Under the pieces are notes generated by a model. The model was not told the origin of the DNA. It did no database searches and worked only from the letters and a program-made list of their open reading frames with translations. A program made the position numbers and the translations under genes. A DNA stretch of 64,000 nt from assembly GCA_038373885.1 (NCBI GenBank), contig JAWZYV010017527.1, forward strand, positions 558,001-622,000. Direction: 5' to 3'. Positions within the stretch are counted from its first letter, which is position 1, and each line of letters begins with the position of its first letter. Shown one piece after another: positions 1-64,000 of the stretch. Source of the DNA: Cheiracanthium punctorium (taxonomy: Eukaryota > Arthropoda > Arachnida > Araneae > Cheiracanthiidae).

Positions 1-1250
1 TTTTTATGATGTAAAGTTTTTTTAAAGTATTTTTCATTAAAAAATATTTATATCCATATGCATAAATAAAGCAGTGTTTACTAAAATTATGTGTTGATTC
101 ATTAACTGATTTTTATAATGTTACAACTTTTATAACATTTTTACGGTGGTTTATAAGTTTGGTGCACTATTTTAAAAACGCGTTATATCAATCGATGACG
201 TCACGACACTCTTTTAAAAACACCCTGTAAGAGCAACTCCCAGAAAGAATTTCAATGTAACTTCGTTTTCAATTGAAGAAAATTCTACTGTCTATCCAGG
301 GGTCGCGACAAAATTATACTCAAAATAGGGGGTCTCTACAAAATTTTACACAAATTAGGGGGTCGCAGATGAAAATAGTTTGCGCACCACTGCCTTAGAG
401 AACGAATAAGTGAGGGGTACGAGTCCCCTTGACGTTGTTAAACCTCCCCCAGAAATATTGCTGAGAGTACACGTGTCTCAGTATCAAATTTCCTCTTTCA
501 TGTGAAATTTCAGCAAATTGTAGTATTTAGCTCCGGAATTAGAGTTCTAAGCATGCTAATAAGTGGAATTGTAGAATTTAACATACGACCCATTATATTT
601 TCGAAGGATTTTTAAAGGTTCGATGTTAGCTGTTGCCATTTTTTAATACTGCTGGTTAAAAAGAGATAAATTTATTTCGTGGGATTTTGAAATATGCTGA
701 AACGAAGAAAAAAAATTTACTCAAACGCCGTTTAAAACTGCGATTGTGCTTGAACTTAAATTTATTTAAAGTAATAACCACCGCATGTTAAACTTTGCTT
801 ATTGGCATATATATTTTTGTTTGTCGATCTTTTATTCTTTTCTGCCTTCTTTTTTAACCCCCCCTTTCCCCCCCCCTTCTTTTAATCTCTTGTTTCTGGA
901 TTTTTCTTTTTCCAAGTGGCAACACGCTTGTTTGTGTTCATCTTTTTAAACTTTTATTTATTTTATTTTATAAAACATTCTGACTGATAGATTTTAACAT
1001 GCAATAATTTAAAAATGAATACGCGAAAATTTCTGATAAATGTGGAATTTCTTTAAAAAATTCTTAAAAATTCGTAAATAATATTAAACGTTCGGAACAA
1101 ACTATTTTCCAAAGATAATTTTCTTTGCTATCCGATGATACGACGACCGTTTCTTTACAGATATTATTTCTACTCCTATCGCTGATTATCCTTAAAAAAT
1201 CTCTCAAAAATCCATAAAATATGGAATAAAAAAATATCTAGCCGACTTTT
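1..1250. other. AT-rich non-coding flank downstream of the MCFD2-like gene
   Basis: I see no gene here. Positions 300-393 are rich in GGGGTCGC and end in GCGCACCACTG, which looks like the terminus of a hAT-type element. A pyrimidine tract with long C runs lies near 855-885. The remainder is AT-rich sequence without a convincing reading frame. Confidence 0.4.
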
Positions 1251-1252
1251 GT

Positions 1253-1500
1253 AAAAAAATCACTTCGAGGTGTACAATTTCATGTTTAGGCCCGTACCCA
1301 AAATACTTTTTCGGGGAGGGTCCAAAAATTTCGGAGGAGGACCAAGCATTGAAAAGGGCTGAATTTTTCCCCAAAAGACTTCGTTATTATTATTTTGTTA
1401 GCAAAATAATAATGATCAAGTCTTTTTGGTTTTTAATTTCGGGAGAGGGGGGGAAGGGGACCGGACCCCCTGGTTCCACCCCCCCCCCCCTGGGTAGGGT
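1253..1500. repeat. MITE-like repeat with G-run and C-run ends
   Basis: The unit has a central block with CTTCRTTATTATT and GTTAGCAAAAT flanked by long G runs and C runs. Related copies lie at about 24840-25017 and 60640-60790. The ends are too low in complexity to fix a target duplication. I infer a short non-autonomous DNA element. Confidence 0.45.
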
Positions 1501-1682
1501 CGTTGAACTTCTTGTGTACCAAATTTGGCGATTCTACGTGTATTCGTTTGTCCGTAATGCCGTATAAAGACAAAGGCATCTTTTATAATAAGTAGAGATT
1601 AAGAAACCTTTCTTTAAAAAATTCTTCAGCAAAGATCATGAAATACAAAGCAAACCAAAAAACGGCAGACCCACCATATTCT

Positions 1683-1688
1683 TTTATT
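1683..1688 (-). promoter_or_regulatory. polyA signal of the MCFD2-like gene
   Basis: AATAAA on the minus strand, about 64 nt after the stop codon. It is followed by a GT-rich stretch (minus strand of about 1630-1672), the usual downstream element. Confidence 0.55.
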
Positions 1689-1751
1689 TCAGCAAATGCA
1701 TTTATGTACACAGATGAATTTTCAAAAAATAATCTTATGTTCCATTCAAAT

Positions 1752-1849
1752 TTACATTCTATCTCTTTGCCTTGCAAGGGAAAATTCGAAGAAGTTCAAA
1801 TAGCCGTCTTGGTCCAGATCTTCATCCTTGAGTATTTGGTCTATAAAAG
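1752..1849 (-). CDS. MCFD2-like exon 4: second EF-hand and C-terminus
   Basis: The exon follows a pyrimidine-rich acceptor TTTTTTTCAG. It completes codon 138 and runs to TAA after ...RQRDRM. It encodes the helix FIDQILKDE, the loop D148-D150-D152-N156-E159 and the helix FSLARQRDRM. The loop has Gly at position 6, as expected of a calcium-binding EF-hand. Confidence 0.85.
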
Positions 1850-4800
1850 CTGAAAAAAATATATTAATAATTAATAATCATTGATTAATCCATCAAAATG
1901 GGTCCCCACAGTGGCTGAGGGGATAAATAAGACACTGAACACGGTAGTTGGGTGAAGTGTGAAGGTCCCGGGTTCAGACATACCGCTCCGCCATCGATCT
2001 AACGGCCTGGAGTTTGGGGCAGTTATCCCTGGATACAACGTCAATCGGCATTAGAACCTCTTAAAAAGTTTTCCGACCAAGGCAACCCTCCTTAGGCAAA
2101 TAGCCCTCTGGCAGCTTTACCTTAATACCCAATTCACAATGCCATCAAAATTGCACTGCTTTAAGTTTTTGAAATAACCGTGCTCGGTACAATTTTCTTT
2201 AAATTTAATTTTTTTTTTTAGAGTTACAATCCGAAATAACATTAGTACATCTTTTTTTTTTTATATGTAATATCAAGCATATTCTTATTGATTTACCTGC
2301 CATACTTTTCCTACGCATAGACAATAGGTATCACGCTGCTAATTATAAGGGGGAGGGGACAGATTAAGCCCTGCAAAAGTTGCCTATGCTTGAAGGGGCC
2401 CCTGTAAATTTAATCCAGAGACTTCCGTAACAGGCTTCTGAGCACGAAAGTAAACGTAATTACGCAGTCGTTATTCAGAGAAAATATCGCACATGTTATG
2501 CTATGATTTAGAAATAATTCATGATTTTCCAGTGGGTGGAAGACCGACTTAACTGGAAAACTGTGGGTGGAAGACGGGGGGGTCTCTTAATTTTGAGCCA
2601 ATTCCGGATGAGAGACCCAGCATCTGGATCGACAACCTCAGAGGTATTGTTTGAACAGGGAGCCAACATTGGAGCCACGAACACTTTTTAGACCGTGCAC
2701 CATCTCAAGTTAATCAATGACTGTTAAAAGTAAAATTACTATAGTGCATTCGCCGAGTCGAGAGAACGAAACTAAACAATTGCACGTGCAAACTGGCGAT
2801 GAGTATACACCTGGCATTTTGCCAAAAGCGCCAACCACAGTGTGAATTTCTGCTTTCTTCCATTGACGCTGTTTGGAATTAAGAAAGGTTAAATTCGCCT
2901 AACTAGGGATCGGTGCCAAAAATGTAATTCTGTGGTAACCCGTTTGTTTACTTTCGTTCTCTCGTTTCCGCTATTCATGCTGTTGTTGTTTTTAACCCTT
3001 TGAGGCGCAACCCTTTCCCAATGCTGAAAAAAGGGCAGCCGTTGCCATCGCTCGACTTAACTACCAGCAAGATGGAGGACGATCGAAACGTTCATCGCGT
3101 GCCACAGATCTAGAGACCCCTTTTTTGACGACAGCTGGCTGTGCCAGCTGCGTCAAAAACGGTCTCTCGATCTGTGGCACGCGATGAACGTTTCGATCGT
3201 CCTCCATCTTGCTGGTAGTTAAGTCGAGCGATGGCAACGGCTGCCCTTTTTTCAGCATTGGGCAATCTATCCAGCTGTTCTTCGCATTCTTCCATTTTTC
3301 AGCAGATGTCAGTACTGTTGAAAATAATCGTGACCATTTTTTGACGGGAAATGACGTGCTAAAAAGTAAAGGATTCTCGTGGAGCTATGTCACCCGCAAC
3401 TATTTTGTATAGAAATCCAATCTATTCTTCGTGACTGGCAGCAGTCAAAACGTCAGAGTTTGGTGTTCCCAGACCGGGAACACTGAGCGTTAAAAGGTTA
3501 ATACTCTCTGGCAGAAACGGGGCGGTGCCAGATCCTCCCTATAGCCCGGCGAAGGACGAAATTAGGCGTCTTCAATTTTAATGAGCCCCAGTGGGAGGAA
3601 GGCCAAATTAACGCTTTTATGGAATTCTATTTGGCTTTGTACAGAAATATATACACATACGAGCGTCTTCTTCGAACTTTTCGTTCCACCAGTTTTGTAG
3701 CGACTGCCTGAGGTCGGGGGACTTTTCTATGTCTTCCTTGGTGATGTCGCTCTCTCTGTCCATCACGTGGTTCATGGCCGCCAACAACTCCAATCCGTCG
3801 AGCTGCTTGTCGTCGTTCAAGTCGTGGAGCCTGGAAACGAAAATGAAATATCATATGTTATGTGCAGACATCACGCAGACGCTTGTCAAAATATATTCAG
3901 AGAATGCCAAAATCGTGTACCAAAAATTTTCGCTATTACAACTTTCTATTTTTACTTTCCGAACATGTAAGTAGTAGATAAATGTTCGTTCTGCCCAGCC
4001 GGATCCCATGTTAATTCACCGGATCCGTTCGGATGCTTTCCCTGGGTCGAGAGAGAGAGAGGGGGGCGTGGTCGGACCGGATGTGGGGACCGGATGTTCG
4101 AAGGGTTGATAAGAATTTTTTTTTCCTTTTTTTCAAATAAGGGGACTTGAAATTTTTTCAGACTTTAACAATTTTCTCAAATAAGGAGACTTGTAATTTT
4201 TTCAGACATTAAGATATTTTTGAAATAAGGGGACTTGGAAAATTTTTCAGACTTTAACAATTTTTCAAATAAGGAGACTTGTAATTTTTTCAGACTTTAA
4301 CATTTAGTATCAAAATAAGCGACTTTGACATAATTTTAAATAAGCTATATGAATTAAACCTGAAATAAAAAATATTATTATAAAAATGAGGACCCACCAG
4401 CCGCCCGGTAGAACTCGTCTACCGCCTCATTTCAAATAAAAATTCTTACTATGCTTTTCCACGTCACGCTAGCCTCGCATGAATGGAGACAGGGCGTAGC
4501 ACAGAGGATGCGTTGTTGTTTTTGTTTCTTTAAATAATAATTAACTATGTGGAGCAAAGAAATGAACAACATCCCCAGGAGGATTTAGTTTTCTTTACCA
4601 TTTAGTAATAGAACCAATGCAAATTGAATAAATGCTGCTTAATACATACTTCTAATTTTTGTATACTGATTATAGCATATATTTAATAAGTAACAGTTTA
4701 CTAGAATATTAAAGTAGGGTTTAGGATACCCATACATTTTCTACAAATTTCTTCTACTGTTAGGGAAGTGAGAAAATTATACCATAGAAAGATTTTACAA

Positions 4801-7800
4801 ATAATGATATAGTCTTATATTCTATTGCGAGAAAACCACTTTAGCCATATATCCCCCAAAACTCAAGTTTTTGTATACGAAATGCATGAATACGCGTTAG
4901 ATCCCCTTAGAAAGTCTTCCTACCAAGGCACCCCTCATCCTAGGCAGATACCCCCGCGTGCAGGTTTGCCTTAAAACACAAACAAACAAAGTATTTATCT
5001 AAACATTTTTTTTTTCTTAAGAGATTTTTACCCAAGTTTTAATTTTAAGTTAAATAAGTAATTTTACAACAAATATTTTTTTAACCAACAGTTTTAATTT
5101 TAAGTTAAATAATTTTACAACAAATTTTTTTTAAATTAATTTTACAACAAATATTTTTTTAATCAAGAGTAATTTATTTTTATTATTATTTTTTAACCAA
5201 CAGTTTTAATTTTAAGTTAAATAATTTTACAACAAATATTTTTTTTAATCAAGAGTTAATTTATTTTTAACCGAGTTTTAATTTTAAGTTAAATATTTTT
5301 CTAAATTTTTTTTAACCAAGTTTTAATTTTAAGTTAAATAATTTTACAACAAATTTTTTTTAATCAAATGTTTTTAATTTATCAAGAAAAAAAATTTAAT
5401 CAAGTGTTTTTAATTTTTTGTATATCCTATTTTTGTTAAGTAGCCGTTTAACATTAAAGTAGGATACCCATACATTTTCTACAAATTTAATCTACTGTTA
5501 GGGAAGTGAGAAAATTATACCATAGAAAGATTTTACAAATAATGATTTGGATATAGTCTTATATTCTATTGCGAGAAAACCACTTTAGCCATATACCCCC
5601 CAAAACTCAAGTTTTGATATACGAAATGTATGAATACGCGTTAGATCCCCTTAGAAAGTCTTCCTACCAAGGCACCCCTCATCCTAGGCAGATACCCCCG
5701 CGTGCAGGTTTGCCTTAAAACACAAACAAACAAAGTATTTATCTAAACATTTTTTCTTACCCACACATTTCTGATAGATTTTAGGCAGCGATTATACTAG
5801 TTTATATTTTCTATAGATCAATTAGAGAAAAAATTGCATTTTTAGTAATCCTACAAAATATTCTTACTGTATATCCCAAGTAGAGTAACATGATTTATAG
5901 AATTTCAATACGATACGAGTTAGATTGTTTATGTGCAAAACTAATTTCAGTTTGACTATGAAAGCATAATTTTATACATGCATTAATATTTTTAGAGGTG
6001 TGCACTTAACCTATTTTATAGAAAGGTGAGCATAACTAGCACAAACTTTTAGACTAGATAGTACTATTGTTAGAAAGTTGAACTATTGGAAATAAAAATT
6101 GAAGATCCGTTTTAGCACAGTTTTATACTGCATGTACATAAATATCTTTCAATACTTAGATAGTTTAAATCACAAATTATTACTTAAACTAAAAAATACA
6201 AGGTTTTTACTTACGTGAAGGGACATCGTTCTAAATCTTCTAGTCTCTGGACAAAGTACCAACATCTATACGGCTAGCAAGACCGGAAAATCGAATAATG
6301 ATTTAAAATACATTATCCCTAATTCCCGGTCCAACTAGCACATTTTCATTCATTCTTAATACCATCATATGCTGAAATAGGTATATTATTTTGACACTAA
6401 AAACAAAACACATTTGAAGATATTAAACGCTTTAAAAGTAATTTTTTTTTTCTTATAACAATTTACCAGATTCACAATGCTATTTTATGTAGGATAAAAT
6501 TAGTTAGCAAGCGAAAATTTAAACTTAGTTAGAATTTACTGAAATACAAATACCATGCATGCCTTATTTTCTATTAGGAGAAAGCCCTCAAACCCCAGTT
6601 TTTGTATACAAACTGCATAAAGTACTTCTACCGATAATGCTATTAATATTAATTACACTGGATTACCAACTTAAAATTTTGCAAAACACCAAAATACAGA
6701 AAAACATGCATTAACAAAAAAAATCACACTTAAAAGTACAACACATCAAAAGTGCAACTATAAGAACCACATAATTATTTTCAATTAGAATTACGGTATC
6801 AACTTATATGTAACTAAAATAATAGAAAATATTACACTTACCCTGTACTTGTACACGCGAGAGGCGAAAATAATAAAAATATTCGCAAATATATCCACAG
6901 CATAAGTAAAATCCACGTGCATATCCCTAGTACAGCTGATAAGAAATTGAGATAAGAAAGTGCCTTGAGACCCTACAGAGCCGGTACAATAAGAGTTGGC
7001 CAGTTTACCGATAAGATAAAACCAGGGAGGGTGCTAGGGGAATACCGAATTGTGGGGACACGTGTTTCATTCTACGTTCAAAAATGGGGACTTATGGATT
7101 AAGATCATGTTAGATTAAAGCCATTTCAATAAAAATCTATCCTTTTTGTAAACATGGGCATTATATCCTAAATTAAAATATCAAAGTTAAGCTACAACGA
7201 TTAATATATTTTACGTAGTTTAGGAAACTAATGAATCATTAATTAATTTTTGTGAAACAATTAGCAAAGATCATTATACTAAAGCAAATTATTTTTGCTC
7301 AGTTTTGATAAATAACAGTAATAAATTATAGGCATTGCAGATGAATGAGTTCACGTATAAAATAGGTATTAAAATTATTGTTTAAAACAATTTTTAGAAT
7401 AATAAACTAAAATTTTTATTTAATAAAGTCATAAACTAAAATTATTAATGAAAACTTGTTAATAAATTAAACATATCAAAATTTTTACACTCAATTTTTT
7501 TTATAGACTTAAATTTTACATAGACATCCTTTTAATAAATTCATAAACTAAAACAATTTTTACAATAATAAACTAAAATATTTATTTAATAAAGTCATAA
7601 ACTGAAATTATTAATGAAAACCTGTTAATAAATTAAACTGATGACTCTAAAAGATAGCTAATCACAACATATATCAGAAAAAATATAAGCAATTATAATA
7701 CCTGAAAAATACCGGACAACACTCTTGTTGCATGCGGACAAAACATCGTTCTGCTCGGCTAAAGAATTCTTAGGTATCCGTTGCAGGAGAACTTACATAC

Positions 7801-10800
7801 GCCCAACCTACAAACTCTACAAATTTAACGGCAACTGATTTTCTCTTATCAGGCATCACAGATCAGATAAGAGATAAGGAAGTGACATGCGCAGAAGACA
7901 CGTGATAGTGACGTGTGCAAATCTGTGTTGATTGAATATCCGGTAGGTTTCTGGCAGGATGTACTATTTACATTGAGTGGCAACTCTCAGAACAGGCTAA
8001 GACAAGTTAGATGATGCAATATCTACAGGTTTGAGGAAGGTAGAGGGCGCTTGGGTAATCACGTGATTTTTTAAAGAATCAGTAAAGACATTTTAGTTAG
8101 ATAAAGTGGTCAGGTGTGTGTTGCGAGACTCTCTTTACACTGTGTGCGCCTATACTTAAGACGTGTGTTTTAATTGATTTTTCGCCGAGTTTCAAAAATG
8201 TCTTTGCTTGAATCGATCGAAAATAACTTTAACATTGAATACACTCCCGAGTTTTATACTCAAAGTGATGCCGATGTGTTGCTGCAAGAAATAATACAAT
8301 TGCCTTTAGATGTAAAGCCTCTGCAAAGTATTGAAAAGAAAATTTCCCCCGAGTTTTATACTGAAAGTGATTTTGGCGTGCTACAGCAAGAATTGTTTCA
8401 ATTACCCCTACAAAGTAGTGAAAAGAAAATTTCCTCGACCCGTAAAGTAATTACTTTTGCTGATGAAGGAATCAATTACAGTTTACCTGGAGCAACAGTC
8501 TCTGTTTACTCTTGGATACCCATTTTGCAAAAAATACGTGAAGATCTACAGAAAGTGACAAATTATGAATTTAATATGGTACAAGTGAACTTTGGCTCTG
8601 AAGAACAACCTAAAACTGTAGACGGTAACTACGAAGATTTTAATCTAGACCTATCATCAGGTGTATGCATTCTAAGTTTTGGATCTAAACGAACTTTGGA
8701 TTTTAAACCAGCGAACTGTGAAACCGCTACCATTAAATTAGAACATGGTTCAATGTGTAAGATATATCCCCCAACCAACAAACTTTTAACGCATGGTATT
8801 CCTTCTGAACCTTATGTGACAGACCCGCACATTAACCTAACATTTGCCAAAATGTACATTTATGAGCCTTCCCCGAAAAGGGCAAAGTTGGACAATTGGA
8901 CGGACGATCTTTACCATAGCTTATATGCTTCTGTAAATAGTACATGGCACTTGGAAAGACTTATCTACGTTTCACTTCACGATGTAAGAACCGACTTGGA
9001 GATCCATATTAGACAATTTATTCAGAATGCCCAATTAGACTACATACCAACCGGTCAGGGAGTCGTGATGAACCCTTCCACATGGATCGAATTTATTGTA
9101 AAACTATTAGATTTTAATATAGGGCATAGCAATAGCTCTTTTATTTGTAATAATCAATTATCTGTATTTAATGATGGTGGAAAATGCATCTTACAACAAA
9201 TTTATAAAACCGCAGATTCATTCACGTTAAATCCAATTTCCTTAACACTTTTAAATGATCAAGTAAAAAAACTTTGCGAAATGAGAAATGAAATATTGGA
9301 ATGCATTTTAAAAACGCTATATACGATGACCCTGCCTCATTTAATTTTAAAATTAAAGCCGCAAAAATGTAACCGCGAACCCCATTGTAATTACGATGAA
9401 GCTAAACAACAATTAATGGATATAGTACATCAGGAAATTTTTAAAAACATAGGCCGGGTTCAAGATCATTCTTCGCATAGGATACATGCCTGTTCGAATA
9501 GATCACATATTGATGAGCGAGAGGGTCTTATAAGTAGTAAAGCATGGTTTACGGTTGACATGCCGTATATTGCAAGAGAGATATGCGAGAAAAAATGCAC
9601 TTGTCATTATGACGGAGAATTTTTTTCAAACATTTTCATTGAAGACTATATGAAGTATCTTCAAAATGAGCTATTTAATTCATTTTTTCAACCGTTTTCA
9701 GATTTTGCGAATTCCAAGGATGACAAAACATGTGTAATTATGTGATGTATAACTAGTATTGCGATTGTAAAAAAAAAAAATTAAAACCATTGTGATTATG
9801 TAGAAAAGGCATGCTTGCTTCTACAACAGTAAGATATTACTGACTTGTGCATGCTTAGTTAAAGAATACTCATTGAAAAGTTATTATTTTCTTAATTGTG
9901 TAAATAGTTTGTGTAATTTAAAATATGTTTTTGTAAATAAATAAGTTTAAACATGAAAACTTTTCTGTGTTTTCTTTATGTGTATGTGCGTGCTGATTAC
10001 TTGCAAAATAAAAATATATTAAATAAAAAGTGATAAAGTTAGCATACTTGGTCACGATTTAAGGTTCTCGTTTTATACTTATCTTTTATACAATACAAGG
10101 TAGAAAGTTAGAAATTTAACAAAATTTATTGAAGCATGTACTATGGAAACATTAATCTACTACATAGAAATGAAATGTTTTGATTAAAATCATAAACTTA
10201 AGTGTAATAGGTAAATTGTGTTACATGAGAATTCCCAAAGTACTAATTTTTTATAAAATGAACTTAACTAAAAAAGTTAGTTTCCATAATTTTATAACTT
10301 AATCGATTTTACAGGTTTTTCAAAAATAAAGTTAAGTGAGATAAAGAAACTTAGTATTTTTTAAATAAAGAGTTTTTAGGTGTTCTTTAATGTAAAGATC
10401 TTACCATATTTTACTTGAAGTAACAGAATATTTAAAATCATACACTATGTTTTTAAAACATTAGAGTATTACCTTGGCATATTTTTATAATTTTTATTAA
10501 GTAATGGGCTTGAATATTTTTATGAGAAATATCAACTAAGTGCACATGTTACACATTTTACTGATTGAGATGGTTATGCTTACAAATTTTAAATAAATAT
10601 GCTCTTACTTTTATACATGTTACTTGTTCAAACTAAGTATACTTTTGATTTGTATACGTTTATGAGTTCTCATAAGTTATGAAATTATTTCTCGAAAGGA
10701 ACTTAGCTATTAGAACTTTGTAAATTTCGTAGAAGTAGTATGCTTAACATGTTTTTGATAAAATAGATTTAAATGTGGTACAGAAATGATCAGCTATTTT

Positions 10801-13800
10801 AGCATAGATGTATAAACTTATCTTTATGTAAACCTTAACTAATTAAAAGTAATATAATTTATGTCTGTACAAAGTGAGGGACTTAAACTATTTTTCAGAA
10901 TTATCAAGTAAAGGATTTTACAAAATACTTAGTAAACTGCATTAATAGATTGTAAGTTGTATTTTTTTCTTTTAGAAGTTTTGCACATTGTTATATTTTA
11001 TGTTCTGATAAGTCGTTGAATATGTTTTTGAAATAAACTAACATATCTGTACTTTGAAAATTTTATAGAAGTGACGAACTTTGGTATTTTTAGAATGTTA
11101 CGAACTTGATACATTTTTTCTGAAGTGCTAGATATGTGAAATTGGCTTTTTAGAAACATTGAATTATTCAACTTAGTACATTTGAGTTACTCTTTCAAGA
11201 TAACGGACTTAGAATTTTTTACAAATAGCAAGCTAGTAACTTGCTAAACCTGCTTCTTGCAAATATTTTTAAATACCGTTCTTAAAAATTATCAAAGTTG
11301 TAACTACTAAAAAGAAATAAACAAATTAAAATATAATAAATTATGTATTTAAAAATATTTGCAAGAAGCAGGTTTAGCAAGTTACTAGCTTGCTATTTGT
11401 AAAAAATTCTAAGTCCGTTATCTTGAAAGAGTAACTGAAATGCACTAAGTTGAATAATTCAATGTTTCTAAAAAGCCAATTTCACATATCTAGCACTTCA
11501 GAAAAAATGTATCAAGTTCGTAACATTCTAAAAATACCAAAGTTCGTCACTTCTATAAAATTTTCAAAGTACAGATATGTTAGTTTATTTCAAAAACATA
11601 TTCAACGACTTATCAGAACATAAAATATAACAATGTGCAAAACTTCTAAAAGAAAAAAATACAACTTACAATCTATTAATGCAGTTTACTAAGTATTTTG
11701 TAAAATCCTTTACTTGATAATTCTGAAAAATAGTTTAAGTCCCTCACTTTGTACAGACATAAATTATATTACTTTTAATTAGTTAAGGTTTACATAAAGA
11801 TAAGTTTATACATCTATGCTAAAATAGCTGATCATTTCTGTACCACATTTAAATCTATTTTATCAAAAACATGTTAAGCATACTACTTCTACGAAATTTA
11901 CAAAGTTCTAATAGCTAAGTTCCTTTCGAGAAATAATTTCATAACTTATGAGAACTCATAAACGTATACAAATCAAAAGTATACTTAGTTTGAACAAGTA
12001 ACATGTATAAAAGTAAGAGCATATTTATTTAAAATTTGTAAGCATAACCATCTCAATCAGTAAAATGTGTAACATGTGCACTTAGTTGATATTTCTCATA
12101 AAAATATTCAAGCCCATTACTTAATAAAAATTATAAAAATATGCCAAGGTAATACTCTAATGTTTTAAAAACATAGTGTATGATTTTAAATATTCTGTTA
12201 CTTCAAGTAAAATATGGTAAGATCTTTACATTAAAGAACACCTAAAAACTCTTTATTTAAAAAATACTAAGTTTCTTTATCTCACTTAACTTTATTTTTG
12301 AAAAACCTGTAAAATCGATTAAGTTATAAAATTATGGAAACTAACTTTTTTAGTTAAGTTCATTTTATAAAAAATTAGTACTTTGGGAATTCTCATGTAA
12401 CACAATTTACCTATTACACTTAAGTTTATGATTTTAATCAAAACATTTTATTTCTATGTAGTAGATTAATGTTTCCATAGTACATGCTTCAATAAATTTT
12501 GTTAAATTTCTAACTTTCTACCTTGTATTGTATAAAAGATAAGTATAAAACGAGAACCTTAAATCGTGACCAAGTATGCTAACTTTATCACTTTTTATTT
12601 AATATATTTTTATTTTGCAAGTAATCAGCACGCACATACACATAAAGAAAACACAGAAAAGTTTTCATGTTTAAACTTATTTATTTACAAAAACATATTT
12701 TAAATTACACAAACTATTTACACAATTAAGAAAATAATAACTTTTCAATGAGTATTCTTTAACTAAGCATGCACAAGTCAGTAATATCTTACTGTTGTAG
12801 AAGCAAGCATGCCTTTTCTACATAATCACAATGGTTTTAATTTTTTTTTTTTACAATCGCAATACTAGTTATACATCACATAATTACACATGTTTTGTCA
12901 TCCTTGGAATTCGCAAAATCTGAAAACGGTTGAAAAAATGAATTAAATAGCTCATTTTGAAGATACTTCATATAGTCTTCAATGAAAATGTTTGAAAAAA
13001 ATTCTCCGTCATAATGACAAGTGCATTTTTTCTCGCATATCTCTCTTGCAATATACGGCATGTCAACCGTAAACCATGCTTTACTACTTATAAGACCCTC
13101 TCGCTCATCAATATGTGATCTATTCGAACAGGCATGTATCCTATGCGAAGAATGATCTTGAACCCGGCCTATGTTTTTAAAAATTTCCTGATGTACTATA
13201 TCCATTAATTGTTGTTTAGCTTCATCGTAATTACAATGGGGTTCGCGGTTACATTTTTGCGGCTTTAATTTTAAAATTAAATGAGGCAGGGTCATCGTAT
13301 ATAGCGTTTTTAAAATGCATTCCAATATTTCATTTCTCATTTCGCAAAGTTTTTTTACTTGATCATTTAAAAGTGTTAAGGAAATTGGATTTAACGTGAA
13401 TGAATCTGCGGTTTTATAAATTTGTTGTAAGATGCATTTTCCACCATCATTAAATACAGATAATTGATTATTACAAATAAAAGAGCTATTGCTATGCCCT
13501 ATATTAAAATCTAATAGTTTTACAATAAATTCGATCCATGTGGAAGGGTTCATCACGACTCCCTGACCGGTTGGTATGTAGTCTAATTGGGCATTCTGAA
13601 TAAATTGTCTAATATGGATCTCCAAGTCGGTTCTTTCATCGTGAAGTGAAACGTAGATAAGTCTTTCCAAGTGCCATGTACTATTTACAGAAGCATATAA
13701 GCTATGGTAAAGATCGTCCGTCCAATTGTCCAACTTTGCCCTTTTCGGGGAAGGCTCATAAATGTACATTTTGGCAAATGTTAGGTTAATGTGCGGGTCT

Positions 13801-16800
13801 GTCACATAAGGTTCAGAAGGAATACCATGCGTTAAAAGTTTGTTGGTTGGGGGATATATCTTACACATTGAACCATGTTCTAATTTAATGGTAGCGGTTT
13901 CACAGTTCGCTGGTTTAAAATCCAAAGTTCGTTTAGATCCAAAACTTAGAATGCATACACCTGATGATAGGTCTAGATTAAAATCTTCGTAGTTACCGTC
14001 TACAGTTTTAGGTTGTTCTTCAGAGCCAAAGTTCACTTGTACCATATTAAATTCATAATTTGTCACTTTCTGTAGATCTTCACGTATTTTTTGCAAAATG
14101 GGTATCCAAGAGTAAACAGAGACTGTTGCTCCAGGTAAACTGTAATTGATTCCTTCATCAGCAAAAGTAATTACTTTACGGGTCGAGGAAATTTTCTTTT
14201 CACTACTTTGTAGGGGTAATTGAAACAATTCTTGCTGTAGCACGCCAAAATCACTTTCAGTATAAAACTCGGGGGAAATTTTCTTTTCAATACTTTGCAG
14301 AGGCTTTACATCTAAAGGCAATTGTATTATTTCTTGCAGCAACACATCGGCATCACTTTGAGTATAAAACTCGGGAGTGTATTCAATGTTAAAGTTATTT
14401 TCGATCGATTCAAGCAAAGACATTTTTGAAACTCGGCGAAAAATCAATTAAAACACACGTCTTAAGTATAGGCGCACACAGTGTAAAGAGAGTCTCGCAA
14501 CACACACCTGACCACTTTATCTAACTAAAATGTCTTTACTGATTCTTTAAAAAATCACGTGATTACCCAAGCGCCCTCTACCTTCCTCAAACCTGTAGAT
14601 ATTGCATCATCTAACTTGTCTTAGCCTGTTCTGAGAGTTGCCACTCAATGTAAATAGTACATCCTGCCAGAAACCTACCGGATATTCAATCAACACAGAT
14701 TTGCACACGTCACTATCACGTGTCTTCTGCGCATGTCACTTCCTTATCTCTTATCTGATCTGTGATGCCTGATAAGAGAAAATCAGTTGCCGTTAAATTT
14801 GTAGAGTTTGTAGGTTGGGCGTATGTAAGTTCTCCTGCAACGGATACCTAAGAATTCTTTAGCCGAGCAGAACGATGTTTTGTCCGCATGCAACAAGAGT
14901 GTTGTCCGGTATTTTTCAGGTATTATAATTGCTTATATTTTTTCTGATATATGTTGTGATTAGCTATCTTTTAGAGTCATCAGTTTAATTTATTAACAGG
15001 TTTTCATTAATAATTTCAGTTTATGACTTTATTAAATAAATATTTTAGTTTATTATTGTAAAAATTGTTTTAGTTTATGAATTTATTAAAAGGATGTCTA
15101 TGTAAAATTTAAGTCTATAAAAAAAATTGAGTGTAAAAATTTTGATATGTTTAATTTATTAACAAGTTTTCATTAATAATTTTAGTTTATGACTTTATTA
15201 AATAAAAATTTTAGTTTATTATTCTAAAAATTGTTTTAAACAATAATTTTAATACCTATTTTATACGTGAACTCATTCATCTGCAATGCCTATAATTTAT
15301 TACTGTTATTTATCAAAACTGAGCAAAAATAATTTGCTTTAGTATAATGATCTTTGCTAATTGTTTCACAAAAATTAATTAATGATTCATTAGTTTCCTA
15401 AACTACGTAAAATATATTAATCGTTGTAGCTTAACTTTGATATTTTAATTTAGGATATAATGCCCATGTTTACAAAAAGGATAGATTTTTATTGAAATGG
15501 CTTTAATCTAACATGATCTTAATCCATAAGTCCCCATTTTTGAACGTAGAATGAAACACGTGTCCCCACAATTCGGTATTCCCCTAGCACCCTCCCTGGT
15601 TTTATCTTATCGGTAAACTGGCCAACTCTTATTGTACCGGCTCTGTAGGGTCTCAAGGCACTTTCTTATCTCAATTTCTTATCAGCTGTACTAGGGATAT
15701 GCACGTGGATTTTACTTATGCTGTGGATATATTTGCGAATATTTTTATTATTTTCGCCTCTCGCGTGTACAAGTACAGGGTAAGTGTAATATTTTCTATT
15801 ATTTTAGTTACATATAAGTTGATACCGTAATTCTAATTGAAAATAATTATGTGGTTCTTATAGTTGCACTTTTGATGTGTTGTACTTTTAAGTGTGATTT
15901 TTTTTGTTAATGCATGTTTTTCTGTATTTTGGTGTTTTGCAAAATTTTAAGTTGGTAATCCAGTGTAATTAATATTAATAGCATTATCGGTAGAAGTACT
16001 TTATGCAGTTTGTATACAAAAACTGGGGTTTGAGGGCTTTCTCCTAATAGAAAATAAGGCATGCATGGTATTTGTATTTCAGTAAATTCTAACTAAGTTT
16101 AAATTTTCGCTTGCTAACTAATTTTATCCTACATAAAATAGCATTGTGAATCTGGTAAATTGTTATAAGAAAAAAAAAATTACTTTTAAAGCGTTTAATA
16201 TCTTCAAATGTGTTTTGTTTTTAGTGTCAAAATAATATACCTATTTCAGCATATGATGGTATTAAGAATGAATGAAAATGTGCTAGTTGGACCGGGAATT
16301 AGGGATAATGTATTTTAAATCATTATTCGATTTTCCGGTCTTGCTAGCCGTATAGATGTTGGTACTTTGTCCAGAGACTAGAAGATTTAGAACGATGTCC
16401 CTTCACGTAAGTAAAAACCTTGTATTTTTTAGTTTAAGTAATGATTTGTGATTTAAACTATCTAAGTATTGAAAGATATTTATGTACATGCAGTATAAAA
16501 CTGTGCTAAAACGGATCTTCAATTTTTATTTCCAATAGTTCAACTTTCTAACAATAGTACTATCTAGTCTAAAAGTTTGTGCTAGTTATGCTCACCTTTC
16601 TATAAAATAGGTTAAGTGCACACCTCTAAAAATATTAATGCATGTATAAAATTATGCTTTCATAGTCAAACTGAAATTAGTTTTGCACATAAACAATCTA
16701 ACTCGTATCGTATTGAAATTCTATAAATCATGTTACTCTACTTGGGATATACAGTAAGAATATTTTGTAGGATTACTAAAAATGCAATTTTTTCTCTAAT

Positions 16801-19800
16801 TGATCTATAGAAAATATAAACTAGTATAATCGCTGCCTAAAATCTATCAGAAATGTGTGGGTAAGAAAAAATGTTTAGATAAATACTTTGTTTGTTTGTG
16901 TTTTAAGGCAAACCTGCACGCGGGGGTATCTGCCTAGGATGAGGGGTGCCTTGGTAGGAAGACTTTCTAAGGGGATCTAACGCGTATTCATGCATTTCGT
17001 ATACAAAAACTTGAGTTTTGGGGGATATATGGCTAAAGTGGTTTTCTCGCAATAGAATATAAGACTATATCATTATTTGTAAAATCTTTCTATGGTATAA
17101 TTTTCTCACTTCCCTAACAGTAGAAGAAATTTGTAGAAAATGTATGGGTATCCTAAACCCTACTTTAATATTCTAGTAAACTGTTACTTATTAAATATAT
17201 GCTATAATCAGTATACAAAAATTAGAAGTATGTATTAAGCAGCATTTATTCAATTTGCATTGGTTCTATTACTAAATGGTAAAGAAAACTAAATCCTCCT
17301 GGGGATGTTGTTCATTTCTTTGCTCCACATAGTTAATTATTATTTAAAGAAACAAAAACAACAACGCATCCTCTGTGCTACGCCCTGTCTCCATTCATGC
17401 GAGGCTAGCGTGACGTGGAAAAGCATAGTAAGAATTTTTATTTGAAATGAGGCGGTAGACGAGTTCTACCGGGCGGCTGGTGGGTCCTCATTTTTATAAT
17501 AATATTTTTTATTTCAGGTTTAATTCATATAGCTTATTTAAAATTATGTCAAAGTCGTTTATTTTGATACTAAATGTTAAAGTCTGAAAAAATTACAAGT
17601 CTCCTTATTTGAAAAATATGTCAAAGTCTGAAAAATTTTCCAAGTCCCCTTATTTCAAAAATATCTTAATGTCTGAAAAATTTACAAGTCTCCTTATTTG
17701 AGAAAATTGTTACAAGTCTGAAAAAAATTTCAAGTCCCCTTATTTGAAAAAAAGGAAAAAAAATTCTTATCAACCCTTCGAACATCCGGCTCCCCACATC
17801 CGGTCCGACCACGCCCCCCTCTCTCTCTCTCGACCCAGGGAAAGCATCCGAACGGATCCGGTGAATTAACATGGGATCCGGCTGGGCAGAACGAACATTT
17901 ATCTACTACTCATGTACCATGTAAGGAAAGTATTGTAATCATGAAAAAATTCGACTTCGAGATTTTGGTGTTTTTACACGTTTTGAGGGCTTCTGAATCC
18001 ATTTATGCTATTTTTACGAGATGTATGTATGTATGTGTGTATGTGTGTGTGTGTGTATGTGTGTTTGTGTGTATGTGAGTGAACACGATAGCTCCTGAAC
18101 GGAGCATTCGATTGAGCTCAAATTGGATATATATGTCATAAACCACCGTCGCAAGACCGGTATTGATTTTGGTGTGTATAGGACTTATAGTTTTTCTACA
18201 GGGCTACGACAAAGATTTCTTTTACATTATGGCCTATGGGGGGAATTTCTTGAAAGTGCGCTAGCGTTTAAACGGTAGATTTGATTGAGCTCAAATTGGG
18301 TATACATGTTATAAACCACCGTTGCAAGACCGGTATTGATTTGGGTGTGTATAGGACTTATAGTTTTTCTACAGGGCTACGACAAAGATTTCTTTTACAG
18401 GATGGCCTATGATGGGAATTTCTTGAAAGTGCGCTAGCGTTTAAACGATACATTCGATTGAGCTCAAATTCGGTATACATGTTATAAACCACCATCCTAA
18501 GACCGGTATTGATTTTGGTGTGTATAGGACTTATAGTTCTCCTAAAGGGCTACGACAAAACTTTCTTTTATGTTATGGCATAATGGCATATGGGGAGAAA
18601 TTCTTGAAAGTGCGCAAGCGTTTAAACGGTGCATTCGATTGAGTTTCAATTTGGTATATATGTTTGAATTATTCATCGATTAAAATTTATTTAAGTGCTT
18701 GGTAATGATCTTAATCGTAAGTGTTCGGAAAGTCGAGTGGAGTCACTCCAGATTTTTTTTTCATCGTACATGGAAGTAAGAAACTAAACTCGTCTCATAG
18801 CTTTTGAAGGGTTTTAAGAGGCATATCGTTCCCCTAGAAGAATACTATGCCAACTCAAAAGTGAATCTTGTTGACCGTTAAAAAAAAAATCGACGCCGAC
18901 ATAAAAACAAAATGGCTAAGGTTTAGTTAAATGACGATAAAAAGATTGACTGCTACGAAATTTCTCCCGGCAGTTTGAATCTCCTTAGTTGCAAAATAGC
19001 CGTCTTTCAGCTAGACCTTGATCCTAGGAACCAAAAAGAAAATTACCGGAGCCAGATCAAGACTGTACGGAGGCTTGTGCAGTGTTGCCAGCCCCAGTGT
19101 GCTTGTTCAGCAATGGCTCCTGGAACCGCGCAAGAGATTACTAGGTTTGACATTTTTTTCTCCTGTTCGCTTTGGCAGAAGCACAATCAGGAGGTGAAAC
19201 TGGCACTACCAGAGATAGGAAGGAACAAAATTATTTCATAGTAAAAAGAGATTCACTTCCATCTGCAAAAGCGCTGGTATAATACAGTAGTTTGACAAAC
19301 TGAATTGACTATGTCATTTTATCTCTCATCTTTCGTGTATTTCGCCTGGTAGCCCTATGTTGAGATTTTTGTGATTGTAACCTATTTATAGAAAAATACA
19401 TGGTTATGCCTATTCTACAGCTTACGAAATAGTGTAACAATAGATTAAAACTGTTGTGAACTGATTGTATTTAAATATGTGTGAAATCATGTCGCATTTT
19501 TATGTCGCTTTTTGGGACGCATTTTTCGGATAATTTTCAATAAAGGGGTGAGAGATAAAATGACACAGTCATTAAAAAGCTACAATTTCTACAAAACCAA
19601 AATTAAAGGGTGTTTTAGGGGCATTGTGTCATGTAGCGCAAATTGAATTTCACTTATATTGAAAAGAGGTGATCATTTACGTAGTTCTCAAATGTTCTAC
19701 GTAAAGTGGTCCATAGCGTTCAGTATTTCTACTCTTGTGACACGTATGCGGTTTGGGTGCACATCGTCGTCATCATCATCAGGTATCTCGTTGGTTCTGG

Positions 19801-22800
19801 GTATCGAATTGGTTATTATTTTTAGTAAAATTCTGTTAAGTGTATTAACAGTTGTCTTGACTGAACACCTCCACACAAATATGAGTCATCTTTAACTGGC
19901 TTTCACTTCGCCCTAAATTGCGTCGAAATTTTGCTTCATGTCACCAGATTACTTGACCGGATAAAGCGGCACTCACTACCGGGGTAACCGGCGGAAAACC
20001 AGTGCTGTTTGGCCATTTCTTTCAGTTCATACAGATTTTCACCGGAATAAGCGGCTCACCGGATAAACCACTGCAGACCGAAATAAGCGGCGACCACTGT
20101 ATCAAATTTAGGCTATTAGGTGACTGCAAAGGACTGAAACAATTATGTGAATCTGCGTCCCTGATTTTCCAGGCCCGTATCATATTTTGTAGTGATAAAG
20201 GATAATTAAAATTCTTTTTCGGTGTTCAAACAATAGGGATGCAATGGCAGAATTTGCGCAGAAAAGATGCGCAGTCGTCTGTCACTCAGATGACGTAAGT
20301 GAAAGGTCACGTCGAAATGCTCTATAACAGTGGACGATGTCGAAGGAAAGTAGCCAAACAGCTTGAAGGACTGTACTGTTCATCAACACTACTTTTACTG
20401 TTGATTTTTTGAGTGTCACTTGTTAAACGTAAAAGGATGTCACATCACATCGATACCGTTCGGTTCAATATATTACTTTCAGACAGTGGCGTCGCAGGAG
20501 AATCCTTTTGACGGCGCCCATTTAAAACAAATTTTTTGAACGCCTTCTCCCAAGAAGTGCCGCCTGGGCAAGATCCTTCACCTTAGTTACACCCAAGCAG
20601 CAAGAAATCCCCGGCCGCATCTCGGCCTACTGTCTTCACGCGACCCCTATTTCACCCTGCCGACCTCGGCGCGCGACCTCCGTTGTAGGTTGGGGATGTC
20701 AGGTTGGGAAACGGTCCCTGGACCGTCCGCTCGGAAGCAATTCTGCGCATCTCCGGACGATTTCCCGAGGATTCCCCGACAATTTGTTCGCAATACCGCG
20801 ATTCTACCTAAGTGCTTTAGAGATTGCTTAAGGAGCTTATTTAGCCCCATGTACATCGATTTATTCCAACTTCCAACATTTTAATAGAACAAAACGGCAA
20901 AATCTTATTTGTACATTTTGTAAGTTAAAAAAAAAAAGTATTTAACCGTGAAAAATAATTTTCTCTAATTTTTTTCAATCTCTTATTTAAGAATCACAGG
21001 CAGAATTTTTAGATTTACGATCATCTAAAGCTTTTTAACTTACAAATTTTACCTAGGTACTTTTGAAAAACGTAAAAATTTTACCAATTTTGTAAATAGA
21101 CGCTCCTACATCGAAAAATTACACACATTTGTATTAACTACCCCTAACTCTGAGGTGGCAAAGTGGTTTGTTGGCTTGCCGGGAGAGGACAGCTCACGTC
21201 ACTGAATGTATCGTTTAGAGCTACGTACGTCTTTCCTGGAGTTTCCTGCTATAACGTGGATCCTCATCAGAAGGTGGGGAGACTTCTGAATAGTGGCACA
21301 CCTCCGAAACTGCTAGAAGAGACAGCCGAATGGACTTTCGGAACAGTGGATTTAACGTGCACTTACGCCGCATGTACACGGTGGTCTTTAGCGATACATC
21401 GATATCGAACCCGCAACGTTACGGTTAAGAGCCCAACGCCTTAACCACTGGTTCGAACACACCATGCGTATCAGACTTGAGGGTGGGGGGGTAAGAGAAA
21501 GAAACTAACAAATCCTTACTGGAAATAGAAAATCTCCATTTCTGTGTCATCCAGTTTGTCAGCAAAATCGCTGTTATACATTTCCTGCACGTCTTCTTTT
21601 ATGTGCCTGTAATGAAAGATCGGAAAACAAATGTTTACAAAATTTCAGGCAAAAAACAAGCAATACGTCAGTAAGAAGAAAGTCGTGGTTTTAGAACGAT
21701 CCTGGTCGACTCTTATTAGGGAGTTTTTGCAGGTACCGTTTCTTCCTACGTTAACCCTTTGAGGCGCAACCCTTTCCCAATGCTGAAAAAAAGGGCAGCC
21801 GTTGCCATCGCTTGACTTAACTACCAGCAAGAGGGCGGACGATCGAAACATTCATCGTGTGCCAACGATCTTTTTTGAAGATCGATCTTTTTTGAAGAGA
21901 CCTTTTTTGACGCAACTGGCTGTGCCGCACAGCCAGCTGTCGTGAAACAAAGGGTCTCTAGATCTGTGGCACGCGATGAACGTATCGATCGTCCGCCATC
22001 TTGTTGGTCGTTAAGTCGAGCGATGGCAACGGCTGCCCTTCTTTCAGCATTAGGCAATCTATCCAGCTATTCCCGCATTCTTCTATTTTTCAGCAGATGT
22101 CAGTGCTGTTAAAAATAATCTTTTTACGGGAAATAACGTTCTAAAAAGTAAAGGATTCCCGTGGAGCTATGTCACCCGCAACTATTTTTATAGAAATCCA
22201 ATCTATTCTTCGTGACTGGCAACAGTCAAAACGTCAGAGTTGGGTGTTGCCAGAGCGGGAACACTGCGCGTTAAAGGGTTAACACTTACGCTATCCGCTA
22301 TGCGGAGTTACGAACCAATCATAAAACTTTATAAGTGCGCATGCGCTTACTGTAAGATAACATTTAGCGTTGGCGTTACCGTCAGTGAAACCGCTGAGCA
22401 AAAACTCCCTGTTATTTCATTCGGATCGTTTCCTGATAGTTTCTGATCGATTCATGTTATTTCATTCGGATTATTTCATTCTGTTATTATATTCCCTGTT
22501 ATTTCATGCGCCGATCTGCACTAAGGTCACCACAACTAAAGCTTGGACCAAGCTATTAGTTGTAGTGACCGCGGAATGAAAATGGCGCGACCCATGGTCT
22601 GCCCGTATATTGTTAGGGGCCATTGGCGCCGCCAGAATATATCCCGGGGGGGGGATGCAAAGACTACTTAATAGTATGGTTACCATGTTGAAAAGAACAA
22701 AAAAGCAAGGGAAAACACTGCATACAAAAATCCAGGGGGGGCAAGTGTCCCCGCCCCCTTGCCGTGTGCTGCCGGCGCCCATGTTAGGGGCTTCATTCCA

Positions 22801-22992
22801 TGTTTGAAGCGGCAGAAAAAGAATGTCGCAGACTCACTCGTAGTCCCTGATGTACTGTTTATCCTTGAGGACGTTCCCCTCCTTCTTGCGCTCGTGATGC
22901 TTGTGTCCACTGTGGCGATGACCCAGGACAGCGGAGAACATCGTCATCACCGCCATCAACACAAATACGACTTGATTTCTGCCGAGCAGCAT
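1752..22992 (-). CDS. MCFD2-like: MCFD2-like secreted EF-hand protein, spliced gene of four coding exons (169 aa)
   Basis: The coding sequence is join of the complements 22838-22992, 21520-21606, 3661-3830 and 1752-1849 (510 nt, 169 codons plus stop). Every intron starts GT and ends AG, and the phases fit (2, 2, 1). Residues 1-24 form a signal peptide ending SAVLG, followed by a His-rich stretch HRHSGHKHH. EF-hand 1 is the loop starting DLNDDKQLDG (D84 to E95). EF-hand 2 is DLDQDGYLNFFE (148-159). All calcium ligands are canonical. The sequence between them resembles MCFD2, which binds LMAN1 and helps export glycoproteins from the ER. CGREF1-type EF-hand proteins are an alternative. Human MCFD2 is slightly shorter. 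Intron 2 holds a 13.9-kb palindromic mobile element. The exons are intact, so the gene is probably functional. Confidence 0.85.
1905..2127 (+). repeat. tRNA-derived SINE (family 1), intron 3
   Basis: The head has a box A-like GTGGCTGAGGGG and a box B-like GGTCCCGGGTTCAGAC. The body motifs GGCCTGGAGTTTGG, CATTAGAACC and CCAAGGCA recur at 32472-32662, 48048-48226 and 55207-55428 (minus). Fragments occur inside the palindromic element. This is a Pol III-type retroposon, no longer a functional tRNA. Confidence 0.65.
2992..3501. mobile_element. Fold-back piggyBac-like MITE, copy 1 (TTAA sites), intron 3
   Basis: TTAA flanks both ends. The ends run inward as CCCTTTGAGGCGCAACCC and, from the other side, a divergent CCTTTTAACGCTCAG. 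The body contains two roughly 150-bp arms that are inverted copies of each other (GGCAGCCGTTGCCATCGC to GGCTGTGC). It has no transposase. TTAA duplication and CCC-starting ends are typical of piggyBac elements, so I infer mobilisation by a piggyBac transposase. The small open frames inside mirror each other because of the fold-back and are not genes. Confidence 0.7.
3661..3830 (-). CDS. MCFD2-like exon 3: first EF-hand
   Basis: The acceptor is CGTTTCCAG and the donor GTATGTG. The exon completes Q81, then encodes LHDLNDDKQLDGLELLAAMN and an acidic linker with the motif QNWWNEKFEED. The EF-hand loop has D84, N86, D88, Q90, D92 and E95. Its 170 nt leave one nucleotide that joins exon 4. Exons 3 and 4 lie on the far side of the palindromic insertion from exons 1 and 2. 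Confidence 0.85.
3964..3969. repeat. Left 6-bp target duplication CATGTA
   Basis: CATGTA directly precedes the element start AGTAGTAG. It is repeated right after the other end (17911-17916). In the unoccupied repeat copy near 24221-24260 the site reads CGAACATGTACCATGTAAGG, with CATGTA once at this junction. Confidence 0.85.
4118..4330. repeat. Subterminal direct repeats, left end
   Basis: Four to five imperfect units of about 45-60 bp with the core AAATAAGGRGACTTG and then TTTTTTCAGACTTTAAC. The same array is inverted at the right end. Subterminal arrays of this kind often bind a transposase or an origin-binding protein; that role is inference. Confidence 0.65.
4700..5760. repeat. Internal direct duplication in left arm (offset about 741 bp)
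   Basis: A segment of about 300 bp (from GGATACCCATACATTTTC to GTATTTATCTAAACATT) occurs twice, at about 4724 and 5462. Between them are AT-rich short repeats with the core TTTTAATTTTAAGTTAAAT. The right arm has one copy only. Each copy includes a SINE 3' fragment (4885-4975 and 5629-5719). Confidence 0.7.
6215..6842 (-). other. Candidate outward spliced transcript, left arm (speculative)
   Basis: This mirrors the right-arm candidate (15700-16406). Reading outward, there is a donor ACAGG/GTAAGTG, then an acceptor CTATTTCAG, a 157-bp interval and a second donor CAC/GTAAGTA. No long open frame runs through it, so if transcribed it may be non-coding or encode only short peptides. Confidence 0.2.
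6910..8197 (+). promoter_or_regulatory. Upstream region of the left AlkB-like gene: E-boxes and GATA clusters
   Basis: Four CACGTG palindromes occur (6914, 7059, 7899 and 8060). Two clusters of GATA/TTATC motifs lie at 6936-7019 and 7841-7878. A TATA-like TATACTTAAG stands about 45 bp before the ATG. There is no open frame of note. The same arrangement is inverted in the right arm. Promoter function is inferred from motif clustering. Confidence 0.4.
8198..9745 (+). CDS. ALKBH2-like (degenerate AlkB) protein with NLS and CaaX box, left copy (515 aa)
   Basis: I start at the ATG in TCAAAAATGT; the open frame extends 24 nt further up only from a TTG. Residues 15-80 contain two similar modules (PEFYTQSDADVLLQE, PEFYTESDFGVLQQE), each like the helix before an AlkB fold. 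Residues 82-222 align with ALKBH2: WIPILQKIREDL, FNMVQVNF, ILSFGSKRTLDF, LEHGSM, THGIP, HINLTF. The iron motif HxD is replaced by N144-Y-E146. H199 remains. Both 2-oxoglutarate arginines of PRxNLTFR are H211 and A217. Catalysis is therefore doubtful. PSPKRAKLD (225-232) resembles the Myc nuclear signal. The C-terminal half (235-515) is unrecognised and has a Cys/His cluster CEKKCTCH (463-470). The protein ends CVIM, a canonical farnesylation box. A structural or DNA-lesion-binding role is possible; function is unknown. Confidence 0.85.
   Translation: MSLLESIENNFNIEYTPEFYTQSDADVLLQEIIQLPLDVKPLQSIEKKISPEFYTESDFGVLQQELFQLPLQSSEKKISSTRKVITFADEGINYSLPGATVSVYSWIPILQKIREDLQKVTNYEFNMVQVNFGSEEQPKTVDGNYEDFNLDLSSGVCILSFGSKRTLDFKPANCETATIKLEHGSMCKIYPPTNKLLTHGIPSEPYVTDPHINLTFAKMYIYEPSPKRAKLDNWTDDLYHSLYASVNSTWHLERLIYVSLHDVRTDLEIHIRQFIQNAQLDYIPTGQGVVMNPSTWIEFIVKLLDFNIGHSNSSFICNNQLSVFNDGGKCILQQIYKTADSFTLNPISLTLLNDQVKKLCEMRNEILECILKTLYTMTLPHLILKLKPQKCNREPHCNYDEAKQQLMDIVHQEIFKNIGRVQDHSSHRIHACSNRSHIDEREGLISSKAWFTVDMPYIAREICEKKCTCHYDGEFFSNIFIEDYMKYLQNELFNSFFQPFSDFANSKDDKTCVIM
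9936..9941 (+). promoter_or_regulatory. polyA signal of the left AlkB-like gene
   Basis: AATAAA about 190 nt after the stop, followed by a TGTG-rich stretch near 9962-9995. It is mirrored at 12680-12685 in the right arm. Confidence 0.6.
9990..11275. other. Inner non-coding part of left arm
   Basis: AT-rich sequence without open frames. It is inverted at 11346-12631. Arm differences here include 10171 (G against A in the mirrored copy) and two substitutions near 11180. Nothing else is recognised. Confidence 0.5.
11276..11345. other. Central 70-bp spacer (loop) of the palindrome
   Basis: Pairing stops at TTTTTAAATA / TATTTAAAAA. The 70 bp between are not self-complementary, are very AT-rich and are unique in the window. 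In a snap-back model this is the single-stranded loop left at the turn-around point. Confidence 0.8.
12680..12685 (-). promoter_or_regulatory. polyA signal of the right AlkB-like gene
   Basis: AATAAA on the minus strand, an exact mirror of the left-arm signal. The two genes converge, so their 3' ends face each other across about 3.1 kb. Confidence 0.6.
12876..14423 (-). CDS. ALKBH2-like (degenerate AlkB) protein with NLS and CaaX box, right copy (515 aa)
   Basis: Mirror copy of the left-arm gene and fully open. The predicted proteins differ at one residue: position 263 is Glu here and Val in the left copy (GAA against GTA). All other features match: duplicated N-terminal module, AlkB-like domain lacking the HxD motif and both 2-oxoglutarate arginines, PKRAKLD nuclear signal, C-terminal CVIM. 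Two intact frames with an intact C-terminal prenylation box argue for recent origin or retained function. It converges with the left copy. Confidence 0.85.
   Translation of the reverse strand: MSLLESIENNFNIEYTPEFYTQSDADVLLQEIIQLPLDVKPLQSIEKKISPEFYTESDFGVLQQELFQLPLQSSEKKISSTRKVITFADEGINYSLPGATVSVYSWIPILQKIREDLQKVTNYEFNMVQVNFGSEEQPKTVDGNYEDFNLDLSSGVCILSFGSKRTLDFKPANCETATIKLEHGSMCKIYPPTNKLLTHGIPSEPYVTDPHINLTFAKMYIYEPSPKRAKLDNWTDDLYHSLYASVNSTWHLERLIYVSLHDERTDLEIHIRQFIQNAQLDYIPTGQGVVMNPSTWIEFIVKLLDFNIGHSNSSFICNNQLSVFNDGGKCILQQIYKTADSFTLNPISLTLLNDQVKKLCEMRNEILECILKTLYTMTLPHLILKLKPQKCNREPHCNYDEAKQQLMDIVHQEIFKNIGRVQDHSSHRIHACSNRSHIDEREGLISSKAWFTVDMPYIAREICEKKCTCHYDGEFFSNIFIEDYMKYLQNELFNSFFQPFSDFANSKDDKTCVIM
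14424..15720 (-). promoter_or_regulatory. Upstream region of the right AlkB-like gene: E-boxes and GATA clusters
   Basis: Inverted copy of the left-arm region. CACGTG occurs at 14556, 14717, 15557 and 15702. GATA/TTATC clusters lie at 14743-14780 and 15602-15685. The second cluster also stands just before the candidate outward exon, so it could serve both directions. Confidence 0.4.
15700..16406 (+). other. Candidate outward spliced transcript, right arm (speculative)
   Basis: A donor ACAGG/GTAAGTG (exon end 15779) pairs plausibly with the acceptor ACCTATTTCAG before 16250. The 157-bp interval ends at CAC/GTAAGTA (16406). A later acceptor TTTTTTATTTCAG precedes 17518. The longest frame from an ATG in the middle interval is about 20 codons. 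The splice signals are good but coding content is absent. Confidence 0.2.
16905..16995 (-). repeat. SINE 3' fragment carried inside the palindromic element
   Basis: The minus strand reads GCGTTAGATCCCCTTAG ... CCAAGGCACCCCTC ... CGTGCAGGTTTGCCTTA. It matches the tail of the family-1 SINE at 55207-55428. It shows that the element captured host repeat sequence before it inserted here. Confidence 0.6.
17450..17492. repeat. Short GC-rich stem-loop near the right end (mirrored at about 4388-4430)
   Basis: GGTAGA CGAGT TCTACC forms a 6-bp stem with a 5-nt loop. It is enclosed by GAGG ... CCTC. It stands out in AT-rich surroundings and lies just inside the subterminal array. Its function is unknown. 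Confidence 0.35.
17555..17762. repeat. Subterminal direct repeats, right end
   Basis: Inverted counterpart of the left array: units with CAAGTCYCCTTATTTGA and GTCTGAAAAA. Unit order and spacing differ slightly from the left, so this is one of the less well matched parts of the arms. Confidence 0.6.
17911..17916. repeat. Right 6-bp target duplication CATGTA
   Basis: It directly follows the element end CTACTACT and is identical to the left duplication. Confidence 0.85.
17917..18720. repeat. Long repeat family A with 173-bp tandem units (occupied copy)
   Basis: The repeat begins at about 3949 (TTTTTACTTTCCGAACATG), is interrupted by the palindromic element, and continues here. After a TATG/TGTG microsatellite (about 18020-18075) come units starting near 18111, 18284, 18457 and 18638 (ATTGAGCTCAAATTGG, ACCGGTATTGATTT, GCGCTAGCGTTTAAACG). 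The copy at 24214-24690 has a single unit and no insertion. The start forms a hairpin, TACTTTCC ... GGAAAGTA. Confidence 0.7.
18721..21140. other. Intron 2, non-coding stretch
   Basis: No exon is recognised. Around 19950-20094 there are three repeats of ACCGGATAAAGCGGC-like sequence, ending CGAAATAAGCGGCGACCACTGTA, which resembles a Tigger/pogo terminus. A GC-richer patch at 20480-20720 is unexplained. Open frames here are short and show no family signature. Confidence 0.4.
21145..21456 (-). repeat. tRNA-derived SINE (family 2), intron 2
   Basis: On the minus strand box A is TGGTTAAGGCG (21448-21438) and box B is GGTTCGATATC (21411-21401). A body of about 250 bp follows. It ends 64 bp before exon 2. 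The box A-box B spacing fits a tRNA-derived Pol III promoter. Confidence 0.6.
21520..21606 (-). CDS. MCFD2-like exon 2
   Basis: The acceptor is TTTCATTACAG and the donor GTAAGG. The 87 nt complete E52 and encode HIKEDVQEMYNSDFADKLDD then TEMEIFYFQ, the acidic helix that precedes the first EF-hand in MCFD2 (human has ELQLHYF at this place). The last two nucleotides join exon 3 as Q81. Confidence 0.85.
21751..22282. mobile_element. Fold-back piggyBac-like MITE, copy 2, intron 1
   Basis: TTAA flanks ends CCCTTTGAGGCGCAACCC and CGCGTTAAAGGG. It has the same 150-bp inverted arms as copy 1, with a short extra duplication (GATCTTTTTTGAAGA twice) at the hairpin tip. Confidence 0.7.
22621..22783. mobile_element. 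hAT-type MITE, copy 1, intron 1
   Basis: The ends are CATTGGCGCCG and CGGCGCCCATG. An exact 8-bp duplication TTAGGGGC lies at 22613-22620 and 22784-22791. It shares its core (GGTTACCATGTTG, GAAAACACTGCATAC) with the copies at 41642 and 56104. It lies about 55 bp from the exon 1 donor. Confidence 0.75.
22838..22992 (-). CDS. MCFD2-like exon 1: start codon and signal peptide
   Basis: The ATG stands in CCTTTACCATGC. The residues MLLGRNQVVFVLMAVMTMFS form a hydrophobic signal sequence, followed by AVLG and HRHSGHKHHERKK. The exon ends at GA/GTGAGT. The frame stays open upstream but crosses an acceptor (TTTTTTTTTTCAG at 23029), which limits the exon to 23028, so the first 36 nt are 5' UTR. Confidence 0.85.
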
Positions 22993-23200
22993 GGTAAAGG
23001 ACTCTCGGATACACACTCGAGAAACAGCCTGAAAAAAAAAGGAGTAAATAGTCGCTCTTAGCGAGTGAAATAAAACTGGGAGAAAACTCACTTATCCACT
23101 CTGACTTGGGCGTTCGGAAAGCAACCAAAAGCCTTGTCGACAAGATCTTCGATAATACCAGGGCCATCGTGATTCTACAGGTCCTGCTTGTGCACTCCGA
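22993..23200 (-). promoter_or_regulatory. 5' UTR with a candidate 63-bp intron, and promoter side
   Basis: The interval 23029-23091 starts GTGAGT and ends in a T-run plus CAG, a plausible small 5' UTR intron. An upstream exon would end at 23092. An upstream ATG near 23167 opens a frame that overlaps the main start in another frame after splicing and could act as a uORF. The transcription start is not evident. Confidence 0.45.
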
Positions 23201-23347
23201 AAGAGAACTACGGACATTTCCTCATTGGTTAGATTCGACCGTTAGGACACGTATGTAAGTGCTCGAACCAATAAGTGAGCTTCCGTAGACCACTTTGGAT
23301 GACTCATCGCAATGCACAAGCAGGCCCGGTAGAATCACGATGGCCCC
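23160..23347. repeat. Imperfect inverted repeat at the gene's 5' end
   Basis: GGGCCATCGTGATTCTAC (23161 on) and GTAGAATCACGATGGCCC (23328 on) are the outer arms of a roughly 35-bp inverted repeat including TGCACAAGCAGG. Weaker symmetry continues inward to ATTGGTT pairs. Confidence 0.5.
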
Positions 23348-23504
23348 GATAATACTTACACTATTCCTAAGGAACCAATGTTCATGTTTCCCGGTTATGA
23401 CTGAAGAGAGTTTCCTCGCAGACCTTGCCCTTTTATGTATACCTTCCTGGACTTTGGATAGTTCTTGGGAAGGTTGACACCTCTCTAGGCTGAGTCTGCA
23501 GTAG

Positions 23505-23740
23505 ATCGCGTACGCTAAGGGGAGCTGGCTGTGCACGTAAAACCTGTCGTGGTTCGAATGTCGGAGTCTTGTTCAAACGGTACATGTGGAGTTGTCAAAC
23601 CTGGCACTAGGTCTCTCATATGGAATGGATTGAAAAATAGGAAACCTCTCATAGAGGCCAACGTTGGTCTGTCCACTAGGCGTCCCCATCATGAAATGAC
23701 CAACATCCCTGCCCCTCGTAGCTATCCGGCCATTAGAAAG
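23505..23740 (+). repeat. Probable tRNA-derived SINE (family 3)
   Basis: A box A-like TACGCTAAGGGG (23511) and box B GGTTCGAATGTC (23551) have the right spacing. The body is unrecognised and ends near an A-rich stretch at 23740. Confidence 0.4.
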
Positions 23741-24213
23741 AAAAAAAAAAGAATAATATTAAGTTTTTATAATTTTAGGATAATATTACTGAAGGTGCTC
23801 CCGACCCGCATTGGAAAAATATTGGAGGAGCTGAAGCCCATCCCCCCTCTATAGGTAGCCCCAAATGATTAATTTACAGGAAAAATCTTAAGGCAGTGTT
23901 TCCCAACCTTTTACAACTGCAGGCAAGCTAAAACAAACGAACAAAAAAAAATTATGTGGCAAACTCAATCTCGACTGAGTGAAAAATCGTTGCAAACCCT
24001 ACCGTAAAACGGGGTAATTCTATCAGGCTTTAATAATCGTTACTTTTACAAAGTGGTCCCTTTAAGTCACTGCTTTTGGTTAATAAGTCTCAGTATTAAA
24101 TAAAAAGCAAACATTTTTCGTTTTTTTTTTTTTTTTTCAAATTGTTGCAGAGTGATTTTTGAAAACTAACCGCCAAGGAGGCCAGCTTTGCCACTCCACA
24201 CCTTACAGTTTTT

Positions 24214-24690
24214 ACTTTCCGAACATGTACCATGTAAGGAAAGTATTGTAATCACGAAAAAATTCGACTTCGAGATTTTGGTGTATTTACACGTTTTGAG
24301 GTCTTCTGAATTCAGTGAAGCTATTTTTACGAGATGTATGCATGTATGTGTGTGTGAGTTTGTGTGTATGTGAGTGAACACGATAGCTCCTAAACGGGGA
24401 ATTCGATTGAGAACAGATTGGGTATGTAGGTTATAAACCACCGTCGCAAAACCGGTATTGATTTTGGTGTGTATAGGACATACAGTTTTTCTACAGGGCT
24501 ACGACAAATATTTCTTTTACATTATGGCCTATGGGGAAAAATTCTTGAAAGTGCGCTAGCGTTTAAACGGTGCATTCTGGTATATATGTTTGAATTATTC
24601 ATCGATTAAAATTTATTTAAATGTTTGGTAATGATCTTAATCGTAAGTGTTCGGAAAGCCGAGTGGAGTTACATCAGATTTTTTATTCTT
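24214..24690. repeat. Long repeat family A, uninterrupted copy (empty insertion site)
   Basis: This is homologous to the repeat at 3949-3969 plus 17911-18720, without the 13.9-kb insertion and with one 173-bp unit rather than about three and a half. It reads CCGAACATGTACCATGTAAGG across the target site. Confidence 0.8.
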
Positions 24691-24839
24691 AGTACAGTGT
24701 TGGCCAAGTCATTGGACTCATTTCTCCGAAAATCATGTTTCCTTTGTTTTAACAGCATTTGTCATTAAATTTATTTTAGTTAGGATTCCTACAAAATTTG
24801 TTTGTCTTCATAAAAGCCGATGACGGCTAAGTACTGACA

Positions 24840-25017
24840 GCGCCATATCCAGAAAAAATTTTGTGGGGGGGGGGAACAAATGGTGAAAAAGGCTAAATTT
24901 TCTGTGAGGAGACTAAATTTTTTACAAAAAGGCTTCATCATTATTGTTTGGTTAACAAAATTTTAAATTTCGGGGGAGGGGGGGACCGGAATCCTGGTCC
25001 CCCCCCCCTGGGTACAG
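24840..25017. repeat. MITE-like repeat with G-run and C-run ends, copy 2
   Basis: Same family as 1253-1500, with the core GGCTTCATCATTATTGTTTGG and G-run/C-run ends. It has no coding capacity. Confidence 0.45.
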
Positions 25018-25312
25018 CCTTGAGTACTGACGTTGCAGAATGAATGAAAATACGTCATTGGTGTCATTTCCATTCATAAAGTGATTATAAAAACAACTTT
25101 ATAGGGTGATAACATGTTGTACCAATTCCTACATTTACTATAGAGTCATTCAAAATCGGATAAAGCATCATAAAAATAATGCGACTTATGACGTTCCAAA
25201 ATTAGTTGATTTTAAATCTTATTGTTATTACAGTTAATTTTTTTATGAAAGTTTTTTAACAATTGTTTTACATTTTCGGAGGGAGCACGGGTCCCCTCGG
25301 CACACCCTCCCC

Positions 25313-25845
25313 TTAACCCTTTGAGGCGCAACCTTTTCCCAATGCTGAAAAAAGGGCAGCCGTTGCCATCGCTCGACTTAACTACCAGCAAGATGGCGGA
25401 CGATCGAAACGTTCATCGCGTGCCACAGATCTAGAGACCCTTTTTTGACGACAGCCATCGCCAATTGGGAAAGCGGGCACAGCCAGCTGCGTCAAAAAAA
25501 AAAGGGTCTCTAGATCTGTGGCACACGATGAACGTTTCGATCGTCCGCCATCTTGCTGGTCGTTAAGTCGAGCGATGGCAACGGCTGCCTTTTTTCCAGC
25601 ATTGGACAATCTAACTAGCCGTTCTCGCATTCTTCCATTTTTCAGCAGATGTCAGTGCTGTTAAAAATAACCGTGACAATTTTTTTTACGGGAAATGACG
25701 TGCTTAAAAAGTAAAGGATTTTCGTGGAGCTATGTCACCCTCAGCTATTTTTATAGAACTCAAATCTATTCTTCGTGACTGGCAACAGTCAAAACGTCAG
25801 AGTTGGGTGTTCCCAGAGCGGGAACACTGCGCGTTAAAGGGTTAA
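25313..25845. mobile_element. Fold-back piggyBac-like MITE, copy 3
   Basis: TTAA at both ends; termini CCCTTTGAGGCGCAACC and GCGCGTTAAAGGG. The inverted arms are complete and the tip is altered (GCCATCGCCAATTGGG). Confidence 0.7.
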
Positions 25846-26832
25846 ATAGGCCACTGGCTCAGTGCGCTTGTCTATAATTCGTGGCAATGCTGACGCTGAT
25901 AAAAACGACTTTCTCCTCATACTCCCAATTATCTGTGAAAAACAAGTATATGATCGAAAGGAGTTTAGATGCTAAACTTCAAAGATTAGACTGGCATTAA
26001 AGTTGCAGAACTTGTGCCATTAACCTCAGAACTCGGAAAACTTGTTGGGGCAGAATTCGTAAAAGTATAAATTATATTTTTAAAGAAGAAAGAATAAAGG
26101 TAAGAGAGCAAATAATAAACAGAAAAAGGCAAAATAACGAGAATCGAAATAATAAGGGGAAGGGGGGGGGGAGGAATGAAGACTTGCAGATCTTAAATTG
26201 AGATGATTAAAGCTGGAAAAGAAGGAAATACAAAGGAAGAAAGTTCGTGGTAAAATTACTGTAAGCGGCAAATGGAAGAAAAGAAACTAGTTTTTCTAAG
26301 AAAAGCAATTATCCCGAGTAGTAAAATTTCCAGAAAATAAAAAGTGAGCGGAAGTCATTTTCAAAGTTGCAATAAATAGTCTTCGGTTATATCATAAACA
26401 ATCTTTTCTCAGAAAAATGCAAAATTGAAGGATTAAAATTGCTTAAAACTGAAATACCTTCTATTATTATAGAAACAATTTCATGTTGGTTTGTTTTCTT
26501 CTAATTAGTTCTTTTATATAATGAAACGATTTGGCTCGAATTGCACTCTAATTTTCAGTATCATAAGAATTGTATTCTCATCGTATTTTTCAGCATCAAT
26601 TAAGTCTTTTTTTTTAATATCTTCAAATGAAACTGAACTCAGACTCGGAAAATGAAAAATGCATGAATACAAAGCAAATAGAACATTAACTTATTTTGGG
26701 GGATTTAAAAATCCTGGTAATTGTCATACAATTCTAGATGTTTTTCATTTTATTTCCTTCGCATGCTTGACTTGTTGTATTGTCGACAGATTATCCAGAT
26801 TCACACATGTGTACTTGCGTTAGCCCCCTGCG
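25846..26832. other. Non-coding stretch
   Basis: AT-rich with purine-rich runs (26080-26290). No gene, RNA or repeat family could be recognised. Confidence 0.4.
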
Positions 26833-27272
26833 TTAACCCTTTGATGCGCAACCCTTTCCCAATGCTGAAAAAAGGGCAACCGTTGCCATCGCATCGACGC
26901 TGTGCGCGTACAGCCAGCTGTCGTCAAAAAATTTTCTCTCGATCTGTGGCACGCGATGAACGTTTCGATCGTCCGCCATCTTGCTTGTAGTTAAGTTGAG
27001 CGATGGCAACGGCTGCCCTTTTTTCAGCATTGGGCAATCTATCCAGCTGTTCTCGCCTTCTTCCATTTTTCAGCAGATGTCAGTGCCGTTATAAAGAATC
27101 GTGACCATTTTTTGACGGGGAAAGGACGTGCTAAAAAGTAAAGGATTCTCGTGGAGCTCTATCACCTGCAACTATTTTTATAGAAATCAAATCTATTCTT
27201 CGCGACTGGCAAAAGTCAAAACGTCAGAGTTGGGTGTTCACAGAGCGGGAACACTGTGCGTTAAAGGGTTAA
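26833..27272. mobile_element. Fold-back piggyBac-like MITE, copy 4 (one arm shortened)
   Basis: TTAA at both ends and the family termini. The left arm is cut short (GCCATCGCATCGACGCTG), so only the right arm is full length. Confidence 0.65.
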
Positions 27273-27783
27273 TCGAAGTTCTCTGCTGTCGGATTTTTTT
27301 TTTTTTTTTTTAGACCATTCTTTTACAATCGCTTGCGAATGTTACTTCACGTAAGGCAACTGGACAGGACAACCTTTAAAACATATTTGGCGAGTTGTTT
27401 GTCATGTTATATTCCATAGGATGGAGTTTTGTGGATGCCCAATGGCCATCTGCGACGTCATCACTCCACAAGCGTATGGAGATTTCCATCGTTTGAGAGT
27501 TTTGATCCATATTCAGATTATTCGAATGGATGAATGAAAATCGTCTGCATTTTGCATAAAAGTTGATAAACGTATCGAAAAATAAATAATTCGATATAGT
27601 GGTTAACTTGAACATGGAATGTGCTTATATGTTATGTTCAAACCACTTAATTTAAGTTAACACAACCATGGTTCACACTTGCGAAGAACGGGCAATCAGC
27701 TATTTATTTCTATAAAATGTAATTGCTTAGTTCTTATTTTTTATGTTATTTCATTATCAACATGCCTTTGTTTCACAGCATTT
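27273..27783. other. Non-coding stretch between two elements
   Basis: It starts with a T run and then AT-rich single-copy-looking sequence. No feature is recognised. Confidence 0.35.
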
Positions 27784-27787
27784 ATAT

Positions 27788-28198
27788 GAAGGGTCCACGG
27801 CAAGAACGATGAGAGTCCACTTTTCGTCATTGCTGAAGTTTTTACTGCATTCTGTTGTTCATCAGTGGCACTATTAATATCCGAACCCATAAGGGGAAAG
27901 AACGATGAGAAATACACTGAAAAAATAGCCCAAAGATACAGTCTACTGGGGAAGAACGTGGAAAGTCCATGAACGCCAAACACTAAATACACTGATTTTT
28001 TTGAAGAAGTTAACAATTTGTCTGGTTTCCTGCCTTCACGAGGAATTATATTGAAATATGTAAATTGATATGGAATGCTTTAGTGCGTCGTTTTAATAGC
28101 TGGAATTAATATGGACACTATTAGACTTGATAGTATATTTTTCGATTTTTGGAAAATCAGCTGTATTGGACTCTCGTCGTTCTTCCCGTGGACCCTTC
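27788..28198. mobile_element. TIR element (411 bp) with 4-bp duplication ATAT
   Basis: The ends GAAGGGTCCACGG and CCGTGGACCCTTC continue as TIRs of about 38 bp (AAGAACGATGAGAGTCCA). ATAT lies on both sides. Degraded internal copies of GAAGAACG occur in the middle. It has no transposase; the family is not assigned. Confidence 0.6.
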
Positions 28199-28299
28199 AT
28201 ATGTTACTAAAATGTTCCACCCGCTAGCATTACCGGGTAGTTGAACTAACTCAATAAAGGAGACCCGGGTAGTTGAACTAACTTAATAAATGAGTTTAA

Positions 28300-29554
28300 G
28301 GGGACAGCCTACTTTTAAAATGCCCAAAAAATCGATTTTGAGATTTTTATCTCATTAAATAGCTTACTTTATTCTAAAAAGATTGATACCAACCATTTTT
28401 CTGTATGACATTTATTTGTTGAGATAAAAAGGAAAATGTAAACGCAAGTTGGGCAGCATGCTGTAGAAGCTGCAACTAAGGTTGACACTCAAAGCATAAA
28501 AGAGGGAGAATAGAAATGTACAGAATTTAATTTAGAAACTCGAAGAGCCAGAAAAATGCTCATCAGTTCTCAGTTTGAGGCAATAAAAGAAAACGAAGGC
28601 ATTGTGCATGAAAGCGGAAAATTTTAAATCGAAATTTCACAAAGTCAAATAAAATCAAATTTTTATGTTGCAAAGTAAAAATAAATATATATATATATGG
28701 ATATAATTATTAAAATAACTTCAAAACATGTACTTTACCAATATTAATGCCTTTATATCCTAAAAATGTATCTTTTGTTAAGGTATGTACATATATTTTC
28801 ATATTTACAATTGTCGAGCTTTTCTTTAGACTGATGTTTCTTAAGCCATATTAAAACATATTTTGGGTTAATCATATTAAGTACTCCGTAAAATTATTCT
28901 TAAATAGTAAATGTTTCATTAGAAAATGTTTTTAACTTTTAAAAATTAAAATTTATGTTCCAAAACAACAATTTGAACTTTAATTGGCGTTTTCTCAAAA
29001 CACTGTTTTTCAAGTTTGCGCGCATGATATTTTAAAAACTATTTAAGATATCAACTTGAAATTTTTCTCAGGCATTTATTCTAATATAATGAACAAAATG
29101 AACTAAAATGAAATGGTTGTGTTTCACAGAAAAAAAGTTATGATTGTAAAACTATCAAAATTTTTATGGTAATTTAAATTTTCAGATTAAATGATTTTTT
29201 TTAAATTTAAATTATGAAAATAATTAAACCATTTTAGTTCAGATTGTTAATTTGAATGTCTTGTTTAATTTAGAAAAAAATTATGAGGTTCAAAGGAATT
29301 CTAATTGAGATATCTTGCGCGCAGTGGGAAAGTACCCTTGAATTTTTTTTTCCAATATTGTGTGGTAAAATAATATTTTTAAAATTATCACCTTTATAAT
29401 AAACTAAAATAATATTTTTAATCAATAGAGTAATGTCATAGTAGTTAACTGAAAAAAAAGTTATGTTTCTGCATTCATTCATTATTTTTTTAAAAATTAT
29501 GAAAGTTGATCTAAAACTTATACATTTTCCCATTCTTAAAAGTAGGCTGTCCCC
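28300..29554. mobile_element. TIR element (1.25 kb) at TTAA, non-autonomous
   Basis: The TIRs are GGGGACAGCCTACTTTTAA and its complement, flanked by TTAA on each side. The interior is AT-rich with no usable frame. The TTAA site suggests a piggyBac- or Kolobok-type transposase. Confidence 0.6.
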
Positions 29555-29559
29555 TTAAA

Positions 29560-30250
29560 TGGTTTATACGGGGTTTTGGTATGTTCCGCGGGCCGGATTA
29601 AAAGCCGTGGTGGGCCACATCCGGCCAGTGGGCCAGAGGTTGCCGTTATGCGTAAGAATCAAACTTATAAAGTAACAAACACACACTTACCTTCCACAAA
29701 ACAGGCGCCTTATTAAGAACGGTTGGAAAACACACGTCTTTCTTGATACAGATTCGACTATAGCAGCAGCGTACGATGCTTGAGAAAAAAGACACCTGAT
29801 ACTCAAAAGATAACGAATTCAGGAACGATATTGGAATGTTATCCACCGTTTTTAGACTGCGGCTCGGAATAAATTATAGTTCCAAACAGGAAAATTTCAA
29901 AACGCGAGAAACGCACTCTTAAAGCACGCCAAGAAAGAGCGGAGCGAGAGATGGAAGAGGTCGGTGCTGGCGCCATCTGTCGCTGTAGGCCAGAAGGAGA
30001 ATGCGTGTTCGTAGTCCGGGTGATCACTGTAGGGAGAGCGTGCGGAGGGAGCAGGTTTAGAACCCGAGAACTCTAGGTGGTAGAATGCGGCGCAATCTAA
30101 CCGACCCAAAAGGTACCCATTTGACAGGCCTTCAATTGAGAGGGTGTTGTGTGCGCGGAGGTGATCTCGTGCCGCGGCCGCCACAACACCAACCATAAGC
30201 GTAAAGTTTTCAAAATTATTGGGGGGGGGGGGCGGGCCCCATAACCACAT
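29560..30250. other. Non-coding stretch with a hAT-like end and a CpG-richer patch
   Basis: 29575-29645 (GCGGGCCGGATTAAAAGCCG, CCACATCCGGCC) resembles 57555-57620 and has the look of a hAT terminus. 29900-30190 is richer in CpG (GCGGAGCGAGAG, GCGCCATCTGTCGC) and could be a promoter-like patch; no exon is evident. Confidence 0.35.
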
Positions 30251-30259
30251 ATATTCACG

Positions 30260-30845
30260 ACAGTGGCGTAGCCAATGGGGGAGGGGCTAGGGGGTGATAC
30301 CCCCCATGAGGAATTTTTAACCATACAAAATATATATTCTTCACTCCCTTATCATACACCCGTACCGTAAACATATATGTGAGTTGCAGAAGTCGTAACC
30401 CCCCCCCCATGAAAAACATCTGAACTTTTCTTCATTTCATACTTTACATTGCATAATCTGATTTTAATTAACCAGAGCCTGGCGAGGGCAGCTTATACCC
30501 AGCATACACACACAGGTTCTCTGAACGTCTATTAACGTTCAGAAAACGTCTTCTGAACGTTAATAGACGTTCAGAGAACCTGTGTGTGTTTGCTGGGTAG
30601 TAACATTGTGTTACGTGGCGTCACAATGAATAATACTAAATCATGATTGAAATCGAAAGAAAAATTTTTAAAAGTACAAGTAAAGGTTTTTTTTAAACGT
30701 TTGTAAATGGCATGAAATACTTTTTTATGTTAGTATAAATTAGTTTTCTTCTAGTGGTAAATTATTGGGTGGGCTCAGCCCCTATTCACAATTTATTGAG
30801 GGTGCTCGAGCCCCACGGGCCCATATAACTCTACGCCTATGACAC
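30260..30845. repeat. Composite hAT-like repeat, copy carrying a nested 100-bp insertion
   Basis: It starts CAGTGGCGTAGCC and ends CTACGCCTATGA. It matches 50685-51125 in inverted order (AATAAATTGTGAATAGGGGC, GCTGCCCTCGCCAGGCTC). That second copy lacks the 30498-30597 insertion. Confidence 0.6.
30498..30597. mobile_element. 100-bp fold-back MITE with TA duplication (Tc1/mariner type)
   Basis: This is a near-perfect palindrome with ends CCCAGCATACACACACAGG and CCTGTGTGTGTTTGCTGGG, flanked by TA. The uninterrupted paralogue reads CTTATAGTAACA, with a single TA. Confidence 0.8.
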
Positions 30846-32460
30846 CAACCACATTTTTAAAAAAATTTCAAAAATAATATTTTTATGTGAACACAAAAGA
30901 TTATTTTCGAGGACTTTTTTAATATCCTCAAGTGAAGTGGTTATATTCAGCGCTTAATTTATAGCAAAAAAAAGTGCCAGAGCTCTAATATTCTCTAGAG
31001 CATACTCAGTGGCGTACTCTAAACCCCCCCGGCCCTTGCAATACGGGAGTCGGTCGTACATTCTATTAAAATAATGATAATTCAAAGATTTTCCTATGTA
31101 ATAGTATTTGGGCATATTTTTATTATTTCATAGAGCACGTTAATGAAATGGATTAGTCTGATATTATCAAGTTAAGTTAATATAGTAGTTGTTTTTAGTA
31201 TAATTCATTTGTTCTTTTTAAATACGAGTATTTCTTTTATTACATAATAGGTGGCAGCACCAGAAGTAAGTCCATGCTTCCTCCTACTTTTTCAGTATCA
31301 AAATAGTAAATAGGAACTTTTTTTTTTCATTGTTTTGGAACATTTATTGATTTATTCACTCCTTTAAACACATCAATAACACTAGAATTTATTAGAAATC
31401 TAAAAATATACAGTGAAGACACAAAATTGGTTCGACTCGGGACTTTCACATCGGTTCGGGGCGAAATGAACCCTGATGGGTCTGTCCGCTAAAATTGGTT
31501 TGTGTGTGAAAAGGGGGTGGGCTCCGGAGCGCAATATTCATGCACTCTGCTGGGTTTTTGCCTAATATTTAAAAATTCGCCCTGAAAAAAAAAAAAAAAG
31601 AAGTACAGGAGATGACCTCCGATGAGCTTCTGTGCAAATTAAGCCTTGGTTATATCCACAAACATAGGACAAAAAGTGAAAGACCATTTCAATAAGAAAA
31701 TTAGAGGGGGCACCACCATGGCCGAGAGCAGAGCCATTGCTAAGACTTTTTTAGGGGGTGGGGCGATGTCGGTAAACTGCAGAGTCAAATATCGATTTTT
31801 ACCAACTTATTATTATTTTTTTTTTATCAACTATATTACCAACCAGTGGCGCACTTAGGATTTTAGTTTAGGGGCTACAAATACTGATGTCATAGTAACC
31901 TCGATTATAGTAATAACTCTCTTATAACATCAAAATATTTTGTACCACTTGTCCATAGAGCACAAGCCCACTATCAACGGAACTCGTTATAGAGCCATAA
32001 ATACTGATTTTTTCAGTGACGTTGTAATAGGCTTTAACTGTACTTCATGCATTAACTGTAACTATTTATTTAAAAACCAACGCTTTTTTTTTTTTTTTGG
32101 TAAGAAATATTTTAGAAATAATTTGAAGACACTTTCAAAAAATAAATATATTTTAATTGATTAATGACAATATATTTAATTTTTAAAGCTTTTCAGATCT
32201 AATGCTCCAGCTTTAAGGTGGGGGGGCTTTAGCCCCCTAGCTCCCTCCTTGGGTGCGCCTATGTATACCAACTTTTTACTTTGGCCAACTGGGTTTGCGT
32301 AATTTTGCCTAGTGTGCCAGAAATAGAAAGTAAATTATAGTTTTCGCTATTTTTTTTTTTTTTTTTTTTTACCAAGTTTGCCAACTAGGTGTGTTATTTT
32401 GCCAAGTTTAATAGAATTTTATGAGTATTAGGGGAGAGACTCTCCCTCCCCCAACTCCCC
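30846..32460. other. Non-coding stretch with low-complexity repeats
   Basis: Several CAGTGGCG...-type element fragments (31009, 31852) and homopolymer runs. The frames here are short and repeat-derived. No gene is supported. Confidence 0.35.
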
Positions 32461-32471
32461 CTTTAGAAGAG

Positions 32472-32662
32472 CCCTGGCCGAAAGGATAACACGCTCAAAA
32501 TGGTAGACGGTTGAATTGTGTGCAGGTCCAGCGTTCAGGCCTATCGCCCGGCTGTCAATCTAACAGTCTGGCGTTTGCGCGGTTTTCTCCAGATGTAACG
32601 TGAATACATGTTAGAACCCCGTAAAAAGTCATCAGCTCAAGGCACTGGCGCATTCCCTAACA
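32472..32662 (+). repeat. tRNA-derived SINE (family 1)
   Basis: The head is TGGCCGAAAGGATAAC, with box B-like GGTCCAGCGTTCAGGCC. The body has TTTTCTCCAGATGTAACGTG and GTTAGAACCCCGTAAAAAG. Orientation is plus. Confidence 0.6.
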
Positions 32663-32689
32663 TTTCAACTTTTTTTTCCTTCTGACTGC

Positions 32690-34680
32690 ATGACTGAAAA
32701 AATCTGATGTGTCCAACACATGACTTCCTTGCACGTCTATTAAATAAAAATGTTTTCTACGCACTTCCTCTAAACTTATTTGTTTGAAAGAGATAAAATA
32801 TCAATAATAGTAAGGTTTAGCGATTTCTAGCCAAATATTTCGATATCGCCAAGCTGAGTTCAATTTGAAAGATTTCCTTCTGACACTTTATTTGGCGATA
32901 TTTCACCAAAAGCCGACAAACTTGAGATAGTTTGCGAGATTTTGGGGATAGCCACAGTAGTCATTGACCAGACTTTCAATGAATTGAATGCATCCATACA
33001 CCTTAATGTATTTAAAGTCATTTGGCTCACCCTATAAATAAATTCTTAGTGGATTGCTGTCAAAAAAGATATTGAAAACAGTTAGATATTATAATATAGT
33101 TCTAAATACAAAAGTTCAAAATTCTACGGGTTAAAGTTTTAGAGTTATACAAATTACGAAATAATTTTTGGCGCCAAATTTGGCGATATTTCGGCGAAAC
33201 TCGTCAATGTCGACGACATTTGGCGAGATATTAAGCATGGACCAACAATGACAGATTATCGCCAAATTTGGCGATATTTCGCCAAAACTCGCCAAGAACG
33301 ATGACAAATGGCGATACTTTGGGCATGGACGAAATGACTGACTATCGCCAAATTTGGCGACATTTCGGCAAAACTCGCCAAAGTCCAGGACAGTCGGCGA
33401 GATTTTGGGCATGTACCAAACAATCACTGTCTGCAATTGTATTATATTGAAGATGTCCATAGACATTAAAGTACTGAAATTCTTTTCGGTGGTCCTGTAA
33501 ATAAACTCTCCAGTAGATTGGAACCAAAAATCGAGATGCACAACTAGATGTTACAACAATCTTATATATAAAATTTCATAATAGTTTTTGAGGTTTGAGA
33601 GTTAAATATACACACACGTCACTAAAAGTCGCCAAGCTTGGCGACTTTTGGCACAGTTCTTGAGGGAGGCACGTGACCGTGGTCGGACCATTACCTAACT
33701 TATGTGGTAAGACGGTATTGTGCTTGAAATGGATGAATGCCCCTAAAATTGCCATTGACCGTAATGTATTGGAAATCTTTTGAGTGTTCCTGTAGCAGAA
33801 CTGTAAATGATAAAGACACCTTTTTTAATGGAGAAATTCATTTTCTAACTCTTTTCAGCATATATCACTTCTGAGTCGTTTGAAATAGCCCAATACCTCT
33901 AAAAAACGCTTTGATGAATTTCGGCCCATAGAGCGTAATGTATTTCGAATCTTTTAGGCGGTTCTGTAGATAAACTATCCAGTCGAATGGAACCGAAAGG
34001 GGAAGTGAACAACTAGATGTTACAACAATCCTAAATATAAAGTTTCAACATTCTACGCCTAATAGTTTTTGAGATATGCGAGTTTAATGAATTTCGGCCC
34101 ATTGAGCGTAATGTATTTCGAATGTTTTGGGCGGTCCTATAGATAAACTATCCAGTCGAATGGAACCAAAAGGGGAAGTGCACAACTAGATGTTACAACT
34201 ATCCAAAATATGAAGTTTCGAAATTCTACGCCTAATAGTTTTTGAGTTAGGCGAGTTTAATGAATTTCGGCCCATAGAGCGTAATGTATTTCGAATCTTT
34301 TGGGCGGTCCTGTACATAAACTATACATTCGATTGCAACCAAAAGGGGAGGTGCACAACTAGATCATAGAACAATCCTAAATATCAAATCTCAACATTCT
34401 ACGACCAATAGTTTTTGAGATATGCGAGTTACATACATACGTACGTACGTACGTACAGACGGCATGGAAAAACTGACCACAATAGACCGGCCGCTGGTCA
34501 AAATGAGTTGCAGACGCGTTTATATGATCGTGCATGCTAGCCTACGATGAGATGCATCGAAAAAATTCTTAAAATTAAATTTAGAGGTAGTCAAAATCGG
34601 TTTTTTAGTCGAAATTTGGCCCCCAAAATTTTTCGGGATCACATTACTTCCTTATACTACGTACAAGGAAGTAAAAAAAT
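32690..34680. repeat. Long repeat family B with 88-bp and 174-bp tandem units
   Basis: The 5' part has GCGATTTCTAGCCAAATATTT. A block at 33166-33430 repeats an about 88-bp unit three times (TATCGCCAAATTTGGCGA). Another block repeats a 173-175-bp unit from 33913, 34088 and 34261 (TGAATTTCGGCCCATAGAGCG). It ends after an ACGT microsatellite with a hairpin, TACTTCCTTATAC ... GTACAAGGAAGTA. The open frames inside follow the repeats and are not genes. Confidence 0.65.
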
Positions 34681-34990
34681 ATATCCTTTTTGCTTCTTTC
34701 ACTTTCCATTCCATGCGCACATTCAGCAGGTGCAGCGCGGAAGCCAATCAGCAGGTGCCGTGGTCGTAACGGCATCCCCGTGTGCAATTCGACGAAAGGT
34801 TAACGTTTCCGAATGGGGCGTGTGCAGCTGTCGCGCGCGCATTGTTTCCCGCCAAACTTAGCGGAGGGAGAACGAGTGCAGATGCAGATCCGAACGACCC
34901 AAGTCGCGAGATTGCCATCGAAAAAATGAATTGTATCCCCGATTTTTTTTTAAAAATTTTTTATGCTAGAGAAAAATGGTAAACGTTCCA
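34681..34990. promoter_or_regulatory. CpG-rich promoter-like patch
   Basis: It stands out by CpG content (GTCGCGCGCGCATTG, CGACCCAAGTCGCGAG) and has a CCAAT box in AGCCAATCAGC. No linked exon was found, so the direction is unknown. Confidence 0.3.
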
Positions 34991-35799
34991 AACGCGTTAA
35001 TTATAAAACAATTTCCAGCATGCTTATACCTTTTTCGAGTACACACAATTGCCATGGGCGCCGCTAGAATTACTTTTATACGTGTGGCCAAAACGCGTGT
35101 AAATACCAATGCAGCGTTCATGCGTCTTTCAACCGTTATAGGGGGGTAAGGGGGACATTGTTCGCACGAGCTTTACGTCTTTTTAACAGCCACTATAGGG
35201 AAACACCGACAAAAGATCAATGTGATAAAACGCAACCCCCCCCCCCCCCGCACAATAAAGAGAGATCTTAGGTTTTCTTTACGCCGGGCGATATCGTTCC
35301 CCATTCCCCTGCTCCGTAGCGAACAAATGCAAGATCTGAGCACCGGCCTCTGTTCCGTTCTCCCTGACCACTAGCGGGGGAGGGTCCACCAACAGAAAAT
35401 TGATGTGCTAAACCACAACCCACCCACACAATATGCAGAGAGAACGGAAGATTTTCTGTGCATTATACTATTTTTGCACATGTTCCCTCTATGGCATATT
35501 TCAGTGAAATGACTCATTTGTTGAACACCCAATAAAATAGTGGGTATATTTGAGCTTTTTTTTAAAATGTCTGTTAATAGTTTGTGTGATTTCCGCAAAT
35601 GATCTGCAATTAATTATAAATCTAGCCGTACAGTAATGTTTTATGTAGTGATGAAATTTGGGGCTCAGGGCTGGGATCCGTCTTAAATAATGTACCTGTT
35701 GTGTTACATGCCCTCGGGCTCGGGCTTTAGCCTTTTCAAGCCTGATTAAAAAATTTTCTTTGAATGAAATGATATTTTTTTAGGGATTCAATTTGTACT

Positions 35800-35997
35800 T
35801 GAAAAATACGTGGGTTCAATTGCGCAGGCAGAAACTTTTTATGGGGGGGGGGGGGGGTTACTACTACTGAAACCACATATATGTATAAGTGCGTGTGATA
35901 AGGGAGTGAAGAATATACATTTTGTATGGCAAAAAAAATTCCTCATGGAGGGGGGTTGTGAGCTCCCTATCCCACACTTGGCTACGCCCCTTCGTGG
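35800..35997. repeat. hAT-like MITE fragment of the CAGTGGCGTAGCC family
   Basis: GATAAGGGAGTGAAGAATATAC and CATTTTGTATGGC are shared with 30300-30360, 51030-51065 and 57440-57470. It ends TTGGCTACGCCCC. A long G run lies at 35840-35860. Confidence 0.5.
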
Positions 35998-36700
35998 GTT
36001 GTCCGGAAAATAAGTTTCCCAGGGCAATAAAAAGGAACAAAGCATTATTGCCTAAAAATATTTATTGCAAAAGATACAGCTATGTTTCAGCTATTTCTGT
36101 ACTACAGTGTAAAAAAGGCCAGAATTGTAACACTTATCGTACAGTAGGACCAGTTTTTGTCCTCCAGACGTTCTATTACTCCCCCGGTTGTTAAAAATCG
36201 TCGATGGCTAACTCTGTCCCTCCTTGAAGTCGCTTGAGGTGGAGTCTTAAGGAAGGAGCGTCAAGGGGGTGCTCGTAATTGGCTAAAAGACCTCCCGATG
36301 CCGTACGGAGTTGCTACCACAGTCGATGATCAAGCAACTGGTTCTGCCCAGTCGACAGCTAACCACCGAATTTTTCGGGAACAACCAGGATCACAGAAGC
36401 CTGCAGCTTGAGAAAGGAGCCAAGCGTGTCACAGCTGTTGGCAGTCTTTGTCGGTAAGAAAGGGATATCCGGATAGGAATTTCTCAAGGTGCAAGTCGCT
36501 GGGAGCGAGATCCGTACTATAGGGTGGATGGTCAAACACCTTCTTTTTGCTGGGTAGAAAAAGTTCCCTGAAACCCTCCCCATAAGGGGAAATTTCGCTG
36601 TAAAGTGTTTGACCATCCATTCTTGATTATTATGGTCGAGGAAAATTTGTGTTTCTGTATGCGGAGAGATAAAGACATGCACGACAGTATAGGTCATTTT
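35994..36700 (-). pseudogene. mariner-type transposase remnant
   Basis: The minus strand encodes HPPYSTDLAPSDLHLEKFLS and FLTDKDCQQL, the C-terminal signature of mariner transposases (HPPYSPDLAPSD). 35994-36024 reads GTGGGTTGTCCGGAAAATAA, like a mariner terminal repeat. The N-terminal and first catalytic parts are missing or shifted. It is a dead copy. Confidence 0.65.
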
Positions 36701-36734
36701 TGTGTCCTCTGTGCGAACGCAGGCCCTGAAAGGT

Positions 36735-37197
36735 TTAACCCTTTGAGGCGCAACCCTTTCCCAATGCTGAAAAACGGGCAGCCGTTGCTATCGCTCGACT
36801 TAACTACCAGCAAGATAGCAGACGATCGAAACGTTCATCGCGTGCCACAGATCGAGAGACCCTTTTTTGACGGCAGCTGGCTGTGCTCGGCACAGTCAGT
36901 CGATCCGCTATCTTGCTGGTAGTTAAGTCGAGCGATAGCAACGGCCGACCTTTTTTCAGCATTGGCTATCTATCCAGCTGTTCTCGCATTCTTCCATTTT
37001 TCAGCAGATATCAGTGCTGTTCAAAATAATCGTGACCCATTTTTAACGGGAAATGACGTGCTAAAAAGGATTCTCGTGGAGCTCTGTCACCCGCCACTAT
37101 TTTTATAGAAATCCAATCTATTCTTCGTGACTGGCAACAATCAAAACGTCAGAGTTTGGTGTTCCCAGAGAGGGAACACTGCGCTTTAAAGGGTTAA
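36735..37197. mobile_element. Fold-back piggyBac-like MITE, copy 5
   Basis: TTAA at both ends. The second arm is shortened after CACAGTCAG. Termini are CCCTTTGAGGCGCAACCC and GCGCTTTAAAGGG. Confidence 0.65.
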
Positions 37198-37239
37198 AGC
37201 TTTTCAGATCTAACTCTCCAGCTTTAAGGGGGCCCCCCA

Positions 37240-37640
37240 CCATGGGTGCGCCTATGGGGGGAGGGGGTACTCGGTCCCCGGTTTTCATTGGTGGTGACGC
37301 TCATGGATCTTCGGCAACCGACGTAGGAATCGATGAGCCTCTCGTTTTTCTCGAGATGCATGCCAGCACCCTGTAGCGAGAATGGACGCCCATCACATTG
37401 CGGCCCGGGCGGCCGTTTATGTCCGGGCGCAATTGGTTTATGGAGCTTCCTCTGTCGAGGGATGCGCCCTTCATGCCTTCATTTCACGTGGCCTGTCAAG
37501 GAGGAAGAAGATTTGCGGCCGCTTTTCCTCTCCTGCATGCAAATGGATGGGTTTCTGAATAACCGCTCCGATAGGGGCAGTTCGCAAAATGTACGCCCGC
37601 TGCATTGGAAATGCAATTGCAACGCTGTTAGAGATCTGTT
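37240..37640. other. GC-richer single-copy-looking stretch
   Basis: CpG- and GC-rich relative to its surroundings (GCGGCCCGGGCGGCCG, TTTGCGGCCGC). A 104-codon frame runs through it but has no recognisable family signature. It could be a decayed element or a regulatory patch. Confidence 0.3.
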
Positions 37641-37693
37641 TAATTAGGCGGTGGCATGCGGAATAGAAATGTTATAGTTCGGGCTCACTTATT

Positions 37694-37795
37694 TTAACCC
37701 TTTAACGCGCAGTGTTCCAGCTCTGGGAACACCAAACTCTGACATTTTGACTGTTGCCAGCCATAGAATAGATTTGATTTCTATAAAAATAGTTT
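37694..37795 (-). mobile_element. Fold-back piggyBac-like MITE, copy 6 (truncated)
   Basis: TTAACCCTTTAACGCGCAG begins the inverted right end of the family. Homology stops at about 37795 and family B sequence follows directly. Confidence 0.6.
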
Positions 37796-38100
37796 GACAA
37801 ACAATGACCGACTACAGATATAATACATCGAAAATGCACATAGACAATGATGTATTGAAATTCTTTTGGGTGGTCTTGTGAATAAACCTCCCAGTATATT
37901 GGAATAGCACATATAAATTTCTTAGCAACTGATGCAAATTTGTGGCAGATATAAGTACGCAACTAGATTTATTATGATTAGTATCGACGCATGCATAGAA
38001 GAATGAACACACAAACATTTTAATCATAAACACTTTTACACTTTCTTGTAAAATGTTGAAAAATACTCATTTTGGAGTTATACTGAAATAAAAGCATGAC
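37796..38100. repeat. Long repeat family B, fragment
   Basis: AACAATGACCGACT, TGTATTGAAATTCTTTTGGG and GAATAAACCTCCCAGTA match 33415-33520. It joins a truncated MITE without a visible target duplication. Confidence 0.5.
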
Positions 38101-39022
38101 TCGTGTATTTAATTTGTTTATTTGCTAAAGCAGACTTAATTACGGTTACAAATAACAACTTCCTGACAGTTTTGAAGATAAGCAAGAAAAATCCTTTTTT
38201 GAAATATGAGAAACAATCGGAACATAATCGTGATCGATAACAATTCTTTTTGCAATCCATTGATTGCAGTGAGCTCTGAAATAAGTGAATAGTTTGAAAG
38301 AGGGTTTCGCTTTCAGTTTATTAAAACTAAAAATCTCTTGTGGACGACACATGACTTACTTGCACGTCTATTAAATCAAAAATATTTTTTAACGCACTTC
38401 ATCTAAATTTACTTTGTTTGAAAGAGATAAAATACTGTAGTAAGGTTTAGCGATTTCTAGCCAGATATTTCCGATATCGCCAAGTTGGGTTCACTTTGAA
38501 AGATTGGTTTTTGACACTTAATTGGGCGATATTTCGCCAAAAGCCGACAAGCTTGAGATAGTTAGCGAGACTTTGGTCATAGCCGAAAAAGCGATTGACC
38601 ACAGACTTTCAATGAATTGAATGTAACCATACACCTTACTGTATTTAAAGTCATTTGGAAGACCCTGTAAATAAATTACCCAGTCGATTGCAGTCGAAAA
38701 AGAGATGCCCAGTTAGATGTTACAATAGTTCTAAATACAAAATTTCAACATTCTACGGTTAAAAATTATATTCTAAAAATATTCCAGAATCTTTATCACA
38801 AAATCTTACCAACTAAAAAATCTTCTATAGAAACTGCATTATTAAATCTTACAAACTAAAATCTAGAATTTTTTCGGCTGGGGCAAAACCCCTATTTTTT
38901 CTTTAAATGTAATCTGAAATCTACTAACTAGATCTAAGATTCTAAAACGTTCCAACAAGTGCATTTTTGATTAAGGGTTCCAGCATTTGGTTACATAATT
39001 GACAGACTCTGTAGATAAACTA

Positions 39023-40509
39023 CTCTCATGTCCATAAATTAAGGATAATTCAGAATCACACAGAAATTGATCTCTAAAATAAAAATTTCACCTGTGGAAT
39101 GATCACACACATCTTGAAGAAGAATATGCAAATTACAGGAAACCACCAGATGGCGTGGATGGTACGTCACAATGACGAGAGTGTCAGAGAGGGGTATATA
39201 AGGAATGGCGGCAAAGAAGTAAAATTGTTCACAAGCGCTGTGAAAGCCTTTCAGTGCAAAAACCGCATAGTTATGGCACAAAGGAGGCATTTGGATGATG
39301 TTTTACGTGGCAGAATTATCGGACGACTGGAATGTGGACGTACCCAGCTGGAAGTATCCAGGAACTTGGAATCGCCCAGAGTGTCATCTCCAGGCTTTGG
39401 CAACGATTCCAAGATGATGGTAATATGAGTAGACGTTACAGCACAGGTCGCCCCCGAGTTACAACGCCAAATGAGGACCGCTATTTGGCAGTTACTGCCA
39501 AAAGAAACAGACGGAGTACAGCATCAGACCTGTCTCGTCAGCTCTCTTCAGCTACCGGTACGACAGTTTCAAGGCAGACCGTGTACAGACGCTTAGGGCA
39601 CATTGGTCTATATGCTCGTAGGCCTGTCAGATGTGTTCCACTTACCTGCGATTAACCTGGAGTAGAGAGCATGCATTGTGGACACCGCAACAGTGGTCTT
39701 GTGTGATGTTTTCCGACGAGTCCAGGTTTAGTTTGGAGTCTAATTTTCGCCGGACATTCATCTGGAGAGCGCTAGGTACCCGTTATCACCAAGAGAACAC
39801 CATTGAAAGACACCGTTACGGTGGTGCAGGATGGCTCGTTTGGGGAGGAATTATTCTTGGTTCCAGAACTGACCTGCATGTTCAGAGTGTAACGATGACA
39901 GGCCACATCTATCGGGATGTCATTCTGGAACAACATGTACGTTTGTTTCGGGGCGCCATGGGTGCTGAATTTGTGTTTATGGATGACAACGCCCGTCCTC
40001 ACCGTGCAAACATTGTAGACGAATGCCTTCAATCGGAGGATATCACCCGTATGCATTGGCCAGCATACTCACCGGACTTGAATCCAATAGAGCATGTGTG
40101 GGATATGCTTGGCCGACGAATTGCAGCCCGTCAACCCCCTCCCACCTGTCTACCGGAACTTCGGAGTGCATTGCTTGATGAGTGGTGTAATATTCCCCAA
40201 GATCAGATTGATCATTTGATACTCAGCATGCCTAGGCGTTGTCAGGCCTGTATTGCATCGTCCGGGAGACATACTCCGTATTAACCATCCTACTAACCAT
40301 GTTATACTGTTTTTTGTAAATAGGTTCTTTTTTTAAATTTGGTCACGGGGTAAAACTTGCAATTTTTGTTAATTATGTCAAACATATAGCATCTTTTTTG
40401 CTCTTTACTTTTTGTTTAATAAATAGACTTTACAAATAAGTCAAATTTATTTTGCTTCTTTCTCTTTCTTTCCCTGAACTTCATTATCCTTAATTTATGG
40501 ACATGAGTG
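39023..40509 (+). mobile_element. Tc1-family transposon, 1.49 kb
   Basis: TA lies on both sides. Terminal repeats are CTCTCATGTCCATAAATTAA and the complement of CACTCATGTCCATAAATTAA, extending to AAGGATAAT. It carries a transposase frame broken by two frameshifts. It is inserted in the family B repeat. Confidence 0.9.
39273..40284 (+). pseudogene. Tc1 transposase (DD34E), frameshifted
   Basis: The start is ATG in TTATGGCACAAAGG (MAQRRHLDDVLRGRIIGRLE). The first break is near 39360 (small deletion in the helix-turn-helix region), the second near 39645, just before LRLTWSREHA. The DDE domain is otherwise whole: FSDESRF (first D), FMDDNARPH (second D) and SPDLNPIEHVWD (E, 34 residues later). 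The paired helix-turn-helix part reads SVISRLWQRFQDDG and RQTVYRRLGHIG. Not active as it stands. Confidence 0.9.
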
Positions 40510-40850
40510 TAATTAGTCAGTCGATTGGGACCAAAAAGGGAGGTGCACTACTAGATGTTACAAAAATCCTAACGATAAGGCTACAACATTCTACGACCAA
40601 TAGTAGATATGCGAGTTGCATACGTACGTACAGACGTCAGGGAAAAACTGGTCAAAATAGACTTGCCGTGGGTCAAAATGGGTTGTTACATGCATTTATA
40701 TGAACGTGCACGCATGCGTACGGTGAGATGCATTGCAAAAATTCTTAAAAGTAAATTTAGAGGTAGTCAAAATTATTTTTTTTCGTCGAAATCTGGTTGC
40801 CGAAATTTTCCGTGGAACTTTTTTATACTTCGTACAAAGAAGTAATAAAC

Positions 40851-41630
40851 GAATGAATGGAATTATGGATGTAACCGAAATAGTTTTTTAGGGATTTAGG
40901 GGGTCTGTTACGGCTCCTGTACTTTACGCAAAATCGGTAACTTCGGCCAAATATCCATCTTTTTACTTCCTTGTACGGAAAATCGTACAAGGTTTGCAAT
41001 TTTTGATAATTGATCGCCAAATTTTGGTACCAAACAATGTCTTCAAAACAGAACCAAGCTTGGCAATATCTTCCAAATTCGGCTAGAAACTGGTAGGCGA
41101 TTTTAAGATAGATTTCGATTACAAAGATATGTTTTACGGAACAAGAAAGGGAAACATCTCGCACTCATAGATTATGAAGTCCATTCCAAACAGAATTTAA
41201 AATGGGGAAGTACAGTTGAAATATGCTTGGCGAAGATCGTAAAACAGCTTTAGTAGGCGATTTTAGGATGGATTTTGTTTCCAAAGATGTGTCTTATGGA
41301 ACAAGGAAGAAAAACACGGCACACTCATGAATAATAATACACTTTCCAGCTTAATGGAATAAGGAAGAAAAATAGGGACGACGCATGGATTATTATACGC
41401 GCTGTAATATGTAGCACTTTCGTGCGTATTTAAAATATGAAAGTGTTTTATATTTTAATTTTTTAATTTATTATTTTTGTTTTACGTAATACATTGTAAA
41501 TAGAAAAACAAAACATGTATTCGGATAGCGTGTGTACAAATGGCACCGTCGGTCCCGATAGCAACGTCCCATTGATTCCGCGTGGACATCGGCATCGCCC
41601 TTTAGCTGACCAACACTTTGCTTGAAGATT
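40851..41630. other. Non-coding stretch with repeat fragments
   Basis: A hairpin TTTTTACTTCCTTGTACG ... CGTACAAGG near 40968-40993 resembles the end of family B. GATTTTAGGATGGATTTTG-like sequence repeats at 41100 and 41260. No gene is seen. Confidence 0.35.
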
Positions 41631-41641
41631 TCAGGTGTGTG

Positions 41642-41842
41642 CATGGGCGCCGGCAGAATATTTCCCAGGTGGGGGGCAAAGACTACTCCAGGGGGGACAA
41701 AGACTACTCAAGGGGGGAAGGGCAAAGACTACTTCAACGTATGGTTACCATGTTGGAAAGAGCAAAAAAGCTAGGGAAAACACTGCATACAAAAATCCAG
41801 GGGGGGCATTGCCCCCCTTGCCCTATGCTGCCGGCGCTCATG
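41642..41842. mobile_element. hAT-type MITE, copy 2
   Basis: The ends are CATGGGCGCCGGCAG and CTGCCGGCGCTCATG, with an exact 8-bp duplication GGTGTGTG at 41634-41641 and 41843-41850. It carries a local expansion of CAAAGACTACT (three times). Confidence 0.75.
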
Positions 41843-42210
41843 GGTGTGTGTGTGTGTGATTGACCAGCCAGATCACCCTCCCGCCTACCCCACCCCTCTC
41901 AGAGACATTTTCTCCTTCTCGAAAACTAAGTAGCTTGTTTCTTCTAAGCGTGATCTAACTTTAGCAAAGCCTGCGGAGGAATATTAAAAGAAAGTAAAGA
42001 AAGAAAACACCTCATCCTCGAATTTAATAACATATTTAAAACTAACCACTGACTACTTTAGTCACTAATTTAGTTTTATTTCTTGTCAGCTCCTGTCAAT
42101 TGGCGGATCCAGAAAAGCTTCAAGAAGAATGATGATAAAATTGGTAAATTTTATAGCTCCCCTCGTAGCATTTTATGAGAGAGACGGATGATTTACCTCC
42201 ACCCACCCAC

Positions 42211-42418
42211 TCATTTTTTTTTAATCAGGACCTCATTATAACCAACAGTGGTCCCAGGCATTGATGGATTTGGGGGCCCCCATCTATGAGATTTGTTTTG
42301 TTTTTCATAAAACTTTGATATTAAAAAGGAGTATTTCAGAACACCATTTGAAATTGGGTGCCCTTTCGAGTCGGAGGCCCTGGGTAAAGTCCCAATTTGC
42401 CCCTGCGATAACAAATCC
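42211..42418. repeat. Repeat shared with 52855-53045
   Basis: Shared blocks: CATTGATGGATTTGGGGGCC, TTTGAAATTGGGTGCCC and CCTGCGATAACA. It is a short interspersed element of unknown type; no coding potential. Confidence 0.45.
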
Positions 42419-42487
42419 CTGTTTTTAATCTTGAACCTGGATTAATTTAATCTCTTTTATCAGTTGAAAAGACAAAGAAGAATGACT

Positions 42488-43054
42488 TTAACCCTTTAAA
42501 GTTCAGTGTTCCCGCTCTGGGAACACCCAACTCTGACGTTTTGACTGTTGCCAATCACGAAGAATAAGATTGGATTTCTATAAAAATAGTGGCGGGTGAC
42601 ACAGCTCCATGAGAATCCTTTACTTTTTAGCACGTCATTTCCCGTCAAAAAATGGTTACGATTATTTTGAACAGCACTGACATCTGCTGAAAAAGGGAAG
42701 ACTGCGAGAACAGCTGGATAGATGGCCCAATGCTGAAAAAGGGCAGCCGTTGCCATCGCTCGACTTAACGACCAGCAAGATGGCGGACCATCGAAACATT
42801 CATCGCGTGCCACAGATCTTTTGACCCCCTACGTCTAGACCCTATTCTAGACGCAGCTGGCTGTGCACAGCCAGCTGCGTCAAAAAGGGTCTCTAGATCT
42901 ATGGCACAGCCAGCTGCGTCAAAAAAGGGTCTCTTGATCTGTGGCACGCGATGAACGTTTCGATCGTCCGCCATCTTGCTGGTAGTTAAATCGAGCGATG
43001 GCAACGGCTGCCCTTTTTTCAGCATTGAGAAAGGGTTGTGCCTCAAAGGGTTAA
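42488..43054 (-). mobile_element. Fold-back piggyBac-like MITE, copy 7 (inverted)
   Basis: TTAA at both ends; orientation opposite to the other copies. The hairpin tip is expanded, with AGCTGGCTGTGC and GCACAGCCAGCTGCGTC repeated. Confidence 0.7.
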
Positions 43055-44798
43055 TACTGGGACCACTGCTGCTTCGAAGCAGGGCTCTTTGGACTGAATG
43101 CTCCGCTGGGGACTGGCGTTATGCTTGAGCAATCGCTTGCGCAATCTGCTTCTTATATGTTCACCGTTTGTGAGACCAGCAACCATATGGATTTGTTTGA
43201 GCGGTTTTTATTTTTATTTTTTTTTATTTTAAAATGTCCATATATTGCAGTAGCGTAGCCAGGAGTTTTTTACGGAGGATAGCTCAGTACTCAAAAACTG
43301 GAAAGCGATAAAACTTATAAAAATCTATAAAATGTATCCCCCCCCCTCCAAACAAAGACGGTTGGGAATGGGCCCCTTTTTTTGCATTAAAATGTTCGCA
43401 TTTGAAAATGAATTTTAAAAAATAAATTTAAAAAAAACAAAACAGAATATTTATAAATAGAGTTTTAAATTCTTTGCAGTTGGTAGACCACAATTAGAAA
43501 AAAAAATAAATTTGGCTTAGGTCTGTAAATGAACCTCAAATTTCTCAAGGGGAATTATCCACGAATTTATTTACGAATACGCATTTTTCTCAATATCTTA
43601 CGTTCACTCTTTCGGGGGTGGTTACACCTCCACCAGCCACCCCCTGGATATACTGAATAATCAAATGGAAAGAAAAATTCTATTTCTTTTTTTTCCATTG
43701 CAGCTTTATTTACAAGTAAAATGAAATAATTCTAAAAATTAAATTCCCTCGACAGCAAAATCTAGTCCATGAAAGTAAAAATAAATATTTACACATCTCA
43801 ACATTCGGAGATGATGCATAAAAATTCCTTTTGCACAGACCAGTCACCACTATTTCCGACTTTCTTTCGACTGCTTAAATATTTCTCAACGCCCTTAAAA
43901 GTAGGTTACACCGATAAAAACGAAAAATTGCAGTTTACTCAATTCTTTTTCACGAAAAGCACAATAAAACAATGAAACCGCTTCTTTAAGATTTACTTTG
44001 TAAATTTCAAAAAATGCTTTTTTTGGAATTTTCATTAGCTTCCCGAGGTCCGAAAACGTCAGTCTTGTAAAACCGCACTTTCGCCTTGGCCGATTCCTTG
44101 CACTTAGGTCAGAGCCAATTTTAAATCGCCAACGTGGAAGCGACGCCAGACAAGCTCCGTGATCGCCTGACTTGGCGTGTAAGTGCTTAAATTCCTGGGT
44201 CCCACCCTTTTTTATGTGTGTAATACTGAATTATTTCATACATCATTTACTTACTCTTTTTTATTAGAGATCAGGTGGGCCCGGGCCCTATAAAGAGAAC
44301 AAAAGTGCAAAATAAGGAATTTTCGCTAATACGAATAAAATAAGATTAGAAATAACAGTGCATTAGCTCACACATAACAGTATAAAAAAAACAAAAAAAA
44401 AAAAACTAATTCCTAAGTGATATTTTCTGTTGAATTTACTTAAATGTACGCTTGGTACAAAAGTGTAATTTGTTAAAATATTAGTAATAATATAATAGTA
44501 ATTTTTAATTCAAATATGTTTTCTCTTTTAATTTTATTGTTTTTAAACGGACTCTCTTAACTATTCTTTGCAATTTTTATGCTTATATTATTTTAAAGCA
44601 TCTCTGTATGTGCAGAAGGTTAAAAGTTTTAAACTTACCGGCCAAATTCATACTCAATCTTATATTTTATTTTTGAACATATTTTTAGCTTTCCAAATGC
44701 TTTTAATACACCAAATTCCATATTTCTTTACATATCTAATTATTCTTACTTATACTGTATTAAAAAAATAAATAAGTAAAGGATGCACTTTCCCTGTG
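43055..44798. other. Non-coding stretch
   Basis: AT-rich with CAGTAGCGTAGCCAGG (43248), a hAT-like end. 44010-44170 is GC-richer but carries no recognisable signal. No gene is supported. Confidence 0.35.
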
Positions 44799-44806
44799 TG
44801 TGCATG

Positions 44807-47800
44807 CAGGGCCGCTCCTAGGATGGATTGCGCCTTTGTGCAACTACTTTTTTGGCGCCCCACCCCCCGTCTCCTAAAATTAAGATTTGTTTTAAATTTT
44901 CATATAAATGTATAGCTAAAATTTCCATATATATGCCTATAACGTAACATTTGTTTATACTATCAATAAATAGAAAACAAAAACAAATATTCGTAGCATT
45001 ACATGTAACATGTTAACTATTACATTAAAATTATCAAGTACTCAAAAAAGAAGCTCATTAAAATTAAATAAATTTTTCACTAATTTCAATAATATTTTAA
45101 TAATGTTAAAACTAAATATTTACTTTTCGTGCTTTCATTGCAACAAAATTCTTTAGTTTTTTATATCTAATTTATCCAAAATTTCGTTTTCAATCGAAGT
45201 CATTGACAAGTCTGTAAGTCGTTCTTCAGACATAGTTGAGCGTAAATAGTTTTTTATTATTTTTAATTTCAAAAAAGTTCTTTCCCCGGTGGCTACAGAT
45301 ACTGGTAACGTCAAATAAGTTCTCAGTACCACAGTGGCATTTGGAAAGGTTTCTGTTAAAACATGCTTATGTAAATAATCAAGTACATTAGTTGGAGTCA
45401 TATTGTCTTTAATAAATCGTTGAAGCAATTTCAGTTCTTCAAACAAGGTTTTCTCATCAATATCGCTTTCAGATTTTTTTTTGTCACAGATGCAAACTCT
45501 GACACATATTTAATAAATCTTCATCTTCAAATTCTTTTAGCTTATTTATATTGTGAATGAGTTTAAAATCGTCACTGTGTTCTTTGATCAATAGGAACCT
45601 TTCTGTAATTGATGCAATTGCGGTATCTAAAACTGTGAAAAAGAAATTCACTTTAAAATTTTCTTTTCCATCGTTAATAGCTTCATCTGGTGCTTCATAT
45701 TCAAACATTCTTTTCCTATTTCTTCTTCGAATTTCGGGAAAAATGTTTTCAACATTTAGGTCAGTTGCTATTTTCATTGAAGACGATATGGAATTTTCAA
45801 ACATTTCATCACTCCGTTGTTCTTTGAAATACTGTAAGATAGAATCAAGACTTTGTATGACGGTTTGAATGCAATACGTGGGATTTTGCATCATCTTGCT
45901 TATTATTAGGTTGAAACGAAAGTTTCCCGCCACCGCAAACTTCGTCAGCACACAGTTCTCGTCGGCGTATTTGCTCATATTTTGTCAAACGATTTTTGGC
46001 ATTTGAAAGAAAGAGGTTTACTTTATAACACTGTGTTGTGAAATCTGTAAAAAATATAGTTATCATTAAGTATAAGGTGTCTCAAATAGAACTATCACTC
46101 TAGAGGATTAGAACCATCATTTACTTCCAGTTGTGTTGCAAAAAGTCAGCTACATAATATCAACGAATTATGAGTACAGCTTTAAGTACTATTGTTGTAT
46201 CATGTGACACTGTGCAGGTTTGGTACCGAAAGTTCAAAAACAGTTATCTAAGGAGTTAGAAATTAGTATTTCAGGCAGATATGGCGGAAAACTTTCGTTA
46301 CAACCTGATACATTAATATGGCTTAAAATTTCGTATTATATGTTAATTGAACAAATAAATTTAAATGAAAATAATTTCGTTATTAAATTATCTGCTTGTG
46401 CTCTACTTTCGATGTCTTTGGAATTATCTTCCGTTATCTCTAAAAGAGCTTGTTAAATTTCTTTGAGATTATTCTTAACAGGTTTAATTGCCTCTATTCT
46501 AATTTCCCATCTAGTTGTGGACAGTGGCTTTAAATTTAAATTTCTAACATATGTTTTGATTATAGCCCATCGTTTAACAGAACTTGAAAAATAATTATAC
46601 AGTTCTTGTATTACGCTAAAAAGTTTACTGTTTCAAATGTCACTTTGTCTGCATCATTAACAACCAGGTTTAATGTATGGGCAGCGCATGGAATAAAAAA
46701 GCCCGAGGATTTATTTCTTTCATTTTTTGTTGTAGTCCTGTATGCTTTCCTTTCATATTTGCACCGTTGTCATAGGCTTGACCCCTTAAATCTAAAATAT
46801 TGATGTTCAGTGAATTAAGGTATGTCTGTATGAAATCACATTAACCTTGACCAGTACTATTAGTTAAACTATAGTAATGTGATCTAGTAATGAAAGCAGC
46901 TTTGCAATAATTTGAGGTAGGTAGACTGAGAAGTTCCATGGAAAAAATTAGTCTGTAAATTTTTGAATGTGCCTTGTATTCATACATGAAGTTATATCTC
47001 TAACAGGTTTGCGCCTTCTAGGCCTGTTCTTTGTAAAGTGTTCTTTTCCGTTTACACATTTTGCTTCGTCTCCCCCCCCCCCCCCAATAGAAAAAAAAAT
47101 GGTGCAGTACTTCATTTCATTAAAATAAAATAATTCATGTGCGGAGCCCATAGGCTTCGGCAGAATATTATCCAAGGAGGATGGTATTCAAATCCAGGTA
47201 TGGCAAAAGGGGCACATGCCCCGGACGCCGTGAGCACGAAAATTGTAAGAAGAGGGTGTAAAATTGAGGTTTGTCCCGTTTGACACAATCTCCAGTTGCG
47301 ACACTGGTCGAGAGTACATAGAAAACAATCTTTTTCAGGGATAAAAACCAGGAGAGTAGATAAGTGGTTTTGCACCCCTGGCAGAACACTCCAAATTGCG
47401 CCCCCTTCCACTACTTCTTGAACAACTTCACTAATAAATTTTAATTCCCTCATAATTATTGTATTTAACAAAATCCTACCTATTCTTATTACAGATGTTC
47501 TATTTTGAAAAGAAGTAAATAGAACATAAAACAGTGAAACTCTACCTACACTTTTTGTGATCCAGCCGATCTTGTGTCGCCAGGGGTGACCCTAGGGTAC
47601 GTGTCGACCCCTGCAAAAGTAAAAAAGGTGCCCCGTTTTATGCTCTTGATCAAGTTCTTCTTCAGTTTTTGAGTTCGAAATGACGTCCCTTCGAATATGG
47701 CGCCCGATACTATGCTTACCTCGCTTACCGTGTCGGGCCGCCCCTAATTCCCGCCAAACCTCTAGCTACGGCCCTGCTAAAAATAATTCTTTTTAGGACT

Positions 47801-47970
47801 TAAAGTCCCACTTTTGGTGACATAATATGAAAACAGAATCACTAAAATCGCACCTTAAAAATATTAGCTTCATACAAAATTTCTTGCCAGTCTTGCCTCC
47901 GTTTGGCGCCCCTAGCACCGAGGCGCCCTTGTGCGACGCACAACCTGCACAACCGTAAGGGGCGGCCCTG
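44807..47970 (-). mobile_element. hAT transposon, 3.16 kb, complete ends
   Basis: Terminal repeats CAGGGCCGCTCCTAG and AGGGGCGGCCCTG. An exact 8-bp duplication TGTGCATG lies at 44799-44806 and 47971-47978. The interior carries a decayed minus-strand transposase. A foreign-looking repeat near 47140-47230 (CGGCAGAATATTATCC) suggests a nested insertion. Confidence 0.85.
45153..46810 (-). pseudogene. hAT transposase (ZMYM1/DUF4371-like), decayed
   Basis: Reading from 46810 down: GQAYDNGANMKGKHTGLQQ then CAAHTLNLVVNDADKVTFE (RNase H-like core), SSSVKRWAIIK and LKPLSTTRWEIRIEAIK, SKDIESRAQADNLITKLFS. From 45978 a 164-codon open frame includes FRFNLIISKM and the helical linker. From 45446 the C-terminal dimerisation region has LPVSVATGERTFLKLKIIKN and LRSTMSEERLTDLSMTSIE. 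Several frameshifts and stops separate the blocks. ZMYM1-like cellular genes share this fold, but the flanking TIRs and duplication identify a transposon. Confidence 0.85.
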
Positions 47971-48047
47971 TGTGCATGGGCAGCGGGAGGGGGGGGGGTA
48001 AGAGTCATTAAAGTCTTGTAATTTTAATTTAACCGTTTCTGGGACCT

Positions 48048-48226
48048 CACCACGGCCAAGTGGATAAAGCATTCAAAATGATAAACGATGAAGTGTGGAG
48101 ATCCAGTGTTCTGATCTATCGCCGGCTGTCTATCTAGCGGTCTGGAGTTTTCTTCGGTTTTCTCCAGATGTAACGTGAATGCCCCATTCCTGGCAGATAG
48201 CCCTTGCTTAGTTTTGCCATAACACA
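48048..48226 (+). repeat. tRNA-derived SINE (family 1)
   Basis: Box A ACGGCCAAGTGGATAA and a box B-like GATCCAGTGTTCTGATC. The body has GGTCTGGAGTTTTC and TCCAGATGTAACGTGAAT. The end is degraded. Confidence 0.6.
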
Positions 48227-48306
48227 ACAGAACACATGAACTCGTTTCTTGCACTATGCAGTGCATCAGTTTTGCGCAACTGTAAAACACAGTAACATTT
48301 CAGTTA

Positions 48307-48718
48307 CAGTAGAACCTCGATTAACCGAGCTTCGGTTAACCGAGGTTTCTGTTAACCGAGGCAATAACGAAGTCTAATTTTTTTTTTTCTCCTTTTCAAA
48401 ATGAGCTTGGAAAAAATTATACACATTTTAGTTCGTTGTCCGTGTTCCATTTATTGTTTTGTCCAAAAAAACAAATCCATTTTACTTTTTAAAATTTACT
48501 ACTAGAGTTGATTTCCTTTTTAAATCCTTTTAGCTGTGAGACATAAGTTCATATATGTTTATTTTTATCATTTAAAAAACGTTCTATTGTTTTTTACTTT
48601 AAAAGTTAGTTAAATTCGCAAGCGCGGAAGGTTTTGATACATAGTTTCTATTAACCGAGATTTCCGATATCCGAGGTACTAGCGGTCCCAATTAGCTCGG
48701 ATAATCGAGGTTCTACTG
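48307..48718. mobile_element. Tigger/pogo-type MITE, 412 bp
   Basis: The ends are CAGTAGAACCTCGATTAACC and the complement of GGATAATCGAGGTTCTACTG, with TA on both sides. Internal repeats of GTTAACCGAGG extend the left end. No coding sequence. Confidence 0.8.
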
Positions 48719-48720
48719 TA

Positions 48721-50680
48721 TTTTTTAAAATCAACATGTTGTTTGGTTTTTGCGAAAACTTAATTAATTTTTGTTTGTGCATTACTTGCTAACGTCTTGT
48801 CTGAAGCGAATGAAATGAAATTTAGTAGATGTAAAAACTGGGTTTTGATTTTTGTAAAAATACTGAATCAATTTTGAGATTTTGCGAAATTTAACTTATG
48901 ATGGTTCAATCTTCAAATCTTATAAAGTTAATTTTTCGTAGCATACAGTGATGATGATTAAAAATATTTTTAATTTATTAAAATTGTGCATACTTTTGTG
49001 TCTATATCACGTAAAATCGAACTTTGAAGCAATTGAAATGCAATTTAGTAGCATGTTACATCTTAAAATTTTGTTAGAATTTTGGTAATTTTATTTGCTT
49101 TGCTTAAAATTATAATGGCTCAAAACCTTGAAAATCGTGTAACCTTAATTTAATTGATTCCTCAACGTCAGACAATGGTGACAATTTGCATATCGACAAT
49201 GAAACATTCACTTTTGGGTCAAGGTTTGGTGACAATACAATAAATATTCTACACTCACATTAAAAATAATAATTTAGATTTCGGATTTTATGTTCCTTGT
49301 ACTACGAGGAACAAAATAAAATTCAGTTGTATTGTAATAGGCTCCCCCCCCTCCCCTGGAGAAAAGCATGTTTAGTCAAAATCTTCAAAATTATTGGGTG
49401 GGGGAATAGGCTGTGGTGAAGGCCGTAGACAAGGGTTATCTTGGGGTTTCAAAATTCCCCCGCAGCTTTCAGTTGCTATCTGTAGAAGTGTATTGAAAAA
49501 ACTTCCACATACATTGCATGTATATTCATATGAATGTGTGCAGTGTAAAGTATATAGATCCTCGAGCCCGTAAAGCCTTAGGCTTTTAGTTAATACTTAT
49601 GGTTCATTCATGTACTGTACGCAAGATACATTGGTATGCAAAATTTCAGATCGCTTGGAGATATTGACAGTTCGAGAAAAATTGATTCAAATTTTGACTC
49701 AGACATACAGCGTGAGTTAAATAAGAGCGTGTAAACAAAACAGGTTTTGTTACATGTTCATTTTGATTAAAAAATGAGGTTTCTGTTTTAAAAAAATCGT
49801 CATCTTTTTGTGTTAGGTCTTTCTACATAAAATCAACAAATTAAAAAAAATAATTGTACCGCACCATTTTTCATTTTCATGAGATTTTGTAGGTAATATG
49901 TACATATCTTGTGTATCACAAAACAGTTTTTTTTATTTCTTTAAAAATTGTTCTTGAGATATAACCATTTAGTCCGCCGATATGTGTAAAAATCCATCAT
50001 TTTAGATCCATTTTCTAAAAGCTGTAGCATTTTTATTTGAATTAGCAGGAAGATCATATAGGGCTTATTAGTTATTAGAATGGACTTTTAAATACGCGTA
50101 ATAAGATAAATTTATGTTAAGCTTAAATACAGTTTTTTGGACATCAAATAGTCATTCACAAACTAATTTTTTTTTTTTTTTGTCGTTTTAGGCATTAAAA
50201 ACAATGAAGGACTTTCAGTAGCAAACCAGATTTTTTTTCCTGTTACACTTGCCGATCAATACTATATGCAGAAAAAAAATTGAGCTGTTACTGGTGGTCT
50301 TTCATCCTGAAAAAATTACTTAAGCTTTCAAAAAACTGAAAACGGAGCTTTTTCATCCTCCAAAAAAGTCACGTAGAACAGTCGATAAAAATCTCAAAAT
50401 GCCATTGTAAGAAGCTCTTATACTGTACTTTAAAACAAAGCAAAAATTGGCAAAGACAGAGGAGATACACTCTGATTTTTGAAGTTATACAAAAATCAGA
50501 GATAATGATTGATGGGTCCATAAAGAGAACATATTAAAAAGTTTTCTCACGCCTTGAGCTGAACTCGTCAGCAACTGGGAGAAGTTATAACAACTCGTGC
50601 TGTCCTAATTTTAAATGTTACGTGTTTGTGCGTATTGTAGAGTGCTGATAGTATACCAGGAACGATAACAAAGGAGACGC
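48721..50680. other. Non-coding stretch
   Basis: AT-rich sequence without recognisable features apart from a G-rich patch at 49390-49450. Confidence 0.4.
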
Positions 50681-50684
50681 AAGT

Positions 50685-51125
50685 CATAGGCGTAGAGTTA
50701 TATAGGCCCGTGGGGCTCGAGCCCCCCCCCAATAAATTGTGAATAGGGGCTGAGCCCACCCAATAATTTATCACTAAATACAGAAAACTAATTTATACTA
50801 ACATAAAAAAAAAATGTATTCACGCCATTTACAAACGTTTAAGAAAAACCTTTATTTGTACTTTTAAAATTTTTCTTCTTTTGATTTCAATCATGATTTA
50901 GTATTCATTGTGACGCCACGTAACACACAATGTTACTATAAGCTGCCCTCGCCAGGCTCTGGTTAATTAAAATCAGATCATGCAATGTAAAGTATGAAAT
51001 TAAGAAAAGTTCAGATGTGTCTAAATATGATAAGGGAGTGAAGAATATACATTTTGTATGGCAAGAAATTCCTCCTGGTGGGTGGTTATGATCCCCCCTA
51101 ACCCCCCTCCCTTGGCTACGCCACT
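50685..51125. repeat. Composite hAT-like repeat, uninterrupted copy
   Basis: Inverted relative to 30260-30845 and lacking the nested 100-bp MITE; it reads GTTACTATAAGCTGCCC at that site. It ends TTGGCTACGCCACTG. Confidence 0.6.
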
Positions 51126-51539
51126 GACGTTAACATATGGGGTTGTGGGGCCCGGCCCCCCAATAATTTTGAAAACTTTACGCTTATGACGCAAGTTAAA
51201 CGGTACAAGGCAAAGTGTACCCTCCCGTCTCAGGATGGTATACCTCCTCAAATACAGCACTGCAATTCCGATTGAAAAGTAATCCGTATCTTAAATTTAT
51301 GCGAGACGAGAAATTCTCGCGAGACGAGACAGCGAGACAATGCGAGATTTCTCACGTCTCGCTTCCATCCCTACTTTTAAAGCCGGAAAGAACACCACAA
51401 TCGGTGTGTTGGAAATACTATTTTAATTTTAAAGAAATATAGTTTTGGATATGTACAATAATTAAATTTATCTTTTATTTATTTTAATTTAAAGAGCTAA
51501 GCACTTTTTACTGAAATTTAGCCTTTTTTTTTTTTTTAG

Positions 51540-52060
51540 CGATTTTTACAGATGACATTTGGCAACACTGTTCTCCATCGGAACAGCATTCGTAAACTTC
51601 GCCGAAATCCGTTACGTGCGAGGCGACCCGGTTTTTTGATATTTTCGGCCGATTACATCCTTGCCTCTGCGTGTGGCCTTCGCAGGAATCGCATCCCCTG
51701 TAATTATTGTTTAAATAATAATAATAAAAAAAAAAAGGGCCAAGAACAGTATACGCGCCGGCGAAGCGTAGGCAGAGAAGCAACAGAATGTGGGCGACCG
51801 TTTTTTGGGTTAAAATTTCCGACGATTGTTCGGAATGGATAAAAATTATGGAGAGAGAAGAGATACAGATGGAACATGCGATGATGTGAGCGATAATTCT
51901 GAACTTGTTTCGTGACGTGAGTGGGCTCTTTCCTTTTTTCGTAGTTCAGAGAGGGATCAAAGCTGCTGACAGGAGAGAAAAGCGAGTTCTTTTTGTTCTG
52001 ATAGAGCCATTTTGCAGGTGAAGTACACTTTGCCGTAATGCTTCTTTATCCCCGAAGGAT
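51540..52060. promoter_or_regulatory. CpG-richer promoter-like patch, possible 5' UTR exon
   Basis: 51590-51680 (CGCCGAAATCCGTTACGTGCG) and 51755-51790 (CGCGCCGGCGAAGCG) are CpG-rich in AT-rich surroundings. TTTTGCAG/GTGAAGTAC at 52017 could be a splice donor. No coding exon follows in the window. Confidence 0.25.
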
Positions 52061-52854
52061 TAGGATCGTGTTTTACTTGCTCTTTTGTGTTTCCTTCCAC
52101 GTTTAGCCGCTATTTTGGGATTGTAGGGATGCCCTTCCCCCTTTTCTCCCTATTTTTGGAATTGTGGAAATCTGGAATATTAAATTCTGTGACGCGCGAA
52201 AAGCGTTTTTCTGTACGTGTCTGAAATAAGCATCACAGAGTTTGGGGTTGATGCAGACGAAAGTTGGGGCCGTTTTACTACGGCCCGTTCACAAAATTAC
52301 AATGGATTAAAACGTCTCCTTCACAAAATTACAATCGATTAAAACTTCCCATCAGTGGCATTTTACCCTAGATTTTAATTTTTTTTAATTTTCTTTTTTT
52401 AATGTGACTTTTATTAAAAATTGGTATGAAAATTCACAAAAATAAGCTTTAAAATTTGTAAAATTGAGTATTGAAATTCACAAAAATAATAATTTTCACC
52501 AAAATGGAACCCTGGAAAAAAAATTCCTGGATCGACCCCTGGTTTTGGCCAAAATTAGTGCCCCTGTTTTCTGACGGGAGGGGGGGGGGAGTACGAACAT
52601 CAGTAATTGCTTAATAATGATGCCCTTTTAATACGATTTATATATTCACCAAAGCGGAATGCGCCACATCTGCGGCGCGATTTCTTACTTTTAAAATATG
52701 GATCGTGGTAGGCATCGACCTAGTCGGTGAAATGTTGCAAGTTCAAATCTGCGACCAATCATAATGCTAATCATGGTGCGAAATTCAGTCTGTGCCGTCT
52801 CTTGGAAACCCTGTCGGAGGTCGTGAGCATCAGTTTGTGAGGGGAGGGGGGGGG

Positions 52855-53045
52855 ACAACCAGAGCCTGATTATGACAGACGGGGGCCCTGCACATTGATG
52901 AATTTGGGGGCCTCCAATTATGAAATTTGTTTTATTTTTCAGAAAATTTTCATCTAAAAAATATATTTCAGAACAATATTTGAAATTGGGGGCCCTTTCG
53001 AGCCGGCGCCCTTGGACAAAATCCTGATTTGCCCATGCGATAGTA
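52855..53045. repeat. Repeat shared with 42211-42418
   Basis: Shares CATTGATGAATTTGGGGGCC, TTTGAAATTGGGGGCCC and GCCCATGCGATA with the other copy. Confidence 0.45.
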
Positions 53046-53202
53046 AGGCTCTGGGGACAACATTAATCTAATGAGGATCTAAATTGTGTGGGAAATCTCT
53101 GGATGAAACAAGAACTACATTTGTAGAAAAAATCTATTGAAAATTAAGAAAAAAAGCAGACAATTCAGGAAAAGGATCATTTGTGTTAGTTGTTTGATTA
53201 TA

Positions 53203-54131
53203 CAGTCGAACCTCCATTTAACGTACTTTGATTTAACGAATTCTCCGATTTAACGAATATTTTTTTTTTTTTTTTGTCCCCACAAAAAGGGTGCTAAAAT
53301 GCTCTGATTTAACGAATTTTTAGCTTTGATTTAACGAACAACAATCGCCGAAATAAAATTCGGACATAAAACTAAAACTTTGAATTTTTCGTATACAAAA
53401 TTTTGAATCGTTCACATGCTAATCGAAGTGTGTAATACAATAATTTTTTTTTTCTCATTTCTCCAAACGAAGCAAGAAGACAGCGATACAGAAACAGTTA
53501 TTGACAATTACGCCGTGGATAACCATGATGAAGTGGCTGGATGGGAAGATGTTCCTAGTAATGGAAATTTTACAGAATATGTGTCTTGTGATGCACAGCT
53601 AAGTACCTGTGATAGTGAACAGAAAGAGAATGAAGATTCTGAAAGCAGAGAAGTTGACGAAGAAACGTAAATTGAATTAAAAAAAAGTGACATTCTAAGA
53701 AGCAGTTTGCAGCTTGAACGCTTAAAAAAAATTTTTTTTGTCTCACGAGGTTGATGATGTTGTTCTTATGAAATTAGAAAATATAAACAAAGAACTTTGG
53801 AAAGTCAAAACAAAGCACTATCAAAGATTTCTTTACAAAGTGCCAATAAGAATGTATGTATTATGTATTAAGTTTTAAGAGCAAGGAACATTAAAGAATT
53901 TAGATTAGTTTAAAGTTCATCGCATAGTGTATAAGTTATAATTTTTAAGCTCTTAGTAAACAATAATCATTCTTTTTTTCATATCTATATCGAAGGGTAT
54001 TTTGCATTGATATTTTTATACTATACTCTTCACAAAAATATAATATAATTGATATTCGATTTAACGAATTGCTTCGATTTAACGAACGGGTTTGTGGGTC
54101 CTAATGAATTCGTTAAATCGAGGTTCGACTG
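53203..54131 (+). mobile_element. Tigger/pogo transposon, internally deleted (929 bp)
   Basis: TA flanks the ends CAGTCGAACCTCCATTTAAC and the complement of GTTAAATCGAGGTTCGACTG. GATTTAACGAA repeats run in from both ends. It retains only the 3' part of the transposase gene. Confidence 0.8.
53470..53850 (+). pseudogene. Tigger/jerky-like transposase C-terminal remnant
   Basis: After a pyrimidine tract, the frame gives an acidic region with AGWEDVPSNGNFTEYVS and DAQLSTC, as in Tigger transposase tails. After a stop and a shift the translation continues DILRSSLQLER, then FLSHEVDDVVLMKLENINKE. The DDE catalytic core and CENP-B-like DNA-binding domain are absent. Confidence 0.65.
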
Positions 54132-54133
54132 TA

Positions 54134-55200
54134 TTCTATTACTGCTTGTCGCAACATCCACTTGAATAAAATCAACCACGGCTGGAAGAGCGAATCGTGA
54201 ATATTAAAAAAATAATAATAACTCTTTTGCTTAGAATACGAAAATCATTCCATCTTCGTTTTATCCTTATGTGTGCTGAGTACCTAAATTTCCACAGAAA
54301 AATTTAATGGGTGCTCAATGTTTATAAAAATTCAAAACTAAAATTTTACTACTTGTCGGTCATGTAGTATGTGGGTGCTTTAGTACTTGAGTAAAATCGG
54401 TAAAAAAAATCTGTAGCTGCTTCATAATTCTAAACTAAAATTAAATTAATCTAATTCTTCAGTAAACATCAGTTGGTGAATTTTTCCTTTAAAAAATGTA
54501 CAATTGTTCATCCTGTCCCCCCGACAAAAAAAAAAATCTGTCCATAGCACCCACAAAAACATTGTAAAGCCGACGCCTGCGTACGAATAAGTCATTAAGT
54601 CATAAAAGTTATAGGAATTCGTGACTTGCGTAATGACTTTTCATCAGAGACGAGGCAGAGCCATAAAATTTTATTTACGAAGCAATCTAGGCTCAAGATA
54701 TCAAACGTGTTAGTAAAAAATAAAATGATTTGTAATGAAGATTTTGAAGTTTTGCGACAAGAGTTATGTCGATTCGTGGTTTACTTAATGACTTCACTCC
54801 CCCTCCCCTCCAGTAAATTGTTTGCAAAGGTGTCGCCACCTTATCCAGACTTCGTGCGATTATATGGTCATCTGTAGCCGATTACAAGAAATGATATGGA
54901 TTAAGATTACGATTACTAAAAATTTCTAAAAGGATTAGTGAATGTTAATTTAGTAAAATAACAGTCATCTTGATGTTAAAGAAATCAAATATCAAAAGAA
55001 TTCGATAATAATGCAATTTTATCATAGCATTTTTGTAAAATTTGTAAAATATTATTTTAGTCATTGACTACAGCCGATTGTAATCGGCACGAAGTCTGCG
55101 ATAACCATTTTCACAAGAGTTAAGATTCATTTAACTGAAGTAAGAAAGGTATTCATACTGAGAGCATGCCTTATAAAACTCATTTCCAACACAATCTTAT
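54134..55200. other. Non-coding stretch
   Basis: No repeat family or gene recognised. A short frame at 54626-54877 has no family signature. Confidence 0.35.
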
Positions 55201-55206
55201 TTGGAT

Positions 55207-55428
55207 ATCCTGCGTAGGCAAACCTGCACGAGTAGTATCAGCCAGGGGGGCGTTCTTGAGGGGATGAATTTTTAAGGGGTTCTAACGCTTATTCACATAA
55301 CATCTGCAGAGAACCTCCCAAAACTCCAGGCCTTTACATCGACAGTCGCACGATAGGCTAGAACCCGTGACCTTTCGAATTTCATCCGTCTACCATGTTC
55401 ATTGGCTTATCCACTCGGCCATAATCGA
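55207..55428 (-). repeat. tRNA-derived SINE (family 1), best preserved copy
   Basis: On the minus strand: ATGGCCGAGTGGATAAGCC (box A), GGTCACGGGTTCTAGCC (box B), GGCCTGGAGTTTTGGGAGG, GCGTTAGAACCCCTTAAAAA, CGTGCAGGTTTGCC. It gives the reference order of the family's parts. Confidence 0.7.
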
Positions 55429-56103
55429 ACTAAATTAGCTCCGGTGGATTTCACTTTTGTAACGATTGTAACAAAATGGAACATAATTTAAATCAGTCAG
55501 AATTAATTTAGCTCTGCCGATATTTTAAGCGTGATAGATGCTGATAATTTTGGGATGATTCGCATTCTTATAAATCAGAGGAAGCCTACCTATTGCTTAT
55601 CATACGCCACTTTTTTTTTGTACACGACTTCAGAGATGCGCCATACAACTCAAGCACTTTTTACACTTCTTTACGTTCAATGGTAGACGGCTGACAAATT
55701 CAAAACACAATAAGTGACAAATTCAAAATCTTCCAGAAAATCAATAAAACATATTTTCTTTTAGCCACACGAAATGGTATTTTAGCACAACAAATTAACC
55801 GTTGATTATTGTCACGGATTAGGATGACAACATGTAGAAAATATAATAGGTTTTTAAAATTGTTGAAAGTGTTACTTTGTTTTAAATTTTTCAAATTGAA
55901 AATAAAAAAGGACTTACTAGGTTTATCCATTTTGATATCTATACGAAAAAATTAAATTATTGAAAAGTACCAAGTAAATCATGTTCACACGACTCTCTTA
56001 GAACGAAAAATGCTAAAAAATTCATTTTGAAAAATTTGTCCCTTACAGTGTTTTAAATTTCGGCAGCCATGAGCTGGGAAATACGAATACAGTCAGGCAC
56101 AGG

Positions 56104-56265
56104 CATGGGCGCCGACAGAATATTTCCTAGGGGTGGGGGCAAAGACTACTTCAACGTATGGTTACCATGTTGGAAAGAACAAAAAAAAGCAAGTGGAAAC
56201 ACTGCATACGATAATCCAGAGGGGGGGGGCATTTCCCCCCTTACCCTATGCTGCCGGCGCCCATG
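56104..56265. mobile_element. hAT-type MITE, copy 3
   Basis: The ends are CATGGGCGCCGACAG and CTGCCGGCGCCCATG, with an exact 8-bp duplication GGCACAGG (56096-56103 and 56266-56273). Confidence 0.75.
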
Positions 56266-56379
56266 GGCACAGGGATGTAATGCGCCACGATTTGGCCGCC
56301 CCTGCTATAAATAGTACAAATTATGCTTTTTTTCGCGTTCGTTTGGGCACGAAATATATGTGTCTTCTTACAACATACA

Positions 56380-56545
56380 TTTCGTGCAATGCATTTCAAT
56401 CATTGCACGAATAATGCATTTCAATCAATGCATTATCAATGCTTTTCATGCATTTAATCTATAATTGCATTTCAATATATATTCATTTATATATTGAATA
56501 TATATTGAAATGCAATTCAATCATTATGCATTTCAATCTACAAAA
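56380..56545. repeat. Minisatellite and palindrome with GCATTTCAAT core
   Basis: GCATTTCAAT recurs five to six times. 56465-56520 is also an inverted repeat, ATTGCATTTCAATATATATT ... AATATATATTGAAATGCAAT. Confidence 0.6.
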
Positions 56546-57042
56546 TAAGCCGTCTTTTATATATAACCCAAACTTAATTTTTTCTTTGGGGAGGGGGGAG
56601 GAACGTGCCCTCCTGGCCCTTCCCCCCCTCTGGATCCGCCAATCGGCATTTACGAATTCGGGTCAGGCAGCAATAGTCCCTTTAATTTAGTTTCATAGCT
56701 CTTTCATGCCCGGATGAGCCGCAGTAAAAGAGATCGGTCTCTCTCTTATTACATTATTTTTATTTTGTTTTGTGTGTTCCGAGGAGCGTGGCCCTTCTCT
56801 CTACCTACGCCAATGTGCTTAGGTGCGACAAGTCTAGGCGCCAAAGAAATAATAAAGGTATACGTGTACGTGCACGGGTGCGTTAACGAACAAGAGCTAT
56901 GGACTAGTGGGTTAGCATGGCAACCAAACACACGCGAGGTATTCAAAGAGGAAGAAGAAATGAATGAGAGAAATAGAGGAAAGGTTGTTAAACTATATAT
57001 AGTATAATGCACAGTGCATACTGTAGCCAACTGTCTACACCA

Positions 57043-57293
57043 CAGTGGCGGATCTAGAAATTTTTTTTTGGGAGGGGCTAATTTTTTTAAAAAGCTTTTT
57101 CACCCAATTAAAATGTACTATAAATCAAAATTTTAGTCTAAACTAATGTATTAGGCTTTTGGGAGGAGCTAAGCAATAAAATATGATCATTTTAGCTATT
57201 TAAAGCGTATAATAAAGCAGAATGTTACCCTTGAGCAATCTCTTTTGGGGGGGGGCTGAAGCCCCCTAGCCACTCCCCTGGATCCGCTACTGC
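57043..57293. repeat. CAGTGGCGGATC-type MITE
   Basis: Inverted ends CAGTGGCGGATC and GATCCGCTACTG with G-run/C-run flanks. A related inverted sequence lies at 63640-63790 (GGTAACATTCTGCTT). No clean target duplication is seen. Confidence 0.5.
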
Positions 57294-57396
57294 CAAGTAT
57301 GAGCCAACTGTCTACACCGCAACTTTTGTAAAGTTGCGGGCCGTGTAAGTGGATTTATATGGGATTTTGATTTAGTTTATATGGATTATCTATGGG

Positions 57397-57543
57397 CAGT
57401 GGTGTAGCTAAGGGGGTGGATAGGGAGGGGGTCAGGAATTTTTTGGCATACAAAATGTATATTCTTCATCGCGTACACGTATACTTATATGTGAGTTGCA
57501 GTAGTCGTAATCCCCGTATGAAAAATTTCTGACCACGCCACTG
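57397..57543. mobile_element. hAT MITE of the CAGTGGCGTAGCC family, 147 bp
   Basis: The ends are CAGTGGTGTAGC and CACGCCACTG, with an exact 8-bp duplication TCTATGGG at 57389-57396 and 57544-57551. It fixes the ends and type of the family seen at 30260, 35800 and 51030. Confidence 0.75.
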
Positions 57544-57554
57544 TCTATGGGAAT

Positions 57555-60060
57555 TTGAAAAGCTTCGCGGGCCGGATCAAAAGTCATGGCGGGCCACATC
57601 CGGCCCGCTGGCCGGGGGTTGCCCATATGGGGTCTACACGGTCATGTTTCCGTTATAAAAAGAAAATTTTGTTGTTTTTGTCTAAAATATGCCTCTAAAA
57701 AATGAAAGGCCATTATGGAAATAATTTTTAGTTTTTAAAAATGTACGGCAACATTATTTTTAGAGCAAACAAGCATGAATTCATAGCATGTGAATCCAGT
57801 CGACTGAACAAATTTTTGCCCGAATTTTTGATTGTTTCTAATTTTTATTGCTAAATGAATATGAGTACAAAACTTAAAAAATAGTTGTATTAGGACTCAA
57901 TAAAGTAGAATTAGGCAATATTACTTTCTTTTGTTTTAGAGCTATAGGGTGGACATTCTAATTTTTGAATATGAACTTTTTTCATGCTCTTTTGGGGAAA
58001 CTACGCGCTGAAATGTTTTTAAAATATTTTTCCTAGCATAAGTAAGCTTAAATGAAGTTACAGTTTTATTTTCAACCCTTTTTAAAAAATCACGGATTTT
58101 AGGTCTCAAGCCTCCAGCAAAGAAGGGTGCTACAAAAATCGCTTACTCTAACTCTAGTAAGACTCTCTGATCTATTTTCTATAATCGGGGCGGAAAATGA
58201 GCTTTATATACATTTTTATATTTTCTTAAGGTTGTTCCTTTTTGGAAATCATGCAACTCTTGAACAGCATTTCAGAAAAATGAATTGTGCTAGAGACTCT
58301 AAAAAGTTTAGAATGCCTCTTTGCAAGTTGTACTGTGAACTTTTACAAACAAGGAACTTACAGTAATTAAGAAACACTCTCAAAAAGCAAAAACAAAAAT
58401 GCTTAACATGCTGGATTTTGCAATATTTTCCTCAACAGGTAACACCTCAGCTCAATTTTGAAGGCGATTTTTGAGCTCATAATTTTTTTTTTTTTCTTTT
58501 AAAGTTGCATGAGACATACAGCTTGCCTGTTAATGTCTGTCCATAGCAGAAGAAGACTTTGCAAACTTTTGTAGGTGCTCTAAATAGTTTTTCGCGAGGG
58601 GGGAGGGGAGATGATTATCCTTTTTTTTTTTAAAGAAAATCTCTGCATATAATATTTCTTCCAACAGCTTTGCATTTTTAATGCACAAATAGAAGAAAAA
58701 ACGTTTACAAAAGATAAATTAATATTTTTTTGTAATTTAAATCAATTATTTATGAATTAGTACTACATGTGCCTGGACATCATCTCATGATAGTCAGTAA
58801 TGCAATATAGAAAAATTTGGATCTTATTGCAGAAATCTCTTAAAAGATCCTTTCCCTGAAGAAAACTGTTGAGTTCACCCCCGAAGCGATGGCCGGACCC
58901 ACTGATTTTTTGGGGTCTCGCAAAGGGGCCAGTATTGATTACATTGTATTATACGGAATTAAAATAATTAAAAAAAACTTTATAATAAAGACAATCTTTA
59001 TTTTTGTACATTATTTAACCCTCTCGTCACCGAATTATGAAAAATCAGAGAAAAAAAAAATCTGTCTAGCATTGAATGCATCTGAAATACTATTATAAAT
59101 CAGGCAAAAATATTTTTTTTCTAATGTCGATTAATATTAGATTTTTCTAATATTAATTTCTGCCTTTTCGAAGCATTTTGTTATGCTAAAATGAATTTAA
59201 AAGGATGCACATATTAGGTAAAGGTTGAGGAATAAGGAAAAAAACTATACTTACCTTAAAAAGAAAAAAAAAACGGTAAAAAAGCAGCGTCAATATTTTC
59301 TTAATTTTTCTCCTGAAACAATGAAGCGAAAACTGTAAAAAAATGATCTAAATTGACTAGTACTGCAATCTAGGCACGATTTATGCATCTAGGTAAGAGC
59401 CTCATATACTATGATATTGATATCACTGAAAGAAAAAAATACTAAATTCAATTGTTTTCTCTCTTAAATATTGCTATTTGAAGTAGGAGCCTCATATGAG
59501 GTTCAGGGTGACAAGAGGGTTAAAGTAAAAATGAGTTTCTCGCCGAAACCGTCGCGTCGAATAGAACCAAGCCGGAAATCTTAATAGATTTCTTTTCTAC
59601 AAAAGTAATTAAAACTGCGTATTGAAATTATATGTGATTTTTTTCTGTGGGTGCTTGAACCCCGGAGCACCCAAGTAGTCGGCGCCACCGGTACCACAGT
59701 GCATAGGGGTGAAGAACCATGATTCATTTTTTTCGAGTGTTTAACGCTATGGGCTTGTTTTGAAAGCTGTTCAAAAGTCCTGTGGCGACAATCGCTCTTC
59801 AGGTGGAAAACCCTTAAAGGTTGTTTCTTTTAGGAAACCATACAAGCTTTTTAAAGAATCCACTGTAGCGAGAGACTCATAAAAATTTAGAATGCCTCTT
59901 TACAAACTGTACTATGCAGGGAAGTAAACAGTGAACTTGTAAAAAAAAATTAAATAAATCCGAAACATTCAAGAAAAAAATCTTAAGCATACTGAATTTT
60001 TAAATCTTTCCCTAAAGACTTCGCGCCATTTTAAATGGGGATTTTCATACTGAATCCTTT
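57555..60060. other. Non-coding stretch
   Basis: It begins with a GCGGGCCGGATCAAAAG hAT-like end also present at 29575. AATTTAGAATGCCTCTTT recurs at 58305 and 59885, showing a diverged duplication of roughly 57990-58380 and 59750-60010. No gene is recognised. Confidence 0.4.
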
Positions 60061-60094
60061 CCCACCTATATAGAACAACACCTTTATATAGTGC

Positions 60095-60385
60095 CTAAAG
60101 CCGAAAAAGTACATCCGTTGCCATCTCTCGAGTTAACTACCAGCAACATGGCGGCCGTCCGAATCGCCCATCGCGTGCTACTAGAGATGGACGCGAGACC
60201 TCGAGACGATACCTCCAGCTGCGAGACGAGACCTCGAGACGAATACTTCGATGTGAAAGTGGGAGACGAGACGAGACCTGAGCTATTTCTCGTCTCGCAT
60301 GGTCTCGCGTCCATCCCTACGTGCTGCATAGCTAAAGTCCTTTTCTGACAGAAGCCGGCTGTGCAGCGCCGCACAGCCGGCTATG
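60095..60385. mobile_element. Diverged fold-back piggyBac-like MITE, copy 8, with nested insertion
   Basis: CCGTTGCCATCTCTCGAGTT, ACCAGCAACATGGCGG and CATCGCGTG match the family arm. After the nested hAT MITE it resumes at TTTTCTGACAGAAGCCGGC, including a GC-rich hairpin CAGCCGGCTGTGC ... GCACAGCCGGCT. The TTAA ends are lost. Confidence 0.55.
60182..60319. mobile_element. hAT MITE nested in the piggyBac-like MITE
   Basis: The ends are TAGAGATGGACGCGAGACC and GGTCTCGCGTCCATCCCTA. The 8-bp duplication is CGTGCTAC / CGTGCTGC (7 of 8). The family sequence at this place reads CGTGCCAC, which supports insertion there. GAGACGAGACC repeats fill the interior. Confidence 0.7.
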
Positions 60386-60389
60386 TTTT

Positions 60390-61480
60390 GGATTGTTTTG
60401 TTTACTTATTCCTTTACTTATCAAGTAATGTAATATTCTTAACGAATACATGAAAGGTAAAAATAAAAATTCATTATACTCTCACACTTTAGTTTAATTA
60501 ATTAAAAATTTGCATAAAATACATTGCAAGGAAATGCAGAGACGGATTTTAGAATTTTTTCGCCTATAGGCTGAACAAAATCGCAGCCTACTCTACCGGC
60601 TTTGAAAATTGCCACCGTAGGCTATAGCCAAGGACGTATTTAAGGGGGGGGGGAGGAACCAGGGGGTTCGGACCCCCACCCCGAAATTTTGAGTTTTGTT
60701 ACTAAAATGATAATGATGTAGTCTCTTTATGAAAAATTCTGCTTTTTTACCGCTTGGACTCCCTCAGAATGTTTTTCTGGATGCGTGCCTGCCTATAGCC
60801 TGACTAACCAATTTAGAAATTCACCACTACCGACACGGCATTATTTATAAAATAAGAATAATTAAAAATTCTTAATTATACAAGTAAAAATATTTATGTG
60901 CTAATTTTTTTTTATTTATTAAACTGAAATGATAATGAGAATAAAAGCGTCTTAACGTGATTGGTGCGAAGCTTTTCAGCGACTGAAAAAAGAAGCTTAC
61001 AAAATGGATAAAATAATGCGCTTACTGATAAAGTAAACTTTTTAGAGGGATATCATTAACATTTTTGACAGAGAAGCTAAGATTGGCATTAACGATTTTG
61101 TTAATCCGTGTTACAAAAAATAAAGTAAAATAAATGAAAAAAAAATCTCCCGATTGTGTTGATTAAGTTTATTAACAATGCAATATTATAAGTATGTTCT
61201 ATTACCTTGATCCGTTTAACAAAAACTTTTCAAAAGCATTTAGAAGTTATTTGGTTAGTTTCTCCGAACCTTATTCCTGTTTTTTTTTTTTTTTTTTCCT
61301 CTAACCGTTGCCAGACTAGGGAATCAAATAAAGACAAAATGGTCCATATCTTAACTCGCCCAGCGATTTGTTAGAAGCATACCCATTGTATTTTCAACCA
61401 ATTTGTTAAGCTTTTGTTTGTTAGTTATGGCCACCAAAGAAGAAAGAAAAAAAAAAAAACGTAACTCGTTTTTCAAAAAT
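60390..61480. other. Non-coding stretch with one MITE-like repeat
   Basis: 60640-60790 is a copy of the G-run/C-run family of 1253-1500. The rest is AT-rich and unrecognised. Confidence 0.35.
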
Positions 61481-61489
61481 CCTTCCTAA

Positions 61490-61765
61490 ATTGGCGCTTT
61501 TCCGCCGAACCGCCAGTAAATTTCCGTTCACGCCAAAATCTTCTTTCCATCGCCAAGCACCTCTTCAACCGTGTGGCAACCTTTTCAGTCAGCTTCAAAT
61601 GTGTGGCTGTGTTTGTGCTGCTGGTGTCGTGGAGTATGGACTGCATTTTAGTCTGAATTTTTCATCGGGGGTGTTTTTATTCTGGTTATTTTAGTGCTCT
61701 CAAATACTCTTGGATAGATCTGTGTCTCTTATTTGGGTGTTGACGGTCCAAGCAGATTTCGGTGA
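61490..61765 (+). promoter_or_regulatory. Candidate promoter and first non-coding exon
   Basis: A GC-richer stretch has an arthropod-type initiator TTCAGTCAG near 61586 and a splice donor TTTCG/GTGAGTTC at about 61761. No downstream coding exon was found up to the window end. Confidence 0.25.
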
Positions 61766-63470
61766 GTTCAAATATTTTTTTTTTTTTTTTTAATCCCAAG
61801 TTATCTGGACCTGACTGGCGCTGCCGTAACTTAGGCTTAGGCACGGCCATGTTTTTGTACGTGTACTCGCCGCAAACAGGGTGTGTTGCGAGGGGCCCCC
61901 GCGAGATCGCTTTATATTCAAAAAATTCCGAGTTTTTACTGTTGATTTTTCGGCGTCGTGTCCCCTTCTACGAGCTCTTGAGAATGATCGTGCACCACCA
62001 TGAATATTTTTTCTGCAGAAATGACGTTGTGGAACGAGCGTGTCTGCCACACCCCCTTCTTAAATAATAAATAATCCAGCTTTTGAAAAACTGCACGGCT
62101 TGATTTGATTTCTAACCTCATCTTTCTCGGTCGAATCTGAAAGCGATCTCACGGGACCCGTTGCTTACAGCTATTGGGTGTTGTGAATAAATTATGTGCG
62201 TTGGTCAAGTGTTTAGATTTTTTTTTTGGTGGTATGTTTACTTTCGTTCTTTCATGTTTTATTTAACGAATGAGGAAAACATGTTTAATTCTGCTAGTGT
62301 TCACGAAATATGGTTGGTAATTAACTTAGAATATTTTATGATTATCCATGATTCATTTTATATGCTTTCCATACATTGGTGATTCCAGTGTGGTCAGATT
62401 ACTTCATAAACGCTAACTTATGAGACATAAACGATGCTCTCATGATTGATGCTAAGTGTTTTTCCCACCAAATAATTGCAGGAATAGGTTGTAGCATTTC
62501 CCTTTAACAAGACTGGTTTCCTTATAACTTTTAGAAGTGGGGGATATTTTTACAGTCATTGTAAAATGTTATTAAAGTGTAGGTATGTTTTTCCCCCTTC
62601 CCAACAGCGCTCTGTGAGTTGCATATATTTAAAGATTTCTTTTAACTGTTTTCTTTTATTGATCCTTTATGGTTGTATTAGTTATTCAGATTATTATAAG
62701 CGGTTTTATTTTAATGTTGCAACTATGCATATCCTTTGCCACTCTTAAATATCAAGATTTCTTTTTATAGATAACATGCTCGTATTTTCGCTATTATTCA
62801 TGTGTCGTATATTCATTATTAATGAAAATAAATTCGATTCGGGTAATATTTGTATACAAATAATTTAATTGCGTGTATCTTTTTCCTGGAGGTTTTATGC
62901 TGGAAATGTAATCTATAGCATTCATTTAAAGCTCGTTATTTTATAAAAATTAAAGATATTTAAAAACTCATCGTTATTTATTTTTTTAAAGCTTTTTTTA
63001 TTTACAAAAAGCAAGTAAAAGATTAACCGGAAGCGTACATTTAAATGGCCGTAACTTGACCCCATCGGTCGATGCTTGACCCCTCTGCTCCTAATGTCCC
63101 AGACAAGAAATCTCCCCGAAAGCCCCCCCCCTCCGCCACGCCCGCCCTCCGATAGAAATCTCTAACTGTGTATTTTTGTCAGGTACGACAGCTCATGAGT
63201 TTTTAAAGTACAAAATTATTTCACATTGGAGTATTTCTATTAATAAATAACTTGTCTTATTGTATTGACGATGCATCGTTTGTTTAAAGGAATGGTTTTT
63301 ATATTTTTTTAATAATAAAAACCATTCTTAATAATACCACCATATAAAATCTGTATGCAGGTTTACATTCTAAAGTGGAAAAAATAAATAAATAAAATTC
63401 AAAATTCAGGTTATTTTGCACAATTTGATCAAAATGTGCTACCTGAAATTACATTACGTTTAGTGCAAGA
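61766..63470. other. Non-coding stretch
   Basis: It starts with a T run. No coding frame with a family signature is seen; a C-rich patch lies at 63120-63150. Confidence 0.35.
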
Positions 63471-63471
63471 T

Positions 63472-63598
63472 AGTAAAAATACTTGAGCTAAACACTTAAA
63501 ATTGTAAAAATACTTGAGCTAAACACTTAAAATAGTAAAAATACTTGAGCTAAACACTTAAAGTAGTAAAAATACTTGAGCTAAACACTTAAAATAGT
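63472..63598. repeat. Tandem repeat, four copies of a 31-bp unit
   Basis: The unit is AGTAAAAATACTTGAGCTAA followed by ACACTTAAAAT. Copies are contiguous and nearly identical, a recent minisatellite. Confidence 0.85.
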
Positions 63599-63639
63599 TA
63601 AAATAACTTATTTAAATAGTTAAATTAGCCCCTGAATAC

Positions 63640-63790
63640 AGCAGCGGATTCAGGGGAGGGGCTAGAGGGCTTCAGCCCCCCCCCCCAAAAGAGTTTGCTA
63701 AAGGGTAACATTCTGCTTCATTATGCACTTTGAATATGTAAAGTGACCTTTTTTAATCACTTAGCCCCTCCCACTTGACATCCCGTAATT
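63640..63790. repeat. CAGTGGCGGATC-type MITE, second copy
   Basis: GCAGCGGATTCAGGGGAGG with GGTAACATTCTGCTTCATTA matches 57150-57293 inverted. Target duplication is not resolvable. Confidence 0.45.
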
Positions 63791-64000
63791 ATTTATTTTT
63801 TTAAATTATATTTCTACAGTTCTGATATGTTTGAGTAAAATGTTCTTTATTTATTACTTTTACTTTGCGCAGAATAAATAAATTTTTTATTTAACGTTAC
63901 TTTTTACATTTAAGTAATTATGAAATAAGTCATTTATTTAGCCACCCTGGAAAATATTGAGTAGATTGTTGAACTCGTACACTTTTTAAAATAAAAATGT

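What the first reader, a model, noticed from the sequence alone, without database searches (positions are those of the whole stretch)
3970..17910. A 13.9-kb near-perfect palindromic mobile element with Maverick/Polinton-like ends
Seen: two arms of 7.3 and 6.6 kb are inverted copies around a 70-bp spacer, with AGTAGTAG...CTACTACT ends and a 6-bp duplication. Known: Maverick/Polinton elements are reported to have AG...CT ends and 6-bp duplications, and protein-primed linear DNAs such as adenovirus produce symmetric snap-back molecules. Inference: this is a hairpin-derived palindromic dimer of one end of a Maverick-like element, integrated in trans. A full-length palindrome with both ends and a duplication would be an unusual class of non-autonomous element.
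Basis: partly seen in the sequence, partly recalled or inferred. Interest (0 to 1): 0.95.

Follow-up and report, generated by a model that had tools for sequence, protein, structure and literature searches.

The report
Palindromic satellites of Maverick transposons
A probable spider genome carries many copies of a 14-kilobase mirror-image mobile element that has the ends of virus-like Maverick transposons and appears to be remade from one arm before it inserts, which would make it a DNA parasite of a parasite.

Summary
The palindrome is real. Arms 3970-11276 and 11345-17910 differ by 8 substitutions, a few 1-nt indels and one 744-bp deletion, around a 68-nt spacer, with AGTAGTAG...CTACTACT ends and a CATGTA duplication. 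It belongs to a family: its central loop has 124 matches in the 2.53-Gb host assembly. Of 10 other inverted pairs fetched, 9 are palindromes of this kind and one is a Maverick with polymerase and integrase genes sharing these ends. Nine of 10 palindromes, window included, have a perfect 6-bp duplication.

Three results favour a satellite remade by fold-back copying of one arm: the two arms of each copy are sisters in 10 of 10 copies; both arms carry the same Maverick end type in 10 of 10, six left and four right; two loci hold the loop twice, inverted. Each arm has one conserved gene (dN/dS 0.25), an ALKBH2-PC4 protein without its catalytic residues. Movement by Maverick enzymes is inferred; chromosomal gene conversion between arms is not excluded.

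The parts
3964..3969 (.). left copy of the 6-bp target-site duplication CATGTA
3970..11276 (+). left arm (7307 nt)
3970..4582 (+). arm end shared with Maverick C10415 (arm positions 1-613): TIR with ~44-bp tandem repeats (4129-4302), then a left-end-specific part (arm 361-613, 98.4% to the Maverick's PolB-side end)
4722..5011 (+). first copy of a 296-bp direct repeat inside the left arm
4886..5629 (+). about 744 bp present in the left arm and missing from the right arm (exact edges uncertain inside the direct repeat)
5460..5755 (+). second copy of the direct repeat
8198..9745 (+). ORF of 515 aa from ATG (523 aa stop to stop from 8174): degenerate ALKBH2-like domain (~1-221), PC4-like domain, helical C-terminal part
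11277..11344 (+). unpaired central spacer (loop); the same loop is found in most other copies examined, and about 25 nt of the usual 92-nt centre is missing here
11345..17910 (-). right arm (6566 nt), inverted copy of the left arm
12876..14423 (-). second copy of the 515-aa ORF, one amino acid different
17911..17916 (.). right copy of the 6-bp target-site duplication CATGTA

Best explanation
A palindromic satellite of Maverick/Polinton elements. SHOWN: a dispersed family of ~13-15 kb palindromes with Maverick ends, mostly with exact 6-bp duplications, a shared central loop and one conserved gene per arm, in a genome that also holds a Maverick with both ends (C10415) and many intact Maverick integrase genes. 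INFERRED: while outside the chromosome the satellite is copied by the helper's protein-primed PolB. A displaced strand of a palindrome folds into one long hairpin closed by the loop, with the replication origin (TIR) at its stem end. Copying round the hairpin makes both arms from one strand, so arms are reset to identity, a newly acquired end spreads to both arms, and occasional fold-back beyond the loop leaves an inverted second loop. The helper's integrase then inserts the finished palindrome. Arm divergence would then date each insertion, as LTR divergence does. The arm gene is related to a Maverick ALKBH2-PC4 gene but has lost its dioxygenase residues; I infer that it now acts as a DNA-binding (probably ssDNA/hairpin) factor for the satellite.
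For: Family and unit transposition: of 10 inverted pairs fetched (of 11 seen, chosen because paired), 9 are palindromes and one is a Maverick; perfect 6-bp TSD in 9 of 10 palindromes incl. the window, and in that Maverick (read). The loop was found in 8 of 9 fetched palindromes and 10 of 11 probed centres, in both orientations; 124 genome matches, 0 for the control pattern. Arms: sisters at support 1.000 in 10 of 10 copies, 0.02-2.2% apart versus 3.5-4.4% to the nearest other copy. Between-copy relations change from block to block while arms stay sisters in 10, 8 and 9 of 10 (my reading of the trees). End types: both arms concordant in 10 of 10 (6 left, 4 right); right-type copies are not one clade in the inner-arm tree. 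Two loci, C953 and C5925, read arm-loop-loop'-arm'. A second palindromic type from the integrase end, C11434 (7-nt loop, TSD GATGTC), and a two-integrase-ended element, C7917 (TSD TACGTC), show that such derivatives recur. Copy C15167 keeps the last 90 residues of PolB, 100% identical to C10415, fused to arm sequence. Gene: dN/dS 0.245 among 9 TIR-selected copies (C6706 dropped, no intact left ORF), dN<dS in 36 of 36 pairs; substitutions private to a copy and shared by both arms 35 N: 30 S, no stop, synonymous excess p=5e-5.
Against: No extrachromosomal form, replication or helper dependence was observed. C6706 has a frame break and 7 N: 0 S changes shared by both arms, as expected if arms can also be homogenised after insertion, although transposition of a dead copy explains it too. 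The contrast between shared and one-arm changes is not significant (Fisher p=0.17). Three copies (C9789, C13902, C11293) have patchy arm differences, many of them alleles found in other copies, so arms are not always reset completely; C11293's arms are not sisters in the inner-arm tree, and its centre (about 0.7 kb) is not mirrored and shows no loop match. One of 12 probed ORFs shows no partner arm in the stretch read (L043). C8075 has no TSD. PC4 similarity is below Pfam's cut-off for the single sequence (E 0.04) and clearer only as a profile (2.4e-4). Only one Maverick was read in full.
Confidence: 0.7

Rival explanations
1. An ancestral palindromic Maverick derivative was dispersed, and its arms are kept identical by arm-to-arm gene conversion in the chromosome, as in Y-chromosome palindromes (recalled).
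For: Within-copy identity far above between-copy identity; C6706 shares a frame break and only non-synonymous private ORF changes in both arms; patchy arm differences in three copies look like partial conversion tracts.
Against: Substitutions shared by both arms carry a selection signature and no stops (35 N: 30 S), which unselected insertions would not give. Both arms share the helper end type in 10 of 10 copies. An inverted second loop needs copying through the centre, not conversion between arms.
Confidence: 0.2
2. Each palindrome formed on its own from a single-arm element, at or after insertion, by a DNA-break fold-back.
For: Secondary fold-backs do occur (C953, C5925), and palindromes of other Maverick parts exist (C11434).
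Against: The same loop lies at the centre in 8 of 9 fetched palindromes and 10 of 11 probed centres, with 124 matches in the genome; both ends with exact 6-bp TSDs in 9 of 10 show insertion as a finished palindrome; of 12 apparently unpaired ORFs probed (of 50 unpaired rows), 10 show an inverted partner arm, one runs into a contig end and one shows none.
Confidence: 0.04
3. Assembly artefact (chimeric or missing-adapter reads joined as mirror images).
For: Some loci are hard to assemble: C10865 ends just before the centre of a copy and C9733 about 2 kb beyond one; some arm differences are homopolymer indels.
Against: Flanks are unique and not mirrored; TSDs are exact in 9 of 10 and differ per locus; a conserved asymmetric loop lies between the arms.
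Confidence: 0.02
4. An independent transposon that merely resembles Mavericks and is moved by its own 515-aa protein rather than by a helper.
For: The ORF is conserved and a 52% identical homologue exists in another source.
Against: The protein is an ALKBH2 fold plus PC4 with no integrase or transposase match in Pfam, and the arm ends are nearly identical to one or other end of a resident Maverick.
Confidence: 0.04

Closest known systems
Maverick/Polinton elements
   Same: AGTAGTAG ends and 6-bp TSD (end motifs (AGT)2//(ACT)2 and 6-bp TSDs are given for vertebrate Mavericks in PMC8097293, passages seen); left or right subterminal sequence nearly identical to a Maverick in the same genome; the one gene is a homologue of a gene of that Maverick
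   Different: No PolB, integrase, capsid, protease or ATPase ORF in the palindrome; the element is one inverted repeat; the AlkB domain has lost catalytic residues
Symmetric snap-back or copy-back defective genomes, e.g. Ad12 SYREC in adenovirus (recalled; 'SYREC' has 0 occurrences in the 10 papers listed of 34)
   Same: Palindrome with a helper end at both tips and other DNA inside; formation by fold-back in protein-primed replication is the natural reading
   Different: Here the form is an integrated, multi-copy family with a conserved loop and a gene under selection
Foldback-type transposons (FB, Galileo; recalled)
   Same: Inverted repeats make up nearly the whole element
   Different: Here 6-bp TSD, Maverick ends, no P-type or MULE transposase seen, and arms near-identical within copies
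Human ALKBH2 (3bty, 4mg2)
   Different: The satellite protein lacks the HxD His and Asp and both Arg (catalytic roles recalled) and is joined to a PC4-like domain

Membership tests
Maverick/Polinton | 6-bp target-site duplication | tested here: met
   9 of 10 palindromic copies incl. the window, and Maverick C10415
Maverick/Polinton | TIRs starting with AG / (AGT)n | tested here: met
   AGTAGTAG at both tips of all 10 palindromic copies printed; motif from PMC8097293
Maverick/Polinton | encodes PolB, rve integrase, capsid proteins, protease and ATPase | tested here: not met
   only the 523-aa ORF exceeds 150 aa in the element; in C10415 rve and chromodomain are above cut-off, ATPase and protease matches just below it, PolB read from motifs, capsid assumed
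Maverick/Polinton | mobilised by Maverick integrase and PolB | not testable with these tools
   inferred from shared ends only
Foldback-type transposon (Galileo/FB) | element consists almost entirely of long inverted repeats | tested here: met
   all but 68 nt and the 744 bp missing from one arm are paired
Foldback-type transposon (Galileo/FB) | P-type or MULE transposase and longer TSD in full relatives (recalled) | tested here: not met
   the full relative C10415 has an rve integrase and a 6-bp TSD
Dada transposons | full relatives of these ends belong to this family rather than to Mavericks | tested here: not met
   C10415 carries rve integrase and PolB motifs; 8 other Maverick-integrase loci tested (L055 left out) match the arm end at 75-86%; no Dada model was searched as such
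AlkB / 2OG-Fe(II) dioxygenase (ALKBH2-like enzyme) | ALKBH2 fold | tested here: met
AlkB / 2OG-Fe(II) dioxygenase (ALKBH2-like enzyme) | HxD...H iron triad and R...R 2-oxoglutarate residues | tested here: not met
   HxD Asp to Tyr, both Arg to His and Ala, His to Gly (His kept in P0001); kept in the Maverick homologue
PC4 | PC4 domain similarity | tested here: met
   profile A6 to 6ycs 2.4e-4 and 1pcf 4.2e-4; single-sequence Pfam hit below cut-off

The most novel reading that the evidence does not exclude
A satellite virus with a hairpin life cycle. Its genome is a self-complementary palindrome (perhaps packaged as a folded single strand or a half-length duplex) replicated and packaged by Mavericks. 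Its own conserved pseudo-AlkB-PC4 protein binds the displaced or hairpin strand to favour the satellite over its helper. It keeps pace by repeatedly exchanging its ends with either end of the helper and copying the new end to both arms. The lineage may be old: a 52% identical protein from an unnamed source (P0001) shares three of the catalytic losses and, if it comes from another species, the split came later than the loss.
Probability: 0.25. Interest if true: 0.95.

Novelty: new variant of a known kind. Interest (0 to 1): 0.86.

Why it matters
Mavericks are thought to be integrated viruses that replicate by protein priming, but their extrachromosomal phase is hardly known. Palindromic satellites would leave a readable trace of it: the loop, the secondary fold-backs and the concordant end types all look like records of hairpin copying. 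Arm divergence could serve as an insertion clock. The family also suggests a helper-satellite relation between DNA transposons inside an animal genome, with a repurposed DNA-repair enzyme as the satellite's only recognisable gene. Large palindromes can break contigs (one contig ends just before a centre), so such elements may be under-reported.

Tried and rejected
Rejected: chance or simple-repeat palindrome; assembly artefact; unrelated transposon family; independent fold-back at each locus (see rivals). Considered and dropped: that the arm is simply a Maverick half. Blastn of the arm against C10415 beyond position 613 finds only two ~40-bp matches inside the AlkB-like gene and short AT-rich matches. 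Led nowhere: Rfam scan of the window (none); phage tblastn (none); IMG/VR scans with the protein (none) and with alignment A4 (77 pattern hits, none confirmed); second homologue search with A1 (P0001 again only); PHROGs on five Maverick proteins (only endonuclease VII); PDB phmmer of the PolB ORF (the 60 rows shown, of 257, are zinc-finger chains, so PolB is named from motifs read in the ORF, recalled and not from a call); first structure model (pLDDT 40.5). In the pdb_via list only the AlkB part was tested; no PC4 row appears there, which excludes nothing. Literature: ten full-text searches of the open-access library listed no paper that by title or abstract opening describes palindromic Mavericks; six of the ten lists were capped below the number of papers found, and subscription journals and Repbase were not searched. 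Papers: PMC8097293, PMC6431247 and PMC2836005 seen as passages only, all others as listings. Not obtained: a whole-genome count of the ORF (a 54-nt pattern asked to one search did not complete) and of the shorter loop variant; the pair C8421, the eleventh, was not fetched.
Full report
What is there. The window holds a 13.9-kb inverted repeat at 3970-17910. The arms are 3970-11276 and 11345-17910, with a 68-nt spacer between them. Outside the spacer they differ by 8 substitutions over 6562 aligned bases, five 1-nt indels near the ends, and one 744-bp deletion on the right. Both tips read AGTAGTAG inward and CATGTA flanks both sides. Each arm carries a 515-aa ORF pointing to the centre.

A family. 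The host assembly has 2.53 Gb in 15,171 contigs, and the window is C12436:558001-622000. Searching with the first 231 bp of the element gave 40 scored candidates of 1804; besides the window I count eleven inverted pairs 13-16 kb apart. I fetched ten of the eleven as halves, so palindromes were favoured by choice. Nine are palindromes whose halves match each other at 96.5-99.9% over their main stretches; the tenth, C10415, shares only its ends with the window. With the window, nine of ten palindromic copies have perfect 6-bp duplications, read by eye from the printed flanks; C8075 has none. A protein search listed 84 scored matches of 3397 candidates, 83 of 84 without a stop; I count 17 convergent pairs and 50 unpaired rows. 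Both lists are top-scoring samples. I probed the centre beside 12 of the 50 unpaired ORFs, skipping several near contig starts. Seven are symmetric, two have an inverted partner arm with a longer asymmetric centre, one has an inverted outer arm but no partner ORF, one shows no partner within the stretch, and one runs into a contig end. The loop was found in 8 of 9 fetched palindromes (not C11293) and in 10 of 11 probed centres searched for it. As a 64-nt pattern with up to 3 mismatches it occurs 124 times, with 0 for the reversed control. At least two of the listed loci contribute two matches each (C953, C5925), and loops with indels, like the window's, are missed.

The helper. C10415:24110-40910 (halves L027, L028) is a Maverick with both ends and TSD GTCGAG. 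Its genes are a 1227-aa ORF with N-terminal C2H2 fingers, an endonuclease VII-like segment and B-family polymerase motifs that I read from the sequence; an ATPase (Pox_A32, 1.4e-4, just below cut-off); a weak adenovirus-type protease match (0.009, below cut-off); a 421-aa ORF whose capsid nature is assumed, not tested; and an integrase with rve (9e-12) and chromodomain (1.6e-8). Integrase matches are abundant: 115 rows from 7411 candidates, of which the first 45 are full-length at 99-100% without a stop by my count. Only C10415 was read in full. Window-arm positions 361-613 match its PolB-side end at 249 of 253 bases and its other end at 41%. One relative, C15167, still carries the last 90 residues of PolB, 100% identical to C10415, joined to arm sequence.

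Arms are recopied. In a tree of 20 whole arms the two arms of every one of the ten copies are sisters with support 1.000. Within-copy divergence is 0.02-2.2%, against 3.5-4.4% to the nearest other copy. In the inner-arm tree it is 9 of 10 (C11293 fails), and in three blocks 10, 8 and 9 of 10, while relations between copies change from block to block. Thus copies seem to recombine with one another, yet arms mostly stay paired. All ten copies carry one end type on both arms: left-type in the window, C6706, C9789, C8854, C8150 and C11642; right-type in C8075, C2785, C13902 and C11293. The right-type copies fall in three places in the inner tree, so more than one swap is likely. In C953 and C5925 the centre reads arm-loop-loop'-arm', a second fold-back beyond the old loop.

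Other palindromes. Among the integrase rows are four inverted pairs. C11434 is mirrored at 99.75% over the 2 kb read at its centre, with a 7-nt loop; its tips match over 452 bp and are flanked by GATGTC. C7917 has two inverted integrase ends, a non-mirrored middle and TSD TACGTC. C15019 and C12392 are not mirrored at their midpoints. Fold-back derivatives of Mavericks therefore recur here.

Results that pull the other way. C6706 has a frame break in both arms and 7 N: 0 S shared changes. Three copies have patchy arm differences: 53, 148 and 72 substitutions, many of them alleles seen in other copies. These suit either heterogeneous templates before insertion or conversion afterwards. C11293 has an unmirrored centre of about 0.7 kb without the loop. 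C8075 lacks a TSD, and a 125-bp stretch of its left flank recurs on the right.

Interpretation. Best supported is a Maverick-dependent palindromic satellite whose arms are reset by hairpin copying in an extrachromosomal phase, and which inserts as a finished palindrome. The anatomy, the family, the concordant end types and the selection on the gene are shown; the replication route, helper dependence and protein function are inferred. It shares Maverick ends but fails Maverick membership on gene content, so I call it a satellite of Mavericks, not a Maverick.

Noticed in passing
G000:C11434:67900-82700 (L061, L065, L066): A second palindromic Maverick type made of the integrase end, with a 7-nt loop and TSD GATGTC; only centre and tips were read.
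   Followed up: partly
G000:C7917:533450-541400 (L062, L067, L068): Maverick derivative with two inverted integrase ends, a non-mirrored capsid-like/protease middle and TSD TACGTC.
   Followed up: partly
G000:C8075:351000-365850 (L009, L010): Palindromic copy without a TSD; the first 125 bp fetched of its left flank recur exactly in the right flank.
   Followed up: no
G000:C15167:2858-6086 (L006): Palindrome relative that keeps the last 90 residues of a Maverick PolB fused to arm sequence.
   Followed up: partly
L027:917-4597 (-): Maverick PolB-like ORF begins with C2H2 zinc fingers and holds an endonuclease VII-like segment.
   Followed up: no
P0005: Another homologue of unnamed source that differs from the catalytic residues at the same Asp and both Arg; perhaps a second satellite lineage.
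   Followed up: no
window 39299-40281 (+): Remains of a Tc1/mariner-type transposase (HTH_Tnp_Tc3_2, DDE_3).
   Followed up: partly
window 45153-45506 (-): hAT transposase dimerisation segment.
   Followed up: partly
window 18098-18664: A 173-bp tandem repeat array starts about 190 bp right of the palindrome, with related copies near 24224-24696.
   Followed up: no
window 2992-3505, 21751-22286, 25313-25845, 26893-27273, 36734-37199, 42486-43054: A ~500-bp interspersed repeat, partly self-inverted, present about six times in the window.
   Followed up: no
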